A stretch of 64,000 nucleotides of DNA from Burkholderiaceae bacterium (lineage in GTDB: Bacteria; Pseudomonadota; Gammaproteobacteria; Burkholderiales; Burkholderiaceae_C), in the NCBI GenBank assembly GCA_026125795.1, contig JAHCKM010000001.1, positions 930,001 to 994,000 of the forward strand, written 5' to 3'. The first letter of the stretch is position 1. The number at the start of each line of letters is the position of its first letter. The translations under genes were made by a program, and so were the position numbers. The notes below the pieces were generated by a model, which was not told the DNA's origin, did no database searches, and saw only the letters and a list, made by a program, of their open reading frames with translations. Below are positions 1 through 64,000 of the stretch, piece by piece.

Positions 1-469
1 TGCACCACAGCTTCTGGCCGTTGAGCACGTAGTGGTCGCCCCGGAGTTCGGCGCGCGTCTGCACGTTGGCTACGTCGGAGCCGGCGTTCGGCTCCGACAT
101 CGAGATCGGGAAGCGGATCTCGCCGCGCATGAACGGTTCGAGGAAGCGCTGCTTCTGGTCGGGCGTGCCGTGCAGCGACAGGTTCATCGCCGTGAAGATG
201 CCACCGGCAACGGCCACCGAGAAGTCCACGCCGTAGGCCGACAGCGCCTCGCACATCAGCGCGTAGGCGAAGACATCGCCGCCGTCGCCGCCGTCGGCTT
301 CCGGCACGAGCAGCCGGTGATAGCCGAGCCTGGCTGCCTTCTCATAGGCGTCGTACGGGAAGGCGCGCTCCATGTCGCACTTGCGGATGTACTCGCGCCC
401 GACATCGCGGTCGACCCAGCGACGCACCGAGTCCTTCCAGGCCTGTTGTTCTTCGGTCAGAAAGTTCAT
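1..469 (-). CDS. Acyl-CoA dehydrogenase, N-terminal part (cut by window edge)
   Basis: Flavin-dependent alpha,beta-dehydrogenation of an acyl-CoA thioester. Reading from the ATG at 467-469 gives about 156 residues beginning MNFLTEEQQAW, with the helical N-terminal acyl-CoA dehydrogenase domain and the FAD/substrate-loop motif SMSEPNAGSD near residue 130, followed by the usual 'HYVLNGQKLW' strand. The frame stays open to the window edge, so the C-terminal FAD domain lies outside. The MmgE/PrpD gene starts its stop codon only about 20 bases away on the same strand, so it is the downstream end of the operon that begins at the IclR gene. Family is certain; substrate is unknown. Confidence 0.9.
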   Translation of the reverse strand, partial: MNFLTEEQQAWKDSVRRWVDRDVGREYIRKCDMERAFPYDAYEKAARLGYHRLLVPEADGGDGGDVFAYALMCEALSAYGVDFSVAVAGGIFTAMNLSLHGTPDQKQRFLEPFMRGEIRFPISMSEPNAGSDVANVQTRAELRGDHYVLNGQKLWC

Positions 470-490
470 CGCGTGGCATGCCTCCGGCAG

Positions 491-1894
491 TCAGTGCACG
501 GGTCCGCCCGCCAGCAGGCCGGCGAGCGGCGACAGGTCGGGCAGCTCTTCGAGGCGACCGACCAGATCGAGCAGTTCGTCGCAGGCCTGCGTGCCGATGC
601 GAGGGCCAGCCATCGAGCGGAACTTGTCCGCTAGGCGCCGTTGCTGCGCCGCGAGGTCGCTCGCCGGCACGCCACAGTCGTGCCGACGGCGCAGCCGCGC
701 CCCGTCGATGGTCTCGATGACCACTTCCGCCTGGGTCAGCGCATCGCAGTGCGAGTGCAGTTCGACGTGCACGCGCTCCCGCAATGTCCTCAACGCCGCG
801 TCGGCGGTCGCCTGGTCGGTAAAGCTCGACGGGGCCGCGGTGTCCGCGCCGGCCAGCGCCAGTGCGACCGCATGCCGGAGGCTGAACTTGGCCTCCAGGC
901 CGTTACGCGGGTCCTGGATGTTGCACACCCCTGCGCTGGCGGCCGAGGCATGGACCACGATGCGCCGCAACGCGCCTGCCTGCAGGTCGTGGTGCTCGCG
1001 CAGGTGCCGGGCCGCCTCGATCGCGGCATGGGTGCCGTAGCAGGTGGCGTGGTACTTGAACAGGTTCCCGCGCAGGTGCAGGCCCTGCACGGGCTCGCCC
1101 AGCGCTGCGGCCTGGTCGAAGTCGGGGCCGTGCGTCGCGGCGAAGCCCTGCGCCGCCTCGATCGCGTCGGGGCGGCTGGTGAAGCCCCGCGCGGCGAGTT
1201 GCGCGGCCATCATGCCGTCCGCGCTGGCTCTGCCAGCATGCAGCGGCTTGCACATCGTGCCGAACATCGACTTCAGGCCGGCCGCTTCGGTGGCGGCGAT
1301 GCCGAGTGCAACGGCGGTGTCGTCGGGGTCGAGGCGCAGCAGCCGCGCGCAGGCCGCGGCTGCGCCGAAGGTGCCAATGGTCCCCGTCGCGTGGAAGCCC
1401 GAGGCGTAGTGGCCCGGCGAGACCGCGGCCCCGATGCGGCACATCGTTTCGTAGCCGGCGACGAAGGCGGTCATGAACGCGGCGCCGCCTTCGCCACGGG
1501 CTTCGGCCAGCGCGAGCAGCGCAGGCACGAGCACGACGCTCGGGTGCCCGGTGAAGCTCATGTTCACGTCGTCGAAGTCGAGCGCGTGGGAAGCGGCGCC
1601 GTTGATCAGCGCGGCCTGCCGGCAGCTCGTCGCGAAGCCCTGGCCGATGACGGTGGACTGGGGGCGGCCGCCCTGCTCGCGCGCCTCTTCGGAGAGCATG
1701 CAGGTCAGCGGCTCGTGTGCGCCGGCGAGCGTCACCGCGATCCAGTCGAGCAGGCACTGGCGCACGAGCTCGCGCGCGTCCGAGGGCAGCGCGAGGAAGT
1801 GCCAGGCGGCGTTGCGCTCGGCCAGCGCGCTGGTCAGTTGCAGGGTCGGCGGCACGGACAGTCGTGCAGCGACGGCGGCGGTCTGGACGTTCAT
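491..1894 (-). CDS. MmgE/PrpD family protein
   Basis: 467 residues, the usual length for the MmgE/PrpD (2-methylcitrate dehydratase-like) family. The N-terminal all-helical domain contains the characteristic stretch 'INGAASHALDFDDV' near residue 100, then 'FHATGTIGTFGAAAA' and 'KPLHAGRASADG'. The family includes 2-methylcitrate dehydratase and cis-aconitate decarboxylase, but most members sit in CoA-ester catabolic clusters with unproven hydratase or isomerase roles. No prpB or prpC is nearby, so I do not call it prpD. The gene starts one base after the stop of the crotonase upstream, which implies translational coupling. Confidence 0.88.
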   Translation of the reverse strand: MNVQTAAVAARLSVPPTLQLTSALAERNAAWHFLALPSDARELVRQCLLDWIAVTLAGAHEPLTCMLSEEAREQGGRPQSTVIGQGFATSCRQAALINGAASHALDFDDVNMSFTGHPSVVLVPALLALAEARGEGGAAFMTAFVAGYETMCRIGAAVSPGHYASGFHATGTIGTFGAAAACARLLRLDPDDTAVALGIAATEAAGLKSMFGTMCKPLHAGRASADGMMAAQLAARGFTSRPDAIEAAQGFAATHGPDFDQAAALGEPVQGLHLRGNLFKYHATCYGTHAAIEAARHLREHHDLQAGALRRIVVHASAASAGVCNIQDPRNGLEAKFSLRHAVALALAGADTAAPSSFTDQATADAALRTLRERVHVELHSHCDALTQAEVVIETIDGARLRRRHDCGVPASDLAAQQRRLADKFRSMAGPRIGTQACDELLDLVGRLEELPDLSPLAGLLAGGPVH

Positions 1895-1895
1895 C

Positions 1896-2657
1896 TCATT
1901 GGCCCTTCCATTGCGGCTTGCGCTTCTCTCGGAACGCGCGCGGTCCTTCGAGCGCGTCCTCGCTGAGGTAGACGGCGTCGAATGCGCGGTGCGACGCCCG
2001 CAGCGCGGCGGTGCGTCCCATTTCGGTGGCCATGCGCACCATCTCCTTCGCGCCGCGCACGGTGAGCGGCGCGTTCGCGGTGATGCGCGCGGCGAGTTCG
2101 CGCGCGCCCTGCAGGGCTTGCCCCGCCGGCACCACGCGGTTCACGTAGCCGAGCTCATAGGCGCGTTGCGCCGTGAGCGGCTCGCAGGTCATCGCCACTT
2201 CCATCAGGATGCGTTGCGGCAGCATGTGGATCACCGGCGAGGCCCAGGGCATGCCTCGGCCGACGCGGCCTTCGGTGATCGCGAACCTCGCGGTCTCGTC
2301 GGCGACGCACAGGTCGCACATCTGCGCGAGCAGCCATCCGCCGGCGTAGGCATAACCCTGCACGGCCGCGATCACCGGCTTGGTGACCTCGACGTTGTCG
2401 CCCAGCACCGGCATGAAGTTCTTCGGCGGGATGCGCAACACGGTGTCGGCCGCTTCCACCAGGTCCATGCCGGCGCAGAAGGTGTCGCCCGCGCCGCCGA
2501 GGATGGCGACCTGCGCCGACGCGTCGGCCTCGAAACGAGGCCAGACCTCGAACATCGCCTGACGCACTGCGCGGTTCAGCGCGTTCTTGCGCTGCGGGCG
2601 GTTGATCGTGATGACGGCGATGCCGTCGCTGACCTCGTACAGCAGTTCTTCGCTCAT
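1896..2657 (-). CDS. Enoyl-CoA hydratase/isomerase (crotonase) family protein
   Basis: 253 residues with the crotonase fold: N-terminal 'INRPQRKNALN', oxyanion-hole strand 'DTFCAGMDL' (about 60-68) and second oxyanion helix 'VQGYAYAGGWLLA', then the C-terminal 'EGPRAFREKRKPQWKG' tail. At the second acidic position it has 'ITEGRVGRGMPW' rather than a typical hydratase Glu pair, a pattern shared with the crotonase at 42763-43551, so the two look paralogous. It lies between the IclR gene (4-base gap) and the MmgE/PrpD gene. Reaction (hydratase, isomerase or hydrolase) cannot be decided from sequence. Confidence 0.9.
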   Translation of the reverse strand: MSEELLYEVSDGIAVITINRPQRKNALNRAVRQAMFEVWPRFEADASAQVAILGGAGDTFCAGMDLVEAADTVLRIPPKNFMPVLGDNVEVTKPVIAAVQGYAYAGGWLLAQMCDLCVADETARFAITEGRVGRGMPWASPVIHMLPQRILMEVAMTCEPLTAQRAYELGYVNRVVPAGQALQGARELAARITANAPLTVRGAKEMVRMATEMGRTAALRASHRAFDAVYLSEDALEGPRAFREKRKPQWKGQ

Positions 2658-2661
2658 GGAT

Positions 2662-3504
2662 TCAGATGGTGTGTTGGGGAACTGTCGATCGCGAGCGCGG
2701 CTTGTGCCCGAGGGCGAGCGACAGTTCGCGGGCCGTGTCGATCGCGATGCGCGTCAGGCGCTCGGCTGCGGCGCGCCCCCGCTCGATGGGCGCGGCGATG
2801 ACCAGCGCCGCGTTGACTCGGCCATCGGCCTCGAAGATGGGCGCGGCGAAACCGGCGACGTCGGGCGTCACCTCCCCGACCGTCGTGGCGTGTCCTTCGA
2901 TCCGGATGCGCTCGATCAGCCGGACGAGGCGGCGCTGGTCGGTTACCGTCGAGTCGGTCATCTTGCGCAGCTCGGCCGACCGCAGGTATTCGTGCGTCCA
3001 GGGTTCGGGCTGGAAGGCGAGCAGCACGCGCCCGGCCGCCGCGGCGTACAGCGGCCGCGTCGTGCCGGCCGGGACGGTGTAGCGCACCGGCTTGTGGCTC
3101 TCGACGACCTCCGTGTAAACCAGCCTGCCGGCGTTGCGGTCGATCGAGGCGATCAGCACCGTCTCGCCCGACTTGGCGCGCGCGTCGTGCAGGAAGGGGG
3201 TGGCGACGACGCCGAGCGTTCGGGCGGCGACGAGCGCCGAACCTAGTGCGAACGAGGCCGCGCCGAGTCGATAGCCGACGTCGGATCGCTGCACATAGCC
3301 TTCCGCGACAAGACCGCGCAGCAGCGCGTGCATGCTCGTCTTCGGAACGCCGAGTTGCGAGTGAAGCCGGGCCAGCGTCAGGCCGTAGGGCGCATCGGTC
3401 AGCGTTTGCAGCACGCGAAGCGCGCGGGCCAGCACCATCGGCCCGGGCTCGGCACGCAAGCTGCCGTTGGCGACGTGGTCGGTGCGCGCGTCCGCGATGA
3501 GCAA
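2662..3504 (-). CDS. IclR family transcriptional regulator
   Basis: 280 residues. An N-terminal winged helix-turn-helix (about 25-85, 'GLTLARLHSQLGVPKTSMHALL') is followed by the IclR effector domain with 'YTVPAGTTRPLYAAAAGRVLLA' and 'FAAPIFEADGRVNAALVIAAP'. It heads the minus-strand operon and diverges from the CoA-transferase at 3736, the usual arrangement for an IclR regulator of its neighbours. A perfect 14-bp palindrome at 3554-3567, 50 bases upstream of the start, is the obvious candidate operator. Effector unknown. Confidence 0.93.
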   Translation of the reverse strand: MLIADARTDHVANGSLRAEPGPMVLARALRVLQTLTDAPYGLTLARLHSQLGVPKTSMHALLRGLVAEGYVQRSDVGYRLGAASFALGSALVAARTLGVVATPFLHDARAKSGETVLIASIDRNAGRLVYTEVVESHKPVRYTVPAGTTRPLYAAAAGRVLLAFQPEPWTHEYLRSAELRKMTDSTVTDQRRLVRLIERIRIEGHATTVGEVTPDVAGFAAPIFEADGRVNAALVIAAPIERGRAAAERLTRIAIDTARELSLALGHKPRSRSTVPQHTI

Positions 3505-3553
3505 GCCGATGTCTCCGTGGTGATCTGTGTTTACTTATCCGCCCGCAAGTGCA

Positions 3554-3567
3554 TTCCGATATCGGAA
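3554..3567. promoter_or_regulatory. Perfect palindrome, likely IclR operator
   Basis: TTCCGATATCGGAA is a perfect 14-bp palindrome in the 231-base divergent space between the IclR gene and the CoA-transferase gene. Length, symmetry and position fit an operator controlling both directions. The same sequence with two changes at one end (TTCCGATATCGGGC) recurs at 62617-62630. Confidence 0.55.
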
Positions 3568-3688
3568 CAACGGGTCTACTAATGGAACTACGGTAACCCT
3601 GCCGAACCAGCCCGTCAATGTGCTGCTACCCCCGGAGATTCCCGATGCCCGATGCCGATGTAGCGCTGACAGCAAGCCAAATCAAACT

Positions 3689-3705
3689 AACACTTGTTCT
3701 GTTAT
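3689..3705. promoter_or_regulatory. 17-bp motif upstream of CoA-transferase, shared with the Bug gene
   Basis: AACACTTGTTCTGTTAT lies 31 bases before the ATG at 3736. The same motif (AACAYTTGTTNTGTTAT, 15 of 17 positions fixed) occurs at 11984-12000 before the Bug-protein gene. The first ten bases form an AACA-NN-TGTT inverted repeat, and TGTTAT could double as a -10 box. It looks like a common operator/promoter element. Confidence 0.4.
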
Positions 3706-3735
3706 CATCGCGAAACTCAGAACGATCGCTCCCGC

Positions 3736-4947
3736 ATGGCAGGCGTCCTCGAAGGCATCACGATCCTGGATCTTTCGCGCTTGATTGCAGGACCATATGC
3801 CGCGATGGCGCTGGCGGACCTCGGCGCACGCGTCATCAAGGTCGAGGCGCTAGCTGGTGACGACGGTCGCCACCTGGGCCCGCCGTTCCTGCAGGGCTCG
3901 AGCGTGCTGTTCCACTCGAGCAACCGCGGCAAGGAATCGATCGCGCTGGACGTCCGCAAGCCGGCTGGCCGCGAAGTGTTGCACCGGCTGCTGCGGCGTG
4001 CCCAGGTGGTGCTGCACAACTTCCGCGCTGGCTTCGTCGAGCAGCACGACTTGACCTACGACGCGCTGCGTGCGGTGCAGCCGGAGATCATCTACGCCGC
4101 GGTGAGCGCCTTCGGCGAGGACGGCGAATACCGGCTCCGTCCGGCGGTCGACAGCGTCGTGCAGGGTGCCGCCGGTGCGTTCTTTGCCAGCGGCGAGGCC
4201 GGCGACGATCCGATCCGCATCGGCCTGCCGGTCGTCGACGTGACCTGTGGGATGTGCGGAGCCTTCGGCATCCTCGCAGCCATCATGCACTGGCGGCAGA
4301 CGGGCAGGGGCCAGCGGGTCGAGACGGTGCTGGTGGACACGATGTTCAACCTGATGGCCACACGCGTTGCCGAGTACGCGTTGGAAGGCCGCGAGCCGGC
4401 GCGGGCGCTCAACCTGCCGCTGGCCGCGCCGAGCCGCCACTTCCGCGCCGGCGACGGGCGCTGGTTCAACGTGTCGGTCGTCAACGACGACGCCTTCGCG
4501 CGCTTCTGCGCGGTGATCTCGCGGCCGGAGTGGGTCGCCGATCCGCGCTACGCCAGCAACTCCGCCCGGGTGGCACACCGGCCCGAAATGGCGGCCGCGC
4601 TCGCCGAGGTGTTCGCGGCCCGGCCCGCGGCGCAGTGGGTGGATGCGTTCTCAGCGGCCGACCTGCCCTGCGGCCCGATCAACACGGTGGCCGAGGCGAT
4701 GGCCGACCCGGTCCTCGCCGCCCGCTTCACCACGCATCCGGCCCTGCCGGGGCTGCCGCAGATCCCGCACCCCGCCCGTCTGAGCGAGGGCATGCCGGGG
4801 CCGACACGCACAGCGCCGCCGCCGCGGCTGGGCCAGCACAGCGCCGCGCTGCTTGAGGAACTCGGCTTCGGCCCGGAGGAGGTCGGGCGCCTGGTGCGTG
4901 AGCGCGTCGTGCGGCTGGCCGAGGACGCGCTGGCCGAGGACGCCTGA
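3736..4947 (+). CDS. Family III CoA-transferase (CaiB/BaiF)
   Basis: 403 residues from the ATG at 3736 (an in-frame ATG 14 codons earlier lies inside the conserved upstream motif and has no ribosome site). It starts 'MAGVLEGITILDLSRLIAGPYA' in the family style, with 'ADLGARVIKVE' and the catalytic-aspartate region 'VVDVTCGMCGAFGI' near residue 165. Family III enzymes move CoA between carboxylic acids. It heads a plus-strand operon with the ligase at 4962 (14-base gap) and the crotonase at 7009. Substrate unknown. Confidence 0.9.
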   Translation: MAGVLEGITILDLSRLIAGPYAAMALADLGARVIKVEALAGDDGRHLGPPFLQGSSVLFHSSNRGKESIALDVRKPAGREVLHRLLRRAQVVLHNFRAGFVEQHDLTYDALRAVQPEIIYAAVSAFGEDGEYRLRPAVDSVVQGAAGAFFASGEAGDDPIRIGLPVVDVTCGMCGAFGILAAIMHWRQTGRGQRVETVLVDTMFNLMATRVAEYALEGREPARALNLPLAAPSRHFRAGDGRWFNVSVVNDDAFARFCAVISRPEWVADPRYASNSARVAHRPEMAAALAEVFAARPAAQWVDAFSAADLPCGPINTVAEAMADPVLAARFTTHPALPGLPQIPHPARLSEGMPGPTRTAPPPRLGQHSAALLEELGFGPEEVGRLVRERVVRLAEDALAEDA

Positions 4948-4961
4948 CGGGGAGGACTCGA

Positions 4962-6956
4962 GTGGTTGCCGACACTCAGCTCGAAGCCATCTGGCGGCCG
5001 GACGCCGAACGAATCCAGGCAGCGCGCATCACCCGCTTCATCGCCTGGCTGAAGGACCGCAAGGGCGTGTCGCTGGCGGACTACCACGCGCTGTGGCGCT
5101 GGTCGGTCGACGACCTCGAAGGGTTCTGGTCGTCGCTGGTCGAGTACTTCGACCTGCCGCTGGACGGCGAGCGCACCCCGGTGCTGGCTGACCGCAGCAT
5201 GCCCGGCGCGCGCTGGTTCCAGAACACGCGCACCAACTACGTCCGCCAGATCTTCCGCAACGCGACCGCCGAGCGCCCGGCGATCGTCTTTCGCAACGAG
5301 GCCGACGAACGCGACGAGGTGTCGTGGGCGCGCCTCGAGGGCGAGGTGGGCGCGCTGGCCGCGTGGCTGCGCCGCCAGGGCGTGGGGCCCGGCGACCGGG
5401 TGGTCGCCTGGTTGCCGAACATCCCGCAGACCGTCACCGCCTTCCTCGCGGTGGCCAGCGTGGGCGCGGTCTGGTCCCTGTGCTCGCCGGAGATGGGCGT
5501 GGCGGCGGTCGCGGACCGCTTTCGGCAGATCGAGCCCAAGATCCTCATCGCGGTGGACGGTTACCGCTGGAGCGGCAAGGCCCACGACCGGCGCGACGTG
5601 CTGGCCGAGATGGTCGGGCAGTTGCCCACTCTGGAGCGCGTGGTCCTGCTGCCGCAGCTGGACCGGACCGCCGACCCGGGCGCGTTGCCGGGCGGCCTGT
5701 CGTGGGGCGAGGCCCTGCGCGAGCCGGCGCCGTTGCAGATCGACGCCTTGCCCTTCGATCATCCCTTGTGGGTCGTGTATTCCTCCGGCACGACAGGCCT
5801 TCCCAAGCCCATCGTGCATGGCCACGGCGGCATCCTCGTCGAGCACGTCAAGACGATGGCCTTGCACAATGACGTGGCCGCGGGCGACCGCTTCCACTGG
5901 TACAGCACCACCGGCTGGGTGATGTGGAACCTGAACGTCGCGGCGCTGCTCGTGGGCGGCGTGATGTGCGTCTACGACGGCAACCCCGCCTGGCCGGACT
6001 ACTCGACGTTGTGGCGGTTCTGCGGCGCGATGGACCTGGACTTCTTCGGCGCCGGTGCCGCCTTCTTCGCGATGTGCGAGAAGCACGGCGTCGAGCCGCG
6101 CAGCGTGGCGGCGCTCGGGCGGCTGCGCACGATCGGCTCGACCGGCTCGCCGCTGTCGCCCGAGAGCTATCGATGGATCTACGACCGCGTGCGGCGCGAC
6201 GTGTGGCTGACGCCGATGTCCGGAGGCACCGACTTCGCCGGCGCCTTCGTGGGCGGGGTGCCGACGCTGCCGGTGGTGGTGGGCGAGATGCAGGTGCGCT
6301 GCCTCGGCGCCAACGTGCAGGCCTGGGACGACGACGGGCGGCCGCTGGAAGACGAGGTGGGCGAGCTGGTCTGCACGCAGCCCATCCCGTCGATGCCGCT
6401 GTATCTGTGGAACGACCCCGGTCGCAAGCGCCTGCACGACAGCTACTTCGACGTCTACCCGGGCGTCTGGCGCCACGGCGACTGGCTGCGCATCACGCCG
6501 CGCGGCGGCGCAGTCATCTACGGCCGCAGCGACGCGACGATCAACCGCCACGGCGTGCGCATGGGCACGAGCGAGATCTACGCCGTGGTCGAGGCACTGC
6601 CCGAGGTGATGGACAGCCTGGTGGTCGACCTCGAGTTCCTCGGCCGCGAGAGCTGGATGCCGCTGTTCGTGGTGCTGCGGCCCGGCTGCACGCTCGACGC
6701 GGCGCTGGTCGGCCGCATCACGGCGGCCATCCGACACGCGCTGTCGGCGCGTCACGTGCCCAACGATGTGATCCTCGCGCCCGAGATTCCGCGCACCCTC
6801 ACCGGCAAGAAGCTCGAGGTTCCCGTGAAGAAGCTGCTGCTCGGCCAGCCCGCCGACAAGGTGGCCAACCGCGACGCGATGGCGAATCCGGTCAGCATCG
6901 ACTGGTTCGTCGACTTCGCGCGCCGGCGCGCGTCGACCGATCCAGCCTCGCCGTAG
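4962..6956 (+). CDS. Acetoacetyl-CoA synthetase-like acid-CoA ligase
   Basis: 664 residues, the normal length for acetoacetyl-CoA synthetases. GTG start at 4962 with GGGGAGGA about 7 bases ahead. ATP-binding P-loop 'YSSGTTGLPKPIVHGHGG' near residue 275, then 'HWYSTTGWVMWN', a signature of the acetoacetyl-CoA synthetase branch of the ANL superfamily, and the adenylation motif 'MSGGTDFAGAFVGG'. The C-terminal Lys lies in 'EIPRTLTGKKLEVPVKK'. It makes an acyl-CoA from a free acid with ATP. The context suggests a keto- or branched acid rather than acetoacetate itself. Confidence 0.9.
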   Translation: MVADTQLEAIWRPDAERIQAARITRFIAWLKDRKGVSLADYHALWRWSVDDLEGFWSSLVEYFDLPLDGERTPVLADRSMPGARWFQNTRTNYVRQIFRNATAERPAIVFRNEADERDEVSWARLEGEVGALAAWLRRQGVGPGDRVVAWLPNIPQTVTAFLAVASVGAVWSLCSPEMGVAAVADRFRQIEPKILIAVDGYRWSGKAHDRRDVLAEMVGQLPTLERVVLLPQLDRTADPGALPGGLSWGEALREPAPLQIDALPFDHPLWVVYSSGTTGLPKPIVHGHGGILVEHVKTMALHNDVAAGDRFHWYSTTGWVMWNLNVAALLVGGVMCVYDGNPAWPDYSTLWRFCGAMDLDFFGAGAAFFAMCEKHGVEPRSVAALGRLRTIGSTGSPLSPESYRWIYDRVRRDVWLTPMSGGTDFAGAFVGGVPTLPVVVGEMQVRCLGANVQAWDDDGRPLEDEVGELVCTQPIPSMPLYLWNDPGRKRLHDSYFDVYPGVWRHGDWLRITPRGGAVIYGRSDATINRHGVRMGTSEIYAVVEALPEVMDSLVVDLEFLGRESWMPLFVVLRPGCTLDAALVGRITAAIRHALSARHVPNDVILAPEIPRTLTGKKLEVPVKKLLLGQPADKVANRDAMANPVSIDWFVDFARRRASTDPASP

Positions 6957-7008
6957 AAGCATTGCCTGCCCCACTGATCTCGTTCCCCCCACCCACCGGA
7001 GATTCGTC

Positions 7009-7791
7009 ATGTCGGACAAAGAGGTTTACCTCGACGTCAAGGATTACGTCGGCACCATCACCATCAATCGGCCGAAGCAACTGAACGCCTTCACGGGCGA
7101 CAACATCGTCGAGATGCAGCGCCTGCTCGACGTGGCCGCCAGCGACCCGAAGGTCGGTGTGATCGTGCTCGCCGGCACCGGCGACCGCGCCTTCTGCGTC
7201 GGCGGCGACGTCAACTGGGAGAAGGGCAGCGGCGGCAAGAGCGGCCTCGAAAACCTGAACTTCACCTTCAATCGCCAGATCGTGGAGTGCCCGAAGCCCG
7301 TGATCGCGCGCGTCAGCGGCTACGCGATCGGCGGTGGCCACCACATCGCCTACTTCTGCGACTTCACGGTCGCCGCGGACCACTCGATCTTCGGCCAGAA
7401 CGGCCCGCGCGTCGGCTCGCCGGCCGGCGGCTACATCGTCTCGCACGCGGCCAACGTGCTCGGCCACAAGCGCGCCCGCGAGCTGTGGATGCTGTGCCGT
7501 CGCTATACCGCGCAGCAGGCGCTCGACTGGGGTCTGGCGAATTCGGTCGTGCCGAAAGAGAAGCTCGACGAGGAAGTGCGCAAGTACGCCGACGAACTGC
7601 TCTCGTTGAGCCCGACCTGCCTGCGCATCGTCAAGCGCTCGTTGTACCACCACATGCAGCCCATCATGGGCCGCGACATGAAGGAGCTGATCGAGGAGGT
7701 GGCGCCGAAGTACTTCGAGACGGGCGAACAGCAGGAGGGCGCGAACGCCTTCCTCGAGAAGCGCAAGCCGGACTTTTCGCGCTTCCGCTGA
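7009..7791 (+). CDS. BadI/MenB-like crotonase (possible ring hydrolase)
   Basis: 260 residues, closest in look to 2-ketocyclohexanecarboxyl-CoA hydrolase and MenB: 'IVLAGTGDRAFCVGGD' (53-67), 'VSGYAIGGGHHIA' and 'FGQNGPRVGS' (129-137), with tail 'AFLEKRKPDFSRFR'. It is a paralogue of the clear BadI at 56599-57384. In the catalytic loop, however, BadI's Ser-Val-Asp-Pro is Ser137-Pro-Ala139-Gly here, so the Asp is replaced by Ala. Hydrolysis of a cyclic beta-keto-CoA is plausible, but the missing acid means another crotonase reaction is equally possible. Last gene of the plus-strand operon. Confidence 0.85.
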   Translation: MSDKEVYLDVKDYVGTITINRPKQLNAFTGDNIVEMQRLLDVAASDPKVGVIVLAGTGDRAFCVGGDVNWEKGSGGKSGLENLNFTFNRQIVECPKPVIARVSGYAIGGGHHIAYFCDFTVAADHSIFGQNGPRVGSPAGGYIVSHAANVLGHKRARELWMLCRRYTAQQALDWGLANSVVPKEKLDEEVRKYADELLSLSPTCLRIVKRSLYHHMQPIMGRDMKELIEEVAPKYFETGEQQEGANAFLEKRKPDFSRFR

Positions 7792-7872
7792 TCCGGCGGC
7801 TGGCCGGGCACGGCATCCGCAAGCCGGCGGGACGCGCCAGCGCGCGCCCGGGGGCGGCGAGCGGCGGCGGTC

Positions 7873-8307
7873 CTACTTGCTCGCCACGGCCACCAGAACG
7901 CTGCACGGCGCACGCGGAAGCAGCGAGGAGCCGACCGAGCCGCGCCACCACCGGGCGAATGAGCTCTGCTCTCGGTGGCCGACGACGATGAGATCCGCCG
8001 CCACCGCGCGCGCGACTCTCTCGATCTCCTCGGCCGCGTTGCCGGCCGCCAGGTGACTCCGCGCCCGCAAGCCCAGCCCAAGTAGCTTGCGAGCGCCTTC
8101 GTCGAGGACGCCTCGAACTTCGCTCAGTTGGAGATCGGACAGGTTCTGGGACGCAGCGCCTTCGGCCAGCGACACAGCGATGTTCGGCGCCACGATCGCC
8201 AGCAGGTGGACTTCCGCGCCGCACAGTACCGCCAGGTCGGCGCCTTCGCGCAGCGCAGCGCGCGCCTCGCGGGTGCCGTCGTAAGCCAGCACGATCGTGC
8301 GGTACAT
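7873..8307 (-). CDS. Universal stress protein (UspA family)
   Basis: 144 residues with the Usp fold: 'MYRTIVLAYDGTREARAAL' at the N-terminus, 'ADLIVVGHREQS' near residue 110 and 'GSVGSSLLPRAPCSVLVA' at the C-terminus. The ATP-binding glycine signature (G-2x-G-9x-G-S/T) is altered at its second glycine (GHRE), so ATP binding is uncertain. It diverges from the MarR gene across a short AT-rich promoter region and converges with the crotonase at 7791. Confidence 0.9.
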   Translation of the reverse strand: MYRTIVLAYDGTREARAALREGADLAVLCGAEVHLLAIVAPNIAVSLAEGAASQNLSDLQLSEVRGVLDEGARKLLGLGLRARSHLAAGNAAEEIERVARAVAADLIVVGHREQSSFARWWRGSVGSSLLPRAPCSVLVAVASK

Positions 8308-8347
8308 CGCGGAACATGCGTCACTTGGAACAAGGATAGTTTATCAT

Positions 8348-8367
8348 CGTATCGTTTAAATACGTAT
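8348..8367. promoter_or_regulatory. Inverted repeats in usp/marR promoter, likely MarR operator
   Basis: Within an AT-rich stretch (8331-8370) that stands out from the GC-rich background, CGTAT (8348-8352) and ATACG (8360-8364) form an inverted repeat separated by 7 bases. The right arm also belongs to the 8-bp palindrome ATACGTAT (8360-8367). Location immediately ahead of the marR start fits autoregulation. Confidence 0.45.
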
Positions 8368-8370
8368 GAA

Positions 8371-8859
8371 TTGACCTTGAGACCGTCGGCCACTGAGCAG
8401 GAGTTGTTCGGCACGCTGGTAGGGCAGGTGGCGCGCCTGTGGCGTAGCGAGCTTGACCGCAGGCTGGCATCCTTCGGGCTGACAGAGCCGCGCTGGCTGG
8501 TCCTCCTGTTCCTTTCGCGCATGGGCGGGTCGATGAGCCAGCGCGAGCTGGCCGAGGCGATGGGCGTGCAGGCCACCACGCTGGTGCACATCCTGGACAG
8601 TCTCGAAGCCGAGGGTCTCATCGAGCGGCGGACCGCCAGCAACGACCGGCGCAGCAACTCGCTGCATCTGGGCCGCAAGGCGGGCCCGGTCTTCGCGCGC
8701 ATCGAAGCCGCCGCGTCGGCACTGCGTTCGGAGATCCTTGCTGACGTCGCGGAGTCCGATCTGCGGACATGCCTTCGCGTGTTGCGGCTACTGTCCGGGC
8801 GCCTTGGCGGGCCGGCGCGTGCGGCGCGGCTGATGGGCGAGCAAGGGGGGCACTCCTAG
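8371..8859 (+). CDS. MarR family transcriptional regulator
   Basis: About 162 residues from TTG at 8371 (TTG at 8377 is an alternative). No in-frame ATG exists near the domain start; an ATG at 8366 hits a stop at once. Winged helix region 'MSQRELAEAMGVQATTLVHILDSLEAEGLIERR' with the wing 'TASNDRRSNSLHL' is textbook MarR. It is followed, 50 bases later, by the EmrA/EmrB-type efflux pair, which it very likely represses; the inverted repeats at 8348-8367 are the candidate operator. Confidence 0.88.
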   Translation: MTLRPSATEQELFGTLVGQVARLWRSELDRRLASFGLTEPRWLVLLFLSRMGGSMSQRELAEAMGVQATTLVHILDSLEAEGLIERRTASNDRRSNSLHLGRKAGPVFARIEAAASALRSEILADVAESDLRTCLRVLRLLSGRLGGPARAARLMGEQGGHS

Positions 8860-8909
8860 AAGCGGGGCCGCGCCGGCCCGGGCTTACCCGCGGCGTCAAC
8901 GACGAAAGC

Positions 8910-10082
8910 ATGCCCATGGATCAGAAGGTCGACCCCAGTGCCACCGCGCCGCAAGCGGCGCAGGAGCATGTCGAGCTTTCGACGCGCGGCGAGCCGTGGC
9001 GCCGCCGCCAACGCTCCTGGCGCACCTACGTGGCAACGCTCGCGGGGCTGGCGGCGCTGGGCACAGGCGGGTGGTGGCTGCACCGGCAGTTCACACATGT
9101 CGTCGTGACCGACGCGCGCGTCGCCGCCGACATGGTGGTGGTCAGCAGCCGATTGCCCGGCCGCGTCCTTGCGATCGAAGTGAGGGAAGGCGACCCGGTG
9201 AGCAAGGGCGCCGTGCTGGTGCGCGTGGACGACCGCGAGAGCCGCGCTCAGGCGCTCGAGCTCCAGGCGCAGCTGGCCGGCGTGCCGCTTCGGCGGGAGG
9301 AAATCGAGGCGCGCATCACGCTGTCTGACCGGCAGACGAGCAGCGAGATTGCGGTGCAGAAGGCGAACGTCAGGGCGGCCGAAGCCGCGCTGGCCGCAGC
9401 GACCGCGCAGCGCGATCTGGCCTCGGCCGAGCACGAACGCATCGTCGACCTGGTTCGCCAGGGCATGGTCACGCAGTCGCGCCGGGACCAGACGCTCGCC
9501 GCGCTCGAGACGGCGCGCCATGGGGTATCCAGCGCGGAGGCCAGCCTGCAGAAGGCGCGTGCGTCGGTCGCCCAGGCGCAGGCCGCGCGCGAGACCCTCA
9601 ACGTGCTGAACCGCCAGCGTGCCGAACTCGGGCCGGAAGAGGCGCGACTTCGTGCGGCGCGCTCGCGCGTGCAGCTCGACGTCGAGGACCGCGTCGTCAC
9701 GATGCCCTTCGACGGCGTGGTGAACCGGCTCTTCGTCGACAAGGACGAATATGTGGCTGCCGGGCAGCGGCTGCTGATGCTGCACGATCCGGCGCGCGTG
9801 CGGGTAGAGGCGAACGTGAAGGAGACCGACATCCGCTTCTTCCGGCCGGGCAAGACGGTCTCGATCAGCGTCGACGCGCTGCCGGGCCGCACCTTCGAAG
9901 GCACGATCGAGCGCGTGGGGCAAGCCGCCACCAGCGAGTTCGCGCTGCTGCCCAACCCCAACCCGAGCGGGAACTTCACCAAGATCACCCAACGGCTTCC
10001 CGTGCGTGTATCGGTGCGGCAGGTCGATGGCATGCTGAAGCCGGGCATGATGGTCGAGATCGAAGTCGCGACCAATGACTAG
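8910..10082 (+). CDS. HlyD/EmrA-type membrane fusion protein
   Basis: 390 residues. A basic N-terminal tail is followed by one membrane segment ('YVATLAGLAALGTGGWWL', about 35-55), then a biotinyl-lipoyl-like half ('VVSSRLPGRVLAIEVREGD'), a long coiled-coil hairpin (about 110-240, Ala/Gln/Arg rich), the second lipoyl half ('RVVTMPFDGVVNRLFVDKDEYV') and a beta-barrel domain. It acts in the periplasm as adaptor between the inner-membrane MFS pump and an outer-membrane channel. Start at ATG 8910 (ATG 8916 also possible). Its stop overlaps the pump gene start by 8 bases. Confidence 0.92.
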   Translation: MPMDQKVDPSATAPQAAQEHVELSTRGEPWRRRQRSWRTYVATLAGLAALGTGGWWLHRQFTHVVVTDARVAADMVVVSSRLPGRVLAIEVREGDPVSKGAVLVRVDDRESRAQALELQAQLAGVPLRREEIEARITLSDRQTSSEIAVQKANVRAAEAALAAATAQRDLASAEHERIVDLVRQGMVTQSRRDQTLAALETARHGVSSAEASLQKARASVAQAQAARETLNVLNRQRAELGPEEARLRAARSRVQLDVEDRVVTMPFDGVVNRLFVDKDEYVAAGQRLLMLHDPARVRVEANVKETDIRFFRPGKTVSISVDALPGRTFEGTIERVGQAATSEFALLPNPNPSGNFTKITQRLPVRVSVRQVDGMLKPGMMVEIEVATND

Positions 10083-11670
10083 CGAGGTGACTGGCGAGGC
10101 CCCCGGGGGCGTGCCGCGCGCGGCCAGCACGCAGGATCTGTTCGCGCGGTACGGCCCTTCGTACCGCTGGCTGGCGACACTGACCGTGATGACCGGGACG
10201 ATCGCCACGGTGCTCTCGTCGACCATCGTGAACGTCGCGCTGCCCGACATGATGGGTGCATTCGGCATGGGGCAGGACAAGGCACAGCTGCTGGCGGCAG
10301 GCTTCCTTGCGGCGATGACGGCGACCATGCTGGTCAGCGCGTGGATGGTCGACGCACTGGGGCAGCGCATGACCTATGTGGCGACGCTGCTCGCGTTCCT
10401 GGCGGGCTCGACGCTCGGCGGGCTCGCGCCGTCCGAAGGGGTGCTCGTGCTGGCACGCATCCTCGAAGGCGGTGCTGCCGGAATGCTGCAGCCACTGGCC
10501 ATGCAGGTGATCTTCCAGGTGTTCCCGCCCGACAAGCGCGGCGCCGCCATGGGCATCTACGGCATCGGCGTGGTGCTGGCGCCGGCGCTCGGCCCGGTGC
10601 TCGGCGGCTTGGTCGTTGACACGTTCAGCTGGCGCTACGTGTTCTTCCTGCCGCTGCCGTTCTGCGTCCTGGGCATCCTGCTGGGGACCGTGTTCCTGCC
10701 AGAGCGTGAGCAGGCCGGGCCGGTGCGGCCCTTCGACTGGCTCGGCCTGGGATTGCTGGCACTGTTCCTGCTGACCCTGCTCGACGGCCTGACGCATGGG
10801 CAGCGCGACGGATGGGGCTCGGACCGCGTTGTCATCGTGTTCGCCGCCGCGCTGGCCTCGGCGGCCGCCTTCCTCGCATGGGAACTGCACACGCCGTCGC
10901 CGATGCTGCACCTGGCGATGTTCGCGAATCGGACCTTCGCCGGGGCGGCCATCGTCTCGTTCATCTTCGGCGCCGGCATCTTCGGCTCGACGTTCCTGAT
11001 CCCGCTGTTCGTGCAGATCGTCCAGGGCTACACGCCAACGCGCTCGGGCCTGCTGCTGATGCCGGGCGGACTCATCATGGGCATCATGTTCCCGCTGGCT
11101 GGCCGCCTCGCCGACCGGGCACCCGCCTACGCCACGACGATCATGATCGGTCTCGGCATCTTCGCCGTGTCGTCGTTCCTGATGGCTTCGGCGGACACCC
11201 AGACGTCGTTCTGGCAGTTCGCCTGGTGGGTGGTGATGGGTCGCGTCGGACTGAGCTTCATCATGCCGAGCCTGAGCGCTGGGGCACTGAGAGCGCTGCC
11301 CCTGCACCTGATCGGACAGGGCTCGGGAACGCTGAACTTCACCCGTCAGCTCGGTGGGGCGATCGGCGTCAACCTGCTGTCCGTCAACCTCGAGCGGCGC
11401 ACTCAGCTTTACGTGGACGGATTCACCTCGGCACAGAACGCGGCCAACGCAACGACGACGGAGTTTCTCAAGGGCGTCGGAGAGCTGCTGGCGCAGTCGG
11501 GTCTGCCCGCCGCCCAGTGGCAGGCGAGCGCGACGAACCATCTCGGCCAGGTCATTTACGCCCAGGCCAACGTGCTCGGCTACCGCGACAGCTTCTTCGT
11601 CGTCGGCTGCATCTTCGTGGTCGGCCTGCTGCCGGCGCTGCTGATGGGGCGCCGAAGAGGCGCGCGTTGA
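10075..11670 (+). CDS. DHA2 family MFS drug transporter (EmrB type)
   Basis: 531 residues with the 14 hydrophobic segments expected of DHA2 drug:proton antiporters. Motif A-like 'GFLAAMTATMLVSAWMVDALG' and 'GAAMGIYGIGVVLAPALGPVLGG' (motif C) are visible. The ATG overlaps the membrane-fusion gene, so the two are translated together as a tripartite efflux pump, probably exporting lipophilic or acidic compounds met during catabolism. The last residues are basic (GRRRGAR). Confidence 0.93.
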   Translation: MTSEVTGEAPGGVPRAASTQDLFARYGPSYRWLATLTVMTGTIATVLSSTIVNVALPDMMGAFGMGQDKAQLLAAGFLAAMTATMLVSAWMVDALGQRMTYVATLLAFLAGSTLGGLAPSEGVLVLARILEGGAAGMLQPLAMQVIFQVFPPDKRGAAMGIYGIGVVLAPALGPVLGGLVVDTFSWRYVFFLPLPFCVLGILLGTVFLPEREQAGPVRPFDWLGLGLLALFLLTLLDGLTHGQRDGWGSDRVVIVFAAALASAAAFLAWELHTPSPMLHLAMFANRTFAGAAIVSFIFGAGIFGSTFLIPLFVQIVQGYTPTRSGLLLMPGGLIMGIMFPLAGRLADRAPAYATTIMIGLGIFAVSSFLMASADTQTSFWQFAWWVVMGRVGLSFIMPSLSAGALRALPLHLIGQGSGTLNFTRQLGGAIGVNLLSVNLERRTQLYVDGFTSAQNAANATTTEFLKGVGELLAQSGLPAAQWQASATNHLGQVIYAQANVLGYRDSFFVVGCIFVVGLLPALLMGRRRGAR

Positions 11671-12050
11671 TCGCGCGCCGAGCAGGCGCCGCGAAGCTCG
11701 CCAGCCCCGCGCCGTTCCGGTAGCGGCTGCGCCGATCGATGACGGTTGCCCGTGGCTGGGCCGAGGGCCCACCGCCGAACGACCACCTCGCCCGGGCAAG
11801 GCGCCCCAAACGGGTCAGAGGCGGTCGCCGCCGTGTTCGCCGATGATTGGCCCCGGGCCGGGACGTGCTGCCCTGGTCCGGCGAGGCGTGCAGCACGCGG
11901 ACATGCGTCGAGCGAGCTGTCCCAAGACCGGCGTCCCGCATGCAGTGGGAGACGGGCATTCATTCATTCTGGTCGAGCAACCAAACATTTGTTATGTTAT
12001 ACGGCTCTCTTGGCAAGCTAGGCTTGCTTCACACGAAGGGAGTACTCGCC
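11671..12050. promoter_or_regulatory. Non-coding 380-bp region with Bug-gene promoter elements
   Basis: No convincing gene lies here. The right end turns AT-rich and holds AACATTTGTTATGTTAT (11984-12000), the motif also found at 3689-3705, then a GCAAGC/GCTTGC inverted repeat at 12013-12027 and a ribosome site (GAAGGGA, near 12035-12041) ahead of GTG 12051. A short tandem CATT repeat occurs at 11958-11969. The left part shows nothing distinctive. Confidence 0.5.
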
Positions 12051-13043
12051 GTGAACAGACCGACCGTTCGCCGCGCCGCGCTGAGCGCCGGCGCGGCACT
12101 GATGCTGGCCGGCGCGACCTTCGCGGCGGCGCTGGCACAGCCAGCCTACCCGAACAGGCCGGTGCGCATCATCGTCCCGTCGACGCCGGCCGGCGTGCTG
12201 GACAACGTGGCGCGCACGCTGGCCCTGCGGCTGGTCGACCAGCTCGGCCAGCCGATCGTCATCGAGAACAAGGGCGGCGCCGGCGGCAACATCGGCGCGG
12301 AGGCGGCAGCGCGTTCGCCGGCCGACGGCTACACGCTGTTCATCGGCTTCAACGCCACGCACGGCGCCAACCTGGCACTGTTCGGCAAACTCAGCTATGA
12401 CCCCGTCGGTGATTTCGCCCCGATCTCGCTGCTGGCTTCCGTGCCCAACATCGTCTCGGTTCATCCTTCGGTGCCGGTCAACACGCTCGCCGAGCTGGTG
12501 GCGTTGGCCAAGGGCAAGCCCGGCCAGCTGAGCTACGCATCGTCGGGCAACGGAACATCGACGCACTTGGCTGCGGAACTGTTCAAGGCCGCGGCCGGCA
12601 TCGACATCGTCCACATTCCCTACAAGGGCAGTGCGCCGGCGGTGGCCGACGTGATCGCCGGCCAGGTGCCGATCATCTTCGACAGCGTGGCCTCGTCCAC
12701 GGTGCAGGTCAGGGCCGGCAAGCTGAAGGCGCTGGCCGCCACCAGCCCAAGGCGCCTGGCCGTGCTGCCCGAACTGCCCACGGTGGCCGAATCGGGCTAC
12801 CCGGGTTTCCAGTCCACCGCCTGGGTGGGCCTGCTGGCGCCCGCCGGCACGCCCCAGGCTGTCGTCGAGCAGATCAATGCTGCGGTCCTCAAGGTGATGG
12901 CGCTGCCCGAGACGCGCGATCGCATGGCCGCTTTCGGCGCCGAGACGATCACGTCGACGCCCGCGGAGTTCGCCGCCCACATCCGGTCCGAGATGACCAG
13001 CCTCGGCAAGGTGATCCGCGACGCCAACATCAAGGTGAACTGA
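12051..13043 (+). CDS. Bug-family (TctC-type) periplasmic solute-binding protein
   Basis: 330 residues from GTG 12051. A signal peptide ending near 'AAALAQPAYPNRP' is followed by the Bug signature 'RIIVPSTPAGVLDNVAR', 'IENKGGAGGNIGAEAAA', 'LSYASSGNGTSTHLAAELF' and 'HIPYKGSAPAVADVIAGQV'. These proteins bind small carboxylates in the periplasm. No TctA/TctB membrane partners are adjacent, as is common for the expanded Bug families of Burkholderiales. It stands alone between an efflux operon and a convergent hydrolase. Confidence 0.93.
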   Translation: MNRPTVRRAALSAGAALMLAGATFAAALAQPAYPNRPVRIIVPSTPAGVLDNVARTLALRLVDQLGQPIVIENKGGAGGNIGAEAAARSPADGYTLFIGFNATHGANLALFGKLSYDPVGDFAPISLLASVPNIVSVHPSVPVNTLAELVALAKGKPGQLSYASSGNGTSTHLAAELFKAAAGIDIVHIPYKGSAPAVADVIAGQVPIIFDSVASSTVQVRAGKLKALAATSPRRLAVLPELPTVAESGYPGFQSTAWVGLLAPAGTPQAVVEQINAAVLKVMALPETRDRMAAFGAETITSTPAEFAAHIRSEMTSLGKVIRDANIKVN

Positions 13044-13113
13044 GCTGTAAACGAACCCGACACGCGCGCTCATCCGGCTCGGCGAGCCCGGCTCGTCGTT
13101 GCGAATGCTCGCG

Positions 13114-13127
13114 GTAGCCCGGGCTAC
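13114..13127. repeat. 14-bp perfect palindrome between convergent genes
   Basis: GTAGCCCGGGCTAC is self-complementary without a loop. It lies 70 bases after the Bug gene stop in the 231-base convergent space. It could be part of a bidirectional terminator or a protein site; there is no T-run. Confidence 0.35.
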
Positions 13128-13166
13128 GGCCGTGCTTCGAGCCAGTGCAGTGTTTGCTTCTCGACG

Positions 13167-13183
13167 GAACCTAGTCTAGGTTC
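13167..13183. repeat. 17-bp perfect inverted repeat
   Basis: GAACCTAG-T-CTAGGTTC is an 8-bp perfect inverted repeat about a single T. It lies between the convergent Bug and hydrolase genes, where no promoter is expected. The short spacing looks more like a dimeric protein site than a terminator. Confidence 0.4.
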
Positions 13184-13274
13184 GCAGCTTCTGACCCGAG
13201 CCTGACCCGACGCAGGATCCTTCGTTCCTTCCCGGCGGCGACCCGCGCTGCACGGCGCGGCGCGCCCACCGTGG

Positions 13275-14234
13275 TCAGGGCACGTCGACCGTGTCCGCAC
13301 CCGTGTCGCCGGCGAGCGGACGCACCGGGTGCGGCGGGTGCGCCGGCGGCCCGCCGACGGGCACGACGCGGGCGAGGAAGTCGATCACGGCGCCGGCGAA
13401 GATGTCGTTGCGATCGCCCGCCACCATGTGGCCCGCGCCGCTGACGTTGACATATTCCGCGGTCGGGCACAGCGCCAGGAACTCCTGTGAGCCGGCCTCG
13501 GTCAGCACATCCGACAGGCCGCCGCGCACCAGCAGGGTCGGCAGGCGCAGGTTCACAGAGCAGGCTTCCAGCCGCCTGGTGCGCTGCTCGAGGTTGAATC
13601 CGCCAGCGCGGTAGCGCGGGTCCCAGTGCCAGTGGTAGCGGCCGTCGGCGCCCAGGCGCACGTTCTTGGCCAGGCCGTCGAGCGTGGGCGGGCGCCTGCG
13701 GTGGGGCTGGTAGGTGCCGATCGCCTGCGCCACTTCCTCCAGCGAGGCGAAGCCATCGGGCTTCAGGCGCATGAAGGCCTGAATGTGGTCGACGCCGGCG
13801 GACTCGATGCGCGGCGCGATGTCCACCAGCACCAGCGCGGTGGCGTCGACATGCGCTTCACCCACCGCCACCAGGCTGGTGCCGCCGCCCATCGATGCCC
13901 CAACCAGCACCGGCCGGCGCTGGCCCAGCGCGGCGACCACGCACTGCAGGTCGCGGACCATCGCGTCCTGCCCGTAGACGCCGTCGGGCGCCCAGTCGCT
14001 GTCGCCATGGCCGCGCGCATCGAAGGCGACGGCGCGATAGCCGGCCGCACCGAGCGTCTCACCGGTGCCCTTCCAGGCGTGGCGCGTCTGCCCGCCGCCG
14101 TGCTGCAGCAGCACCAGCGGCCCGTCGGGTGGGCCCCAGGCATCACCGGCGATGCGCACACCGCCATGTCCGGGCCAGCGGTGCATCGGCTCGGGCGTGC
14201 CGGGCAGGCGGGTGAGGACGGTTCGCTCGTTCAC
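13275..14234 (-). CDS. Alpha/beta-fold hydrolase
   Basis: 319 residues. Oxyanion strand 'VLLQHGGGQTRHAW', nucleophile elbow 'VGASMGGGTS' with Ser114, an acid region near 'LLVRGGLSDVL' and the catalytic His in 'SGAGHMVAGD' near residue 274. It resembles esterase/epoxide-hydrolase/C-C-hydrolase members. A good ribosome site (GGAGAGACC) precedes the ATG at 14232-14234. It is the last gene of the long minus-strand operon. A lactone or ester hydrolase role would suit a pathway that also has a Baeyer-Villiger enzyme, but that is inference. Confidence 0.9.
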   Translation of the reverse strand: MNERTVLTRLPGTPEPMHRWPGHGGVRIAGDAWGPPDGPLVLLQHGGGQTRHAWKGTGETLGAAGYRAVAFDARGHGDSDWAPDGVYGQDAMVRDLQCVVAALGQRRPVLVGASMGGGTSLVAVGEAHVDATALVLVDIAPRIESAGVDHIQAFMRLKPDGFASLEEVAQAIGTYQPHRRRPPTLDGLAKNVRLGADGRYHWHWDPRYRAGGFNLEQRTRRLEACSVNLRLPTLLVRGGLSDVLTEAGSQEFLALCPTAEYVNVSGAGHMVAGDRNDIFAGAVIDFLARVVPVGGPPAHPPHPVRPLAGDTGADTVDVP

Positions 14235-14289
14235 GGTGGTCTCTCCTTGCGGCCATTGGCCGGAACTGTTGCGCCAGCCGACGCAACCT

Positions 14290-14785
14290 TCATGCCTTGC
14301 CCGCTGCGATGGCCGGGGCGTGTTGCGGGATCGGGTTGTTGCGGCCGGCGAGCTCGGTGTTGCGGCCGATCAGCGCGAGGCCGCGCGCCCACAGCGACGG
14401 GCCTGGTCCCATGTCGGCGCCGGTGGCGCCCAGCGGCAGCAGCTGGCCGTGTGCGGCCTGCTCGGCCCGTTCGACGGCGGTGGTCAGCTGCCAGTGCCGG
14501 CCTTCGAAACCGCATTCGCCGGCCACCGCGCCCTGGATCGATTCGGGCGCACCGGTGGTCGTCGTCTGCGCGACGATGACGCTGGGCGTCAGATGTTGGT
14601 CGGTGTCGGCCATCATCCGCGCGCTTGTCCATGCGCTTGGCAGGCGCGCTGGGCGTCTGCCCGGTGGCGCCGAGGAAGATCATGTCGATGAAATTGAGGC
14701 GGCCGAGAGTCTCGGTGGCGAGGCTGAGGCCGCGCACGAGGATGTCGTCGCGAGTCGCGTATCCGATCAGGGTCTTGATGGTCAC
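14290..14785 (-). pseudogene. Citryl-CoA-lyase/citrate-synthase-like gene, frameshifted and internally deleted
   Basis: From ATG 14785 one frame reads 'MTIKTLIGYATRDDILVRGL' and 'RLNFIDMIFLGATGQTPSAPAKRM', the start of a citrate-synthase-fold citryl-CoA-lyase-like protein. Homology then continues in the next frame from about 14616: 'MMADTDQHLTPSVIVAQTTTTG' (split here: APESIQGAVAGE), the family's 'HGLTPSAIVAR...GAPESLQGAVAAG' region. It then jumps to a C-terminal-like 'LWARGLALIGRNTELAG', so roughly the middle half is missing. One frameshift plus an internal deletion leaves about 165 codons of a protein normally near 270. It is a decaying gene downstream of the MaoC gene. Confidence 0.65.
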
Positions 14786-14798
14786 GGCCGGACTCTGC

Positions 14799-15275
14799 TC
14801 AAGCGATGCGCCGGCGCACCAGCAGCTTCCAAACGCCCTCGACCACGACCTCGCCGCGCTGGTTGATGACCTGGCGCCGGAAGGCCACGACGCCGCGGTC
14901 GGGCCTGGAGGTTTCGCGCTTCTCGGCCACTTCCACGCGCACGCGCAGCGTGTCGCCGATGAAGGTGGGTTTGGGGAAGCGGCACTGGATGTCGAGCAGT
15001 CCCATCAGGCTGGGTTCGAGGTGCAGGTTGAGCTGCATGCGCGTGACCAGCCCCGACATCACCGACAGCACCAGCAGGCCGTGCGCGATGCGCTGGCCGT
15101 AGGGCGAGCCTGCGGCGAACTCGGCGTCCACGTGCAGGCGGTTGAAGTCGGCCGACAGGCAGGCGAAGTTGACGACATCGGCTTCGGTGACGGTCCGCCT
15201 CGGGCTGTCGAAGCTGTCGCCGATGGCCAGATCCTCGAAGAAGCAGGGCTCGGCACGCAGGCCGGACAGGTTCAT
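14799..15275 (-). CDS. MaoC-like hydratase
   Basis: 158 residues with a single hotdog domain of the (R)-specific enoyl-CoA hydratase/MaoC type: 'FFEDLAIGDSF', 'TVTEADVVNFACLSADFNRLHVDAEFA' (split: the Asp/His pair of the hydratase site lies in ADFNRLHVD) and 'GQRIAHGLLVLSVMSGLV'. It hydrates a trans-2-enoyl-CoA. Its ATG overlaps the CoA-ligase stop in an ATGA junction. Very similar in pattern to the MaoC protein at 45422-45898, which also neighbours a CoA ligase. Confidence 0.92.
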   Translation of the reverse strand: MNLSGLRAEPCFFEDLAIGDSFDSPRRTVTEADVVNFACLSADFNRLHVDAEFAAGSPYGQRIAHGLLVLSVMSGLVTRMQLNLHLEPSLMGLLDIQCRFPKPTFIGDTLRVRVEVAEKRETSRPDRGVVAFRRQVINQRGEVVVEGVWKLLVRRRIA

Positions 15276-16801
15276 GAGGTTGCCTCGGGGCCTGTGGCCG
15301 CCAGGCCCAGGACCTGCTCGACGAGTCGGGTCTTGAGCACGCGGCCGGTGAGGTTCCTCGGTACCTCGGCCATGAAGACCACGCGCCGCGGCTTCTTGTA
15401 CGACGCCAGGCGGGCGGCGGCGAAGGCGGCGATGTCGTCGGCGCCGGGCTGCCGGCCGGCGCGCGGCACGATGACGGCGCAGAGCAGTTCGGTCCAGCGC
15501 TCGTCGGGCAGGCCGACGCAGTGCGCTTCGGCCACGTCAGGGTGCTGCTGCAGCGCCTCTTCGATCTCTGAGGCGTGAATGTTGATGCCGCCGCTCTTGA
15601 TGATGTCGCGCTTGCGGCCGACGAAGTGCAGCAGGCCGTCGGCATCCAGGCGCCCGAGGTCGCCGACGGTGAGGAAGTCGCCGCGCCGCGTGCTGGCGGT
15701 CAGTTCCGGGTCTTCGAAGTATTCGTCGTACTGCGACTCGCTGCGGCAGCAGATCTCGCCCACCTCGCCCGGCGCCACTTCGGCGCCGTCGTCGCCGAGC
15801 AGCTTGAGCTCCACGCCGAAGAAGGGCCGGCCGACGCAGTTGCCGTCGAGGTGCCGGCGCACCTCGGCGCCTTTGAGGTTGGCGTAGGGGCCGACTTCGC
15901 TGGACGCGGCGTAGATGTTGAGGACGCCGTCGCCGAAACGGGCGAGCAGCGTGCGCTTGAGCGCGCCCGAAAGCGCTCCGGCGCCCGACTGGATCACCCG
16001 CAGGCTGGACAGGTCGGCGCCGGCGAAGCGCGGGTGCTCGACCATCGCCTGCAGCATCACCGGCAGCAGCATGGTCGACTCGATGCGTTCGCTTTCGATG
16101 GCCTCGATCACCGCGCCGGCGTCGAAGTGTTCGTGCAGCCGGATGCTGGCACCCAGGTACAGGGGCAGCAGGGTGTAGACGCAGCCGGCGCCCAGGCAGA
16201 TCGGCAGCACGCACAGCGTGCGATCGTCCGTGCCGAAGCCCTGCTCGATAGCACGTTCCTCGAAGCCGAAGCGCGAACGCAGCGCGCCCTTCGGCCGGCC
16301 GGTCGTGCCCGAGGTATGCAGCATCACGGTGTTGGCGTCGCGGCCCTGCGGCACGGCGCCCGTGGCGCCGGCGAGCAGGGTCCGCCAGCGCAGCGCATCC
16401 GCCGGTGCCTTCCGCTCGGCGTCGGCGAACCAGATCCAGCGCCACGCCGGGTCGGCCAGCGCCCGGGCACGCTCGGCGAAACCCGAGCCCAGCAGCACGA
16501 AGCGTGCGTGCGCGGCGCCGATGCCGTGGTGCAGGTCTTCATCGGCCAGGCGGTAGTTCAGTGGCGCCGGGACCGCGCCGATGCCGGTCAGCGCGAAGTA
16601 GGCCACCAGCATGTCGGCATGGTTGTGCGACAGCATCGGCACCTTCTCGCCCGGCGCCAGGCCGAGCGCGGCCAGCGCGCACATCGCGCGCTCGGCGCGC
16701 GCCAGCAGCTCGGCGTAGCTCAGCGCGTCCTCGCGGAAGCGGATCGCCGTGCGCTGCGGATGGCGCCGCGCGTTGAGCTGCAGCGCGTGGTACAGGGTCA
16801 T
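15272..16801 (-). CDS. Acyl-CoA synthetase (AMP-forming)
   Basis: 509 residues from ATG 16801 (MTLYHALQLNARRHP); the open frame extends upstream only because of GC bias. P-loop 'LHTSGTTGRPKGAL' near residue 163, adenylate motif 'NIYAASSEVGPYANL' and hinge/C-terminal 'VGDLGRLDADGLLHFVGRKRD' with catalytic Lys in 'NLTGRVLKTRL'. It activates a carboxylic acid to its CoA ester. The loop 'ASSEVG' deviates from the usual 'YGxTE', so the acid may be unusual. It overlaps the MaoC gene by 4 bases. Confidence 0.92.
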   Translation of the reverse strand: MTLYHALQLNARRHPQRTAIRFREDALSYAELLARAERAMCALAALGLAPGEKVPMLSHNHADMLVAYFALTGIGAVPAPLNYRLADEDLHHGIGAAHARFVLLGSGFAERARALADPAWRWIWFADAERKAPADALRWRTLLAGATGAVPQGRDANTVMLHTSGTTGRPKGALRSRFGFEERAIEQGFGTDDRTLCVLPICLGAGCVYTLLPLYLGASIRLHEHFDAGAVIEAIESERIESTMLLPVMLQAMVEHPRFAGADLSSLRVIQSGAGALSGALKRTLLARFGDGVLNIYAASSEVGPYANLKGAEVRRHLDGNCVGRPFFGVELKLLGDDGAEVAPGEVGEICCRSESQYDEYFEDPELTASTRRGDFLTVGDLGRLDADGLLHFVGRKRDIIKSGGINIHASEIEEALQQHPDVAEAHCVGLPDERWTELLCAVIVPRAGRQPGADDIAAFAAARLASYKKPRRVVFMAEVPRNLTGRVLKTRLVEQVLGLAATGPEATS

Positions 16802-16865
16802 GCTCACTGGGATGCCCTCCGTGCTGCGCACTTCGGGATGAGCGCTTGGGAGCGGCCCGGCGCGC

Positions 16866-17030
16866 TCATGCCGGCGCCGTTCGGCGCAGCGGGGTGCGCG
16901 ACAAGGCGTTGTCCTCGATGCTTTCGTAGTGCGGCAGCCGGCGCACGCCGTCGGGTTGCGCCGTTTCGGCGCCGATGCCGCGGCCCGAGCCGGTGACGAT
17001 GCCAACCTTGTCCTGCAAGCCCAAGTGCAT
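16866..17030 (-). pseudogene. Remnant of an SDR dehydrogenase gene (internal deletion)
   Basis: From ATG 17030 the frame reads 'MHLGLQDKVGIVTGSGRGIG' followed by AETA, a perfect SDR start with the TGxxxGxG nucleotide-binding motif. After about 24 residues it jumps to 'RRLPHYESIEDNALSRTPLR' and stops. The second part resembles the late SDR region that normally precedes the 'PEDIA' motif. The core with the Tyr-x-x-x-Lys active site is gone, so the 54-codon product cannot be an enzyme. It fills most of the 274-base space between the racemase and ligase genes. Confidence 0.65.
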
Positions 17031-17075
17031 CGAAGCTCCGGAGTCGTGGCAACGGGGCGGCTCTGGAAGCGGCCC

Positions 17076-18215
17076 TCAGGGAGCGCTTCGACCCCCGGAG
17101 CGATCCGGCAGCCAGCAGAGGGCGTCGTCATGCTCGCCGATGAAGGGTGCCGGGCCGGGCCGCGCTGCCGGCGTGCGGCTGAAGCGCGGCGCCGGCGAGG
17201 GTTGCGGCACGCCGTCGTTGTCGAAAAAGGTGCTGCGCGCGACGTTGTGCGGGTGGGCGGCCGCTTCGGCCGTGGTCAGCACCGGCGCGAAGCACACGTC
17301 GGTGTTCTCGAGCAGGGCGCACCAGTGCGCCGCCGTCTGGCTGCGGAACCGTGCCGCCACCTTGGCCTTCAGCGCTGGCCAGGCGCGCGGATCGCGCTGG
17401 CGAGCGAACTCCGGATCCGCGGCGAACCCGAGTTTCTCGAGCAGCAGCGCGTAGAACTGCGGTTCGAGCGAACCGATGGAGATCCAGCGGCCGTCGGCGC
17501 ACTCGTAGGTGTCGTAGAAGTGCGAGCCGCCGTCGAGCAGGTTGCTCTGGCGCTGGTCGCGCCACAGGCCCAGCGCGCGCAGTTCGCACACGATGGAGGT
17601 GAGCAGCGCCGCGCCGTCCAGCACGGCGGCGTCCACCACCTGGCCCTTGCCCGACGTGCGTGCCTCGAGCACCGCGCAGACGATGCCGAAGGCGAGCATC
17701 ATGCCGCCGCCGCCGAGGTCGCCGATCATCGCCGCCGGCGCGACCGGCCCGCCCTCCTTGCGGCCGATGGTCGCCAGCGCGCCGGACAGCGCGATGTAGT
17801 TGATGTCGTGGCCTGCTGATTGCGCGAGCGGCCCGTCCTGGCCCCAGCCCGTCATGCGCCCGATCACCAGACGCGGGTTGCGCGCCAGCAGCACGTCGGG
17901 GCCCAGCCCCAGACGTTCCAGTACGCCGGGGCGGTAGCCTTCGATGACCGCGTCGGCGCCGTCGATCAGCGCCAGCACCTTGTCGCGATCCGCCGGGTCC
18001 TTCAGGTCCACCGCCGCAGATCGGCGCCCGCGGTGCAGCACGCTGCGCCTGCCGGAAGCCAGGAAGCCGGGTGCACCCCGGTCCTTGCCCTTGTCGGCCT
18101 TGCGGTCCAGGCGGATCACGTCGGCACCCATGTCGGCGAGCATCATCGCGCAGAAGGGGCCGGGGCCGATGCCGCCGAACTCGATGACCTTCAGACCTCG
18201 CAGCGGACCGAGCAT
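17076..18215 (-). CDS. Alpha-methylacyl-CoA racemase (family III CoA-transferase fold)
   Basis: 379 residues. '[20 protein letters not shown]' at the N-terminus is typical of the racemase branch. The catalytic pair is visible as His136 ('[15 protein letters not shown]') and Asp166 ('[12 protein letters not shown]'), matching the His/Asp pair of the mycobacterial enzyme. It interconverts (R)- and (S)-2-methylacyl-CoA so that stereospecific acyl-CoA dehydrogenases can act, as needed for isoprenoid or steroid side chains. It follows the ABC importer genes on the same strand. Confidence 0.9.
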
Positions 18216-18243
18216 GGCTTGCAGCTCTCCATCTTCATTCGTT

Positions 18244-19146
18244 TCAACCCAGCCAGCGCTTGCGCCGGCGGTAGTGCTTGACCTCGCGGAAGCTCTTGCG
18301 CTCGCCCTCGCGGTCGAGGCCGAGATAGAACTCGCGCACGTCCTCGTTGGCGCGCAGCTCGTCGGCGCGCCCCTCGAGCACGATGCGGCCGCCCTCCATC
18401 ACGTAGCCGTAGTCGGCGATCTCCAGCGCGACGCGCGTGTTCTGCTCGACGATCAGCAGCGCCAGGCCTTGCGTGCGCAAGCGGCGCAGCACCGCGAAAA
18501 CTTCTTCGACCATGCGCGGGGCCAGGCCCAGCGAAGGCTCGTCGATCAGCATCAGCTTGGGCTCGGCCATGATGGCGCGGCCGATGACCAGCATCTGCTG
18601 CTCGCCGCCGGAGAGGTAGCCCGCGGTGCGCGTGCGCAAGTCGGCCAGCCGCGGGATGGCCTGGTACACGCCGTCGAGCGCGCGGCGCATCCGCGCCGCG
18701 CTCGGGAACAGGTGGCCGCCGATGATCAGGTTCTGCTCGACCGTCATGTGCGGCAGCACGCGGCGGCCTTCCATCACGTGCACGAGGCCGCTGCGCACGA
18801 TGCTGGCGGTGTCGTGACCGCGGATCGCCCGGCCCTCGAAGGCGACGCTGCCGGCCGAAACGCGGCCGTCGTCGGAGTCGATGACCCCCGAGATGGCCTT
18901 GAGCGTGGTGCTCTTGCCGGCGCCGTTGGCGCCGAGCAGTGCGACGCAGCCGCCCGGTGCCACCTGCAGCGAGACGCCCTTCAACGCCAGAATCACATCG
19001 GCGTACAGCACCTCGACGTTGAGCAGCGACAGCAGCGCAGCGTCGCCCGTTCCGACCGCGGCGTGCTCGGACGGGCTGCCGCCGGCGGCGGACGAGGACT
19101 CGCTGCGCCGAGCCTCGACCGCGGCGGACTCGCTCGTGTGGGTCAC
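18244..19146 (-). CDS. livF: Branched-chain-type ABC importer ATPase (LivF)
   Basis: 300 residues from GTG 19146, 4 bases after the binding-protein stop. Walker A '[12 protein letters not shown]', signature 'YLSGGEQQM', Walker B '[13 protein letters not shown]'. Two additions to a standard LivF (about 235 residues): a low-complexity N-terminal extension of about 40 residues (Ser/Ala/Glu rich), and a C-terminal extension '[11 protein letters not shown]' to '[14 protein letters not shown]'. The C-terminal tail recurs in the second LivF at 55637. Together with LivG (24392), LivH, LivM and LivK it forms a complete importer. Confidence 0.92.
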
Positions 19147-19150
19147 CGGC

Positions 19151-20377
19151 TCACCACTTTGGAATCGCCGGCACCGCGGCATCCGCTGCGACGCGGCCAA
19201 CCTTGCCGTCCTTCATCGTGGCGATGTTGACCTTCGCGGTGCCGGTGGGGAAGGGGTTCTCGGGACTGAAGTCGACGCCGGGAAGAACGCCCATCAGTTC
19301 CGCGCCGGTGAACTTGCTTCCCATCAGAGCCGCGTACACGGTTTCGCCAGTGACACCGGCAGCCCCCTTGGCCTTGACGGCGGCCTCGATGGCGCGCACC
19401 GCGACGATGGCCTGTCCCAATCCGAGCACCGTCATCGAGTTCCAGGCGGACTTGAGCCCGTACTTGCTCTGCAGCGTCGCGTAGAAATTGCGCGCCGCCG
19501 TGTCGTCCTCGCTGGCGTCGGCGATCGCCCCGACCTCGTAGTCGCCGGCGAATCCGTTGGGGTTGCCCAGCGCCTTCGACGAACCCAGCACGCCGTTGTG
19601 CAGCGACAGCATGATCGGGATGTTCTTGCCCAGCGCCTGCAAGGCGCGCTTCGTGGCCACGGCCTGCGCGGTGTTGGTCTGGATCACGATCACGTCGGTG
19701 CCGGCGTTGGCCAGGCGGCGCACCTGCAGGGTCAGGTCGGCGGGTTGCACCTCGGTCCAGATGGACTCGACGAAGGTAGCCTTGTCCGGGTTGGCCTTGG
19801 CGTAGGCCTGCAGGCCCTTGGCCATGTCGGCGTAGGCCGGCGTCGCCTCCGAGGTGATGATCGCGACCTTGACCGGGCGCTTGCCCTCGAGCCTGGCGGT
19901 GCGGAACCACTCCAGGAAGCCGGCGGCTTCGTGCGGGTAGGTGGGCCGCACGTTCAGTGCCCATTGCCCATTCTTCCAGCCGAAGCCGTAGGCCGCGGTG
20001 CCGAACAGCATTGGGATCTTGTCCTCGGGCAGGCGCTGCTGTAGGGCCGCTGCATCGGGGCCGCCCAGGCCGAGCACGATCGCAGGCTTCAGTTCGGCCT
20101 TGATGCCGGGCCACAGGCTCGCGGTCTGGGCCACGTCGTAGCGCGTGTCGTAGGTCTTGACGGCGATGCGCACGTTCAGCTTGTCGCCGACTTCCTTGTT
20201 CCACCAGTCGACCACGGCCAGACGTGCGCCCTGCATGTCGTTCATGACGTTGGCGTAGGGTCCGGCGAAGTCGGCGAAGGCGGCAACGTTGATCGTCGTC
20301 TGCGCCCAGGCCGCCGAGCCGAACGCGAGGCCGGCGGCGAGCACGAGGCTGCGGGAAACCAGATGGCGTCGATGCAT
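19151..20377 (-). CDS. livK: ABC importer periplasmic binding protein (LivK type)
   Basis: 408 residues. Signal peptide 'SLVLAAGLAFGSAAWA' cleaved before 'QTTINVAAFADFAGPYANV'. Type I periplasmic binding fold (receptor family ligand-binding), with 'EDKIPMLFGTAAYGFGWKNGQ' (split: aromatic lobe after AYGFGWK) suggesting an aromatic or alicyclic rather than amino-acid ligand; that is inference. It is translated before LivF and 64 bases after LivM. Confidence 0.9.
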   Translation of the reverse strand: MHRRHLVSRSLVLAAGLAFGSAAWAQTTINVAAFADFAGPYANVMNDMQGARLAVVDWWNKEVGDKLNVRIAVKTYDTRYDVAQTASLWPGIKAELKPAIVLGLGGPDAAALQQRLPEDKIPMLFGTAAYGFGWKNGQWALNVRPTYPHEAAGFLEWFRTARLEGKRPVKVAIITSEATPAYADMAKGLQAYAKANPDKATFVESIWTEVQPADLTLQVRRLANAGTDVIVIQTNTAQAVATKRALQALGKNIPIMLSLHNGVLGSSKALGNPNGFAGDYEVGAIADASEDDTAARNFYATLQSKYGLKSAWNSMTVLGLGQAIVAVRAIEAAVKAKGAAGVTGETVYAALMGSKFTGAELMGVLPGVDFSPENPFPTGTAKVNIATMKDGKVGRVAADAAVPAIPKW

Positions 20378-20441
20378 GACAGTCTCCTTTTGGGACGAGC
20401 GCCGCGAACGGCGCGGGGATGGTGAAAGATTCAGTGCGGCT

Positions 20442-21494
20442 TCAGTGCGGAAAGGGCCACAGCCGGTACGTGGCCTTGAAGATGTTCCAGCGGTGCATCA
20501 GGCCCTTGGGTTCGATCAGCAGGAAGCCCGTGATCACGAGGCCGAGAAAGACGTTCATGCTGGCGAAGACGAGGTCGGTGCCGAGCACCGGGAAGCGTTC
20601 GATCAGGTCGGGGCCGAGGCTGGTGATCGTCTCCTGCACCGCACGGATCACGACCGTGCCGATCAGCGCCCCGACGATCGAACCGAGTCCGCCGACGATC
20701 ATCATCGCGATGAACCAGATCGAGTTGAACAGCGTGAACTGGTCGACCGAGACGAAACGGATCTGGTAGGCCCACAGGGCGCCGCCGATGCCGGCGTAGA
20801 AGGCCCCCAGCACGAAGGCACGTGCCTTCGTGCCGGCCACGTCGATGCCCATCATGCCGGCCGCGACGTCGTCGTCGCGCACCGCCTCGAAGGCGCGGCC
20901 GTGGCGGCTGCGCAGGATGCCGAAGGCACCGAACACCATCACGGCCACGGCGGCGAGGAACAGGTGGTACAGCGCGCGGTCGGTGTCGAAAACGATGGGG
21001 CCCAGCTGCGCCGGCTGCAGGCTGAAGCCGTTGACGCCGCCGAGCCACGACGAGGGCAGGTTGAGCACGACGAAGACGAACAGGAACTGGGCGGCGATCG
21101 TCGTCAGCGCGAGGTAGAACCCCTTAATGCGCGAGGCCGTCAGCCCGAAAGCCCAACCGGCGGATGCGGCGAGCAGGCCGCCGATCGGCACGGCCGCCCA
21201 GAACGGCAGGCCGAGCTTGACTTCCATCACGCTGGCGCCATAGGCGCCCACGCCCATGAATGCGGCCTGGCCGAGGTTGATCTGGCCGGCATACCCGGTG
21301 GTGATCTGCAGCCCGACGACGACGATCGAGGTGACCAGCATCAGGTTGGCGACCGCCACCAGGCGTGGCGAGGCCAGCCACGGAAAGACCAGCAGCGCGG
21401 CGGCGAACAGTGCGAGCGCCAGCCACTGGCCGCGCGTGCGCACGAGCGCGCTGTCCTGCTCGTAGCGCGTGGAGAAGATGCCGGAGGGATCCAT
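20442..21494 (-). CDS. livM: ABC importer permease (LivM type)
   Basis: 350 residues, about ten hydrophobic segments, with the LivM signatures 'TTGYAGQINLGQAAFMGVGAY' (split: GQINLGQAAF) and the cytoplasmic coupling region 'RSRHGRAFEAVRDDDVAAGMMG' near residue 215. Inner-membrane half of the importer; pairs with LivH immediately upstream (13-base gap). Confidence 0.93.
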   Translation of the reverse strand: MDPSGIFSTRYEQDSALVRTRGQWLALALFAAALLVFPWLASPRLVAVANLMLVTSIVVVGLQITTGYAGQINLGQAAFMGVGAYGASVMEVKLGLPFWAAVPIGGLLAASAGWAFGLTASRIKGFYLALTTIAAQFLFVFVVLNLPSSWLGGVNGFSLQPAQLGPIVFDTDRALYHLFLAAVAVMVFGAFGILRSRHGRAFEAVRDDDVAAGMMGIDVAGTKARAFVLGAFYAGIGGALWAYQIRFVSVDQFTLFNSIWFIAMMIVGGLGSIVGALIGTVVIRAVQETITSLGPDLIERFPVLGTDLVFASMNVFLGLVITGFLLIEPKGLMHRWNIFKATYRLWPFPH

Positions 21495-21507
21495 CGCGGG
21501 CGAGCCT

Positions 21508-22395
21508 TCAAACCCGCTCGATGCGTTTCCAGCCGAACATCCCGTTGGGACGCACCGCCAGCACGACGAGCATGAAGATGTAGGGCACCACGGATGCGGC
21601 GTTGCCGCCGATCAGGGGGTCGATGTAGGCGGACGTCAGGCCCTGGACCACGCCGACGATCAGGCCGGCCAGCAACAGTCCGCGGATCGACTCGAGGCCG
21701 GCCAGCAGCGCCACGGGCAGCGACGCGAAGCCGATCTCCGAGGAGAGAAAGGTCAGCGACTTGCCGCTCAGATAAACGATCGACGAGACCACCGACAGCA
21801 CGCCGCCCAGCGCCCAGGCGAAGGCGATCGAGCGGCGCACGCTGATGCCCATGGCCAGCGCAATCTGGTGGTCTTCGGCCACGGCCGACATCGCCAGGCC
21901 GGTGCGGCTGCGGTTGAAGAACCAGTGCAGGCCCAGCGCGAAGACCGCAGCCACCACGCCGCCGACCGCCAGCGAGCGCGGCACGATCATCTCGCCGATG
22001 ATCAGCGGCTCGAGGGCGATCAGCGCCGGGAAGGCCCGCTCCTGCGGCCCCCAGATCACCAGCACCAGGCCGCGGGTGAGGATGAGCAGGCCGATCGTGA
22101 CCATGATCATCGAGAACAGCGATTCGCCGATCAGGCGGCGGAAGAACAGCCGCTCGATCGCCAGGCCCACCAGCACCGCGATGGCCAGCGCCGCGGCGAT
22201 GCCCACCGCCGGGTGCATGCCGCGCGAGGCCACCGCCCACCAGACGAGGAAGGCGCCGAGCACCAGCATCTCGCCGGCGGCCATGTTGAAGACCTTGCTG
22301 GCGCGATAGATGACGACGAAGCCCATCGCCACCAACGCGTACAGCAGGCCGAGCAGGGCGCCGTTGAGCGCATAGTTGAAGAACTCGATGATCAT
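21508..22395 (-). CDS. livH: ABC importer permease (LivH type)
   Basis: 295 residues, eight or so membrane segments, with 'YALNGALLGLLYALVAMGFV', 'VFNMAAGEMLVLGAF' and 'TGLAMSAVAEDHQIALAMGI'. Its ATG overlaps the stop of the CoA-ligase gene (ATGA), so ligase and permease are translated together, the same arrangement as in the second importer cluster. Confidence 0.93.
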   Translation of the reverse strand: MIIEFFNYALNGALLGLLYALVAMGFVVIYRASKVFNMAAGEMLVLGAFLVWWAVASRGMHPAVGIAAALAIAVLVGLAIERLFFRRLIGESLFSMIMVTIGLLILTRGLVLVIWGPQERAFPALIALEPLIIGEMIVPRSLAVGGVVAAVFALGLHWFFNRSRTGLAMSAVAEDHQIALAMGISVRRSIAFAWALGGVLSVVSSIVYLSGKSLTFLSSEIGFASLPVALLAGLESIRGLLLAGLIVGVVQGLTSAYIDPLIGGNAASVVPYIFMLVVLAVRPNGMFGWKRIERV

Positions 22396-24395
22396 GGCTG
22401 GCCTGCGTGGTTCACGTCGGTGCCGGTCACGCGGGCGCGCAGCACGCCCTGGCGCCCGTCCTGGTAGGTGACGGCGATCTGGCAGTCGATGTCGGAGGCA
22501 CCCGCGTACAGCCCCTCGATCAGCGGGCGGTAGCGCTGCTCGAGGAACTCGCGCCGCAGCTTGCGCGTGCGCGTCAGTTCGCCCTCGTCGGCGTCCAGTT
22601 CCTTCGGGAAGTTGGCGAAGCGCACGACGCGCGAGTCCTCAGGCAGCAAGGCGTTGATGCGCGCGATCTCGTCGCGCACGACGGCGCGGATCTCGGGGCG
22701 CTGCGACAGATCGGTGAAGGTGGAGAACGCGATGCGCCGCTCCTCGGCCCAGCGCGAGGCCACGCCCATGTCGATGTTGACCAAGGCGCCCACCCACGGG
22801 CGCGTCGCGTCGCCCAGCACCATCACGTCCTTGATGAAGGGCGAGAAGCGCAGCCGGGTCTCGATGAACTGGGGCGGGTAGGCGTGCCCGGTGGAGAGCT
22901 TGACCAGGTGTTCGACCCGGTCGAGGAAGACGATCTCGCCGCGCTCGGTGACGCGCACCGCGTCGCCGCTCGCGAACCAGCCGCCGCGGTCGAGCGCCGC
23001 CGTCTTCTCCGGCTTGTTCCAGTAGCCCAGGAAGCCGGTGCCGCCGCGCAGCAGCAGTTCGCCGTTGGCGTCGACCCTGGACTCCAGCGGCGGGCCGAAG
23101 CCGGGCGCGACCGTCAGCAGCGGGCCCACGGTCTCGAGGTCGTAGCGTTCGCCGCGGTGGCCGGCGATGAGGCCGAACTCCGAGCAGCCGTAGATGTTGC
23201 GCAGCGGCACGCCCAGCGCGTGGAAGAGGCGGAACACGTCGGGCGCCATCGCGGTGCCGCCGGAGACGGCAATGCGCGAGCGCAGGAAGCCGAACTGGTC
23301 GCGCACCGCGTGCAGCGTGAGCAGTTCGGCCAGCGGCAGCAGCAGCCGCGCCGACAACGGGGCGCGTCGCCCCTCGAGGCGTGCCACGCGCACGGCATGG
23401 CCGATGCCCACGCTCCAGCGGTAGAGGGCGCGCGGCAGGCGCTTGGCGTGCAGCATGCGCGCCTCGATCGCGGCGGCGATGCTCTCCCATTGGCGCGGTC
23501 CGAACAGCACCATGTGCGGCGCGAGTTCGCGGATGTTGGGCAGCACCTGGTCGGGGCCTTCGGGGAAGTTCAGCACCAGCGGCAGCTTCAGCCCGAGCGT
23601 GACGCCCAGCAACTGTTCGGTGATCCAGGCCAGCGGCGTGTACGAGAGGTACTCCATGCCCGGCTCGAGCGGCAGCGCGCTGAGCATGCGGGTGGCGTTG
23701 TCGACCAGCCAGCGGTGGCTGATCATCACCCCCTTGGGCTTGCTGGTGGTGCCCGAGGTGTAGGTCAGCAGCGCCAAGTCGTCGATGTGGCCTGCCGCGA
23801 CTTCGCGCTCGAAGCGCTCGGGCCGGTGCTCGTGTTCCTTGCGGCCCGCCGCGCAGAGCCTGTCGAAGGCGTGCAGCAGGTCGTGCCGGTACGACCACAT
23901 CCCGGAGTCATCCCAGTAGGCGATGCCGCGCAGCGCGGGGAGCCTGTCCGCGACGGCGAGTGCCTTGTCTACCTGCTCCTGGTCCTGCGCAAAGATGAAA
24001 CTCGCCCGCGAGTCATCGCACAAGTACAGCAGTTCGTCGGCGGTCGCGTCGGGGTAGACCGAGACGGTGCGCACGCCCAAGGCTTGCGCCGCGAACAGAG
24101 ACCAGAAATGTTCGGGCTCGTTTTCGCCGATGACGACCGCGGTGTCGCCGCGCGCCAGCCCCAGCGCGGCGGCGCCGAGGGCGATGGCGCGTACCTTGTC
24201 CAGGATGTCGGCCCAGGTGTGGCAGCGCCAGATGCCTTTGCGCTTGACGCGCTGCGCGAGCTGCTGCGGGCGCGTGCGCGCGTGAGACAGCAACAGCTGC
24301 GGCAGGGTCTGCGCTTCGCCCGCGCCCCCCGCTCGAGGGCTGACACGCGGCTCGGCGGGGGCAGGCTGCTCCAGTGCGACGGCGAACATGGTCAT
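22392..24395 (-). CDS. Long-chain-type acyl-CoA synthetase embedded in the ABC importer operon
   Basis: 667 residues of the long-chain fatty-acid CoA-ligase branch: P-loop 'TYTSGTTSKPKGVMIS' near residue 213, 'NIYGCSEFGLIAG', 'FASGDAVRVTERGEIVFLDR', C-terminal 'DEGELTRTRKLRREFL'. The adenylate loop has 'GCSE' rather than the common 'GxTE'. It lies between livG and livH with 4-base overlaps at both ends, suggesting activation of the imported acid as it enters (vectorial acylation; inference). Paralogue at 52969-54849 in the same position of the other importer. Confidence 0.92.
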   Translation of the reverse strand: MTMFAVALEQPAPAEPRVSPRAGGAGEAQTLPQLLLSHARTRPQQLAQRVKRKGIWRCHTWADILDKVRAIALGAAALGLARGDTAVVIGENEPEHFWSLFAAQALGVRTVSVYPDATADELLYLCDDSRASFIFAQDQEQVDKALAVADRLPALRGIAYWDDSGMWSYRHDLLHAFDRLCAAGRKEHEHRPERFEREVAAGHIDDLALLTYTSGTTSKPKGVMISHRWLVDNATRMLSALPLEPGMEYLSYTPLAWITEQLLGVTLGLKLPLVLNFPEGPDQVLPNIRELAPHMVLFGPRQWESIAAAIEARMLHAKRLPRALYRWSVGIGHAVRVARLEGRRAPLSARLLLPLAELLTLHAVRDQFGFLRSRIAVSGGTAMAPDVFRLFHALGVPLRNIYGCSEFGLIAGHRGERYDLETVGPLLTVAPGFGPPLESRVDANGELLLRGGTGFLGYWNKPEKTAALDRGGWFASGDAVRVTERGEIVFLDRVEHLVKLSTGHAYPPQFIETRLRFSPFIKDVMVLGDATRPWVGALVNIDMGVASRWAEERRIAFSTFTDLSQRPEIRAVVRDEIARINALLPEDSRVVRFANFPKELDADEGELTRTRKLRREFLEQRYRPLIEGLYAGASDIDCQIAVTYQDGRQGVLRARVTGTDVNHAGQP

Positions 24396-25207
24396 GCGGC
24401 CGCCCCGAGATAGGCCTGGATCACCGCCGGATCGGCCTGCACCTGCGCCGGCGTGCCGTCGGCGATCTTGCGCCCGAAGTCGAGCACGGCCACGTGGTCG
24501 GCCAGATCCATCACCACCCCCATGTCGTGCTCGACCAGCACCACCGGGATGCGGCGCGCCTCGCGCACATCGATGACGAAGCGCGCCAGGTCTTCCTTCT
24601 CCTCGGTGTTCATGCCGGCCATCGGCTCGTCCATCAGCAGCACCTTGGGCTCCATCGCCAGGGCGCGGCCCAGGTCCACGCGCTTGCGCAGGCCATAGCC
24701 CAGCGAGCCCACCGGCTGATGGCGGATGTTCTCGATCTCCAGAAACTCGACGATGTCTTCGGCCACCTCGCGGTGCCGTGCCTCCTCGCGCTGCGTCCAG
24801 GGGAAGTAGACAAAGGCCTGGGCCAGGCTGGAGCGCATGCGCGAGTGGCGGCCGATCAGGATGTTGTCGAGAACCGTCATGTGCGGGAACAGGTGCGTGC
24901 CCTGGAAGGTGCGCACGACGCCATCGCGGGCGATCTCGTGCACCGCGCGCCCGCGCAGGTCGCGGCCGGCGTACGCGAGGCTGCCCAGCTGCGGCCGGTA
25001 GAAGCCGCTCAGCACGTTGAGCAGCGAGCTCTTGCCCGCCCCGTTGGGGCCGATCACGGCGAGCATCTCGTCGGCGCGAACCTCGATGCTGACGTTCGAC
25101 AGCGCCGTCACCCCGCCGAAGCGCAGGGTGACGTCCTGCGCGCTCAGCACCGGCGCGGCCGCCCCGCGGCCCGGGCTTTGCATCGTCTGCGCGTCAGGAG
25201 AAGGCAT
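24392..25207 (-). CDS. livG: ABC importer ATPase (LivG)
   Basis: 271 residues. 'VTLRFGGVTALSNVSIEVRA', Walker A 'IGPNGAGKSSLLNVLSG', LivG-specific 'VRTFQGTHLFPHMTVLDNIL', Walker B 'VLLMDEPMAGMNTEEKEDL' and 'VLVEHDMGVVMDLADHVAVL'. The ABC signature reads 'SLGYGLRKRVDLGRALA', i.e. LGYGLRK in place of LSGGQ, the form usual for LivG. Overlaps the dehydrogenase gene upstream by 14 bases. Confidence 0.93.
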   Translation of the reverse strand: MPSPDAQTMQSPGRGAAAPVLSAQDVTLRFGGVTALSNVSIEVRADEMLAVIGPNGAGKSSLLNVLSGFYRPQLGSLAYAGRDLRGRAVHEIARDGVVRTFQGTHLFPHMTVLDNILIGRHSRMRSSLAQAFVYFPWTQREEARHREVAEDIVEFLEIENIRHQPVGSLGYGLRKRVDLGRALAMEPKVLLMDEPMAGMNTEEKEDLARFVIDVREARRIPVVLVEHDMGVVMDLADHVAVLDFGRKIADGTPAQVQADPAVIQAYLGAAA

Positions 25208-26354
25208 TGAGACCGGTCAGCGCGCGGCCGATGATCAGCTTCTGGATCTCGGTCGTGCCGTCGGGAATGGTCATCATGCGCGCGTTGCGGAACAGCAGTT
25301 CGACGCCGAAATCCTTGGTGATGCCGTTGCCGCCGTGGATCTGCACCGCCTTGGAGGCCACGTCGACCGCGATCTCGGTCGCGTAGCACTTGGCCATCGC
25401 GCTCTCGATCTCGCTGCGCACGCCTTTGTCGATGAGGTCGAAGGCGCGGTAGATCAGCAGCCGCGCCGCGTCGAGCTGGATCGCCGAGTCGGCGAGCATG
25501 CCCTGGATCAGCTGGTGCTGGCCGATCGGCTTGCCGTGCTGGCGACGCTCCTTGGCATAGGCCACGGCCTTGTTCAGCGCCGCCTGTGCAATCCCCACCG
25601 AAGTCAGGCCGACCATCGGCCGCGCCTTCTCGAACAGCACCAGCGTGTTCTTCAGCCCGGTGCCGGCCTCGATCATCATGTTGCCGGCGGGCACGCGCAC
25701 GTCGTCGAAGAACAACTGCGCGGTCGAGGTGCTGTTCAGGCCCAGCTTGTCGATGTTGCGGCTCTCGTAGCCGTGTTCCTGCCGGTCGACCAGGATCATC
25801 GACAGGCCGCGCGCGCCTTCGTCCGAGGTACGCACGATGACCATGCAGAAGTCGGAATAGCCGCCGTTGGAGATCCAGGTCTTCTCGCCGCTGACGATGT
25901 AGTGGTCGCCGTCGGCCCTCGCGCGGCATGTGACTTCCGCGACGTTGGAGCCCACGCCCGGCTCGCTGATGCCGCTGCAGGCGATGATCTCGCCGCGCAC
26001 CATGCCCGGCAGGTACTTGCGGCGCATGGCGTCGTTGCTGCAGACCTCGAGCGAGTAGGCGCCGAGCTGCTGGATCAGCAGCGAGATCGCCACGTCGGCC
26101 GACACGCGCGCGAGTTGGTCGTACATCATCGCGTAGGTGAGCCACGGCATGCCCATGCCGCCGTGGGCCTCGGAGATCAGCCCGTTGCCGCCCATGCCGT
26201 AGGGCAGCATCGCCTGGAAGATCTCGAGCATGCGCTCCTTCTCGATGAGCTTGTCGGGCTGGTAGCGGCGCACGATCGGCTCGAGCTTGGTCTCGAGGAA
26301 GCGGTTGAAGCCCTCGACAGCGAGGCGCTGTTCTTCGGTCGGCAGGAAGTTCAT
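25194..26354 (-). CDS. Acyl-CoA dehydrogenase
   Basis: 386 residues, full three-domain acyl-CoA dehydrogenase: 'SGISEPGVGSNVAEVTCRAR' (flavin loop), 'DHYIVSGEKTWISNGGYSDF', 'QHGKPIGQHQLIQGMLAD' and C-terminal 'QIHGGNGITKDFGVELLFRNA' and 'TIPDGTTEIQKLIIGRAL'. Where MCAD-type enzymes carry the catalytic Glu (YEGT) this one has PDGT, so an acidic residue is retained as Asp or the base lies elsewhere. Oxidises an acyl-CoA to the 2-enoyl-CoA. Confidence 0.93.
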   Translation of the reverse strand: MNFLPTEEQRLAVEGFNRFLETKLEPIVRRYQPDKLIEKERMLEIFQAMLPYGMGGNGLISEAHGGMGMPWLTYAMMYDQLARVSADVAISLLIQQLGAYSLEVCSNDAMRRKYLPGMVRGEIIACSGISEPGVGSNVAEVTCRARADGDHYIVSGEKTWISNGGYSDFCMVIVRTSDEGARGLSMILVDRQEHGYESRNIDKLGLNSTSTAQLFFDDVRVPAGNMMIEAGTGLKNTLVLFEKARPMVGLTSVGIAQAALNKAVAYAKERRQHGKPIGQHQLIQGMLADSAIQLDAARLLIYRAFDLIDKGVRSEIESAMAKCYATEIAVDVASKAVQIHGGNGITKDFGVELLFRNARMMTIPDGTTEIQKLIIGRALTGLNAFS

Positions 26355-26387
26355 CGTCGGCTCGTGGTTCGGAAGACCTTGCGCGGC

Positions 26388-27155
26388 TCAGCGTGCGCTC
26401 ATGCGCGCGCCGGCATCGATGTGCAGGCAAGTGGCGTTGATGTAGGGGTTCTCGACGACGCTGCGCACCAGCTGCGCCAGCTCGGCCGGGGTGCCCATGC
26501 GGCGCGGAAACAGGACCATGCGATCGACGATCGCCTGCGCCACCTTCTTCGGCAGGCCGGCGACCATGGGCGTGTCGAACAGCCCCGGGGCCACCGCCAC
26601 GCAGCGGATGCCCTGGTCGGCGAGGTCGCGCGCGACCGGCAGCGTCAGGCCGATAACGCCGGCTTTGCTGGCGGCGTAGGCGGCCTGCCCCATCTGGCCG
26701 TCGTGTGCCGCGCCCGAGGAGAGGTTGACGATCACGCCGCGCTCGTCGTTCTCGGGCTCGTTGCGCGTCATCGCCACCGCGGCCAGGCGCAGCACGTTGA
26801 AGGTGCCGGTCAGGTTGACGGCGATGACCTTCTCCCAGATCGCCAGCGGGAAAGGCTTGCCGTCGGCCACGGTCTTGGCGGCATCGGGCACGCCCGCGCA
26901 GTTGACGCAGATGTGGAGCGCGCCGAAGCGCGCCAGGGCCTGGTCGATGCCGGCCCGGACCTGCGCTTCATTGGTCACGTCCACGGACACGAACAGCGCC
27001 GCGTCGCCGGCGGCCGCGGCCACCGCAGCACCGCGTTCGGCATCGCGGTCGAACAGCACCACACGCGCGCCGGCCTCCAGCAGCGCGGCGGCAACGGCGC
27101 ACCCCAGGCCCGAGGCCGCTCCGGTCACGACGGCGACTTTGCCGGCAGGATTCAT
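26388..27155 (-). CDS. SDR dehydrogenase, 3-hydroxyacyl-CoA dehydrogenase type 2-like
   Basis: 255 residues. 'KVAVVTGAASGLG' cofactor motif, Asp at the end of strand 2 ('VVLFDRDAERG') pointing to NAD, 'NCAGV', catalytic Ser in 'NLSSGAAHDGQMG' and Tyr/Lys in 'QAAYAASKAG'. 'APGLFDTPMVAGLP' and the C-terminal 'CLHIDAGARM' match HSD10-type 3-hydroxyacyl-CoA dehydrogenases, which act on 2-methyl-branched and steroid substrates. Likely oxidises the hydroxyacyl-CoA for the thiolase next door. Confidence 0.9.
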   Translation of the reverse strand: MNPAGKVAVVTGAASGLGCAVAAALLEAGARVVLFDRDAERGAAVAAAAGDAALFVSVDVTNEAQVRAGIDQALARFGALHICVNCAGVPDAAKTVADGKPFPLAIWEKVIAVNLTGTFNVLRLAAVAMTRNEPENDERGVIVNLSSGAAHDGQMGQAAYAASKAGVIGLTLPVARDLADQGIRCVAVAPGLFDTPMVAGLPKKVAQAIVDRMVLFPRRMGTPAELAQLVRSVVENPYINATCLHIDAGARMSAR

Positions 27156-27168
27156 GCGCGGTGCTCCG

Positions 27169-28419
27169 TCAGCGGCCGAGAATGGTGATCGCGCAGACGG
27201 CCTCCTCGATGCCGTACAGGCCGCCGCCGTTCTCGGCGATCGCCAGCCGTGCGCCCTTCACCTGGCGCGCGCCGGCTGCGCCGCGCAGCTGCGTCACCAG
27301 CTCGTGCAGCTGGCCCAGGCCGGTCGCGCCGATCGGGTGGCCCTTGGACTCGAGCCCGCCCGAGGTGTTGATCGGGATCCGGCCGCCGATGGTGGTGGCC
27401 CCGCTCTCGGCCAGCGCACCGCCGGCGCCGAATTCGCAGAAGCCCAGGTTCTCCGACTGCACGATCTCGCCGATCGCCGTGGCGTCGTGCACCTCGGCCA
27501 GCGAGATGTCCTGCGGTCCGACGCCGGCCCGCTCGTAGGCCAGCTTCGAGGCCTTCACGGTGACGTGCCGGCCCACATCCTCGGGCTTGCGGGTGGAGCC
27601 CGTGCCGACCACCGAGGCGAGCACGCGGATCGCCCGACGCCGGTCGGCCAGGCGGGCGAGGGCCGCCTGCGAGCAGACGATCGCGGCCGCCGCGCCGTCG
27701 CTGATCGGCGCGCACATCGGCAACGTCAGTGGATAGGTGATCGGCGGCGCGGCCAGGATCTCGTCCACCGTGTAGGCGTTGCGGTATTGGGCCAGCGGGT
27801 TCAGTGCCGAGTGGCCGTGATTCTTGGCCGCGACTGCGGCGAACTGCCGCTGCGTGGTGCCGAACTCGCGCATGTGAAAGCGCCCGAATGCGGCGTAGAT
27901 GTCCATGAACAGGCTGTACGGCGCCTTCGAGGTGCTGCCCTCGGGCGGCTCGACGCCGCGGCCCATCGCCAGCAGCGTGCTCTTGTTGCCGTCGATGTCC
28001 TGCAGGTCCCAGGCGCCGTCGAACACGCTGAACATCTTGGCCTTGTCGGCACAGAACATCTTCTCGGCGCCGACGGCGAGCGCGACCTCGACCTCCCCGG
28101 CGCGCACCGCCTGCACCGCCAGGTTGAAGGCCGAGCTGGCGCTCGCGCAGGCGTTCTCGAGGTTGTAGACGGGTATGCCCTCGAAACCCAGCGGGCGCAG
28201 CGCGATCTGTCCGCGAACCATGGTCTGCCCCTCGAGCACGCCCTGCGTGGCGTTGGAGAAGTAGGCGGCTTGCACATCCGCCACCGCGAGGCCGGCGTCG
28301 GCCAGTGCGCCGCGCACGGCGTCGGCCGTGAGTTGCTTGATGCTGCGGTCGAGGAACTTGCCGGTCGGCGTCATGCCGACGCCGGCCACGTAGACCGGAG
28401 GAAGTGCAGTGCTGCTCAT
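27169..28419 (-). CDS. Thiolase family protein (acetyl-CoA acyltransferase)
   Basis: 416 residues from ATG 28419. Nucleophile Cys91 in 'LENACASASSAFNLAV', His of 'SKGHPIGATGLGQ' near residue 350, and a C-terminal 'AENGGGLYGIEEAVCAI' carrying the second Cys. Pattern is of the SCPx/lipid-transfer thiolase branch, which accepts branched or bulky 3-ketoacyl-CoA. 25 bases separate it from the upstream crotonase. Start chosen because the next upstream frame residues are non-conserved and a ribosome site (GGAGCAGACG) precedes it. Confidence 0.92.
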   Translation of the reverse strand: MSSTALPPVYVAGVGMTPTGKFLDRSIKQLTADAVRGALADAGLAVADVQAAYFSNATQGVLEGQTMVRGQIALRPLGFEGIPVYNLENACASASSAFNLAVQAVRAGEVEVALAVGAEKMFCADKAKMFSVFDGAWDLQDIDGNKSTLLAMGRGVEPPEGSTSKAPYSLFMDIYAAFGRFHMREFGTTQRQFAAVAAKNHGHSALNPLAQYRNAYTVDEILAAPPITYPLTLPMCAPISDGAAAAIVCSQAALARLADRRRAIRVLASVVGTGSTRKPEDVGRHVTVKASKLAYERAGVGPQDISLAEVHDATAIGEIVQSENLGFCEFGAGGALAESGATTIGGRIPINTSGGLESKGHPIGATGLGQLHELVTQLRGAAGARQVKGARLAIAENGGGLYGIEEAVCAITILGR

Positions 28420-28444
28420 CGTCTGCTCCGTTGCGGAATACTCT

Positions 28445-29245
28445 TCAGTAGCCCTTGAATTCGGGCTTGCGCTTGCCGACAAAGGCGGCCAGCCCCTCGC
28501 GGATGTCGTGCGAATGGCGGTGAGCTTCCAGCACCAGGCGCTCGAGCCGCAGCGCCGTGGCCTGCGGCTGATCCAGCCCGTCGGCCACGGCCTGCTTCAT
28601 GCGCCGCAGGACCAGCGGGCTCTTGGCGGCGATGCGCGCCGCGAGCTTGTCGACTTCATCGATGAGTTCGGCGTCGGGCACGACGCGGTTCACCAGCCCG
28701 AGCGGCACGAGCTCCGCGGCGGGCAGCGTGTCGCCGGTGAACAGCAGGTACTTGGCCGCCGTGGGCCCGATGCGCCGCGGCAGCACCGCGGCTCCGCCGG
28801 CACCGGGAAAGACGCCGAAGTTCGCGTGCGCATCGCCGATGCGTGCGCCCTCGGCTGCGACGATCAGGTCGCAGGCCATCGCCAGTTCCAGGCCGCCCGC
28901 CATCGTCAGGCCGTTCAACGCCGCGATGGTGGGCTTGGGCAGCGCGCGCAGGCGGTCGATCATGCCGGCCACGCGGTCGAGGAAGGCGTTCAGCGGATCG
29001 TCGGCGCCGGGCTCGGCGCTGCCGCTGTCGGACACCCCCTTCAGGTCGGCGCCGGCGCAGAAGGCCCGTCCAGCACCGGTGAGCACGACGACCCGCACCT
29101 CGCGATCGCGCTCGATGCGCGCAACGGCGTCGGCGAGTTCGTCGCACAGTTCGCTCGACAGCGCGTTCATGGCCTCGGGCCGGTTCAGCGTCAACCAGAC
29201 CGTCGCGGCGCGCTGCTCGTAGCGCAATGCGGAGCATGAATTCAC
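28445..29245 (-). CDS. Enoyl-CoA hydratase
   Basis: 266 residues from GTG 29245, chosen for the strong AGGAGAC site 6 bases ahead and because the conserved domain starts at once ('LTLNRPEAMNALSSEL'). Oxyanion strand 'GRAFCAGADL', helix 'LNGLTMAGGLELAMACDL', first catalytic Glu region 'IGDAHANFGVFPGAGGAA'. The first Glu of classical hydratases is Asp/Ala-Asn here, so isomerase activity is possible. First gene of the 16-kb minus-strand operon and divergent from the plus-strand operon. Confidence 0.9.
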   Translation of the reverse strand: MNSCSALRYEQRAATVWLTLNRPEAMNALSSELCDELADAVARIERDREVRVVVLTGAGRAFCAGADLKGVSDSGSAEPGADDPLNAFLDRVAGMIDRLRALPKPTIAALNGLTMAGGLELAMACDLIVAAEGARIGDAHANFGVFPGAGGAAVLPRRIGPTAAKYLLFTGDTLPAAELVPLGLVNRVVPDAELIDEVDKLAARIAAKSPLVLRRMKQAVADGLDQPQATALRLERLVLEAHRHSHDIREGLAAFVGKRKPEFKGY

Positions 29246-29340
29246 GGTGTCTCCTGGTCGTGTTTGGTGCGGTCCGTTGGCGCGCGGCGTCCGGCTCTGC
29301 CGCAGGAATGAGGAATGTAGAGTTCTCGTTGCAAACCTGT

Positions 29341-29354
29341 CAAGCGTTCGGTAG
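29341..29354. promoter_or_regulatory. Candidate TetR site in the divergent promoter of the two large operons
   Basis: CAAGCGTTCGGTAG keeps the C-A-CG-CG-T-G spacing of the 14-bp motif seen at 47852, 56487, 58253 and 62551 (9 of 14 identical to the perfect palindrome at 56487). It lies in the 156-base divergent region, 48 bases before GTG 29402 and 96 before GTG 29245. This is the weakest of the five sites. Confidence 0.35.
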
Positions 29355-29401
29355 ACTGATCGAAGTGCCGGGCGGGTGCCCGACGCGGCCACAGGCGGTT
29401 G

Positions 29402-30928
29402 GTGTCCCCCATCACGATGCAAAGCGAGGCAGTGCCCCTGACCGTGGCCGACCTGTTGCGCAAGCAGGTCGCCGTGCGCGGTGAGGCCGCGGCGTTGGAG
29501 GACGCCAATGGCGTGCTGCGCTTTGCGGAACTGGATGGGTGGGCGTGCCGGATCGCGCAGGCGCTGCTGCAGCGGGGCGTGAGCGCCGGCGATCCCATCG
29601 CCCTGCTGTCGGAGAACCGGCGCGAGTACATCGGACTGCAGCTGGCGGCGGCCAAGATCGGCGCCGTCGTGGCCTGCCTGAACTGGCGACTGACCGAACC
29701 CGAAAACGCGCATTGCCTCGAGTTGGTGTCCCCGCGTCTTCTGTTCGTGTCGCGGCGCCATGCGCATGTGGCGCGGCGCATCGGCTGGCTCGGCGGTTCG
29801 GTGATCGACCTCGACGCGGGCTTCGACGCCTTCCTGTCGGGCGCCGACGCGGCCGATCCCGCGTCCGACGTCGATGCGGAGCGGGGCCTGGTGATCCTCT
29901 ACACCAGCGGCACCACCGGCCTGCCCAAGGGTGCCGTGATCAGTCAGCGCGCGATGGTGGCCCGGGCGATGTGCTTTGCCGCTGAGCACGGCATCACCGC
30001 CGAGCACGCCTACATCGCCTGGAGCCCGCTGTTCCACATGGCAGCCACCGACTTCAGCCTGGCCACGCTGATGATCGGCGGCAAGGTGGTCGTGCAGGAC
30101 GGCCTGGACGTCGACCGCCTCTGCGCCGCGCTCGAGCGCGAGACGATCGGCTGGCTCGTCGCGATGCCCGGCATGATCGACCAGCTGATCGACGGGCTGC
30201 GCCGCAACCGCACGCGGCCCCGCGGCGTGCGGCTGGTGGGCGCGATGGCCGACCTGGTGCCGCGCCAGCAGATCGCCGAGCTGACGGCGCTGCTGGGCGC
30301 GCCTTACCTCAACTCCTTCGGCGCCACCGAGACCGGGCTCGCCCCCGCCTCCGGCAGCCTGCTGGCGGCGGGCGTCGTGCCGACCAGCCTGGCCAAGCGC
30401 GAATCCGGGTTCTGCCGCGTGCGGCTGGTCGACGCCGAGGACCGCGACGTCCCCGTCGGCACGCCGGGCGAAGCGGCGATCCGCGGCCCCATGCTGTTCT
30501 CGGGCTACTGGAATGCGCCCGAGGTCAACGCGCGCGACTTTCGCGGCGGGTGGTTCCACATGGGCGACCTGTTCGTGCGCCATGCCGACGGCACGCTGGA
30601 TTTCGTCGACCGCGCCAAGTACCTGATCAAGTCGGGCGGCGAGAACATCTATCCGGCCGAGATCGAGCGCGTGCTGCTCGCGCTGCCGGCCGTCGCCGAC
30701 GCCGCCGTGGTGCGCCGGCGCGACGAGCGCTGGGGCGAGGTGCCGGTGGCCTTCGTCGCCTTCGAGCCCGGCCGCGCGATGGCCGCCGACGCGCTCGCCG
30801 AGAGCTGCCGCGCCGCGCTCGCCGGCTACAAGGTTCCCAAGGAGTTCCGCATCGTCGAGCTGGCTTCGTTCCCGCGCAGCAGCACCGGAAAGATCCAGCG
30901 CCACGAGATCGAGCGGCAGTGGCTGTAG
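29402..30928 (+). CDS. Acyl-CoA synthetase (AMP-forming)
   Basis: 508 residues from GTG 29402 (TTG 29399 and ATG 29417 are alternatives). P-loop 'ILYTSGTTGLPKGAVIS' near residue 167, 'SFGATETGLAP', 'FHMGDLFVRHADGTLDFVDRAK', 'IKSGGENIYPAEIE' and C-terminal catalytic Lys in 'SSTGKIQRHEI'. Canonical motif set, so an active acid-CoA ligase. First gene of the plus-strand operon that continues through the SCPx thiolase. Confidence 0.92.
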   Translation: MSPITMQSEAVPLTVADLLRKQVAVRGEAAALEDANGVLRFAELDGWACRIAQALLQRGVSAGDPIALLSENRREYIGLQLAAAKIGAVVACLNWRLTEPENAHCLELVSPRLLFVSRRHAHVARRIGWLGGSVIDLDAGFDAFLSGADAADPASDVDAERGLVILYTSGTTGLPKGAVISQRAMVARAMCFAAEHGITAEHAYIAWSPLFHMAATDFSLATLMIGGKVVVQDGLDVDRLCAALERETIGWLVAMPGMIDQLIDGLRRNRTRPRGVRLVGAMADLVPRQQIAELTALLGAPYLNSFGATETGLAPASGSLLAAGVVPTSLAKRESGFCRVRLVDAEDRDVPVGTPGEAAIRGPMLFSGYWNAPEVNARDFRGGWFHMGDLFVRHADGTLDFVDRAKYLIKSGGENIYPAEIERVLLALPAVADAAVVRRRDERWGEVPVAFVAFEPGRAMAADALAESCRAALAGYKVPKEFRIVELASFPRSSTGKIQRHEIERQWL

Positions 30929-30989
30929 CGGTCGCCAGCCAGGCCGGCATTTCCCAAACCCCCAATCGAAGACACAAGGAGCGAATGTC

Positions 30990-32174
30990 ATGAGCCAAAA
31001 AGTCATCGTCGCCGGCGTCGGCATGATCCCCTTCGCCAAGCCGGGCGCGAGCGAGCCCTACCACGTCATGGGCGAGAAGGCCACGCGCATGGCGCTCAAG
31101 GACGCCGGCGTCGACTACAAGGCCGTCGAGCAGGCCTTCGTCGGCTACGTCTACGGCGACTCGACCTGCGGCCAGCGCGCGCTGTATCCGGTCGGCATGA
31201 CGGGCATCCCGGTGCTCAACGTCAACAACAACTGCTCCACCGGCTCGTCGGCGCTGTTCCTGGCGCGTCAGGCGGTCCAGTCCGGGGCGGCGGACTGCGT
31301 GCTCGCGCTGGGCTTCGAGCAGATGCAGCCCGGCGCGATCAAGGCCGCGTTCGCCGACCGGCCGACGCCCTTCGAGGAGTTCGACCATGTCACCGAGCAG
31401 CTCGTCGGCCACCCGGAGATCCCGCTGGCCCTGCGTTACTTCGGCGGCGCCGGCAAGGCGCACATGGACAAGTACGGGACGAAGCTCGAAACCTTCGCCG
31501 CCATCCGCGCCAAGGCGAGCCGGCACGCTGTGAACAACCCGCTGGCGCTGTTCCGCAAGGAGGTCTCGGTCGACGACGTGATGGCCTCGCCCGTGGTGTG
31601 GGAGGGCGTGATGACGCGCCTGATGGCCTGCCCGCCCACCTGCGGCGCGGCTGCGGCGGTGATCTGCTCCGAGGCTTACGCGAAGAAGCACGGCATCTCC
31701 GCCGGGGTGCGCATCGCCGCGCAGGCGATGACCACCGACTTCCCCAGCACCTTCGGCAGCAAGGACATGATGCGCGTCGTCGGCTACGACATGGCCAAGC
31801 AGGCCGGCGCCAAGGTCTACGAGGCGGCCGGCATCGGGCCGCAGGACGTGGACGTGGTCGAGCTGCACGACTGCTTCGCGCAGAACGAGCTGATCACCTA
31901 CGAGAGCCTGGGCCTGTGCCCGGAGGGCGGCGCGGAGAAGTTCGTGCGCGACGGCGACAACACCTACGGCGGCAAGGTCGTCACCAATCCTTCCGGGGGC
32001 CTGCTGTCCAAGGGCCACCCGCTCGGGGCCACCGGCCTGGCCCAGTGCTACGAGCTGACGCACCAGCTGCGCGGCACCGCCGAGCAGAGGCAGGTCAAGG
32101 GTGCGCGCACCGCGCTGCAGCACAACCTCGGCCTCGGCGGCGCCTGCGTGGTGACGCTCTACCAGGCGGCCTGA
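30990..32174 (+). CDS. SCPx-type thiolase (lipid-transfer protein family)
   Basis: 394 residues. Cys82 in 'VNVNNNCSTGSSALFLARQA' (N-N-C-S-T-G is the SCPx signature), 'VVELHDCFAQNELITYE', 'GGLLSKGHPLGATGLAQ' and 'HNLGLGGACVVTLYQ'. This family cleaves bulky branched 3-ketoacyl-CoA (SCPx) or performs retro-aldol cleavage (Ltp2) in steroid side-chain loss; Ltp2 needs a DUF35 partner, which I do not see here. Ribosome site AAGGAGCG ahead of the ATG. Next gene starts 1 base after its stop. Confidence 0.92.
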   Translation: MSQKVIVAGVGMIPFAKPGASEPYHVMGEKATRMALKDAGVDYKAVEQAFVGYVYGDSTCGQRALYPVGMTGIPVLNVNNNCSTGSSALFLARQAVQSGAADCVLALGFEQMQPGAIKAAFADRPTPFEEFDHVTEQLVGHPEIPLALRYFGGAGKAHMDKYGTKLETFAAIRAKASRHAVNNPLALFRKEVSVDDVMASPVVWEGVMTRLMACPPTCGAAAAVICSEAYAKKHGISAGVRIAAQAMTTDFPSTFGSKDMMRVVGYDMAKQAGAKVYEAAGIGPQDVDVVELHDCFAQNELITYESLGLCPEGGAEKFVRDGDNTYGGKVVTNPSGGLLSKGHPLGATGLAQCYELTHQLRGTAEQRQVKGARTALQHNLGLGGACVVTLYQAA

Positions 32175-32175
32175 G

Positions 32176-32619
32176 ATGATTGACAAGAAGCACATCGGCT
32201 ACACGCCGCCGCCCATCCTGTGGGACGTCGAGAAGGGCCGCATCGCCTTCTTCGCCAAGGTGATCGGGCTCACCGACCCCATCTACACCGACGAGGCCGC
32301 CGCGAAGGCCGCGGGCTATCGCGGCATCGTCGCGCCGCCGACCTTCATCTTCGGCGCGCCGGGTGACTCGGGCGAGACCATGAAGCTGATCGAGACCCTG
32401 CAGATCGACCTCGGCAAGGTGCTGCACGGCGAGCAGCGCTTCGACTACCACGCGCCGGTGTGCGCCGGCGACACGCTGCGTTTCCAGTCGAAGGTCAGCG
32501 ACATCTACGACAAGAAGGGCGGCGCGCTCGAGTTCGTCGTCAACGACACGAAGGTCACGAACCAGCTCGGCGAGCATGTGGCCGATCTGCACGCGGTGAT
32601 CGTCGTGCGCCACGGCTGA
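32176..32619 (+). CDS. FAS1-like (MaoC N-terminal type) dehydratase subunit
   Basis: 147 residues, hotdog fold of the FAS1-like dehydratase/MaoC_dehydrat_N type: 'PILWDVEKGRIAFFAKVIGL', 'PIYTDEAAAKAAGYRGIVAPP' (split at the conserved GYRGIVAPPTF), 'GEQRFDYHAPVCAGDTL'. In two-subunit hydratases this partner lacks the catalytic Asp/His pair and pairs with a MaoC subunit; the next gene (32630) is exactly such a subunit. Together they would hydrate a bulky 2-enoyl-CoA, like the ChsH1/ChsH2 pair. Confidence 0.88.
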   Translation: MIDKKHIGYTPPPILWDVEKGRIAFFAKVIGLTDPIYTDEAAAKAAGYRGIVAPPTFIFGAPGDSGETMKLIETLQIDLGKVLHGEQRFDYHAPVCAGDTLRFQSKVSDIYDKKGGALEFVVNDTKVTNQLGEHVADLHAVIVVRHG

Positions 32620-32629
32620 GGGAGACGCC

Positions 32630-33046
32630 ATGACATTCGACGCTCAAACCGTGGCCATCGGCGACGCCATGCCGGTGCTGCAGCTGCCGCCGATCAGCCG
32701 CACCACGCTGGCGCTGTTCGCCGGCGCCTCGGGCGACCACAACCCGATCCACATCGACATCGACTTCGCGCACAAGGCGGGCATGAAGGACGTCTTCGCG
32801 CACGGCATGCTGTCGATGGCCTACCTGGCCCGCGCGCTGACGCAGTGGGTACCGCAGCGGCGCATCCTCAGCTACGGCGTGCGCTTTGCCGCCATCACGC
32901 AGCTCGGCGACCGCGTGCAGTGCAGCGGCAAGGTGGTCGAGAAGCTGACCCATGCGGGCCGCCCCTGCGCGCGCATCGAACTCACCGCCGCCAAGCGCAG
33001 CGGTGAAGTGACGCTGGCCGGCGAAGCACTTGTGGCGCTGGACTGA
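32630..33046 (+). CDS. MaoC-like hydratase, catalytic subunit
   Basis: 138 residues. Hydratase motif 'FAGASGDHNPIHIDIDFA' (catalytic Asp and His) near residue 40 and 'DVFAHGMLSMAYLARAL', then 'RVQCSGKVVEKL'. Single hotdog domain, ribosome site GGGAGACGCC before the ATG, 10 bases after the FAS1-like gene; the two probably form one heteromeric enoyl-CoA hydratase. Confidence 0.92.
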   Translation: MTFDAQTVAIGDAMPVLQLPPISRTTLALFAGASGDHNPIHIDIDFAHKAGMKDVFAHGMLSMAYLARALTQWVPQRRILSYGVRFAAITQLGDRVQCSGKVVEKLTHAGRPCARIELTAAKRSGEVTLAGEALVALD

Positions 33047-33085
33047 CTCTTTCACAACCCATTCCGACACATCGAGGACACACGC

Positions 33086-33913
33086 ATGAAAAAGCTCGAA
33101 GGCAAGGTCGCCATCGTTTCCGGTTCCGGTCGCGGCATCGGCCGCGCCATCGCGATGAAGCTCGCCGCCGAAGGCGCCAAAGTCGTCGTCAACGACCTCG
33201 ACGCCGCGCCGGCCGAGCAGACCGTCGCCGACATCAAGGCCGTCGGCGGCCAGGCGCTGGTCTGCGCCGGCAGTGTGACCGCGGACGGTTTTGCCGACAA
33301 GTTCGTCAAGACCGCGATCGACGGCTTTGGCGGCCTGGACATCATCGTCAACAACGCCGGCTACACCTGGGACAACGTGGTCCAGAAGATGACCGACGAG
33401 CAGTGGAATGCCATTCTCGACGTGCACCTCACCGCGCCGTTCAAGATCCTGCGCGCCGCAGCCGACTTCATCCGCCATCAGGCGAAGGTGGAAGCCGATG
33501 CCGGCAAGGAGATCTTCCGCAAGGTGGTCAACATCTCGTCGATCGCCGGCACCGGCGGCAATGCCGGCCAGGCCAACTACTCGGCCGGCAAGGCCGGCAT
33601 CATCGGCCTGACCAAGGCGCTCTCCAAGGAGTGGGGCCGCTACAAGGTCAACGTCAACGCGGTCGCATTCGGCATGATCAAGACGCGGCTGACCGAAGCG
33701 CCCGCTGGCGGCGATGCGTCGATCGATGTCGAGGGCCGCAAGATCAAGGTCGGCGTCAATCCCGACCTGCTGGCGATGATTGAGCGCAGCATCCCGCTGG
33801 GCCGCGGCGGTACGCCGGATGAAGCCGCCGGCTCGGTGTACCTGCTATGCACCCCGGAGTCGAACTACATCAGCGGCCAGGTGCTGATCTGCGGCGGCGG
33901 CGTCTCGATCTGA
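33086..33913 (+). CDS. SDR dehydrogenase (3-hydroxyacyl-CoA type)
   Basis: 275 residues. 'KVAIVSGSGRGIGRAIAMKL' cofactor motif, 'VVVNDLDAAPAEQ' with Asp for NAD, 'NNAGYTWDN', catalytic Ser in 'NISSIAGTGGNAGQ', Tyr/Lys in 'ANYSAGKAG', 'PLGRGGTPDEAAGSVYLLC' and 'YISGQVLICGGGVSI'. A 10-residue insert precedes the catalytic Ser ('HQAKVEADAGKEIFRK'). Position after the hydratase pair suggests it oxidises the resulting 3-hydroxyacyl-CoA. Confidence 0.92.
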   Translation: MKKLEGKVAIVSGSGRGIGRAIAMKLAAEGAKVVVNDLDAAPAEQTVADIKAVGGQALVCAGSVTADGFADKFVKTAIDGFGGLDIIVNNAGYTWDNVVQKMTDEQWNAILDVHLTAPFKILRAAADFIRHQAKVEADAGKEIFRKVVNISSIAGTGGNAGQANYSAGKAGIIGLTKALSKEWGRYKVNVNAVAFGMIKTRLTEAPAGGDASIDVEGRKIKVGVNPDLLAMIERSIPLGRGGTPDEAAGSVYLLCTPESNYISGQVLICGGGVSI

Positions 33914-33927
33914 CCGGTGCGCCGGCG

Positions 33928-35112
33928 ATGGACCTGAACTTCAGCGGCGCCGACCTCGCGTTCCAGCGCGAAGTGCGCGACTGGTTCGCCGCGCACACGC
34001 CCGAAGCTTTGCGGCGCAGGGTGCGGACAGGCCAGATGCTCGAGCGCGAGGAGATCGTGAACTGGCAGCGCAGGCTCGACGACCGCGGCTTCCTCGTCGT
34101 CGGCTGGCCCGAGGCGCACGGCGGTCCGGGCTGGACACCGACGCAACGCTACCTGTTCGACCTGGAGCGCGCGGCGGCAAACGCGCCGATCGGCCTGTCG
34201 ATGGGGGTCATCATGCTCGGCCCGGTGCTGATGGCCTTCGGCACCGACGCCCAGAAGGCGCAGTATCTGCCGCGCATCCGGCGCTGCGAGGACTGGTGGT
34301 GCCAGGGGTATTCCGAGCCCGGTGCGGGCTCCGACCTGGCCTCGCTGTCGTGCAGCGCGGTGCCCGACGGTGATGACTACGTCGTCAACGGCTCCAAGAT
34401 CTGGACCACCTACGCGCACTGGGCGACCCACATGTTCTGCCTGGTGCGCACGCAGAAGACCGGGCGCAAGCAGGAGGGCATTTCGTTCCTGCTGATCGAG
34501 ATGGACCGGCCGGGCATCGACGTGCGTCCCATCGTCTCGATTGATGGCAAGCACCACCTCAACCAGGTCTTCCTGACCGACGTGCGCGTGCCGCGCGGCG
34601 ACCTCGTCGGCGCACCGGGGCAGGGCTGGGAGATCGCCAAGTACCTGCTGACGCACGAACGGACCAGCATCGCCGGCGTGGCCGATTCCAAGGCCGCGCT
34701 GGCCAACCTGCTGCAGGCGGCAGGGCAACGCGGCTGGGGCGGCCGGACGCTGCGCGAGGATGCGGCGATGTCGCTGCGCCTGGCGCGCGCCGAGATCGAC
34801 CTGACCGCGCTCGAGTACACCAACCTGCGCGTCCTGTCGTCCACCACCGCCGGCAAGGCGCCGGGGCCGGAGTCTTCGCTGCTCAAGCTGATGGGCACCG
34901 CCGTGCAGCAGACGCTGGCGGAACTGGCGCTCGAGGTCGGCGCCGAACTGGCCTGGCCGTGGCATCCCGACGGGCCGCTGGCCGAATCGGACCACGCGCA
35001 TGCGATGGAGCGCCATGCGTTCGCGCGTGCCTGCACGATCTACGGCGGCAGCGACGAAGTGCAGAAGAGCGTGCTCGCCAAGTCCATGCTGGCACGGGCC
35101 GCGTCGCGTTGA
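33928..35112 (+). CDS. Acyl-CoA dehydrogenase, subunit of a likely heteromeric pair (1)
   Basis: 394 residues from ATG 33928. 'WPEAHGGPGWTPTQRYLFDLE', 'GYSEPGAGSDLASLSC', 'DDYVVNGSKIWTTYAHWATH', C-terminal 'CTIYGGSDEVQKSVLAKSML'. Its immediate partner (35132) is another dehydrogenase chain in tandem with 19 bases between. Paired adjacent chains of this look (FadE28/FadE29, FadE26/27 type) form alpha2beta2 enzymes acting on bulky CoA esters of steroid-type acids. The canonical MCAD catalytic Glu position (YEGT) is Gly here, as in that subgroup. Confidence 0.92.
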   Translation: MDLNFSGADLAFQREVRDWFAAHTPEALRRRVRTGQMLEREEIVNWQRRLDDRGFLVVGWPEAHGGPGWTPTQRYLFDLERAAANAPIGLSMGVIMLGPVLMAFGTDAQKAQYLPRIRRCEDWWCQGYSEPGAGSDLASLSCSAVPDGDDYVVNGSKIWTTYAHWATHMFCLVRTQKTGRKQEGISFLLIEMDRPGIDVRPIVSIDGKHHLNQVFLTDVRVPRGDLVGAPGQGWEIAKYLLTHERTSIAGVADSKAALANLLQAAGQRGWGGRTLREDAAMSLRLARAEIDLTALEYTNLRVLSSTTAGKAPGPESSLLKLMGTAVQQTLAELALEVGAELAWPWHPDGPLAESDHAHAMERHAFARACTIYGGSDEVQKSVLAKSMLARAASR

Positions 35113-35131
35113 ACCGCGGAGGCATCCGAGC

Positions 35132-36277
35132 ATGGACCTGAATCCTTCTCCCGAACAGAAGATGCTGCGCGATGCGGCGCAGAAGTACCTGCGCGCCGAA
35201 TACGGCTTCGACGCGCGCAACCGGGCGATGGCGTCGCCGGGCGGCCGTGACCCGGCGTACTGGGCGCGCTTCGCCGAGTTCGGCTGGCTGGGCCTCGGCC
35301 TGCCGGAGGACGCCGGCGGGTTCGGCGGCTTGGCCGACATCGTCCAGGTCGCCGAGGCATTGGGTGGGGCGCTGGCGGTCGAACCTTATGTGCCGGTCGC
35401 CGTGCTGGCCGGTCAGGCGATCGCTGCGGCCGGCAGCGCCGCGCAGCGGCAGGCGCTGCTGGCCCCGCTGGTCGCGGGCCGCAGCATGCCCACGCTGGCC
35501 AGCAGCGAAGCTGCGTCGGGGCCGTCGCTGGCCTGGGTCGAGACCCGCGCCCGGCGCGCCGGCGCCGGCTGGGTGCTCGACGGCAGCAAGACCGGCGTGC
35601 CGGCGCTGCCCTGGGCCGACGCCGTGGTCGTCAGCGCCCGCACGGCGGGTGCGCCGGGTGCCCGCGAAGGCATTGGCCTGTTCGTCGTGCCGGTCGGCGC
35701 GCCGGGCGTCGCGGTCACGCCCTTCGTGCGCTACGACGGCATGCACGCCGGGGAGCTGCGGCTGGACGGTGTGCGCGTGGGCGCCGACGCCGTGCTCGGT
35801 GATCCCGAAGCAGGGATCGACGCGCTCGAGCGCGCCGTCGACCTGGCCACGGTGGCCTGCTGTGCGGACGCCGTCGGCGCGATGACGCAGGTGCTGCACA
35901 AGACCGCCACCTACCTCGCGACGCGCCGGCAGTTCGACGCGCCGCTGGCGAGCTTCCAGGTGCTGCAACACCGGCTGGTCGACATGTTCTCGGCGCTGGA
36001 GGCCTCGCGCTCGATGGTGGTGATGGCAGCCTTGCATGCCGATGCGGCGCCCGCGCAGCGCGCGCGCGCCGTCTCGGCGGCCAAGGCGGCGGTCGGCGAG
36101 CGGGCGCGCCATGTCGCGCAGCAGGGCATCCAACTGCACGGCGGCGTCGGCATGACCGAGGAACTCGACATCGGCCACTACTTCCGGCGGCTGACGCTGT
36201 TCCAGCAGGCCTTCGGCGGCACCGACCACCACCTGCAGCGCTTCGCGTCGCTGCGCGACGCCGAGGCGCCTGCATGA
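35132..36277 (+). CDS. Acyl-CoA dehydrogenase, subunit of a likely heteromeric pair (2)
   Basis: 381 residues from ATG 35132. Begins 'MDLNPSPEQKMLRDAAQKYL'; 'FGWLGLGLPEDAGGFGG' is well kept, but the flavin-loop motif is degenerate ('LASSEAASGPSLAWVETRAR' in place of TEPxAGSD), and the C-terminal part has 'IQLHGGVGMTEELDIGHYFRR' (split: the GGVGMTEE helix). A degenerate flavin loop in one chain is expected when two unlike chains share the active site. Its stop overlaps the carboxylase start (ATGA). Confidence 0.92.
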   Translation: MDLNPSPEQKMLRDAAQKYLRAEYGFDARNRAMASPGGRDPAYWARFAEFGWLGLGLPEDAGGFGGLADIVQVAEALGGALAVEPYVPVAVLAGQAIAAAGSAAQRQALLAPLVAGRSMPTLASSEAASGPSLAWVETRARRAGAGWVLDGSKTGVPALPWADAVVVSARTAGAPGAREGIGLFVVPVGAPGVAVTPFVRYDGMHAGELRLDGVRVGADAVLGDPEAGIDALERAVDLATVACCADAVGAMTQVLHKTATYLATRRQFDAPLASFQVLQHRLVDMFSALEASRSMVVMAALHADAAPAQRARAVSAAKAAVGERARHVAQQGIQLHGGVGMTEELDIGHYFRRLTLFQQAFGGTDHHLQRFASLRDAEAPA

Positions 36278-37881
36278 GCGTCATGGGATCGACCGTCTCG
36301 ACGACGGCTGCGACCTTCGCGCGCAACCGCGACGCCTACCTTGCACGCATCGCCGACCTGCACGCCCGGCGTGCCCGCGCGCTGGTCGGCGGGCCCGAGA
36401 AAGCGCGCAAGCTGCACGTGCAGCGCGGCCAGATGTTGCCGCGCGAGAGGCTGGCCGCGGTGCTCGACCCCGGCTCGCCCTTCCTCGAGTTCGGCCAGCT
36501 CGCCGGCGACGGCCTCTACGCAGGTGTGCCGCCCGGCGGCAGCATCATCACCGGCGTGGGCCTGGTCAGCGGCCGGCCGTGCATGCTGATGATCCACGAC
36601 GCCACGGTGAAGGGCGCCACCTACTACGGCATCACGGCCAAGAAGCACGTGCGGGCGCAGATGTTCGCCTGGCAGCACCGGCTGCCGTGCATCACGATGG
36701 TCCAGTCCGGTGGCGCCAATCTGCCCGAGCAGGCGCATATCTTCCCCGACGACGGCCAGTTCGGCTCGATCTTCTACAACCAGATCCGCATGTCGGCCGA
36801 GGGCATCACGCAGATCGCCACCGTGCACGGGCCTTCCACCGCCGGCGGCGCCTACCTGCCCGCGCTGTGCGACATCGCCGTCATCGTGCGCAAGCAGGGC
36901 GCGATGTTCCTCGGCGGCCCCGAGCTGGTGTACGCGGCGACCAAGGAGGAGGTCGACGTCGAGACGCTGGGCGGCGGCGAGATGCACAGCCGCGTGAGCG
37001 GCGTCACCGACCACCTGGCCGAAAACGACGGCCACGCGATCGCCATCGTGCGCGACATCGTCGCCCACCTCGGCACGCCGCCGAAGCAGCGCTGGGACGT
37101 GGCACCGGCCCGGGCGCCGCTGCACGACCCGCGCGAGATCTACGGCATCGTCAGCGCCGACACGCGCCACCCCACCGACAACCGCCAGGTGATCGCCCGT
37201 CTGGTCGACGGCGGCGAGCTGCAGGAGTTCAAGCCGCTGTACGGCGACACGCTGATCTGCGGCTTCGCGCGCATCAAGGGCTTCCAGGTCGGCATCCTGG
37301 CCAACAACGGCGTCATCTTCTCCGAGGCCGCGGTGAAGGGCGCGCACTTCATCGAGCTGGCCTGCCAGCGCGACGTGCCGCTGCTGTTCGTCGCCGACGT
37401 CTCCGGCTTCATGGTCGGCCAGGCGGTCGAGCGCGAGGGCATCGCCAAGCACGGCGCCAAGTTCATCACCGCGATGGCCTCGGCCAACGTGCCGCGCTAC
37501 ACGCTGATCACCGGCGGCTCGTACGCCGCGGCCTACCTCGCGATGTGCGGCCGGCCGTTCAAGCCGCACGTGATGATGATGTGGCCCACCGGCCGCGCCG
37601 CGCTGATGGGCCCCGAGCAGGCCGCGACCACGCTGACCATGGTGCGCGACCGCATCCACGAGCGCGAGGGCACGCGCTGGAGCGACGAGGAGCGCGAGCG
37701 CTTCAAGCAGCCGGTGCGCGAGCAGTTCGAGGCCTTCGCGAGCCCGTACAACTTCGCGTCGCACCTGTGGTGCGACATGGTGATCGACCCGGTCGAGACG
37801 CGCGACACGATGGCGCTGCTGCTCGAGCTCGCCGGTCGACAGCCGAAGCCGGACACGCGCTTCGGCGTGTTCCGGATGTGA
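36274..37881 (+). CDS. Acyl-CoA carboxylase beta subunit (methylcrotonyl/geranyl-CoA carboxylase type)
   Basis: 535 residues, carboxyltransferase with N- and C-terminal crotonase-like halves. 'DATVKGATYYGITAKKHVRA' and 'QSGGANLPEQAHIFPDDGQF' are the marks of the methylcrotonyl/geranyl-CoA group rather than propionyl-CoA carboxylase; 'STAGGAYLPALCD' and 'ITGGSYAAAYLAMCGRPF' form the oxyanion holes. With the alpha subunit at 39902 it adds CO2 to the gamma-methyl of a 3-methyl-2-enoyl-CoA. The order beta, dehydrogenase, crotonase, alpha is that of the atuCDEF genes of acyclic-terpene degradation, not that of liuABCD. Confidence 0.9.
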   Translation: MSVMGSTVSTTAATFARNRDAYLARIADLHARRARALVGGPEKARKLHVQRGQMLPRERLAAVLDPGSPFLEFGQLAGDGLYAGVPPGGSIITGVGLVSGRPCMLMIHDATVKGATYYGITAKKHVRAQMFAWQHRLPCITMVQSGGANLPEQAHIFPDDGQFGSIFYNQIRMSAEGITQIATVHGPSTAGGAYLPALCDIAVIVRKQGAMFLGGPELVYAATKEEVDVETLGGGEMHSRVSGVTDHLAENDGHAIAIVRDIVAHLGTPPKQRWDVAPARAPLHDPREIYGIVSADTRHPTDNRQVIARLVDGGELQEFKPLYGDTLICGFARIKGFQVGILANNGVIFSEAAVKGAHFIELACQRDVPLLFVADVSGFMVGQAVEREGIAKHGAKFITAMASANVPRYTLITGGSYAAAYLAMCGRPFKPHVMMMWPTGRAALMGPEQAATTLTMVRDRIHEREGTRWSDEERERFKQPVREQFEAFASPYNFASHLWCDMVIDPVETRDTMALLLELAGRQPKPDTRFGVFRM

Positions 37882-37889
37882 GCGCGCGC

Positions 37890-39050
37890 ATGAACTTCGA
37901 CTACACCGACACCCAGGCGCAGATCCGCGCTGCGGTCAAAGACCTGTGCACGCGCTTCGGCCCCGAGTACTGGCGCGGCCTCGCGCAGGAGGGCAAGTAC
38001 CCCGAGGCCTTCGTCGATGCGATGGCCGAGGCCGGCTGGCTGGCCGCGCTGATCCCCGAGGAATACGGCGGCGCAGGGCTGCCGCTGCTGGACGCCTGCC
38101 TGATCCTGCAGGAGATCAACCAGAACGGCGGCAGCGCGGTGCACTGCCACGCCCAGATGTACACGATGGCCTCGATCATGCGCCACGGCAGCGAGGCGCA
38201 GAAGCGCCGCACGCTGCCGCGCATCGCCGACGGCAGCCTGCGCCTGCAGGCCTTCGGCGTCACCGAGCCCGACGCCGGGTCGAACACGCTGGCGATCAAG
38301 ACCTTCGCGCGGCGCGTGCCGGGCGGCTACGTCGTCAACGGCCAGAAGATCTGGACCTCGCGCTACAGCCACTCGCACATGTACCTGCTGATCGCGCGCA
38401 CCACGCCGCTCGGCGACGTGAAGAAGAAGACCGACGGGCTGAGCCTGTTCCTGATCGACATCGCCAAGGCGGGCAAGGCACTGCAGTCGCGGCCGATCCG
38501 CACGATGATCAACCACCACACCTTTCAGGTGTTCATCGACAACCTGGAGCTGAGCGACGAAGACCGCATCGGCGAGGAGGGCAAGGGCTTTCACTACCTG
38601 CTCGACTCGCTGCACTCCGAGCGGCTTCTCGTGGCGAGCGAGGCCATCGGCGACGGCCACTGGTTCATCGGCAAGGCGGCGGCGTATGGCCGCGAGCGCG
38701 TCGTCTTCGACCGCCCGATCGGTGCCAACCAGGGCGTGCAGTTCCCGATCGCGCGCGCCCACATGAACGTCGAGGCGGCCGAACTGATGCGCAACAAGGC
38801 GGCCACGCTGTTCGACGCCCAGCAGCCCTGCGGGCGCGAGGCGACGATGGTCAAGTATCTTGCCAGCGAGGCGGCGTGGGAGGCCGCCGAAGCCGCGATG
38901 ACCACGTTCGGCGGCTACGGCGTGGCCTGCGACTTCGACATCGAGCGCAAGTGGAAGGAGAGCCGGCTGTTCCGCACCGCGCCGATTTCCAACAACCTCG
39001 TCCTGGCCCAGGTCGCCGAGCACCTGCTCGGCATGCCGCGCTCGTATTGA
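37890..39050 (+). CDS. Acyl-CoA dehydrogenase
   Basis: 386 residues from ATG 37890, 8 bases after the carboxylase beta gene. 'FGVTEPDAGSNTLAIKTFAR', 'GYVVNGQKIWTSRYSHSHMYL', 'PIGANQGVQFPIARAHMNVE', 'TTFGGYGVACDFDIERKWKE' and tail 'HLLGMPRSY'. Closely patterned on the dehydrogenase at 44246-45418 (same tail 'LGxPxSY'), so the two are paralogues. Its place between carboxylase genes implies it makes the 3-methyl-2-enoyl-CoA that is carboxylated. Confidence 0.93.
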   Translation: MNFDYTDTQAQIRAAVKDLCTRFGPEYWRGLAQEGKYPEAFVDAMAEAGWLAALIPEEYGGAGLPLLDACLILQEINQNGGSAVHCHAQMYTMASIMRHGSEAQKRRTLPRIADGSLRLQAFGVTEPDAGSNTLAIKTFARRVPGGYVVNGQKIWTSRYSHSHMYLLIARTTPLGDVKKKTDGLSLFLIDIAKAGKALQSRPIRTMINHHTFQVFIDNLELSDEDRIGEEGKGFHYLLDSLHSERLLVASEAIGDGHWFIGKAAAYGRERVVFDRPIGANQGVQFPIARAHMNVEAAELMRNKAATLFDAQQPCGREATMVKYLASEAAWEAAEAAMTTFGGYGVACDFDIERKWKESRLFRTAPISNNLVLAQVAEHLLGMPRSY

Positions 39051-39061
39051 GATTCCGTCGC

Positions 39062-39865
39062 ATGGACCGCTACGAGACCCTGCGCATCGAGCCCGCCGCC
39101 GGCACCGCGGCCGAGGAGGGCATCTTCTGCCTGCTGCTGAACCGGCCCGAGGTGATGAACGCGATGAACACGCAGATGTTCGTCGACCTGCGCGCCGCGC
39201 TGCATGCGCTGGCCTTCGACGACGCGCTGCGCGTACTCGTCGTCACCGGCGCCGGCGACCGCGCGTTCAGCACCGGTGGCGACCTGAAGCAGCGCGACGG
39301 CATGACCGACCACCAATGGCGCCGCCAGCACCAGCTCGCCGAGGAGGTGTTGCTCGTGGTGAAGGACTTCCCGCGCCCGGTGATCGCCGCGGTGGAAGGC
39401 CATGCGCACGGCGGCGGCTGCGAGCTGGCCCTGATGTGCGACTGGATCGTCGCCGGCCGCAGCGCGGTGTTCTCGCTGCCCGAGGTGCGGCGCGGCATCA
39501 TGCCCGGCGGCGGCGGCATCCAGAACCTGGTGCGCGCGGCCGGCGCGCGCCGCGCCAAGCAACTGCTGCTGACCGCGCGGCGCTTCACGGCGGAGCAGGC
39601 GGCGCAGTGGAACATCGTCACCACGCTGGCCGAGCCCGGCCAGGCCCTCGCGACGGCGCTGGCCGAGGCGCGCGAGGTGGTGCTCGCCGCGCCGATGGCG
39701 GTGCACTACGCGAAGATCGCGGCGTCGCGTGGCGGCGAGGTCGATTTCCACAGCGGCTATGCGCTCGACATCGCGGCCTACAACGTGCTCGTCTCGTCCG
39801 AAGACCGGTTCGAAGGCGTGCGCGCCTTCAACGAGAAGCGCGCGCCGCGCTGGAGCGGGCGCTGA
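39062..39865 (+). CDS. Enoyl-CoA hydratase/isomerase family protein
   Basis: 267 residues from ATG 39062. 'LNRPEVMNAMNTQMF', 'AGDRAFSTGGDLKQRDGMTD', 'VEGHAHGGGCELALMCDWIV', 'SLPEVRRGIMPGGGGIQNL' with a Glu at the first acidic position, tail 'FEGVRAFNEKRAPRWSGR'. Sitting between carboxylase subunits, it is a good candidate for hydration of the carboxylated glutaconyl-type CoA ester. Its stop overlaps a 14-codon reading frame at 39865. Confidence 0.9.
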   Translation: MDRYETLRIEPAAGTAAEEGIFCLLLNRPEVMNAMNTQMFVDLRAALHALAFDDALRVLVVTGAGDRAFSTGGDLKQRDGMTDHQWRRQHQLAEEVLLVVKDFPRPVIAAVEGHAHGGGCELALMCDWIVAGRSAVFSLPEVRRGIMPGGGGIQNLVRAAGARRAKQLLLTARRFTAEQAAQWNIVTTLAEPGQALATALAEAREVVLAAPMAVHYAKIAASRGGEVDFHSGYALDIAAYNVLVSSEDRFEGVRAFNEKRAPRWSGR

Positions 39866-39901
39866 TGTCCGGCCGCATCCTGATCGCCGCGGAGCGGCCC
39901 C

Positions 39902-41917
39902 ATGTTTAGCAGGATCCTCATTGCCAACCGCGGCGAGATCGCCTGCCGCATCGCGCGCACCTGCCGCCGCCTGGGCATCGCCACCGTCGGCGTGCATTCG
40001 AGCGCCGACCGCGACGCGCTGCACACGGCCGAGGTCGACCGGTCGATCGGCATCGGCGGCGCCAGCGCGACCGAAAGCTACCTGCGCATCGACGCCGTGA
40101 TCGACGCCGCCCGCCGCGCCGGCGCGCAGGCCATTCACCCGGGCTACGGCTTCCTCGCCGAGAACCCCGCGTTCGCGCGCGCCGTCGAGGCGGCCGGCCT
40201 CGTCTTCGTCGGCCCGACCGCGGAGACGATCGAGCGGCTGGGCCACAAGGCGCAGGCCAAGGCCGAGGCGCGCGCCGCCGACGTGCCGGTGCTCGAAGGC
40301 GGCGAACGGGCCAGCGCCGACGCGGCCGTGGTGGCCGGCTGGGCCCGTGCGCTGGCCGAGCCGGTGCTGCTAAAGCCGGCGGCCGGCGGTGGCGGCAAAG
40401 GCATGCACGTGGTGCGCGATGCGGCGGCGCTCGAAGGCGCCATCGGCACCGCGATGCGCGAGGCGCGCAGCGCCTTCGGCGACCCGGCGCTGATCGTCGA
40501 GCCCTACATCGAGCGCGGCCGCCATGTCGAGGTGCAGGTCGCCGGCGACGGCCGCGGCGAGGTGATCCACCTGCTCGAGCGCGAGTGCACGCTGCAGCGT
40601 CGGCACCAGAAGCTGATCGAGGAAGCGCCGGCCGCGCCGCTGCCCGCCGGCCTGCGCGAACGCCTGCTCGACGACGCGGTGCGCCTGGCGCGCCGGCTCG
40701 ACTACCGCGGCGTGGGCACAGTGGAGTTCCTCGTCGCCGGCGACCGCGCCTGGTTCCTCGAAGTGAACCCGCGGCTGCAGGTCGAGCACCCGGTCACCGA
40801 GGAGATCACCGGCATCGACATCGTCGAGCTGATGCTGCGCGTGGCCGCCGGTGAGGGCCTGCCGCTGCGCCAGCATCAGGTCGTGCAGCGCGGCCACGCG
40901 GTCGAGGCGCGGCTGTGCGCGGAAGACGCGGCGCTCGACTTCCTTCCCGCCACCGGGCGCATCGCTTCGCTCGCCTTCCCGCCGTCGGGCGTGCGCATCG
41001 AGACCGGTGTACGCGCCGGCTCGGAGGTGACGCCGCACTACGACTCGCTGCTCGCCAAGCTCGTCGTCCATGCCGACGACCGCGCCGGCGCGCTCGACCG
41101 GCTCGGCGCGGCGCTCGGCCGCACGCAGGTGCTCGGCGTCACCACCAACCAGGCCTTCCTGCAGGGCCTGCTCGCGCTGCCCGCCACGCGCGACGCGAGC
41201 TTCCACACGCGCAGCGTCGACGAGGTGCTGGCCGCGCAGCGCGAAGCGGCCGCGCAGGTGCCGGCCGAGATCGCCGCTGCCGCCGCGGCCTGGTGGCTGG
41301 CCGACGAGCGCCGCCGCAGCCTCTTCGGTGCCTGGTCGTCGGCCGACGTCACCGGCTGGCAGATGCACGCCGGCGACGACCCGCTGAGCGCCGTGCCCGC
41401 AGTGCTGCTGCGCGATGGCACCCGGCTGCGCCCGGTGCGCTTCGGGCAGGCCGACGGCGATGGCGCGCTGACGGTGCAGGTGGACGATGCGCGCGTGCGC
41501 ATCGCGCTGCGCGAGCTGGAGCCCGGCGCCGGCGACGGGCGCTGGCGGCTCGCCGTCGGCGACGGCCTCGAGACGCTCGGGATCGCGCGCGAGGGCGACG
41601 CGCTGTTCGTGCAGGCGCGCGGCCAGGCCCACACGCTCGAAGCGGTCGCCTACCTGACGCAGGCCGGCGCGGCCAAGGGCACCTCGGGCGAGCTGCGCAC
41701 GCCGATGATGGGCACCATCCTCGCCACCCATGCCGAAGTCGGCCAGCCGCTGCGCGCGGGCGACGTGGTGGTGACGATGGAATCGATGAAGATGGAACTG
41801 AAGATCTGCGCCGAGCACGACGGCGTCCTCGAGAGCCTGACGGTCTCCGCCGGCCAGACCGTCGAGCGCGGCCGCGTCGTCGCCGTCGTCGCCGCGGCGG
41901 CGACGGGCGCTGCCTGA
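39902..41917 (+). CDS. Acyl-CoA carboxylase alpha subunit (biotin carboxylase plus biotin carrier)
   Basis: 671 residues. N-terminal biotin carboxylase 'MFSRILIANRGEIACRIART' with 'IHPGYGFLAENPAFA', ATP-grasp loop 'KPAAGGGGKGMHVV', 'EPYIERGRHVEVQV' and 'LEVNPRLQVEHPVTE'; then a linker domain and a C-terminal biotinyl domain with the modified Lys near residue 630 in 'TMESMKMELKI'. It carboxylates its own biotin with bicarbonate and ATP and passes CO2 to the beta subunit (36274). A carbonic anhydrase closes the operon. Confidence 0.94.
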   Translation: MFSRILIANRGEIACRIARTCRRLGIATVGVHSSADRDALHTAEVDRSIGIGGASATESYLRIDAVIDAARRAGAQAIHPGYGFLAENPAFARAVEAAGLVFVGPTAETIERLGHKAQAKAEARAADVPVLEGGERASADAAVVAGWARALAEPVLLKPAAGGGGKGMHVVRDAAALEGAIGTAMREARSAFGDPALIVEPYIERGRHVEVQVAGDGRGEVIHLLERECTLQRRHQKLIEEAPAAPLPAGLRERLLDDAVRLARRLDYRGVGTVEFLVAGDRAWFLEVNPRLQVEHPVTEEITGIDIVELMLRVAAGEGLPLRQHQVVQRGHAVEARLCAEDAALDFLPATGRIASLAFPPSGVRIETGVRAGSEVTPHYDSLLAKLVVHADDRAGALDRLGAALGRTQVLGVTTNQAFLQGLLALPATRDASFHTRSVDEVLAAQREAAAQVPAEIAAAAAAWWLADERRRSLFGAWSSADVTGWQMHAGDDPLSAVPAVLLRDGTRLRPVRFGQADGDGALTVQVDDARVRIALRELEPGAGDGRWRLAVGDGLETLGIAREGDALFVQARGQAHTLEAVAYLTQAGAAKGTSGELRTPMMGTILATHAEVGQPLRAGDVVVTMESMKMELKICAEHDGVLESLTVSAGQTVERGRVVAVVAAAATGAA

Positions 41918-41948
41918 ACCACCCCCACCGACAACCGGAGACACGAGC

Positions 41949-42743
41949 TTGGACTACAAGACCATCCGCCTCACGCGCCAGGGCGAGCACATCGCCCGCC
42001 TGACGTTCGCGCGACCCGAGATCCAGAACGCGATCAGCATGGACGTTGTGCGCGAGATGCTGCATGCGATCGCCGCGCTCGGCGCCGACGCGAAGCTGCG
42101 CGCGGTGGTGCTGACCGGCGAAGGCAAGTCGTTCTGCGCCGGCGGCGACCTGACGTGGATGCAGACGGTGCTGAAGCAGAGCCGTGCGCAGCGCATCGCC
42201 GACTCGCGCCCGCTCGCCGACCTGTTCTACGAACTCGACCGCCTGCCCAAGGTGCTGATCGGCCGCATCAACGGCCCGGCCACCGGCGGCGGCTTCGGCA
42301 TGACCTGCATCTGCGACGTGGTCGTCGCGGCCAGCACCGCGCGCTTCTCGCTCACCGAGGCGCGGCTCGGGCTCGTGCCGGCGAACATCGGCCCCTACGT
42401 CGCGCGCCGCATCGGCCTGGCGCGCTCGCGCCGCTACGGGTTGACGACGCAGTTCATCGACGCCGCGCAGGCCGAGCGCATCGGGCTGGTCGATCGGGTC
42501 GTCGCGCCCGAGGAACTGGACCGCGCCGTCGACGAGGAACTCGACCTCGTGCTGTCGCTGCCGGCGAGCTCGATCGCCGCGACCAAGAAGCTGTTCAACG
42601 ACGTGCACGGCCGCCCGCCGCGCGACTGCATGGACTACACCGCCAACGCGCTGGCCGACGCCTGGGAGACGCCCGAGGCGGCCGAGGGCATCGCCGCCTT
42701 CCTCGGCAAGCGCGCGGCGAACTGGAAAGCCTCCCGTCCCTGA
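41949..42743 (+). CDS. Enoyl-CoA hydratase, methylglutaconyl/isohexenylglutaconyl-CoA type
   Basis: 264 residues with a TTG start (41949), supported by CCGGAG 8 bases before it. 'ARPEIQNAISMDVV', 'GKSFCAGGDLTWMQTV' (the CAGGDLxWM motif is typical of LiuC/AtuE), 'INGPATGGGFGMTCICDVVV', 'SLTEARLGLVPANIGPYV' with Glu at the catalytic position. It would hydrate the product of the carboxylase, i.e. a 3-methylglutaconyl-CoA analogue. The TTG start may limit its translation. Confidence 0.9.
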   Translation: MDYKTIRLTRQGEHIARLTFARPEIQNAISMDVVREMLHAIAALGADAKLRAVVLTGEGKSFCAGGDLTWMQTVLKQSRAQRIADSRPLADLFYELDRLPKVLIGRINGPATGGGFGMTCICDVVVAASTARFSLTEARLGLVPANIGPYVARRIGLARSRRYGLTTQFIDAAQAERIGLVDRVVAPEELDRAVDEELDLVLSLPASSIAATKKLFNDVHGRPPRDCMDYTANALADAWETPEAAEGIAAFLGKRAANWKASRP

Positions 42744-42762
42744 TCCGAACCACGAGCAACCC

Positions 42763-43551
42763 ATGAACGACGCCGACACCGTGGTCTACGAGGTGCGCGA
42801 TGGCATCGCCACCGTCAAGATCAACCGCCCCGAGATCCGCAACGCGCTCTCGCCGGCCGCCGCCAACCGCCTGTACGACTGCTGGGGCGAGGTCGATGCC
42901 GACAAGAGCGTGCGCGTGGCCATCCTCACCTCCGCCGACTGCGGCACCTTCTGCGCCGGGCTCGACCTGCGCGAGGCGGCGCGCGTCAAGAAAGAGGAGG
43001 GCGTGGATATCCTCACCAAGATGAAGGATCCGTTCCATGCCCGCCAGCGCCGCGTGGCCAAGCCCATCATCGCCGCGATGACCGGCCACCTGATCGCCGG
43101 CGGCATGATGCTGAGCCTGAATTCCGACCTGCGCGTCGGGCTGAAGGGCACGCAGGTGGGCATCACCGAGACGCGCATCGCCGGCCGCGGCAGCCCGTGG
43201 GCGATCCCGCTGCTGTGGATGCTGCCGCAGCCGCTGCTGATGGAGATGGTGCTGACCGGCGAGCTGTACCCGATCGAGACCTTTCACGAACTGCGCTTCA
43301 TCAACTACCTCGAGGACACGCCCGACGCGGTGCGCGCCCGCGCACAATCGCTCGCCGAGCGCATCCGCGACAACGCACCGCTGTCGGTGATGGCCGGCAA
43401 GGAGTCGATCCTCACGGCGATGAGCGCGGGCTGCGATGCGGGCATCGCGCTCGCGCACAACATCTACCGCGCCGCCTATGCCAGCGAGGACGCGCAGGAA
43501 GGCCCGCGCGCCTTCGCGGAGAAGCGCAAGCCGGTGTGGAAGGGCCGTTGA
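42763..43551 (+). CDS. Enoyl-CoA hydratase/isomerase family protein
   Basis: 262 residues. 'INRPEIRNALSPAA', 'GTFCAGLDLREAARVKKEEG', 'MTGHLIAGGMMLSLNSDLRV', 'ITETRIAGRGSPWAIPLLWM', tail 'EGPRAFAEKRKPVWKGR'. It shares the 'GRGxPWA' pattern and tail with the crotonase at 1896-2657, a group distinct from classical hydratases. Starts 20 bases after the preceding hydratase. Reaction unknown; lyase or hydrolase activity is possible. Confidence 0.9.
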   Translation: MNDADTVVYEVRDGIATVKINRPEIRNALSPAAANRLYDCWGEVDADKSVRVAILTSADCGTFCAGLDLREAARVKKEEGVDILTKMKDPFHARQRRVAKPIIAAMTGHLIAGGMMLSLNSDLRVGLKGTQVGITETRIAGRGSPWAIPLLWMLPQPLLMEMVLTGELYPIETFHELRFINYLEDTPDAVRARAQSLAERIRDNAPLSVMAGKESILTAMSAGCDAGIALAHNIYRAAYASEDAQEGPRAFAEKRKPVWKGR

Positions 43552-43570
43552 GGCCGGAAGGAGAGCTGGC

Positions 43571-44221
43571 ATGTGCGGAATCGACCCCCTGCTCGGCAAC
43601 AACCGCAATTGGTCGGCGCGCTGCCGTGCGGACGATCCGAAATTCTTCGAGCGCCTCGCCGGCCAGCAGGCACCGCGCTACCTGTGGATCGGTTGCTCCG
43701 ACAGCCGGGTGCCGGCCAACGAGATCGTCGGCTTGCGCCCGGGCGAGATCTTCGTCCACCGCAACGTGGGCAATCTGGTCGTGCACTCGGACCTGAACTG
43801 CCTCACGGTGCTGCAGTACGCGGTCGAGGTGCTCAAGGTGGAACATGTGCTTGTGGTCGGCCACTATGGCTGCGGGGCCGTGGCCGCGGTCGTCGACCAG
43901 CGGCGCACCGGCCTCGCGGACAACTGGCTGCGCCACATCGAGGATGTGGCTCGCAAGCACGACGCACGATTCGGCGATGTGGCGGGCCGGGATGAGCGCG
44001 CCGACCGGCTGTGCGAGCTGAACGTGATCGAACAGGTCAGCAACGTCTGCCGCACGACCGTGCTGCGTCGCGCGTGGGAACGCGGCCAGCCGGTCCAGGT
44101 GCACGGCCTCGTTTACGGGCTGCGCGACGGGCTGCTGCGTCGTGTCGGCGAGGCTGTCGGCGGCCTCGACGCGCGCGACTCGGGCTACGTGGAGGCGCTG
44201 TCGGCGCTCGGCGTGCCCTGA
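43571..44221 (+). CDS. Beta-class carbonic anhydrase
   Basis: 216 residues. Zinc ligands Cys42 ('WIGCSDSRVPAN'), His98 and Cys101 ('VVGHYGCGAV'), with the Asp44-Arg46 dyad. 'FVHRNVGNLV' is conserved. It interconverts CO2 and bicarbonate. As last gene of the operon containing a bicarbonate-consuming biotin carboxylase, it most likely supplies bicarbonate for that step. Start ATG 43571 follows AAGGAGAG. Confidence 0.94.
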   Translation: MCGIDPLLGNNRNWSARCRADDPKFFERLAGQQAPRYLWIGCSDSRVPANEIVGLRPGEIFVHRNVGNLVVHSDLNCLTVLQYAVEVLKVEHVLVVGHYGCGAVAAVVDQRRTGLADNWLRHIEDVARKHDARFGDVAGRDERADRLCELNVIEQVSNVCRTTVLRRAWERGQPVQVHGLVYGLRDGLLRRVGEAVGGLDARDSGYVEALSALGVP

Positions 44222-44232
44222 TCGGTCGGCGC

Positions 44233-44264
44233 GCTGCCGAACTCGTCAGTACGACTTCGGCAGC
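44233..44264. terminator. Hairpin between convergent operons
   Basis: GCTGCCGAA (44233-44241) and TTCGGCAGC (44256-44264) form a perfect 9-bp stem with a 14-base loop, just after the carbonic anhydrase stop and overlapping the last codons of the convergent dehydrogenase. No T-run follows on either strand, so a bidirectional terminator is only suggested. Confidence 0.35.
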
Positions 44265-45418
44265 CCGAGCACCTTCTCGGAGATGAAGCACTTGACCAGC
44301 TGGCCGCTCACCGGGGCGATGCGGAACAGCATCACCTCGCGCAGCAGCCGCTCGATGTGGAACTCCTTGGCGTAGCCGAAGCCGCCGAGGGTGAGCATGG
44401 CGGTTTCGGCGGCCTTGTAGCCGGCCTCCGCGGCGAGGAACTTGGCCGCGTTGGCCTCTGTGCCGCAGGGCTGCTGCTGGTCGTACAGCGTGGCCGCCTT
44501 CAGGGTCATCAGGTTCGCGGCCTCCAGGTGCATCCAGCATTCGGCCAGCGGATGCTGCACGCCCTGGTTCATGCCGATCGGGCGGTCGAAGACGATGCGC
44601 TCCTTCGCGTAGCGCGAGGCGCGCTGCAGCGCGTTGCGGCCGAGGCCGACCGACTCGGCGGCCACGAGGATGCGCTCCGGGTTCATGCCGTGCAGGATGT
44701 ACTCGAAGCCGCGTCCTTCCTCTCCGATGCGGTCCTCGACCGGGATCTCGAGGCCGTCGATGAACACCTGGTTGGCGTCGATCGGCTTGCGGCCGAGCTT
44801 GGGGATGCGGCGCAGCGTGACGCGCTTGCGGTCCAGGTTCGTGTAGAACAGCGACAGGCCGTGCGTGGGGTGCTTGACCTCGGAGGCGTCCTGCGTGCGC
44901 GCGATCAGCAGCATCTTATCGGCCACCTGCGCCGAGCTGATCCAGACCTTCTCGCCATGCACCATGTAGCGGTCGCCCTTGCGCACCGCGCGCGTCTTCA
45001 GCTTGAGGGTGTTGAGCCCGGTGTTCGGCTCGGTCACCGCGAAGCAGGCGCGCTCGCGGCCGGCGATCATCGGCGGGATCATGCGCTGGCGCTGCTCTTC
45101 GTTGCCGAACACCAGCACCGGGTTGAGGCCGAAGATGTTGAGGTGGATCGCCGAGGCGCCGATGCCGCCGGGGCTGCACTCGGTGATCGTCTGCACCAGC
45201 AGCGAGGCCTCGGTGAGGCCGAGGCCCGAGCCGCCGTAGCGCTCGGGCATCGCGATGCCGAGCCAGCCGGCCTCGGCGAAGGCCTTGTGGAAGTCGAGCG
45301 GATAGTCGTCGCCGGCGTCCATCTCGAGCCAGTACGGGTCGGGAAACCGCTCGCACAGCTTGGCCACCGACGCGCGGATCGCCTGCTGCTCGGGCGACAG
45401 GGTGAAGTTCATCGACAT
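44246..45418 (-). CDS. Acyl-CoA dehydrogenase
   Basis: 390 residues. 'FAVTEPNTGLNTLKLKTRAV', 'RYMVHGEKVWISSAQVADKML', 'PIGMNQGVQHPLAECWMHLE', 'LTLGGFGYAKEFHIERLLRE' and tail 'KVLGLPKSY'. The flavin loop has TGLN where most have AGSD, an odd but intact variant. Paralogue of the dehydrogenase at 37890. It follows the MaoC gene by 3 bases in a ligase-hydratase-dehydrogenase operon. Confidence 0.93.
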   Translation of the reverse strand: MSMNFTLSPEQQAIRASVAKLCERFPDPYWLEMDAGDDYPLDFHKAFAEAGWLGIAMPERYGGSGLGLTEASLLVQTITECSPGGIGASAIHLNIFGLNPVLVFGNEEQRQRMIPPMIAGRERACFAVTEPNTGLNTLKLKTRAVRKGDRYMVHGEKVWISSAQVADKMLLIARTQDASEVKHPTHGLSLFYTNLDRKRVTLRRIPKLGRKPIDANQVFIDGLEIPVEDRIGEEGRGFEYILHGMNPERILVAAESVGLGRNALQRASRYAKERIVFDRPIGMNQGVQHPLAECWMHLEAANLMTLKAATLYDQQQPCGTEANAAKFLAAEAGYKAAETAMLTLGGFGYAKEFHIERLLREVMLFRIAPVSGQLVKCFISEKVLGLPKSY

Positions 45419-45421
45419 GGT

Positions 45422-45898
45422 TCAGGAGGCGGGGTTCGGTTCGTCGACCGGCCGGCGCCGGTAGAGCATCGTCGCCTGCATCTGCTGCGCGACGCTGCCG
45501 TCGTGCTTGACGCATTCCCGGCGGAAGGTGATGACGCCGCGGTCGGGCTTGGACGTTTCCTTCTTGCCGACCACGGTGGAGCGCATGTGGATCGTGTCGC
45601 CGTGCTTCACAGGCGCGAGCAGCTTCCACGCGTCGATCTGCAGCAAGCCGATCAGCGTGCCCTCGTTGATGCCCGAGGCGTACGAGAGCCCGCCCATGAT
45701 CGCCAGCACGAGCGGCCCGTGCGCGATCGGCTCGCCGAACGGGGTCTGCCTGCAGTACTCGTGGTTGGCATGGACGCCGTTGAAGTCGCCCGACAGGCAG
45801 GCGAAGTTCACGATGTCGGTCTGCGTGACGGTGCGGGCGTTCGTTTCGAACGTGTGCCCGACCTCGAAGTCCTCGAAGTAATGGCCTCTGGCTTTCAC
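45422..45898 (-). CDS. MaoC-like hydratase
   Basis: 158 residues. 'YFEDFEVGHTFETNARTVTQ', hydratase motif 'CLSGDFNGVHANHEYCRQTP' and 'GEPIAHGPLVLAIMGGLSYA', 'RSTVVGKKETSKPDRGVITF'. Nearly the same length and pattern as the MaoC at 14799-15275; both have the 'KxETSxPDRGVxxFRR' stretch, so they are paralogues in two separate ligase operons. Hydrates an enoyl-CoA. Confidence 0.92.
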   Translation of the reverse strand: MKARGHYFEDFEVGHTFETNARTVTQTDIVNFACLSGDFNGVHANHEYCRQTPFGEPIAHGPLVLAIMGGLSYASGINEGTLIGLLQIDAWKLLAPVKHGDTIHMRSTVVGKKETSKPDRGVITFRRECVKHDGSVAQQMQATMLYRRRPVDEPNPAS

Positions 45899-45908
45899 GA
45901 TGCGTTCC

Positions 45909-47876
45909 TCACGGGCGGAGCAGGGCCTGCAGTTCGGTCACCGTTTCGGGGTTCACCAGCGACGACAGATCGCCCGGGCTCTCGCCCTTGTACACGGCCC
46001 GCACGACGCGGCGCATGACCTTCATGTTGCGGGTCTTGGGCAGGTCGCGCACCAGCAGCACCTGGCGCGGCCGGTACGAGGTGCCCATGCCCTTCACGAC
46101 GGCGGCCGACAACTCCTTCTGCAGCGCCGCGTCGGCCGCGACGTTCGGCATGGCCACGCAGACGCAGACGATCGCCGAGCCCTTCAGCTCGTCGGGCACG
46201 CCGATCACCGCGGCCTCGGAAACCTTGCCCGTGCCGGTCAGCAGCGTCTCGATCTCGGACGGCCCGGTGCGCTTGCCCGAGATCTTGATGGTGTCGTCGC
46301 TGCGGCCCAGGATGTAGATCAGCCCGTCCTCGTCGCGCATCGCGAAGTCACCGTGCACCCACAGGCCGGGCAGCGTGCGCCAGTAGCTGTCGAGGTAGCG
46401 CCCGTCGTCGCGCCACAGGCTCTTGGTGAAGCCGATGTTGGGGTTGCGCAGCACCAGTTCGCCCACGCGACCGGGGCCCACGGCTTCGCCGGCTTCGTCG
46501 ACGATGTCGGCGCCGACCCCGAGGCCGCCCATGCCGAACGAACCCGGCCGCAGCGGGTGGTGTACGGTGCCGGTGAAGTTGCAACCGCCGACCTCGGTGC
46601 CACCCACGATGTTGAGGAACGGCAGCCGGCGCTTGCAGACATGGTCGAAGAACCATTGCCACGGCGCCTCTGTCCAGGCTTCGCCGCCGGAGACGGCGAC
46701 GCGCAGCGCCGAGAGGTCGTGGCGCTCGACGTCGGCATCGCCGTAGCGCATCAGGCCGCGGATCAGCGTCGGCGCCACGCCCAGGTAAGTGACCTTGTGG
46801 TCCTGCACCAGCCTCCAGAAGCGGCCGCTGTCGGGGTAGTCCGGCGTCCCCTCCGCGACGAGCAGGCTGCCGCCGAAATAGCTGGGGATGCAGGCGCACA
46901 TGGCACCGACCATCCAGCCCATGTCGCTCATGAAGAAGAAGCGGTCGGACGGCCGGAAATCGGCGCAGATGTGCATGTCGCGCGTGACCATCGATCCCAG
47001 AAAGCTCACGTGTGTCCACACGCAGCCCTTGGGCTTGCCGGTGGTGCCCGAGGTGTAGAGCAGCACCGCGGCGTCCTCCGCGGCCATCTCGGTGGTCGGC
47101 CGTTCGTTCGGCTGGTGCGCGACGGTGGCCGCCCAATCGTGGTCCCGGCCCGCGGTCATCGGGCAGTCGATCGCGGCGCCGAGGTGGCGCAGCACGAGCA
47201 CGTGCCGAACGCTCGGAGCCGAGGCCAGCGCTTCGTCGAGCACCGACTTCATGGCCCCCGGCGCGCCCCGGCGCCAGGTGCCGTCGACGGTCAGCACCAC
47301 CTTCGCCTCGCCGTCGTTCAGCCGTGCCACCAGCGGCTGCGGGCCGAAGCCCGAGAACAGCGGCATCACCACCGCGCCGATCTTCAGCGCCGCGAAGAAC
47401 GCGACGAAGGTCTCCGGCAGGTTGGGCATGTAGAGCCCGACCCGATCGCCGCGCTGCACGCCCAGCGTCTCGAGCGCGCCGGCGAGCCGACAGACCTCGG
47501 CGTCGAACTCGGCGTAGCTCAGCGTCCGGCGGGCCCGCGGGTCTTCGCCTTCCCAGACGAGGAAGGGCTGGCTCCAGACCGGCGTGCCACGATGACGATC
47601 GATGCAGTTGAGCACGATGTTGGTCGTGCCGCCGACGCACCAGTGCGCCCATTCGATGCCGCGCGAGGTGTCCAGCATCTGCTCGAAGGGCTTGTAGAAG
47701 CGGAAGTCGCAGAACTCGAACACCTTGCGCATCAGCCACGCGGGGTCGGCATCGGCCCGGCGTGACAGCGTGGTCAGATCCGGCTCGCCACAGTGGCGCA
47801 TGAAGGCGGTCAGGTTCGAGCCGGCGACGATTTCGCCCGTGGGTACCCAAGCGAACGGTCGTTTGGTAGAATTCAT
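45909..47876 (-). CDS. Acyl-CoA synthetase, acetoacetyl/acetyl-CoA-synthetase-like
   Basis: 655 residues from ATG 47876. N-terminal 'FAWVPTGEIVAGSNLTAFMR' is the start of the acetoacetyl-CoA-synthetase-type extension; P-loop 'LLYTSGTTGKPKGCVWTH' near residue 272, 'FMSDMGWMVGAMCACIPSYF', adenylate motif 'NIVGGTEVGGCNF', hinge 'GRSDDTIKISGKRTGPSEIE' and C-terminal 'DLPKTRNMKVMRRVVRAVY' carrying the catalytic Lys. No clear ribosome site precedes the ATG, suggesting a short or absent leader. A TetR-like operator lies inside codons 4-8. Confidence 0.9.
   Translation of the reverse strand: MNSTKRPFAWVPTGEIVAGSNLTAFMRHCGEPDLTTLSRRADADPAWLMRKVFEFCDFRFYKPFEQMLDTSRGIEWAHWCVGGTTNIVLNCIDRHRGTPVWSQPFLVWEGEDPRARRTLSYAEFDAEVCRLAGALETLGVQRGDRVGLYMPNLPETFVAFFAALKIGAVVMPLFSGFGPQPLVARLNDGEAKVVLTVDGTWRRGAPGAMKSVLDEALASAPSVRHVLVLRHLGAAIDCPMTAGRDHDWAATVAHQPNERPTTEMAAEDAAVLLYTSGTTGKPKGCVWTHVSFLGSMVTRDMHICADFRPSDRFFFMSDMGWMVGAMCACIPSYFGGSLLVAEGTPDYPDSGRFWRLVQDHKVTYLGVAPTLIRGLMRYGDADVERHDLSALRVAVSGGEAWTEAPWQWFFDHVCKRRLPFLNIVGGTEVGGCNFTGTVHHPLRPGSFGMGGLGVGADIVDEAGEAVGPGRVGELVLRNPNIGFTKSLWRDDGRYLDSYWRTLPGLWVHGDFAMRDEDGLIYILGRSDDTIKISGKRTGPSEIETLLTGTGKVSEAAVIGVPDELKGSAIVCVCVAMPNVAADAALQKELSAAVVKGMGTSYRPRQVLLVRDLPKTRNMKVMRRVVRAVYKGESPGDLSSLVNPETVTELQALLRP
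47852..47865. promoter_or_regulatory. Candidate TetR operator at the start of the ligase operon
   Basis: CGAACGGTCGTTTG (minus strand CAAACGACCGTTCG) shares the 10-mer AACGACCGTT with the perfect palindrome at 56487-56500. It begins 11 bases inside the ligase reading frame and 123 bases upstream of the divergent nitroreductase, so it could roadblock one operon and control both. Confidence 0.45.
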
Positions 47877-47987
47877 AGCGTCGAGGTTAGCCCAAGGGTT
47901 CGGCGCCGTCCAGCGGGCGTGCCCTGTGCGGGCGGTGCTGCGCGCTGCCGAGCAGGCCATTGGGTGACATTCATTCAGGAGCCACCC

Positions 47988-48665
47988 GTGCACGTCGACG
48001 ACGCCATCCGCAGCCGCAAGTCGGTCCGCCGCTTCCTGCCCACGCCGGTGCCGGCGCCGGTGGTGCGGCACATCCTCGAGGTCGCCGCGCGTGCGCCGAG
48101 CGGAAACAACGTGCAGCCCTGGCGCGTCTATGCGCTGGCCGGCGCGGCGCGCGACGCCTTCTGCAGCGACGTCGTCGCAGCCGCGTCGACCGACCCCGAT
48201 CGCCACCAGCCCGAGTACGCCTATTACCCGACCGCCTGGTTCGAGCCCTACCTCGAACGTCGGCGCCGTTGCGGCTTCGGGCTGTACGCCACGCTGGGTA
48301 TTGCGCGCGACGACAAGGTGGCGCGCGCACGCCAGATGCTGCGCAACTACACTTTCTTCGACGCGCCGGTCGGACTGCTGGTCACGCTGGACCGGCGCCT
48401 GAACACCGGCAGCTACATGGACGTGGGCATGTTCCTGCAGAGCATCCTCGTCGCCGCGCGGGCCCAGGGCCTGCACACGTGCGCGCAGGCCGCGTTCGCC
48501 TGGTTCCACCAGGTCGCCCGCAGGCACCTGCCGATGACCGACCACGAGATCCTGCTGTGCGCGGTAGCGCTGGGCCACGAGGATCCGGCGGCGCCCGAGA
48601 ACGCCTTCATCACCGAGCGGGCCGCGCCGGAGGATTTCACCTCGTTCCACGGCTTCGCGCCGTGA
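47988..48665 (+). CDS. Nitroreductase family flavoprotein
   Basis: 225 residues from GTG 47988, with CAGGAG 6 bases ahead. 'AIRSRKSVRRFLPTPVP' and 'AARAPSGNNVQPWRVYAL' form the FMN phosphate and ring contacts; 'YMDVGMFLQSILVAARAQGL' is the dimer helix. The family reduces nitro groups, quinones or enones with NAD(P)H. It diverges from the ligase operon and is followed by a flavodoxin-like gene. It is not BluB-like, which I considered because of the B12 enzyme nearby. Confidence 0.9.
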   Translation: MHVDDAIRSRKSVRRFLPTPVPAPVVRHILEVAARAPSGNNVQPWRVYALAGAARDAFCSDVVAAASTDPDRHQPEYAYYPTAWFEPYLERRRRCGFGLYATLGIARDDKVARARQMLRNYTFFDAPVGLLVTLDRRLNTGSYMDVGMFLQSILVAARAQGLHTCAQAAFAWFHQVARRHLPMTDHEILLCAVALGHEDPAAPENAFITERAAPEDFTSFHGFAP

Positions 48666-48687
48666 GGCACGCAGCGGGCGGACGCGC

Positions 48688-49191
48688 GTGAACGCGGCGC
48701 GGCGCTCCCTGCTGATCGTCTATCACACGATGACCGGCGGCACGCTGCAGATGGCGCGCGCCGCGGCCGAGGCGGCGGCACGCGAAGGCGAGGTCGACGT
48801 TCGCCTGCGGCATGCGCGCGACGCGGGAGCCGCCGACGTGCTGGCCGCCGACGGCTACCTGTTCGCGACGCCCGAGAACCTGGCGGCGATCTCCGGCTTG
48901 ATGAAGGACTTCTTCGACCGCAGCTACTACGGCGTGCTCGGGCAGGTCGACGGCCGGCCCTACGCCAGCCTGGTCTGCGCCGGCAGCGACGGCAGCAACG
49001 CCGCGCGGCAGATCGAGCGCATCGCCACCGGCTGGCGGCTGCGCGCGATGGCCGAGCCCTTGATCGTCTGCACCCATGCGCAGACGCCCGAAGCCATCCT
49101 GCGCGAGAAGCAGATCGGTGCGACGGACCTTGCGCGCTGCAGGGATCTGGGCACCGTACTGGCTGCCGGCCTTGCGCTCGGCGTGTTCTGA
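48688..49191 (+). CDS. Flavodoxin-like / NADPH-dependent FMN reductase family protein
   Basis: 167 residues from GTG 48688. 'LLIVYHTMTGGTLQMARAAA' is the FMN phosphate loop, 'DGYLFATPENLAAISGLMKD' and 'FFDRSYYGVLGQVDGRPYAS' are typical of the flavodoxin-like reductase fold. 22 bases after the nitroreductase; the pair may exchange electrons or flavin. Function unknown beyond the fold. Confidence 0.88.
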   Translation: MNAARRSLLIVYHTMTGGTLQMARAAAEAAAREGEVDVRLRHARDAGAADVLAADGYLFATPENLAAISGLMKDFFDRSYYGVLGQVDGRPYASLVCAGSDGSNAARQIERIATGWRLRAMAEPLIVCTHAQTPEAILREKQIGATDLARCRDLGTVLAAGLALGVF

Positions 49192-49214
49192 CCGCGAGAG
49201 CGAGCCGCGTAGTG

Positions 49215-49241
49215 AGCCACCACCGCGTCAGGCTGGTGGCT
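49215..49241. terminator. Hairpin between convergent flavodoxin-like and thioesterase genes
   Basis: AGCCACCA (49215-49222) and TGGTGGCT (49234-49241) form a perfect 8-bp stem with an 11-base loop containing the thioesterase stop codon. Position between convergent genes fits a bidirectional terminator; there is no T-run. Confidence 0.35.
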
Positions 49242-49743
49242 TGACGAGCGAGCGCGTGTAGATGCGGAACGTGGCGACGCCGCGCGCGACCAGCGGTCCG
49301 TCGATCGCATCGAGGCTGACGCGGATGTTGACGTAGGCAAGCATCTTGCCGATGTGGTCCGGCGTCGCGGTGGCATAGAGCGTGCCGGTGCGCACGGCGA
49401 TCATGAACTCGCTGGTCAGCGATGCGGTCACTGACGACAGGATCGCCTCACCCCTGCCCGGAACTGTGAGGCCGACCAGGCAGCGCCCGCCGGCGGCATC
49501 GAGCAGGGTCATCAGCACGCCGCCGTGCACGACGCCGTGCGGATTGATGTGGTCGCGCCGCAGCGGCAAGCGGAAATAGGGACCACGCTCGTTGTGCAGG
49601 ATCTCGTAGCCCACGAGTTCCTGGAAGGGTCCATGCGCTTGGGTGGGGGCGAAAGGGTCGGGCTCGGGCGGGAGTTCCCTGACCGGCCTCGAGCGCTTCT
49701 CTGTCATGGCCGCAGGACGTCGCATCGGGGCGAGGGCATGCAT
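49228..49743 (-). CDS. PaaI-family hotdog thioesterase
   Basis: 171 residues from ATG 49743; ATG 49707 (MTEKRSRPV) is an equally possible start. 'RDHINPHGVVHGGVLMTLLD' carries the PaaI-type catalytic region (HGG followed by the Asp-bearing helix), then 'SSVTASLTSEFMIAVRTGTL' and 'VARGVATFRIY'. It hydrolyses acyl-CoA esters, probably releasing CoA from dead-end products. It lies 77 bases from the binding-protein gene, on the same strand. Confidence 0.9.
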   Translation of the reverse strand: MHALAPMRRPAAMTEKRSRPVRELPPEPDPFAPTQAHGPFQELVGYEILHNERGPYFRLPLRRDHINPHGVVHGGVLMTLLDAAGGRCLVGLTVPGRGEAILSSVTASLTSEFMIAVRTGTLYATATPDHIGKMLAYVNIRVSLDAIDGPLVARGVATFRIYTRSLVKPPA

Positions 49744-49819
49744 CCAGACAAGGCGGGTGGACGCCTCCGAGCGGCATGGGGTCCCGCGTTCCTCGGCGCC
49801 TTCATCGCCGGCCGCCGTC

Positions 49820-51025
49820 TCACTTGTCGGCGAGGAAGTCCGACGCCCGCTCGAACTTTCCGGTGGCGACGTTGGCTTTCAGCAGCAGCGGCCGCGTGCC
49901 GCTCTGCCGGATGTTCGGGCCGAAGCTCAGCGGCGCCATGATGCCGTCGCTCTGGAAATTCTTCGTCTGCTCGAGCTTCTGGACCAGGCAGGCCCGCGTC
50001 AGGTTGCGGCCGCAGGCCTGCAGCGCCGACTCCAGCAGCATGCCCGCGACGGACGCGGTGAGCGAGTAGCGGTTCATCGCCTTCACGTCGTCCGCACTCA
50101 GGTACTTGTAGGCCAGCGCGTTCAGGCGGCCGATGCCTTGCGTCTCGGTGTCGGTGATCGGCGGCACGTAGTCGGCCACCAGCAGGCCGTCGGCGGCGCT
50201 GCCGGCGAGTTGCAGGACTGGCCCCAGGTGCGACGGGTGCGCCGCCAGCCGCATCACGTTCATGCCGTTCTTCTGGATCTCCTTGAGCATGGTCGCGGTC
50301 TCGGTGATGATGCCGCCCACCAGCACGAAGCTTGCACCGGCCTTTTGGACCGCCAGGATCTCGGCCGAGAAGTCCTTCGCCCCGCGCTTGTAGGGGATGT
50401 CGGCGACGCTCGAGATGCCCGCGGCCTTGAGCGCCGCGTCGTAGCCGCACTTGACGTCGGCGCCGAAGTCGTCGTCCTGGTAGATGAGCGCGAACTTGGC
50501 CGCCTGCAGCTTGCGCGTGGCGATCAGGTGCTTCATCACCGCCGAGATCTCCTGGCAGTAGGTCGCACCGATGTTGAACACCGTCTTGCGCGGCGGATTG
50601 AAGTGCGCGCCGGCAACGGCCGCGAAATTGATGGCGGGGATCTGCGCTTCCTCGATCGTCGGCATCATCGCCACCAGATGCGACGAGCCGGACGTGCCGA
50701 TGACGGCGAACACCTTGTCGACGTCGATCAGCTTCTTGATCGCCTGGACGGAACGTTGCGGCACGTAGCCGTCTTCTTCGACGCGCAGTTCGATCTTGCG
50801 CCCGTGGATGCCGCCGCGTGCGTTCACGTCCTTCTCCCAGACGCGCAGCGCGATCACCGCGGCCTTGCCGATCAGGCTCGGCGGCCCGGTTTGCGGCATC
50901 ACGCCGCCGAGCACGATGCGGTCGTCGAACACGCCCGGGTCGGCGGACAGGGCAGGCGTGGACGCGAGTAGTCCGAACAAGCCGGCGGCCAGCGGTGCGA
51001 CAAGGCGGCGAAGGATGCGGTGCAT
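49820..51025 (-). CDS. livK: ABC importer periplasmic binding protein (LivK type)
   Basis: 401 residues. Signal peptide 'LVAPLAAGLFGLLASTPALS' then 'ADPGVFDDRIVLGGVMPQTG', the start of the type I binding fold. 'VFAVIGTSGSSHLVAMMPTI' forms the ligand hinge. Last gene of the second Liv operon. Only distantly similar in pattern to the binding protein at 19151, so the two importers may see different ligands. Confidence 0.9.
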   Translation of the reverse strand: MHRILRRLVAPLAAGLFGLLASTPALSADPGVFDDRIVLGGVMPQTGPPSLIGKAAVIALRVWEKDVNARGGIHGRKIELRVEEDGYVPQRSVQAIKKLIDVDKVFAVIGTSGSSHLVAMMPTIEEAQIPAINFAAVAGAHFNPPRKTVFNIGATYCQEISAVMKHLIATRKLQAAKFALIYQDDDFGADVKCGYDAALKAAGISSVADIPYKRGAKDFSAEILAVQKAGASFVLVGGIITETATMLKEIQKNGMNVMRLAAHPSHLGPVLQLAGSAADGLLVADYVPPITDTETQGIGRLNALAYKYLSADDVKAMNRYSLTASVAGMLLESALQACGRNLTRACLVQKLEQTKNFQSDGIMAPLSFGPNIRQSGTRPLLLKANVATGKFERASDFLADK

Positions 51026-51052
51026 GGTGTCTCCTGAGTGGGCGGTGGGGGA

Positions 51053-52090
51053 TCAGAAGCGGAAGGGCCAGTGGGTCCAGTAATGCTTGAGGTCGCGCCA
51101 GCGGCCGACCAGGCCGTCGGGTTCGAAGCGCAGGAACAGGACGATCGCGAGGCCGTAGACGACGCCCTTCATCTCGTGCGCGGCGGTCGAGAACAGTCCG
51201 GACCCCAGGCTGCTGGCGAGCAGACCCAGACCTTCGTTCAGCACGAAGATGAAGACCGTTCCCATCAGGGCGCCGGCCACCGAGCCGAGGCCGCCGACGA
51301 TGAGCATCGACAGCGCCTCGATCGAGATCAGCAGGCTGAAGCCGTCGACGTTCAGGTAGCGCGTGTAGTAGGCCAGCAACCCGCCGGCGACGCCGGTGTA
51401 GAACGCGCTGACCATGAAGGCCAGCAGCTTCCAGCGCACCAGGTCGATGCCCATCGCGCGGGCGGCGATGTCGTGGTCGCGGATCGCCATCAGCGCGCGG
51501 CCGACGCGGCTGCGCAGCAGGTTCAGCGTGACGAACACCGCCAGCACCAGCACCGCCAGCACGACGTAGTGGAAGCCGCCTTCGGTGGCCAGTGCCGTGC
51601 CGAACAAGGCGGGCTGCGGCACCGACAGACCCTCGGAACCGCCGGTGAGGCTGCCGCCGTTGAGGATCAGGTGGTTGATGATCACCGCGAACGCCATGGT
51701 GGTGATCGCGAGGTACAGGCCCTTCAGTCGCAGCGAGGGGATGCCCACCACCAGGCCGGCCAGCGCCGCGCAGGCGCCGCCGGCGAGCAGGCACATCGGC
51801 ATCGGCCAGCCCAGGCGGTTGGCGACGATGCCGGTGGCGTAGGCGCCCACCGCCAGGAAGCCGGAGTGGCCGAGCGAGATCAGGCCGGTGTTGCCCGTCA
51901 GCAGGTTCAGGCCCAGCACGCCGACGGCGGTGATCATCATCGCCAGCAGCAGCGTGGTGAAGTACTTCCCGATCAGCAGAGGCGCGACGGCCAGCCCCGC
52001 CACGAGGACCACGGACCACACGACGACTGGAACCGAGTCGGTCAGCGCCAGGAGCTGGCGATAGTCTTCCTTGAAGTTGCCGCTGCGCAT
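51053..52090 (-). CDS. livM: ABC importer permease (LivM type)
   Basis: 345 residues, about ten membrane segments, with 'LTGNTGLISLGHSGFLAVGA' and coupling region 'RSRVGRALMAIRDHDIAARA', then 'GLGSVAGALMGTVFIFVL'. Inner-membrane part of the second importer; 6 bases separate it from livH. Confidence 0.93.
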   Translation of the reverse strand: MRSGNFKEDYRQLLALTDSVPVVVWSVVLVAGLAVAPLLIGKYFTTLLLAMMITAVGVLGLNLLTGNTGLISLGHSGFLAVGAYATGIVANRLGWPMPMCLLAGGACAALAGLVVGIPSLRLKGLYLAITTMAFAVIINHLILNGGSLTGGSEGLSVPQPALFGTALATEGGFHYVVLAVLVLAVFVTLNLLRSRVGRALMAIRDHDIAARAMGIDLVRWKLLAFMVSAFYTGVAGGLLAYYTRYLNVDGFSLLISIEALSMLIVGGLGSVAGALMGTVFIFVLNEGLGLLASSLGSGLFSTAAHEMKGVVYGLAIVLFLRFEPDGLVGRWRDLKHYWTHWPFRF

Positions 52091-52096
52091 TGGGGG

Positions 52097-52969
52097 TCAG
52101 ACTCGTTCGATGTCGGGGCGGCCGAACAGACCGTACGGGCGCACCATCAGCACCACGAGGATCAGCACGAAGCCGGCGATTTCCTTCATGCCGCGGCCGA
52201 TGTAGCCCTCGGACATGTTCTCCACCACGCCGATCAGCACGCCGCCGAGCGCGGCGCCGAACACCGAGTCCAGCCCGCCGAGTATCACCGCCGGGAAGCT
52301 GCGCAGCCCGGTGAGCCACATGCCGGGCTCGAGGTCGTAGATCACGCCGACCAGCACGCCGGCGATCGCGGCGAGCATCGCCGACAGCGCCCACGAGACC
52401 GCGAAGATGCGCTTCACGTCGATGCCCATGAGCAGCGCCACCGTCTGCAGGTTGGCGGTGGCGCGCATCGCGATCCCCACGCGCGAGTAGCGGAAGAACG
52501 CCCACAGCCCGGCCACCACCGCGGCCATGATGCCCAGCGCGTACAGCTGCGCTGGATAGACCCCGGCCGGGCCGAAGCGGATGGGCTCGCGCGACAGGCC
52601 GGTGGCCAGCGGCATCGGGTCGGCGCCCCAGACCAGCACGACCAGCGAGCGGATGATCACCGCCAGGCCGATGGTCACCATGACGGTGGAAAACACCGGC
52701 CGGCCGAGCATCGGCCGGATCAGCAGCACCTCGACGAGCAGCCCGATGAGCACGGAGGCGACGATGGCCGCGAACAGCAGCGGCCAGAACGAGAGGCCGA
52801 GGGTGCCGACGAGCGTGAAGGAGATGTAGGCGACCAGCATCATCAGCTCGCCCTGCGCGAAGTTCACCACGCCGGTGGCGCGGTAGATCATCGCGAAGCC
52901 CATGCCGATGAAGCCGTACACCAGGCCCGCGGCAATGCCCGAGACGAGCAGCTGGAGGAAGAAGTCCAT
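52097..52969 (-). CDS. livH: ABC importer permease (LivH type)
   Basis: 290 residues. 'SGIAAGLVYGFIGMGFAMIY', 'GVVNFAQGELMMLVAYISF', 'RVGIAMRATANLQTVALLMG' and 'GLDSVFGAALGGVLIGVVEN'. Its ATG shares one base with the ligase stop (TGATG), so ligase and permease are coupled just as in the first importer operon. Confidence 0.93.
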   Translation of the reverse strand: MDFFLQLLVSGIAAGLVYGFIGMGFAMIYRATGVVNFAQGELMMLVAYISFTLVGTLGLSFWPLLFAAIVASVLIGLLVEVLLIRPMLGRPVFSTVMVTIGLAVIIRSLVVLVWGADPMPLATGLSREPIRFGPAGVYPAQLYALGIMAAVVAGLWAFFRYSRVGIAMRATANLQTVALLMGIDVKRIFAVSWALSAMLAAIAGVLVGVIYDLEPGMWLTGLRSFPAVILGGLDSVFGAALGGVLIGVVENMSEGYIGRGMKEIAGFVLILVVLMVRPYGLFGRPDIERV

Positions 52970-54849
52970 CAGGCCGTCCCGCCGCCGTAGATCAGCTCGA
53001 TTTCCTTGGCGAACTTCTTGCCGATCGCGCTGCGGCGCACCTTCTGCGTGGCGGTCAGTTCGCCGTCGTCGTGGTCCAGTTCCTTCTCGAGGATGACGAA
53101 CTTGCGGATGTTCTCGACCCGCGCGAAGAGCTTGTTGACGCGCCGCACCTCGGCGTCCACCAGTTCGCGCACGTCGGCGAGCTGCGCCAGGCTGCGGTAG
53201 GTGGTGTAGGCCAGGCGCTTGTCCTGCGCCCATTTGCCCACCGTCTCGTAGTCCACCTGGATCAGCGCCGACAGGAAATGACGGCCGTCGCCCAGCACGA
53301 TGGCTTCGCGGATGTAGATGCTGTCCTTGAGCGCGTTCTCGATCTCCGAGGGCGAGATGTTCTTGCCGCCGCTGGTGATGATGATCGCCTTCTTGCGGTC
53401 GACGATCATCAGCTCGCCGTTGGGCGCCAGCGCGACCACGTCGCCGGTGTGCAGCCAGCCGTCCTGCACGGTGAGGGCGGTGGCGCTGCCGTCGTGGATG
53501 TAGCCCTTGAAGACGGCCGGGTGCTTGACGATGAGTTCGCCGTCCTCGGCGATCTTCCAGTTCAGGCCCTCGATCGGCGTGCCGGTGGCGCCCAGACGCG
53601 CGGCCCCGGCATGCTGGTGGAAGATCACGCCGCCCGACTCGGTCATGCCGTAGACCTGGTACACGGGCAGACCGAGGATGCGGAAGAACTTGAGCACCTC
53701 GGGCGAAACGCTCGCGCCGCCGCAGAAGCCGCAGCGCATGCGGTCCAGGCCGGTGAACTTCTGCAGGTTGCGGAACATCAGCAGCCAGAGCACGAGAAAG
53801 TGCAGGCGCTCGGCGAAGCTGCGTTCGCCGCCGCGTTGCTCGACGCGCTCGAACAGCGCCTTGCCCGAGGCGTAGCAGCGCTCGAAGGCCCAGCGCTGGA
53901 AGCGGGTGGCGTCCTGCATGCGCATTACGATGCCCTGCTGCAGCTTCTCCCAGATGCGGGGCACGCCGAGGAACACGGTGGGCGCGATCTCGCGCAGGTT
54001 GATCTGCACCGTGTCGATGGACTCGGCGTAGTTGACGACGCCGCCGGTCATCATGTGCATCACGGTGGAGAAGGCGCGCTCGGCCACGTGGCACAGCGGC
54101 AGGTAGCACACCACCGCGGTGTTCGTGCGGTCGAGCCCGAAGTGGCGGCGCAGCTTGTCGGTGGTGACGAGCAGGTTGCGGTGCGACAGCATCGCGCCCT
54201 TGGGCGGCCCGGTTGTGCCGGAGGTGTACACCAGCATGCAGGTGTCGTCGGGTTGCGTCGCCGCGATGCCGTCGTCGAAGGCGCGCGCCTGCGCGGGCGA
54301 CGCCGCGGCATGGCGGTCACCCAGCTCGAGGACCTCGTCGAAGGAGAGCAGCCTGTCGCGCGGGTAGTTGCGCATGCCCTTCATGTCGACCGCGATGATC
54401 TTCGCGACCTCGGGCAGCCCGACCTCGTGCCTGGCCATCGCGTCGAGCACCTTGTCGACCTGCTCCTGGTCGCCGCAGACGACGAAGCGGCTGTTCGAGT
54501 GGTGGACGATGTACTGGAGTTCGGGCCAGGGGTTGGTCGGGTAGATGCCCACCGTCACGCCGCCGATCGCCTGCGTGGCGAGGTCGGCGTACATCCACTC
54601 GGGCGTGTCCTCGCTGGCGATGGCCAGCCGCTCGCCACGGCGGAAGCCGAGGTGCAGCAGGCCGAGTGCGAAGCGCCGGGCCGTGTCGTGGTACTGCCGC
54701 CAGCTCACGCGGTTCCAGATGCCGAGGTCCTTCTCGCGCAAGGCCAGCGCGTCGGGCGTGGCCCGCGCCCAGTGCCGCAGCAGCCGGGGAAGGGTGTGCT
54801 CGCCGGCGTTCAGCGCCGCATCGAGGGCGGGGTCGGGTTGCGTGCTCAC
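52969..54849 (-). CDS. Long-chain-type acyl-CoA synthetase embedded in the second importer operon
   Basis: 626 residues. P-loop 'LVYTSGTTGPPKGAMLSH' near residue 205, 'QVYGMTESGGVIFHQHAG', 'LHTGDVVALAPNGELMIVDR', 'ITSGGKNISPSEIENAL' and C-terminal 'DDGELTATQKVRRSAIGKKF'. Standard motifs, so active. Located between livG and livH with overlapping junctions at both ends. Together with the matching gene at 22392 this makes a conserved importer-plus-ligase cassette. Confidence 0.92.
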   Translation of the reverse strand: MSTQPDPALDAALNAGEHTLPRLLRHWARATPDALALREKDLGIWNRVSWRQYHDTARRFALGLLHLGFRRGERLAIASEDTPEWMYADLATQAIGGVTVGIYPTNPWPELQYIVHHSNSRFVVCGDQEQVDKVLDAMARHEVGLPEVAKIIAVDMKGMRNYPRDRLLSFDEVLELGDRHAAASPAQARAFDDGIAATQPDDTCMLVYTSGTTGPPKGAMLSHRNLLVTTDKLRRHFGLDRTNTAVVCYLPLCHVAERAFSTVMHMMTGGVVNYAESIDTVQINLREIAPTVFLGVPRIWEKLQQGIVMRMQDATRFQRWAFERCYASGKALFERVEQRGGERSFAERLHFLVLWLLMFRNLQKFTGLDRMRCGFCGGASVSPEVLKFFRILGLPVYQVYGMTESGGVIFHQHAGAARLGATGTPIEGLNWKIAEDGELIVKHPAVFKGYIHDGSATALTVQDGWLHTGDVVALAPNGELMIVDRKKAIIITSGGKNISPSEIENALKDSIYIREAIVLGDGRHFLSALIQVDYETVGKWAQDKRLAYTTYRSLAQLADVRELVDAEVRRVNKLFARVENIRKFVILEKELDHDDGELTATQKVRRSAIGKKFAKEIELIYGGGTA

Positions 54850-55628
54850 GCGGCCTTCGCTCCGCCCAGGTAGGCGTCGATCACGGCCGGGTCGGCCGAG
54901 ACGTCGGCGGGCGTGCCTTCGGCGATCTTGCGGCCGAAGTTGAGCACGCAGATGCGGTCCGAGATGTCCATCACGATGCCCATGTCGTGTTCGACCATCA
55001 GCACGGTGATGCCGAGCTCGTCGCGGATGTCGAGCACGAAGCGCGCGATGTCCTCGGTCTCCTCGGTGTTCATGCCCGATACCATCTCGTCGAGCAGCAG
55101 CAGCTTGGGCTCGGTGGCCAGCGCGCGGCCGAGCTCGACGCGCTTCTGCATCCCGTAGGACAGCGCGCCCACCGGCATGTCGCGGATGTCCTCGATCTCG
55201 AGGAAGTCGATGATCTCCTCGACCTTGCGCCGGTGCTGCAACTCCTCGCGCCGCGCGCGGCCGAAGAACCAGGCGGCATCGAAGACGTTGCTGCGCATGT
55301 GGCAGTGGCGCCCGACGAGCAGGTTCTGCACCACCGTGGCGTGCTTGAAGACCGCCAGGTTCTGGAACGTGCGGCCGATGCCGAGGGCGGCCATGCGGTG
55401 CGCCGGCGTGGCCGTGATCGGGCGGCCGTCGAAGTGCACCGTGCCGCCGCTCGGCGGCACGACCCCGCTGATCATGTTGAAGGTGGTGGTCTTGCCCGCG
55501 CCGTTGGGCCCGATCAGCGAGTAGATCTCGCCGCGCCGCACATGGAAGCCGACGCCGGCGACGGCCTCCACGCCGCCGAAGCGCTTGGTGAGGTTCTCGA
55601 CCTTCAGCAGGGCGTGGTCTTGGTGCAT
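54846..55628 (-). CDS. livG: ABC importer ATPase (LivG)
   Basis: 260 residues from ATG 55628. 'LTKRFGGVEAVAGVGFHVRR', Walker A 'IGPNGAGKTTTFNMISG', 'GRTFQNLAVFKHATVVQNLL', signature 'LSYGMQKRVELGRAL', Walker B 'LLLLDEMVSGMNTEETED'. Walker B is followed by Glu-Met-Val rather than Glu-Pro-x. 8 bases after livF, 4-base overlap with the ligase. Confidence 0.93.
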   Translation of the reverse strand: MHQDHALLKVENLTKRFGGVEAVAGVGFHVRRGEIYSLIGPNGAGKTTTFNMISGVVPPSGGTVHFDGRPITATPAHRMAALGIGRTFQNLAVFKHATVVQNLLVGRHCHMRSNVFDAAWFFGRARREELQHRRKVEEIIDFLEIEDIRDMPVGALSYGMQKRVELGRALATEPKLLLLDEMVSGMNTEETEDIARFVLDIRDELGITVLMVEHDMGIVMDISDRICVLNFGRKIAEGTPADVSADPAVIDAYLGGAKAA

Positions 55629-55636
55629 CGCGACGC

Positions 55637-56428
55637 TCAGGACAGCCAGCGCTTGCGGCGCTTGTAGTGCTTGACCTCGCGCATGTTCTTGCGCGAGCCG
55701 CCTTCGCCGAAGCCGAGATAGAACTCGCGCACGTCCTCGTTGCGCAGCAGCGCCGGCGCGGGGCCGTCGAGCACGATGCGGCCGTTCTCCATGATGTAGC
55801 CGTCGTCGGCGACGCTCAGCGCCATCTGCGCGTTCTGTTCGACGAGCAGGATGCTGACTCCCTCCTGGCGGCACAGGCGGGTCACGATGCCGAAGATCTC
55901 CTCGCAGATCTGCGGTGCCAAGCCGAGCGTGGGCTCGTCGAGCATCAGCAGCTTCGGGCTCGACATCAGCGCGCGTCCGATCGCCACCATCTGCTGTTCG
56001 CCGCCGGAAAGGTAGCCCGAGACGGTCGCGCGTTTGGCGGTCAGGCGCGGAAACATGTCGTAGACGCGCGCCAGGCCGCGACGCGACTCGGCCAGGCTGC
56101 GCGTGTAGCCGCCCATCAGCAGGTTTTCCTCGACGGTGAGCTGGTCGAACAGGCGCCGCCCCTCGGGAACCATGACGATGCCGGCGCGGACGATGCGGTC
56201 CGGCGTCATGCCGCGCAGCGGCCGGCCCTCGAAGCTGATGTCGCCCCCCTTGACTTCGCCGTCCTCCGGGTAGAGCACGCCGCTGATCGCCTTCAGCGTG
56301 GTTGATTTGCCCGCGCCGTTCGCGCCGAGCAGCGCGACGATGCGGCCGCTCGCCAGAGACAGCGACGCTTCGCGCACGGCTTCGATCGTGTTGTCGTAGA
56401 CGATCTGAACGTTGGTCAGGTTCAGCAT
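55637..56428 (-). CDS. livF: ABC importer ATPase (LivF)
   Basis: 263 residues from ATG 56428. '[18 protein letters not shown]', 'VPEGRRLFDQLTVEENLLMG', '[16 protein letters not shown]', 'LLMLDEPTLGLAPQICEEIF'. The C-terminal tail '[11 protein letters not shown]' to 'REVKHYKRRKRWLS' repeats that of the LivF at 18244, absent from amino-acid LivF proteins I know. First gene of the second importer operon, with a candidate operator 58 bases upstream. Confidence 0.93.
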   Translation of the reverse strand: MLNLTNVQIVYDNTIEAVREASLSLASGRIVALLGANGAGKSTTLKAISGVLYPEDGEVKGGDISFEGRPLRGMTPDRIVRAGIVMVPEGRRLFDQLTVEENLLMGGYTRSLAESRRGLARVYDMFPRLTAKRATVSGYLSGGEQQMVAIGRALMSSPKLLMLDEPTLGLAPQICEEIFGIVTRLCRQEGVSILLVEQNAQMALSVADDGYIMENGRIVLDGPAPALLRNEDVREFYLGFGEGGSRKNMREVKHYKRRKRWLS

Positions 56429-56486
56429 GGACGAGGGCGGAAGCGGCCGTGCAGGATCGAAGGGCGGACCGGGGACGGGCGCTAAT

Positions 56487-56500
56487 CTAACGACCGTTAG
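56487..56500. promoter_or_regulatory. Perfect 14-bp palindrome, likely TetR operator
   Basis: CTAACGACCGTTAG is a perfect inverted repeat (CTAACG-AC-CGTTAG) 58 bases upstream of the livF start, between the badI terminator and the importer operon. It is the best copy of a motif also present at 29341, 47852, 58253 and 62551. Confidence 0.6.
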
Positions 56501-56559
56501 GGTCGCTGGCAATCGAGAGGTAACCCTTGCGCCGGCCGTTGGCCGACGCCAAAGGCAAA

Positions 56560-56583
56560 GGGCCCGCCGCGAATGGCGAGCCC
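56560..56583 (-). terminator. Rho-independent-like terminator after badI
   Basis: On the minus strand GGGCTCGCC and GGCGGGCCC (9-bp stem with one G-T wobble, 6-base loop) are followed by TTTGCCTTTGG. It lies 16 bases beyond the badI stop and separates badHI from the second importer operon. Confidence 0.55.
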
Positions 56584-56598
56584 TTCGTCGCCGGATCG

Positions 56599-57384
56599 CT
56601 ACTTCGCGAAGTTCTGGCGGAAGTCCGGCTTGCGCTTCTCGAGAAACGCGCGCACGCCTTCCTTCGACTCGGCGGTTTCGTAGTAGAGGCTGAGAGCCTG
56701 CATGCCCAGGCTGCCGATGCCGCGGATGTGCTCGGTGGACGCGTTGAACGAGCGCTTGGCGATCGCGATCGCGGTCGGGCTCTTCTCGACCAGTTCGCGG
56801 CCCCACTTGGCGACCTCGGCGTCGAGCTGGTCGTGCGGCACCACCACGTTGCACAGGCCCATCGCCAGCGCCTCCTGCGCGTTGTAGCGCCGGCACATAT
56901 ACCAGATCTCGCGCGCCTTCTTCTCGCCCACCACCGCGGCGAGGTAGGCCGTGCCCCAGCCCGGATCGACCGACCCGACCTTCGGCCCTACCTGGCCGAA
57001 CACCGCCTTGTCGGAGGCAATGGTCATGTCGCACAGCGTCGCGAGCACGTTGCCGCCGCCGATGGCGTAGCCCTGCACGCGCGCGATCACCGGCTTGGGT
57101 ACATCCCGAATGACACTGTGCAGCTCCTCGATCGGCAGGCCGGCCGTGCCGCGGCCGTCGTACTGGCCCGAGTGTGCGGACTGGTCGCCGCCGGTGCAGA
57201 ACGCGCGGTCGCCCGTGCCGGTGAGCACGATGGCGGCGATGTTCTTGTCCCAGCCGGCCTTCAGCATGGCCTGCAGCATCTCCTCCACGGTCTGGCCGCG
57301 GAAGGCGTTCATGACGCTCGGGCGGTTGATCGCGATCGTCGCGATCTGGTCGCGCTCCTCGTAGACGATGTCGGTGTAGTTCAC
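56599..57384 (-). CDS. badI: 2-ketocyclohexanecarboxyl-CoA hydrolase (BadI)
   Basis: 261 residues, strikingly close to BadI of Rhodopseudomonas palustris as I recall it: 'TGDRAFCTGGDQSAH', 'IRDVPKPVIARVQGYAIGGG', 'AVFGQVGPKVGSVDPGWG', 'REIWYMCRRYNAQEAL', 'TAIAIAKRSFN' and tail 'FLEKRKPDF'. Catalytic Ser138 and Asp140 (SVDP loop) are present. BadI hydrolyses the ring of 2-ketocyclohexanecarboxyl-CoA to pimelyl-CoA. The adjacent SDR would make the ketone. Substrate here may be a substituted ring. Followed by a terminator. Confidence 0.92.
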   Translation of the reverse strand: MNYTDIVYEERDQIATIAINRPSVMNAFRGQTVEEMLQAMLKAGWDKNIAAIVLTGTGDRAFCTGGDQSAHSGQYDGRGTAGLPIEELHSVIRDVPKPVIARVQGYAIGGGNVLATLCDMTIASDKAVFGQVGPKVGSVDPGWGTAYLAAVVGEKKAREIWYMCRRYNAQEALAMGLCNVVVPHDQLDAEVAKWGRELVEKSPTAIAIAKRSFNASTEHIRGIGSLGMQALSLYYETAESKEGVRAFLEKRKPDFRQNFAK

Positions 57385-57394
57385 GCGTCCGCCC

Positions 57395-58189
57395 TCAGCC
57401 GATCATGCTGTAGCCGCCGGAGACCGACAGCACCTGGCCGGTCACGTGGCCCGCCTTGCCCGAGGCGAGGAAGACCACCGCGTTCGCGATGTCCTGCGGC
57501 CGGCCCACCTTGCGCAGCGGCAGCGCCTTGGCCACCTTCTCGAGCTGCTCGGGCGTGAACATGCTGTCGGCGTTGGTCCACATGCTGCTGCCGCCGACCT
57601 CGTCGCTCGTCGCCGGGATGGTGACGCCGGGGCAGACCACGTTGCAGCGGATGCCGTAGCGGCCGTTCTCCCTGGCGATGGTCTTCATGAAGCTGTTGAT
57701 CGCCGCCTTGACGCCGCCGTAGACGGCCTCGCGCGGCTCGCCCTGGCGGCTCGCGTCGGAACTGATCGAGACGATCGCGCCGCCGTTCTGCTTGATCATC
57801 GTGTCGAGCGCCGTCTTGGTGCAGTTGAGCACGCCGACGTAGTTGATGTCGATCACCTTGCGCCAGAAGTCGGGAGTCGTCTGGGTGAAGAACATCAGGT
57901 TGTCCCAGCCGACGTTGTTGACGAGCACGTCGACGCGGCCGTGCTTGTCGGTCGCGGCCTTGAACATCGCCTGCACCTGCTCGAGGTTGGTCACGTCGGT
58001 CTTGACCACCTGGACCGACGCTGCGCCGAGCTTCCTGGCGAACTCGGCGGTCTTCTCGGCCTGCGCCGTGTCGATGTCGCCGACCGTGATGTGCGCACCT
58101 TCGCCGGCGAAGGCCAGCACGATCGCACGGCCGATGTTCGAGCCGCCGCCGGTGACGACCACCGACTTGTTCTTCAGTTCCAGATCCAT
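57395..58189 (-). CDS. badH: SDR dehydrogenase, 2-hydroxycyclohexanecarboxyl-CoA dehydrogenase-like (BadH)
   Basis: 264 residues from ATG 58189. 'VVVTGGGSNIGRAIVLAF' (cofactor motif 13-20), Asp38 in 'TVGDIDTAQ' for NAD, 'NNVGWDNLMFFTQT', catalytic Ser143, Tyr157 and Lys161 ('AVYGGVKAAI'), and 'HVTGQVLSVSGGYSMIG'. The residue pattern and the position directly before badI match the badH-badI order of cyclohexanecarboxylate degradation. It oxidises a 2-hydroxy ring CoA ester to the beta-keto form. A candidate operator lies 63 bases upstream, so badHI probably has its own promoter. Confidence 0.85.
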   Translation of the reverse strand: MDLELKNKSVVVTGGGSNIGRAIVLAFAGEGAHITVGDIDTAQAEKTAEFARKLGAASVQVVKTDVTNLEQVQAMFKAATDKHGRVDVLVNNVGWDNLMFFTQTTPDFWRKVIDINYVGVLNCTKTALDTMIKQNGGAIVSISSDASRQGEPREAVYGGVKAAINSFMKTIARENGRYGIRCNVVCPGVTIPATSDEVGGSSMWTNADSMFTPEQLEKVAKALPLRKVGRPQDIANAVVFLASGKAGHVTGQVLSVSGGYSMIG

Positions 58190-58251
58190 CGAGAAGTTCC
58201 TTTCGTCGGAGGTCGCAGGCCTCGGCGAGGCCACCGCCTGCAGTATAGCTG

Positions 58252-58569
58252 TCAAACGGTAGTTAGAGCCGCGGGCGTCGACTTCCGGCCCAATCCTTCG
58301 GCCTCGCGGTAGGCCGAGCGAACCTGCGGATCGGGGCTGCGGTCGGCTTGCTCGCGGCAGTACAGCCAGTGCTCGGACGGAACGTCTGCCTGCACGCGCA
58401 CGGCACAGAGCAGCCGCTGCAGCGCGAGCCGGCGATGACCCATCGCCACGCTGCGGCCGAGCAGCAGCAGGGCCGACGCGCGCGCCGCCTCCAGCGCATC
58501 GCCGCCGGCCTGCGTGCGGCCGGCAGCGGCCACGGCGCGCTTCCAGGCGCGTGTGTCGGGGCGTGCCAC
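58252..58569 (-). CDS. Small protein of unknown function after the MeaB-thioesterase gene
   Basis: 105 residues from GTG 58569, one base after the stop of the fusion gene. Rich in Ala and Arg, no membrane segment and no motif I recognise; a helical stretch 'RASALLLLGRSVAMGHRRLA' is followed by 'SEHWLYCREQADRSPDPQVR'. Tight spacing supports translation, but GC bias makes chance frames common here. Its 3' end overlaps the candidate operator of badHI. Confidence 0.45.
   Translation of the reverse strand: MARPDTRAWKRAVAAAGRTQAGGDALEAARASALLLLGRSVAMGHRRLALQRLLCAVRVQADVPSEHWLYCREQADRSPDPQVRSAYREAEGLGRKSTPAALTTV
58253..58266. promoter_or_regulatory. Candidate TetR operator upstream of badH-badI
   Basis: Minus strand CTAACTACCGTTTG matches the perfect palindrome at 56487 in 11 of 14 positions and lies 63 bases before the badH start. 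It suggests that badHI is controlled together with the mutase operon. Confidence 0.5.
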
Positions 58570-58570
58570 G

Positions 58571-59806
58571 TCAGCGGACGGGGGGAAGCTGGTTCGAGGC
58601 TTCGGCGGCGCTGCCCTCGGGGCCGCCGAGCACGGGGCGCCCGGTCAGGTAGACCGTTCCCGACAGGCTGGCCACATGCTCGCCACCGACCTCCCGGCGC
58701 ACGTCGACGCGGTAGACCGCGAGCTTGCGCGAACGCGACACCTCGCTCGCCCGCGCCTCCAGCCATTCGCCCTCCACCGCTCCGGCGGAAATGCTGATGT
58801 TGCCGTCGACCAGCGCCGCGATCGCGCCGTGCGAGTTGCAAGCCAGGCCCAGGGCCATGTCGGCCAGCGAGAAGATCGCGCCGCCGTGACAGCGGCCGTT
58901 GAAGTTCAGGTGCTGCGGACCCACGCGCATGCGCACCGCCGCGCTGCCGGCGCTGCCGTCGACGAGTTCCAGGCCCATGTGGCGGCCGTAGGCGTCGCCG
59001 GCAAGCGCGCGGCGGACCAGTTGCACTGCGGCGCGGTCGGCGGCGGTCGCCGCGGTCCGCGTGCCGCGCGCCTGGCGTTGCTCGAGCCAGTCGCACAGTT
59101 CGTCCAGCCCGCTGCCGGTGGTGGCGACCGTGCGCAGCACCGGCGGGCGCGGCGCGTCGCCGCGGCGCAGCTTCAGCATCGCCAGCAGTTCGCGTTCGGT
59201 GCGCTGGGCGTCCGGAAGGTCGGCCTTGCTCACGACGAACGCGTCGGCGATCTCGAGGATGCCGGCCTTGATGGCCTGGATGTCGTCGCCCAGCCCGGGC
59301 GGGCAGACGACCAGCCGCGTGTCGGCGATCCGCGTGATCTCGACCTCCGACTGCCCGGCGCCGACGGTTTCGACGATCACGGTGTGGAAGCCCGCCACGT
59401 CGAGCAGGTCGACGACATCGCCGGCCGAGCGCGCGAGCCCGCCCAGGTGCCCGCGCGAAGCCATCGAGCGGATGAACACGTTCGGGTCGGACTGCTGCAG
59501 GCCCATGCGGACGCGGTCGCCCAGCACGGCGCCGCCGGTGATCGGGCTCGAGGGATCGATCGCCACGACGGCGACGGTGCGGCCGCGCGCGCGCAGGGCG
59601 CCGATCAGCCCCGCCACGAGGGTCGACTTGCCGCCGCCGGGCGGCCCGGTGACGCCGATCACGTGCGCCGCGCCGACGTGCGCCGCGACTTCGGCGCGGA
59701 CCGCCGCGGCGCCGTCGCTGTCGTTCTCGAGCGTGGTGATCGCGCGCCCGAGGCTGCGCCGGTCGCCCGTGCGCAGCCGTTCGAGCCAGCCGGCCGGCGC
59801 GTTCAT
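58571..59806 (-). CDS. MeaB-like mutase chaperone GTPase fused to a hotdog thioesterase
   Basis: 411 residues. Residues 1-285 are a MeaB/ArgK G3E GTPase: P-loop 'GVTGPPGGGKSTL' (51-63), 'AIDPSSPITGGAVLGDRVRM', 'VIVETVGAGQSEVEI', 'VVSKADLPDA'. Residues about 290-400 are a PaaI-type hotdog: 'QHLNFNGRCHGGAIFSLADM' and 'SISAGAVEGEWLEARASEVS'. MeaB loads and protects B12-dependent mutases. The thioesterase could discharge stalled or wrong CoA esters. Its ATG shares a base with the mutase stop (TGATG). A MeaB-thioesterase fusion beside 2-hydroxyisobutyryl-CoA mutase is something I recall (MeaH) but cannot verify. Confidence 0.9.
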   Translation of the reverse strand: MNAPAGWLERLRTGDRRSLGRAITTLENDSDGAAAVRAEVAAHVGAAHVIGVTGPPGGGKSTLVAGLIGALRARGRTVAVVAIDPSSPITGGAVLGDRVRMGLQQSDPNVFIRSMASRGHLGGLARSAGDVVDLLDVAGFHTVIVETVGAGQSEVEITRIADTRLVVCPPGLGDDIQAIKAGILEIADAFVVSKADLPDAQRTERELLAMLKLRRGDAPRPPVLRTVATTGSGLDELCDWLEQRQARGTRTAATAADRAAVQLVRRALAGDAYGRHMGLELVDGSAGSAAVRMRVGPQHLNFNGRCHGGAIFSLADMALGLACNSHGAIAALVDGNISISAGAVEGEWLEARASEVSRSRKLAVYRVDVRREVGGEHVASLSGTVYLTGRPVLGGPEGSAAEASNQLPPVR

Positions 59807-61497
59807 CAGACCACGGCGAGCGGGTGGCCGAAGCCGAGCTCGCGCCGCAGCGTGCCGCAGATCTCGCCATGCGTCGCGCCCGCCTCGGCCGAGGCCACGA
59901 CCTGCGCGAACACGTTGCCGTCGTTCGACTGCGCCGCGCCCGCCAGCGCACCGAGCGCCCGCTCGACCGCGGCCGACGAACGCTCGGCCTTGAAGCGGCT
60001 CAGGCTCGCGACCTGGGCCTCCATGCGTGCGCGGTCCGGGTAGTCGAGGGCAGGGTAGTCGGCGGGGTCTTCGTCGACCCGGTACTTGTTGACGCCGACC
60101 ACGACCTCGTCGCCCGCATCGACGCGCTGCTGGAACGCCAGCGCCGAGTCGCCGATCATCTTCTGCACCAGCCCCTGCTCGACGGCGCGGTACATGCCGC
60201 CGGCCTCGTCGATGCGCGCGATGATGGCCTCGATCCTGCGCTCCATCGCGTCGGTCAGCGACTCGACGTAGTACGAGCCGCCGAGCGGGTCGATCACGTC
60301 CGTCAGGTGCGCTTCCTCGCGCAGGATGTTCTGCGTCGCCACCGCGATGCGCGCCGCCTCCGCGGTGGGGGTGGAGAACACCTCGTCGTAGCCGTCGGTG
60401 TGCAGCGACTGCAGGCCGCCGAAGATGCCGGCCATCGCCTGTGCGGTGACGCGTGCGACGTTGTTCAGCGGCTGCTGGCGCGTCAGGTCCACGCCCGAGG
60501 TCTGGCCGTGGAACTTGAAGCGCCACGAACGCGGATCCTTCGCGCCCAGGCGCTCCCGGCACAGCTTGGCCCAGATGCGGCGGCCCGCGCGGAACTTCGC
60601 CACCTCCTCGAAGAAGCTGACCGAGATGTCGAAGAAGAAGGTGAAGCGCGGCAGGAAGCGGTCCGGGTCCATGCCGCGGGCGATGCAGTCTTCGGCGTAC
60701 TGCACCGCCGAGGCGAGCGTGAAGGCCATCGCTTCGGCCGGGGTGGCGCCGGCCTGCTGCATGTGCTGGCCGACTATCGACAGCGGGTTCCAGCCCGGCA
60801 GGTGTTCGTTGCAGAAGGCGATGTGATCGACCGCGATGCGCCGCGCGCCCTGCAGCGCGATGCGGAAGAACATGTGGTTGGCGACGAAGTGCGAGATGCA
60901 GTCGCTCTGGTTCGAGGTGCCGGTGATCTTCGTCCACGGCACGCCGCGGCGCCTGGCCACCGCGAGCTCGAAGGCGAGCAGCGTGAACGGCGAGGGGTCG
61001 TTCATCGCGGTCGAGAGTTCGCCGATCGGCACGCCGTCGAGCGCGCGCTCCATGTCGCCCACGTGGTTGATGACGGTGCCGCAGGTGCCCAGCAGTTCCA
61101 CCGGCACCTCGTCGGCGTCGTAGCCGCGGAACACCGAGTTGCAGGGGATCAGCGACAGCGCCGAGGCGCCGAGCGCGAGCATCTCTTTCACGCGGGCGTT
61201 GTAGTCCTCGGGAACGCCCAGGCCGATCAGCTGGCGCTGCGACCAGCTGCGGCCGCGGTACATGCTCGGGTAGATGCCGCGGGTGAACGGGTATTCGCCG
61301 GGAAAGCCGATGCTGGCGCCGAAGTGGGCACCCGACCAGTCGCGCGGCGTGTACAGCGGCTTGATCTCGATGCCCGAGCGGTTGCGCGGCACCGTCGCGC
61401 CGGGCGCGCCGGCGTCGAAGTCGCGCTGCCAGCGCGCCTGGGCGGCGGCGAGTTCGGCGTCGGCCAAATGGGCCAGCGGGGGAAGGGGCTTGTTCAT
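59806..61497 (-). CDS. B12-dependent acyl-CoA mutase, large subunit, atypical substrate pocket
   Basis: 563 residues, the length of isobutyryl/2-hydroxyisobutyryl-CoA mutase large subunits; TIM barrel only, with the B12 domain on the next gene. Family marks: '[20 protein letters not shown]', 'RGYDAD', '[20 protein letters not shown]' with the general-acid-type His245, '[14 protein letters not shown]', '[17 protein letters not shown]', '[17 protein letters not shown]', '[11 protein letters not shown]'. Hand alignment to remembered sequences gives Leu90 for MCM Tyr89, Asn207 for MCM Arg207, Gln244 for Tyr243, and 'IPCNSV' (117-122) in place of the near-invariant 'FDLPT/FDMPT' region. Probably a mutase with a new substrate; loss of activity is possible but operon context argues against it. 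Confidence 0.92.
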
Positions 61498-61934
61498 GCC
61501 GGGGTTCCTTGTCGGGCGTCACGGGCGTGGTGGGCGTGGCGCGCCTGGGCCAGCGCGCGCACGGTGGCCACGACATCGTCGAGCGCGGTGCCGGGGTGGA
61601 ACACGCGCGCCACGCCGGCGTCGAGCAGCATCTGCTCGTCCTTGGCCGGGACGATGCCGCCGACGATCACGCCGACGTCGTCGAGCCCGGCGGCGCGCAG
61701 CGCGTCCATCAGCCGCGGCACGATGAGGTGGTCGGTGGCGAGCGAGGAAACGCCGATCACGTCGGCGTCCTCCTCGGTCGCCAGCTTCACGACGGTGGCG
61801 ATCTCCTGCCACGGCGGGGTGTAGATCACTTCCATGCCGGCGTCGCGCAGCGTGGCGGCGATGACCCGGCTGCCACGGTCGTGGCCGTCGAATCCGATCT
61901 TGGTGACGATGACCTTGGGTGGGCCTTCACGCAT
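61494..61934 (-). CDS. B12-dependent acyl-CoA mutase, small (cobalamin-binding) subunit
   Basis: 146 residues. Cobalamin motif DxHxxG at 16-21 ('[20 protein letters not shown]') with lower-axial His18, then '[20 protein letters not shown]' (SxL) and '[20 protein letters not shown]' (GG). Rossmann-like B12 domain as in IcmB/HcmB. It overlaps the large-subunit start by 4 bases (ATGA) and the TetR stop by 8, so regulator, small and large subunits are one transcript. A His/Ala-rich tail ends the protein. Confidence 0.94.
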
Positions 61935-62574
61935 CTTGGGCTTCCTTGAGGAACGAGACGAATCGGGCCGCCAGCGAGCGGGGCGTCTGCCGGCCGGCCG
62001 GGTCGAACCAGACGCGCGCCCAGTTGAGCGCGCCCAGCAGCATCAGGCGCAGCGTGCGGCGGTCGGCGCCCGCCGGCAGGGGCAGCGCGGCGACGAGGGC
62101 GCGGAACTCGTCCTCGTAGCCGGCGCGCAGCTCGCGCAGCCGGTCGGCGGCGGCGGGCACGTCCTGCGGATGCACGCGGATCAGGACCTGCGCGTAGTCG
62201 CTGCTGCGCAGCACCGTCTCCAGATGGGCGCGGCAGGCCGCCTCGAGGCGATGCCACGGATCGGCGCGCGAGTCGGCAGCGCTCGCCGCGCGCACCGCGG
62301 CCGCGAGTTCGCCGACGCCGGCCTCGTAGACGGCGACGAGCAACTCTTCCTTCGACGCGAAGTGGTAGTACACCGAACCCGGCAGCATTCTCACCGCCAA
62401 CGCGATGTCGCGCATCGACGTCGCCGCGTAGCCGCGCTCGGCGAACAGCGCCGCCGCAGCATCGAGCAGTTCGGGCTGGCGGTTGTCGGAGCGCGGGGCT
62501 CGGGCGGTGCGAACGGCAGGCACGGGAAGGCGGTCGGTCGGGTTGAAAAACAATCGTTCGTTTGGTTTAATCAT
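61927..62574 (-). CDS. TetR family transcriptional regulator
   Basis: 215 residues from ATG 62574 (GGGAGC 8 bases ahead); ATG 62598 and GTG 62523 are alternatives. Helix-turn-helix 'MRDIALAVRMLPGSVYYHFA' with 'SKEELLVAVYEAG', preceded by 'RQPELLDAAAALFAERGYAA'. The C-terminal ligand domain ends 'LLGALNWARVWFDPAGRQTP', a pattern seen in acyl-CoA-responsive TetR proteins. First gene of the mutase operon. A motif-matching site lies in its first codons, so it probably represses itself and, via the other copies, the neighbouring operons. Confidence 0.92.
   Translation of the reverse strand: MIKPNERLFFNPTDRLPVPAVRTARAPRSDNRQPELLDAAAALFAERGYAATSMRDIALAVRMLPGSVYYHFASKEELLVAVYEAGVGELAAAVRAASAADSRADPWHRLEAACRAHLETVLRSSDYAQVLIRVHPQDVPAAADRLRELRAGYEDEFRALVAALPLPAGADRRTLRLMLLGALNWARVWFDPAGRQTPRSLAARFVSFLKEAQDA
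62551..62564. promoter_or_regulatory. Candidate TetR autoregulatory operator
   Basis: Minus strand CAAACGAACGATTG matches the perfect palindrome at 56487 in 10 of 14 positions. It lies 11-24 bases inside the tetR frame, or upstream if GTG 62523 is the start, and 115 bases before the divergent Baeyer-Villiger gene. Confidence 0.45.
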
Positions 62575-62616
62575 GGCGTCGTGCTCCCGATTCGTCAAGA
62601 CACCGGCGCGCTGCCG

Positions 62617-62630
62617 TTCCGATATCGGGC
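62617..62630. promoter_or_regulatory. Near copy of the IclR-type palindrome
   Basis: TTCCGATATCGGGC shares its first 12 bases with the perfect palindrome TTCCGATATCGGAA at 3554-3567 and keeps the 10-bp core CCGATATCGG. It is located 49 bases upstream of the Baeyer-Villiger gene, in the divergent promoter region. Confidence 0.35.
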
Positions 62631-62678
62631 TTCGCTGGATGCCGTGCGTCTGCGCGCCGGCTGGAGAGAATGGAACCC

Positions 62679-64000
62679 ATGAACTCCGTCGCCATCGACC
62701 GTCCTCGCCTGGAGCAGGCCGTGCAGGCCGCCGACCTCCGCGTGCTGCTCATGGTGCTGGTCCACACGACCGGCGACCTCGCCTGGCTCGAAGCGCCGTT
62801 CCTTCCGCGCCGCGACGTGAACCTGATTCCCGACCCGGGTGCCGGCCTGGCGCCCGACGCACAGGAGCGCATCCGTGCGGCGGCGGTCGAGGTGCTCGCG
62901 CGCGGCGCGGAGCCCGCGATCCATGATCCCGGCGACGAACTGATGCAGCGCATGATGTCGGTATGCCTGGGCGAGAACGTAGCGACCGAGTACGCCAGGC
63001 TCACGCGCGAGGAGATGGCGCTGATCCGTCGACGCTTGCGCTGGGCCGACGTTGGCGAGCGGTCGGCGGGGCGCGACGACCACGTGCTGATCGTCGGCGC
63101 CGGCATCTGCGGCATCGCGCTGGGCGCGAGCCTGGGCGAGCTCGGCATTCCGTTCACCATCGTCGAGAAAACGACGGAGATCGGCGGCACCTGGAACGTC
63201 AACCGCTACCCGGGCTGCGGCGTCGACACACCGAACCACGCCTACTCGTTCTCGTTCGGCCCGCGCTACGCGTGGCCGCGCTACTTCTCGCGGCGCGAGG
63301 ATATCCTCGCCTATCTGCTGGAAGTGGTCGGCTCGCTCGACTTGCGTCGCCACCTGCGCTTCTCGACGCGGCTGACGAGTGCGCGCTGGGACGACGAGGC
63401 CAAGCAGTGGGTGTCGCACCTGCTGGGCCCGGACGGCGAGTCGGTGCTGCGCTCGCGTTTCCTCGTCAGCGCGATCGGCCAGCTCAGCGACCCGTCGATC
63501 CCGCGCATCGAGGGCGCCGCCGACTTCACCGGCGTGCGCTTCCATTCGTCGAAGTGGCCGGAAGGATTGCCGGTCGACGGCAAGCGCGTCGCGGTCATCG
63601 GCACCGGCGCCACCGTCATGCAGCTGCTGCCCGAGATCGCCGACAAGGTGAAGTCGGTCGCCGTCTACCAGCGCTCCCCCCAGTGGTCGCGGCCGATTCC
63701 GGGCTACTCCGACCGGATCGGCCCCGACGCGCAATGGCTGCTCGCGCACGCGCCGTATTACGCGGCGTGGTTCCGCTTCAACATGTTCTGGCGCTACGGC
63801 GACGGGCTGCTCAAGACGCTCAAGAAGGATCCCGACTGGCCGCACCCTGAGCGCGCGGTCAACGCCGTGAACGACCGGCACCGCCGCGAGATGACGGACT
63901 TCATCCTCTCCGAACTCGCCGACCGGCCCGACCTGGTGCCCAAGTGCGTGCCGGACTATCCTCCCTACGGCAAGCGCATCCTGCTCGACAACGGCTGGTA
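62679..64000 (+). CDS. Baeyer-Villiger monooxygenase, N-terminal part (cut by window edge)
   Basis: 440 residues visible from ATG 62679 (GGAGAG 10 bases ahead; ATG 62670 is too close to it). FAD motif 'VLIVGAGICGIALGASLGEL' near residue 140, the Baeyer-Villiger fingerprint FxGxxxHxxxWP as 'FTGVRFHSSKWPEG' near 283-296, then the NADPH motif 'VAVIGTGATVMQLLPEIA'. The N-terminal extension of about 135 residues before the FAD domain is like that of 4-hydroxyacetophenone-type monooxygenases. It turns a ketone into an ester or lactone with O2 and NADPH. Diverges from the tetR-mutase operon. Confidence 0.93.
   Translation, partial: MNSVAIDRPRLEQAVQAADLRVLLMVLVHTTGDLAWLEAPFLPRRDVNLIPDPGAGLAPDAQERIRAAAVEVLARGAEPAIHDPGDELMQRMMSVCLGENVATEYARLTREEMALIRRRLRWADVGERSAGRDDHVLIVGAGICGIALGASLGELGIPFTIVEKTTEIGGTWNVNRYPGCGVDTPNHAYSFSFGPRYAWPRYFSRREDILAYLLEVVGSLDLRRHLRFSTRLTSARWDDEAKQWVSHLLGPDGESVLRSRFLVSAIGQLSDPSIPRIEGAADFTGVRFHSSKWPEGLPVDGKRVAVIGTGATVMQLLPEIADKVKSVAVYQRSPQWSRPIPGYSDRIGPDAQWLLAHAPYYAAWFRFNMFWRYGDGLLKTLKKDPDWPHPERAVNAVNDRHRREMTDFILSELADRPDLVPKCVPDYPPYGKRILLDNGW

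Follow-up and report, generated by a model that had tools for sequence, protein, structure and literature searches.

Quaternary carbons resist beta-oxidation. A B12-dependent mutase that moves the thioester off the quaternary carbon is, to our knowledge, one of few known solutions, and we take Xaut_5043/5044 of Xanthobacter autotrophicus Py2 to be such an enzyme, the characterised pivalyl-CoA/isovaleryl-CoA mutase (PCM). PCM genes were not found in the literature searched, most subscription papers lying outside its reach, and the solved structures listed in two PDB comparisons included no PCM chain, which in itself shows little. IcmF, a single fused chain, is reported in PMC9974510 and PMC10481361 to interconvert pivalyl-CoA and isovaleryl-CoA, and the PDB comparison contained solved IcmF complexes with both thioesters. 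Other members of the family are methylmalonyl-CoA mutase (MCM), 2-hydroxyisobutyryl-CoA mutase (HCM) and IaaGH, which PMC8360864 describes as the mutase of anaerobic indoleacetate degradation.

We analysed a stretch of 64,000 nucleotides from a Burkholderiaceae bacterium (the window). It contains a cassette that probably encodes a two-subunit coenzyme B12-dependent mutase of the PCM type, for acyl-CoAs with a quaternary alpha-carbon; that this is also its substrate in this organism we infer. The observed gene content and gene order are as follows.

61927..62523, minus strand: TetR-family regulator, first gene of the cassette (Pfam TetR_N and TetR_C_24 above cut-off)
61494..61934, minus strand: B12-binding small subunit, 146 aa, with K12, D16 and H18 kept (TIGR00640, 132.3 bits against a cut-off of 57.45)
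59806..61497, minus strand: large subunit of an acyl-CoA mutase from the PCM-type clade, 563 aa (TIGR00641, 509.6 against a cut-off of 303.8)
58571..59806, minus strand: MeaB-type GTPase chaperone with a C-terminal hotdog (4HBT, PaaI-like) thioesterase domain, one fused gene (Pfam MeaB 19-260, 4HBT 303-375)
58252..58569, minus strand: small ORF, 105 aa, no assigned function, recurrent after MeaB (matches in L036, L037, L040, L041, L043 and L111; the relative in L040 is without any Pfam or NCBIfam match)
57395..58189, minus strand: SDR dehydrogenase, BadH-like (frame 57395-58255 scores 216 bits with TIGR03206, short of this BadH equivalog cut-off of 431.2)
56599..57384, minus strand: BadI-type cyclic beta-ketoacyl-CoA hydrolase (468.3 bits, passing by a narrow margin the TIGR03210 equivalog cut-off of 467.6 for BadI, 2-ketocyclohexanecarboxyl-CoA hydrolase)
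54846..56428, minus strand: a pair of Liv-type (branched-chain amino acid) ABC-transporter ATPases (each with ABC_tran, and 54846-55628 also with BCA_ABC_TP_C)
52969..54849, minus strand: AMP-forming acyl-CoA ligase, FadD11-like (NF038343, 358 bits, under the cut-off of 950)
51053..52969, minus strand: two Liv-type permeases (BPD_transp_2 in 51053-52090 and 52097-52969)
49820..50932, minus strand: periplasmic binding protein of the transporter (Peripla_BP_6, 200.7 bits)
36274..42743, plus strand: acyl-CoA carboxylase module with carboxyltransferase, acyl-CoA dehydrogenase, crotonase-fold proteins and biotin carboxylase (Pfam)

By passing both TIGR00641 and TIGR00640, the two subunits belong to the B12-dependent acyl-CoA mutase family. 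Within it, the large subunit falls into a sharply separate clade. Its 88 distinct rows (90 rows that include the same-gene pairs L046/L122 and L048/L123) are 63-87% identical to the query, versus about 42% or less for the nearest other mutases. In trees with 38 clade members among 90 rows and 24 among 39, which held no reference ECM, stand-alone ICM or IaaG, the clade formed one side of a branch with an SH-aLRT of 100. The window mutase scored 445.6 against the MCM equivalog cut-off PRK09426 of 876 and 204.1 against the IcmF cut-off of 1500, and unlike IcmF it has separate subunits. It is 39% identical (195/501) to HCM (4r3u). The genome's own MCM reached 1009.4 with PRK09426 from its first 539 residues (the large-subunit half) alone, its own IcmF scored 1838.5 with the IcmF profile, and its own HCM is 96.4% identical to 4r3u. 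Since each is encoded separately, the window gene is not needed for the MCM, HCM or IcmF reactions. The tree and the separate genomic copies together rule out one of these three enzymes under another name.

We then compared active-site residues. A preliminary description of the locus had proposed a rebuilt acyl site next to intact cobalamin machinery, and a script check bore out its readings: Leu90, Asn207, Ile117, Pro-Cys-Asn-Ser-Val at 118-122, Gln244 and His245 in the large subunit, the B12 His18 in the small subunit (DGHDRG starts at 16), and an ungapped alignment to HCM through residues 90-127. It had missed a one-residue insertion, N196 (GTSNQSD versus GTIQND), present in 90/90 clade rows and none of 48 others. 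L90, C119, N120, S121, C139, D167, N196, Q197, Q244, H245 and D290 are fixed in all 88 distinct rows, the catalytic Gln and His (Q197 and H245) among them; P118 and N207 occur in 87 (position 207 is Leu in the remaining one), and position 117 is Ile in 79 and Leu in 9. The motif TK[ILM]G.DGHDRG was found in 71 of 78 small subunits, the seven misses being three truncated calls, three with Val for Ile and one with Ala for Gly; a small-subunit relative lies within 8 kb of the mutase at 84/89 loci. Alignment and clade conservation support retained cobalamin and catalytic residues in a rebuilt acyl site.

The FDLPT loop described as missing is indeed absent: the query lacks FD[LM].T, and FD[LM][AP]T does not occur in a single one of the 90 clade rows, although its form in other classes is better given as FD(L/M)(A/P)T (A in 31/48, P in 16/48). 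Segment 115-125 has 11 residues in 90/90 clade rows and 52/52 other rows, so the loop is no gap artefact; this constant length and the conservation rule out misalignment or chance. The clade, which shares Leu90, stands clearly apart from MCM, HCM and IcmF. Its shared loop needs restating as Pro-Cys-(Asn/Cys)-Ser: three plasmid members added afterwards (L155, L156 and L157) carry Cys at 120, and Asn120 is therefore not universal in the clade.

With MCM, the window mutase has cobalamin and catalytic residues in common, and also the fold, as judged by structure comparison of a predicted model. It differs by N196 and by the absence of the Tyr89/Arg207 pair, which we take to be the carboxylate pair of MCM, the clade having Leu90 in 88/88 and Asn207 in 87/88 distinct rows. 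HCM has Ile90, Asp117, Gln208 and a Tyr where the window has Leu, Ile, Asn and Gln; across the clade, the Ile90/Asp117/Gln208 signature is replaced by Leu, by Ile or Leu, and by Asn or Leu. The Leu, compared with the Tyr, Phe or Ile of other classes, would fit a bulkier substrate, and the bulky acyl-CoA suggested earlier fits a quaternary carbon, if the substrate is as we propose. Fixed differences of the clade number 48, many of them near barrel strand ends in the predicted structure (from a 70-row alignment; a poor 3-row version, pLDDT 56.6, was set aside).

Xaut_5043 lies inside the clade. It is 67.7% identical to the window mutase over 541 aa and agrees with it at 66 of 71 hand-picked pocket columns; its loop reads PCCS with Leu at 117, whereas the window has PCNS and Ile. 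Like PCM, the window enzyme has separate large (59806-61497) and small (61494-61934) subunit genes, and it clusters with Xaut_5043. The X. autotrophicus locus also resembles the window in order: TetR, small subunit, large subunit, MeaB and 4HBT thioesterase, followed by ligases and ABC transporter genes. However, the thioesterase there has a gene of its own, no BadI like that of the window lies within 8 kb, and the SDR genes of that stretch are on the other strand among coenzyme M epoxide genes. The preliminary description, which named PCM among the classes for comparison, had suggested an undescribed rearrangement. This is not supported: because the clade holds Xaut_5043/5044, presumably the authentic PCM, the window mutase probably clusters within a characterised class, and the clade itself is probably not undescribed.

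For a PCM-type mutase, the locus suggests the following route. A quaternary-alpha-carbon acid, pivalate or a longer gem-dimethyl acid, would enter through the Liv-type ABC transporter, and the AMP-forming ligase would activate it. By adenosyl-radical chemistry the mutase would then shift CO-SCoA off the quaternary carbon and onto an adjacent methyl carbon, presumably in the direction pivalyl-CoA to isovaleryl-CoA, the pair that IcmF interconverts according to PMC9974510. The beta-branched product would be processed by an acyl-CoA dehydrogenase and methylcrotonyl-CoA carboxylase. MeaB would guard the cofactor, and the fused thioesterase probably releases CoA from stalled thioesters.

Loci of relatives, with genes called by our own procedure, were compared for these partners. 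TetR relatives were present at 69/84 loci. A thioesterase (three kinds were counted) occurs within 8 kb at 47/89 loci and is fused to MeaB at 30/83; no report of this fusion was found in the literature searched, which leaves out most subscription papers. These frequencies, and the many cassettes with no recurrent adjoining gene apart from their own TetR gene, would suit a salvage role, in which mutase and thioesterase recover CoA from dead-end branched thioesters instead of supplying a growth substrate. We consider this very unlikely: ligase and transporter genes continue the cassette in the window and in X. autotrophicus, Diaphorobacter and Roseovarius, which is what uptake and growth would predict, and clade mutases are sparse, with 8 of the order's 399 genomes carrying one. 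At the thresholds used, a ligase lies within 8 kb at 14/89 loci and LivG at 14/89, most loci being without either; by clustering, the window's ligase groups with ligases from 17 other loci.

A carboxylase adjoins the cassette elsewhere. Near-identical plasmid loci of Pseudosulfitobacter and Sulfitobacter (Roseobacteraceae) carry both in one same-strand gene run, in the order TetR, small subunit, large subunit, MeaB, thioesterase, TetR, carboxyltransferase, enoyl-CoA hydratase, biotin carboxylase and acyl-CoA dehydrogenase, and their mutase agrees with the window's at 64/71 pocket columns. The plasmid carboxyltransferase reached 612.5 bits against AccD1, 589.2 against solved MCC beta and 428 against geranyl-CoA carboxylase. 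Its second-best solved match, 9tps (labelled propionyl-CoA carboxylase, 596.8 bits), outscores MCC beta, so an MCC-type carboxyltransferase is likely but short of proof. Judged by these similarities, the module is likely of a kind that would process isovaleryl-CoA. The plasmid acyl-CoA dehydrogenase scored 231.4 bits to isovaleryl-CoA dehydrogenases versus 310.2 for its best match; related dehydrogenases lie within 8 kb at 10/89 loci, including both plasmids. A carboxyltransferase does so at 3/89 loci, two of them the near-identical plasmids, which makes one independent case. The window's own carboxylase module lies some 17 kb from the mutase on the other strand, and its carboxyltransferase scored 572.6 to MCC, 593.9 to AccD1 and 582.4 to 9tps versus 414.6 bits to geranyl-CoA carboxylase; the module is a possible sink for the mutase product.

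Indolepyruvate oxidoreductase-family genes within 8 kb at 3/89 loci, and a PaaK-like ligase (under the PaaK cut-off) after the cassette in L091, recall a benzylmalonyl-/phenylsuccinyl-CoA-type mutase such as IaaGH. Position 207, where Arg is presumably the carboxylate-binding residue, is however Asn in all but one of the 88 distinct rows (87, with Leu in the other) in an alignment without IaaGH, and such an activity is extremely unlikely.

An alicyclic or ring-derived substrate is conceivable, because the window shares with four of its close relatives a BadI and an SDR near the cassette. The pair occurs within 8 kb at 5/89 loci (the window, Rubrivivax bins L036, L038 and L039, and Burkholderiales bin L037); in the window and L036 it comes directly after the cassette, on the same strand. 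A flavin monooxygenase (FMO-like above cut-off) adjoins divergently in the window. Mutase, SDR and BadI could then form one pathway for 1-methylcycloalkanecarboxyl-CoA, or for a quaternary-alpha-carbon acid from BadI-type opening of a gem-dimethyl ring. But 84/89 loci lack such a pair within 8 kb, two opposite-strand genes separate it from the cassette in L037, L038 and L039, and Diaphorobacter, which lacks such a BadI within 8 kb, has the window's residues at 71/71 pocket columns. We therefore regard this variant as unlikely. That the three enzymes of Rubrivivax-like bacteria constitute a new B12 radical route by which alicyclic acids (gem-dimethyl, terpenoid-derived ones, for instance) lose their quaternary carbon, with a cyclic or ring-derived acyl-CoA substrate handled by no known mutase, is likewise doubtful.

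The same neighbours would serve an HCM-like mutase that converts 1-hydroxycycloalkanecarboxyl-CoA to 2-hydroxycycloalkanecarboxyl-CoA, after which SDR and BadI would suffice to give a dicarboxylyl-CoA. This is chemically neat, and PMC7888143 offers an open-chain case, with the D. cetonica acetone genes for SDR, MeaB, small and large subunit at adjacent tags 105214-105217. However, the acid Asp117 of HCM is Ile or Leu in 88/88 distinct rows, and the cyclic alpha-hydroxyacyl reading is weakened by its absence and by the 84/89 loci without SDR/BadI. In addition, the acyl-CoA dehydrogenase and carboxylase partners found elsewhere in the clade would be unneeded for a beta-hydroxyacyl product, and a true HCM is encoded separately in the genome. 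We hold this reading to be very unlikely. The pivalate reading, for its part, does not account for BadI and the SDR, and the thiolase neighbours found within 8 kb at 6/89 loci would be unneeded for isovaleryl-CoA.

The best 80 matches to the mutase (63-87% identical) included records from Proteobacteria, Actinomycetota, SAR324 and Rokubacteria; many are metagenome bins. Among the viral contigs scanned there was no relative, and a sample of 398 genomes from across the phylum gave no match at E 1e-150 apart from the gene of the window itself. If the clade is PCM, then this class is scattered over several phyla, and 48 class-specific residues and a one-residue insertion can be listed for it, many with predicted positions near barrel strand ends. 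The MeaB-thioesterase fusion and the BadI partners provide testable leads.

The mutase is encoded by two frames that overlap by four bases:

59806–61497, minus strand, mutase large subunit (563 aa)
61494–61934, minus strand, mutase small subunit (146 aa)

All residues named in the preliminary description, among them Leu90, Asn207, Gln244, His245 and the Pro-Cys-Asn-Ser-Val loop (118–122), were confirmed by alignment to 2-hydroxyisobutyryl-CoA mutase (HCM) and a script check. That the FDLPT loop had simply been misaligned did not hold up: positions 115–125 are equally long in 142 of 142 aligned rows (90 from the clade to which the large subunit belongs, 52 others), and a pattern search found FD(L/M)(A/P)T nowhere in the 90 clade rows. 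Thus, the loop is no gap artefact.

The clade is sharply separated from other mutases. In the order, 8 of 399 genomes (the window's own among them) encode a member with at least 67% identity, while all remaining matches at E 1e-100 have at most 40%. At class level, members with at least 64% identity were found in 4 of 274 genomes (including the window's own, and one as a fragment), and the non-member matches listed have at most 42%. Across 398 genomes of the phylum, nothing except the window's own gene reached E 1e-150. Scanning genome contigs revealed relatives of any kind in at least 485 stretches, the best 80 with 63–87% identity. The branch bounding the clade received an SH-aLRT value of 100 in a 90-row tree (38 clade rows, subsampled from 90) and again in a second tree (24 clade rows among 39). 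Neither of these quick trees carries bootstrap values and each flags long branches meeting, so the joining order of the mutase classes is unsure. Besides the clade gene, the window's genome encodes methylmalonyl-CoA mutase (MCM, 1009 bits versus a cut-off of 876), fused isobutyryl-CoA mutase (1838.5 versus 1500) and HCM (96.4% identity to 4r3u across 503 residues).

A further distinct large-subunit group (L160 1626–3676 on a Diaphorobacter HDW4B plasmid, L028 and L030) has Ala at the MCM Tyr243 position and retains Arg207; it is perhaps a dicarboxylyl- or aryl-type mutase. In Diaphorobacter it shares a gene run with enoyl-CoA hydratase, small subunit, CoA transferase and GTP-binding protein genes. 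Upstream of the window, L120 (11758–15048) encodes MutL (541 bits), a B12-binding protein and a methylaspartate mutase E chain (518 bits). These genes belong to a glutamate-mutase-type system, another B12 rearrangement enzyme close to this region. Also just upstream of the window, predicted proteins with identical starts occur as two pairs (L120 6340–7995 and 15736–17277), which suggests a segmental duplication or a repeat in the assembly.

The preliminary description had regarded the pocket as unlike known classes and suggested an undescribed rearrangement. Among plasmids, 421 records held a match, six of them at 60–80% identity. One of the six is Xaut_5043, encoded on pXAUT01 of X. autotrophicus Py2. 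It shares 67.7% identity with the window's large subunit across 541 residues, and 66 of 71 hand-picked pocket columns are the same in both proteins. In 2015, Kitanishi, Cracan and Banerjee reportedly described authentic pivalyl-CoA/isovaleryl-CoA mutase (PCM) as a two-subunit enzyme of this strain, which we take to be Xaut_5043/5044; its gene names were not found in the literature searched, which covered few subscription papers. The plasmid's other mutase, Xaut_5021, was rejected as a rival for the PCM name, having 83.5% identity to an HCM fragment. The PCM-type genes on pXAUT01 are ordered TetR, small subunit, large subunit, MeaB, 4HBT thioesterase, two ligases and ABC transporter. Within about 42 kb, pXAUT01 (L150, L163) combines this cassette with an HCM unit with adenosyltransferase gene and coenzyme M epoxide genes.

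Neighbours within 8 kb of the mutase were counted, with identity and coverage thresholds, at 89 loci (the best 80 of the contig scan, two other genomes, six plasmids and the window), only 52 of which had 4 kb on both sides. The small subunit (84/89), MeaB (68/89) and any thioesterase (47/89) were most frequent, followed by the ABC ATPase LivG (14/89), any of three ligases (14/89, the window's own scoring under threshold), acyl-CoA dehydrogenase (10/89), c12 thiolase (6/89), the ring hydrolase BadI and the window-type dehydrogenase SDR (5/89 each), biotin carboxylase (4/89), carboxyltransferase (3/89) and indolepyruvate oxidoreductase (3/89; ferredoxin oxidoreductase family, L074 11744–15319, L082 and L083). 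In 30 of 83 loci, MeaB and a hotdog domain form one fusion protein. In L036 (10043–10872), a close relative, MeaB-thioesterase was called as two pieces, reflecting a frameshift, a sequencing error or the in-house gene call. A Sphingobium YC-XJ3 plasmid (L152 7744–24959) carries thiolase, ligase, TetR, small subunit, large subunit and MeaB in two successive copies, with insertion sequences between and inside them, which suggests recent duplication.

Plasmids of Pseudosulfitobacter and Sulfitobacter, near-identical here and counted as one case, extend the cassette on its own strand with another TetR gene and then genes for carboxyltransferase, enoyl-CoA hydratase, biotin carboxylase and acyl-CoA dehydrogenase. 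In leucine breakdown, isovaleryl-CoA would require such a gene set. The carboxyltransferase best matched AccD1 among solved structures (612.5 bits; labelled probable acetyl-/propionyl-CoA carboxylase), presumably the mycobacterial methylcrotonyl-CoA carboxylase, followed by 9tps (596.8, labelled propionyl-CoA carboxylase), 9yx0 (595.8) and MCC beta (589.2), and scored far lower against geranyl-CoA carboxylase (428) and the propionyl-CoA carboxylase 1vrg (261). The acyl-CoA dehydrogenase showed no specific isovaleryl likeness. This run lends limited support, independent of Xaut_5043, to the PCM assignment. The window has the same kind of carboxylase module about 17 kb away on the opposite strand.

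Adenosylcobalamin mutases of this family abstract a hydrogen from a carbon beside the alpha-carbon; the thioester carbonyl then migrates to the carbon that lost the hydrogen. As expected from its fold, the window enzyme would do likewise, turning a substrate with a quaternary alpha-carbon into a beta-branched product open to dehydrogenation. Leu in place of the Tyr, Phe or Ile of other classes fits a wider substrate.

After MeaB-thioesterase, the window continues with a small ORF, SDR, BadI, two ABC ATPases, ligase, permeases and a binding protein. Beside the cassette and divergently oriented, 62670–63998 encodes a flavin monooxygenase that scores above the FMO-like cut-off. Among NCBIfam models it comes closest to neopentalenolactone D synthase, at 115 bits far under that model's cut-off of 1100, and it is a candidate Baeyer-Villiger-type enzyme. 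Just five of the 89 loci, those of the window and four close relatives, have BadI and SDR within 8 kb of the mutase, and in L037, L038 and L039 two opposite-strand genes separate them from the cassette. BadI exceeds its cut-off by less than 1 bit, and SDR lies well under the BadH cut-off. The window and Diaphorobacter enzymes are equal at 71 of 71 pocket columns, and BadI of the window's kind was absent within 8 kb of the Diaphorobacter mutase. The marginal scores, the few loci and the equal pocket favour the same chemistry in the window lineage, with a modest probability that its acid is a different one, longer or ring-derived.
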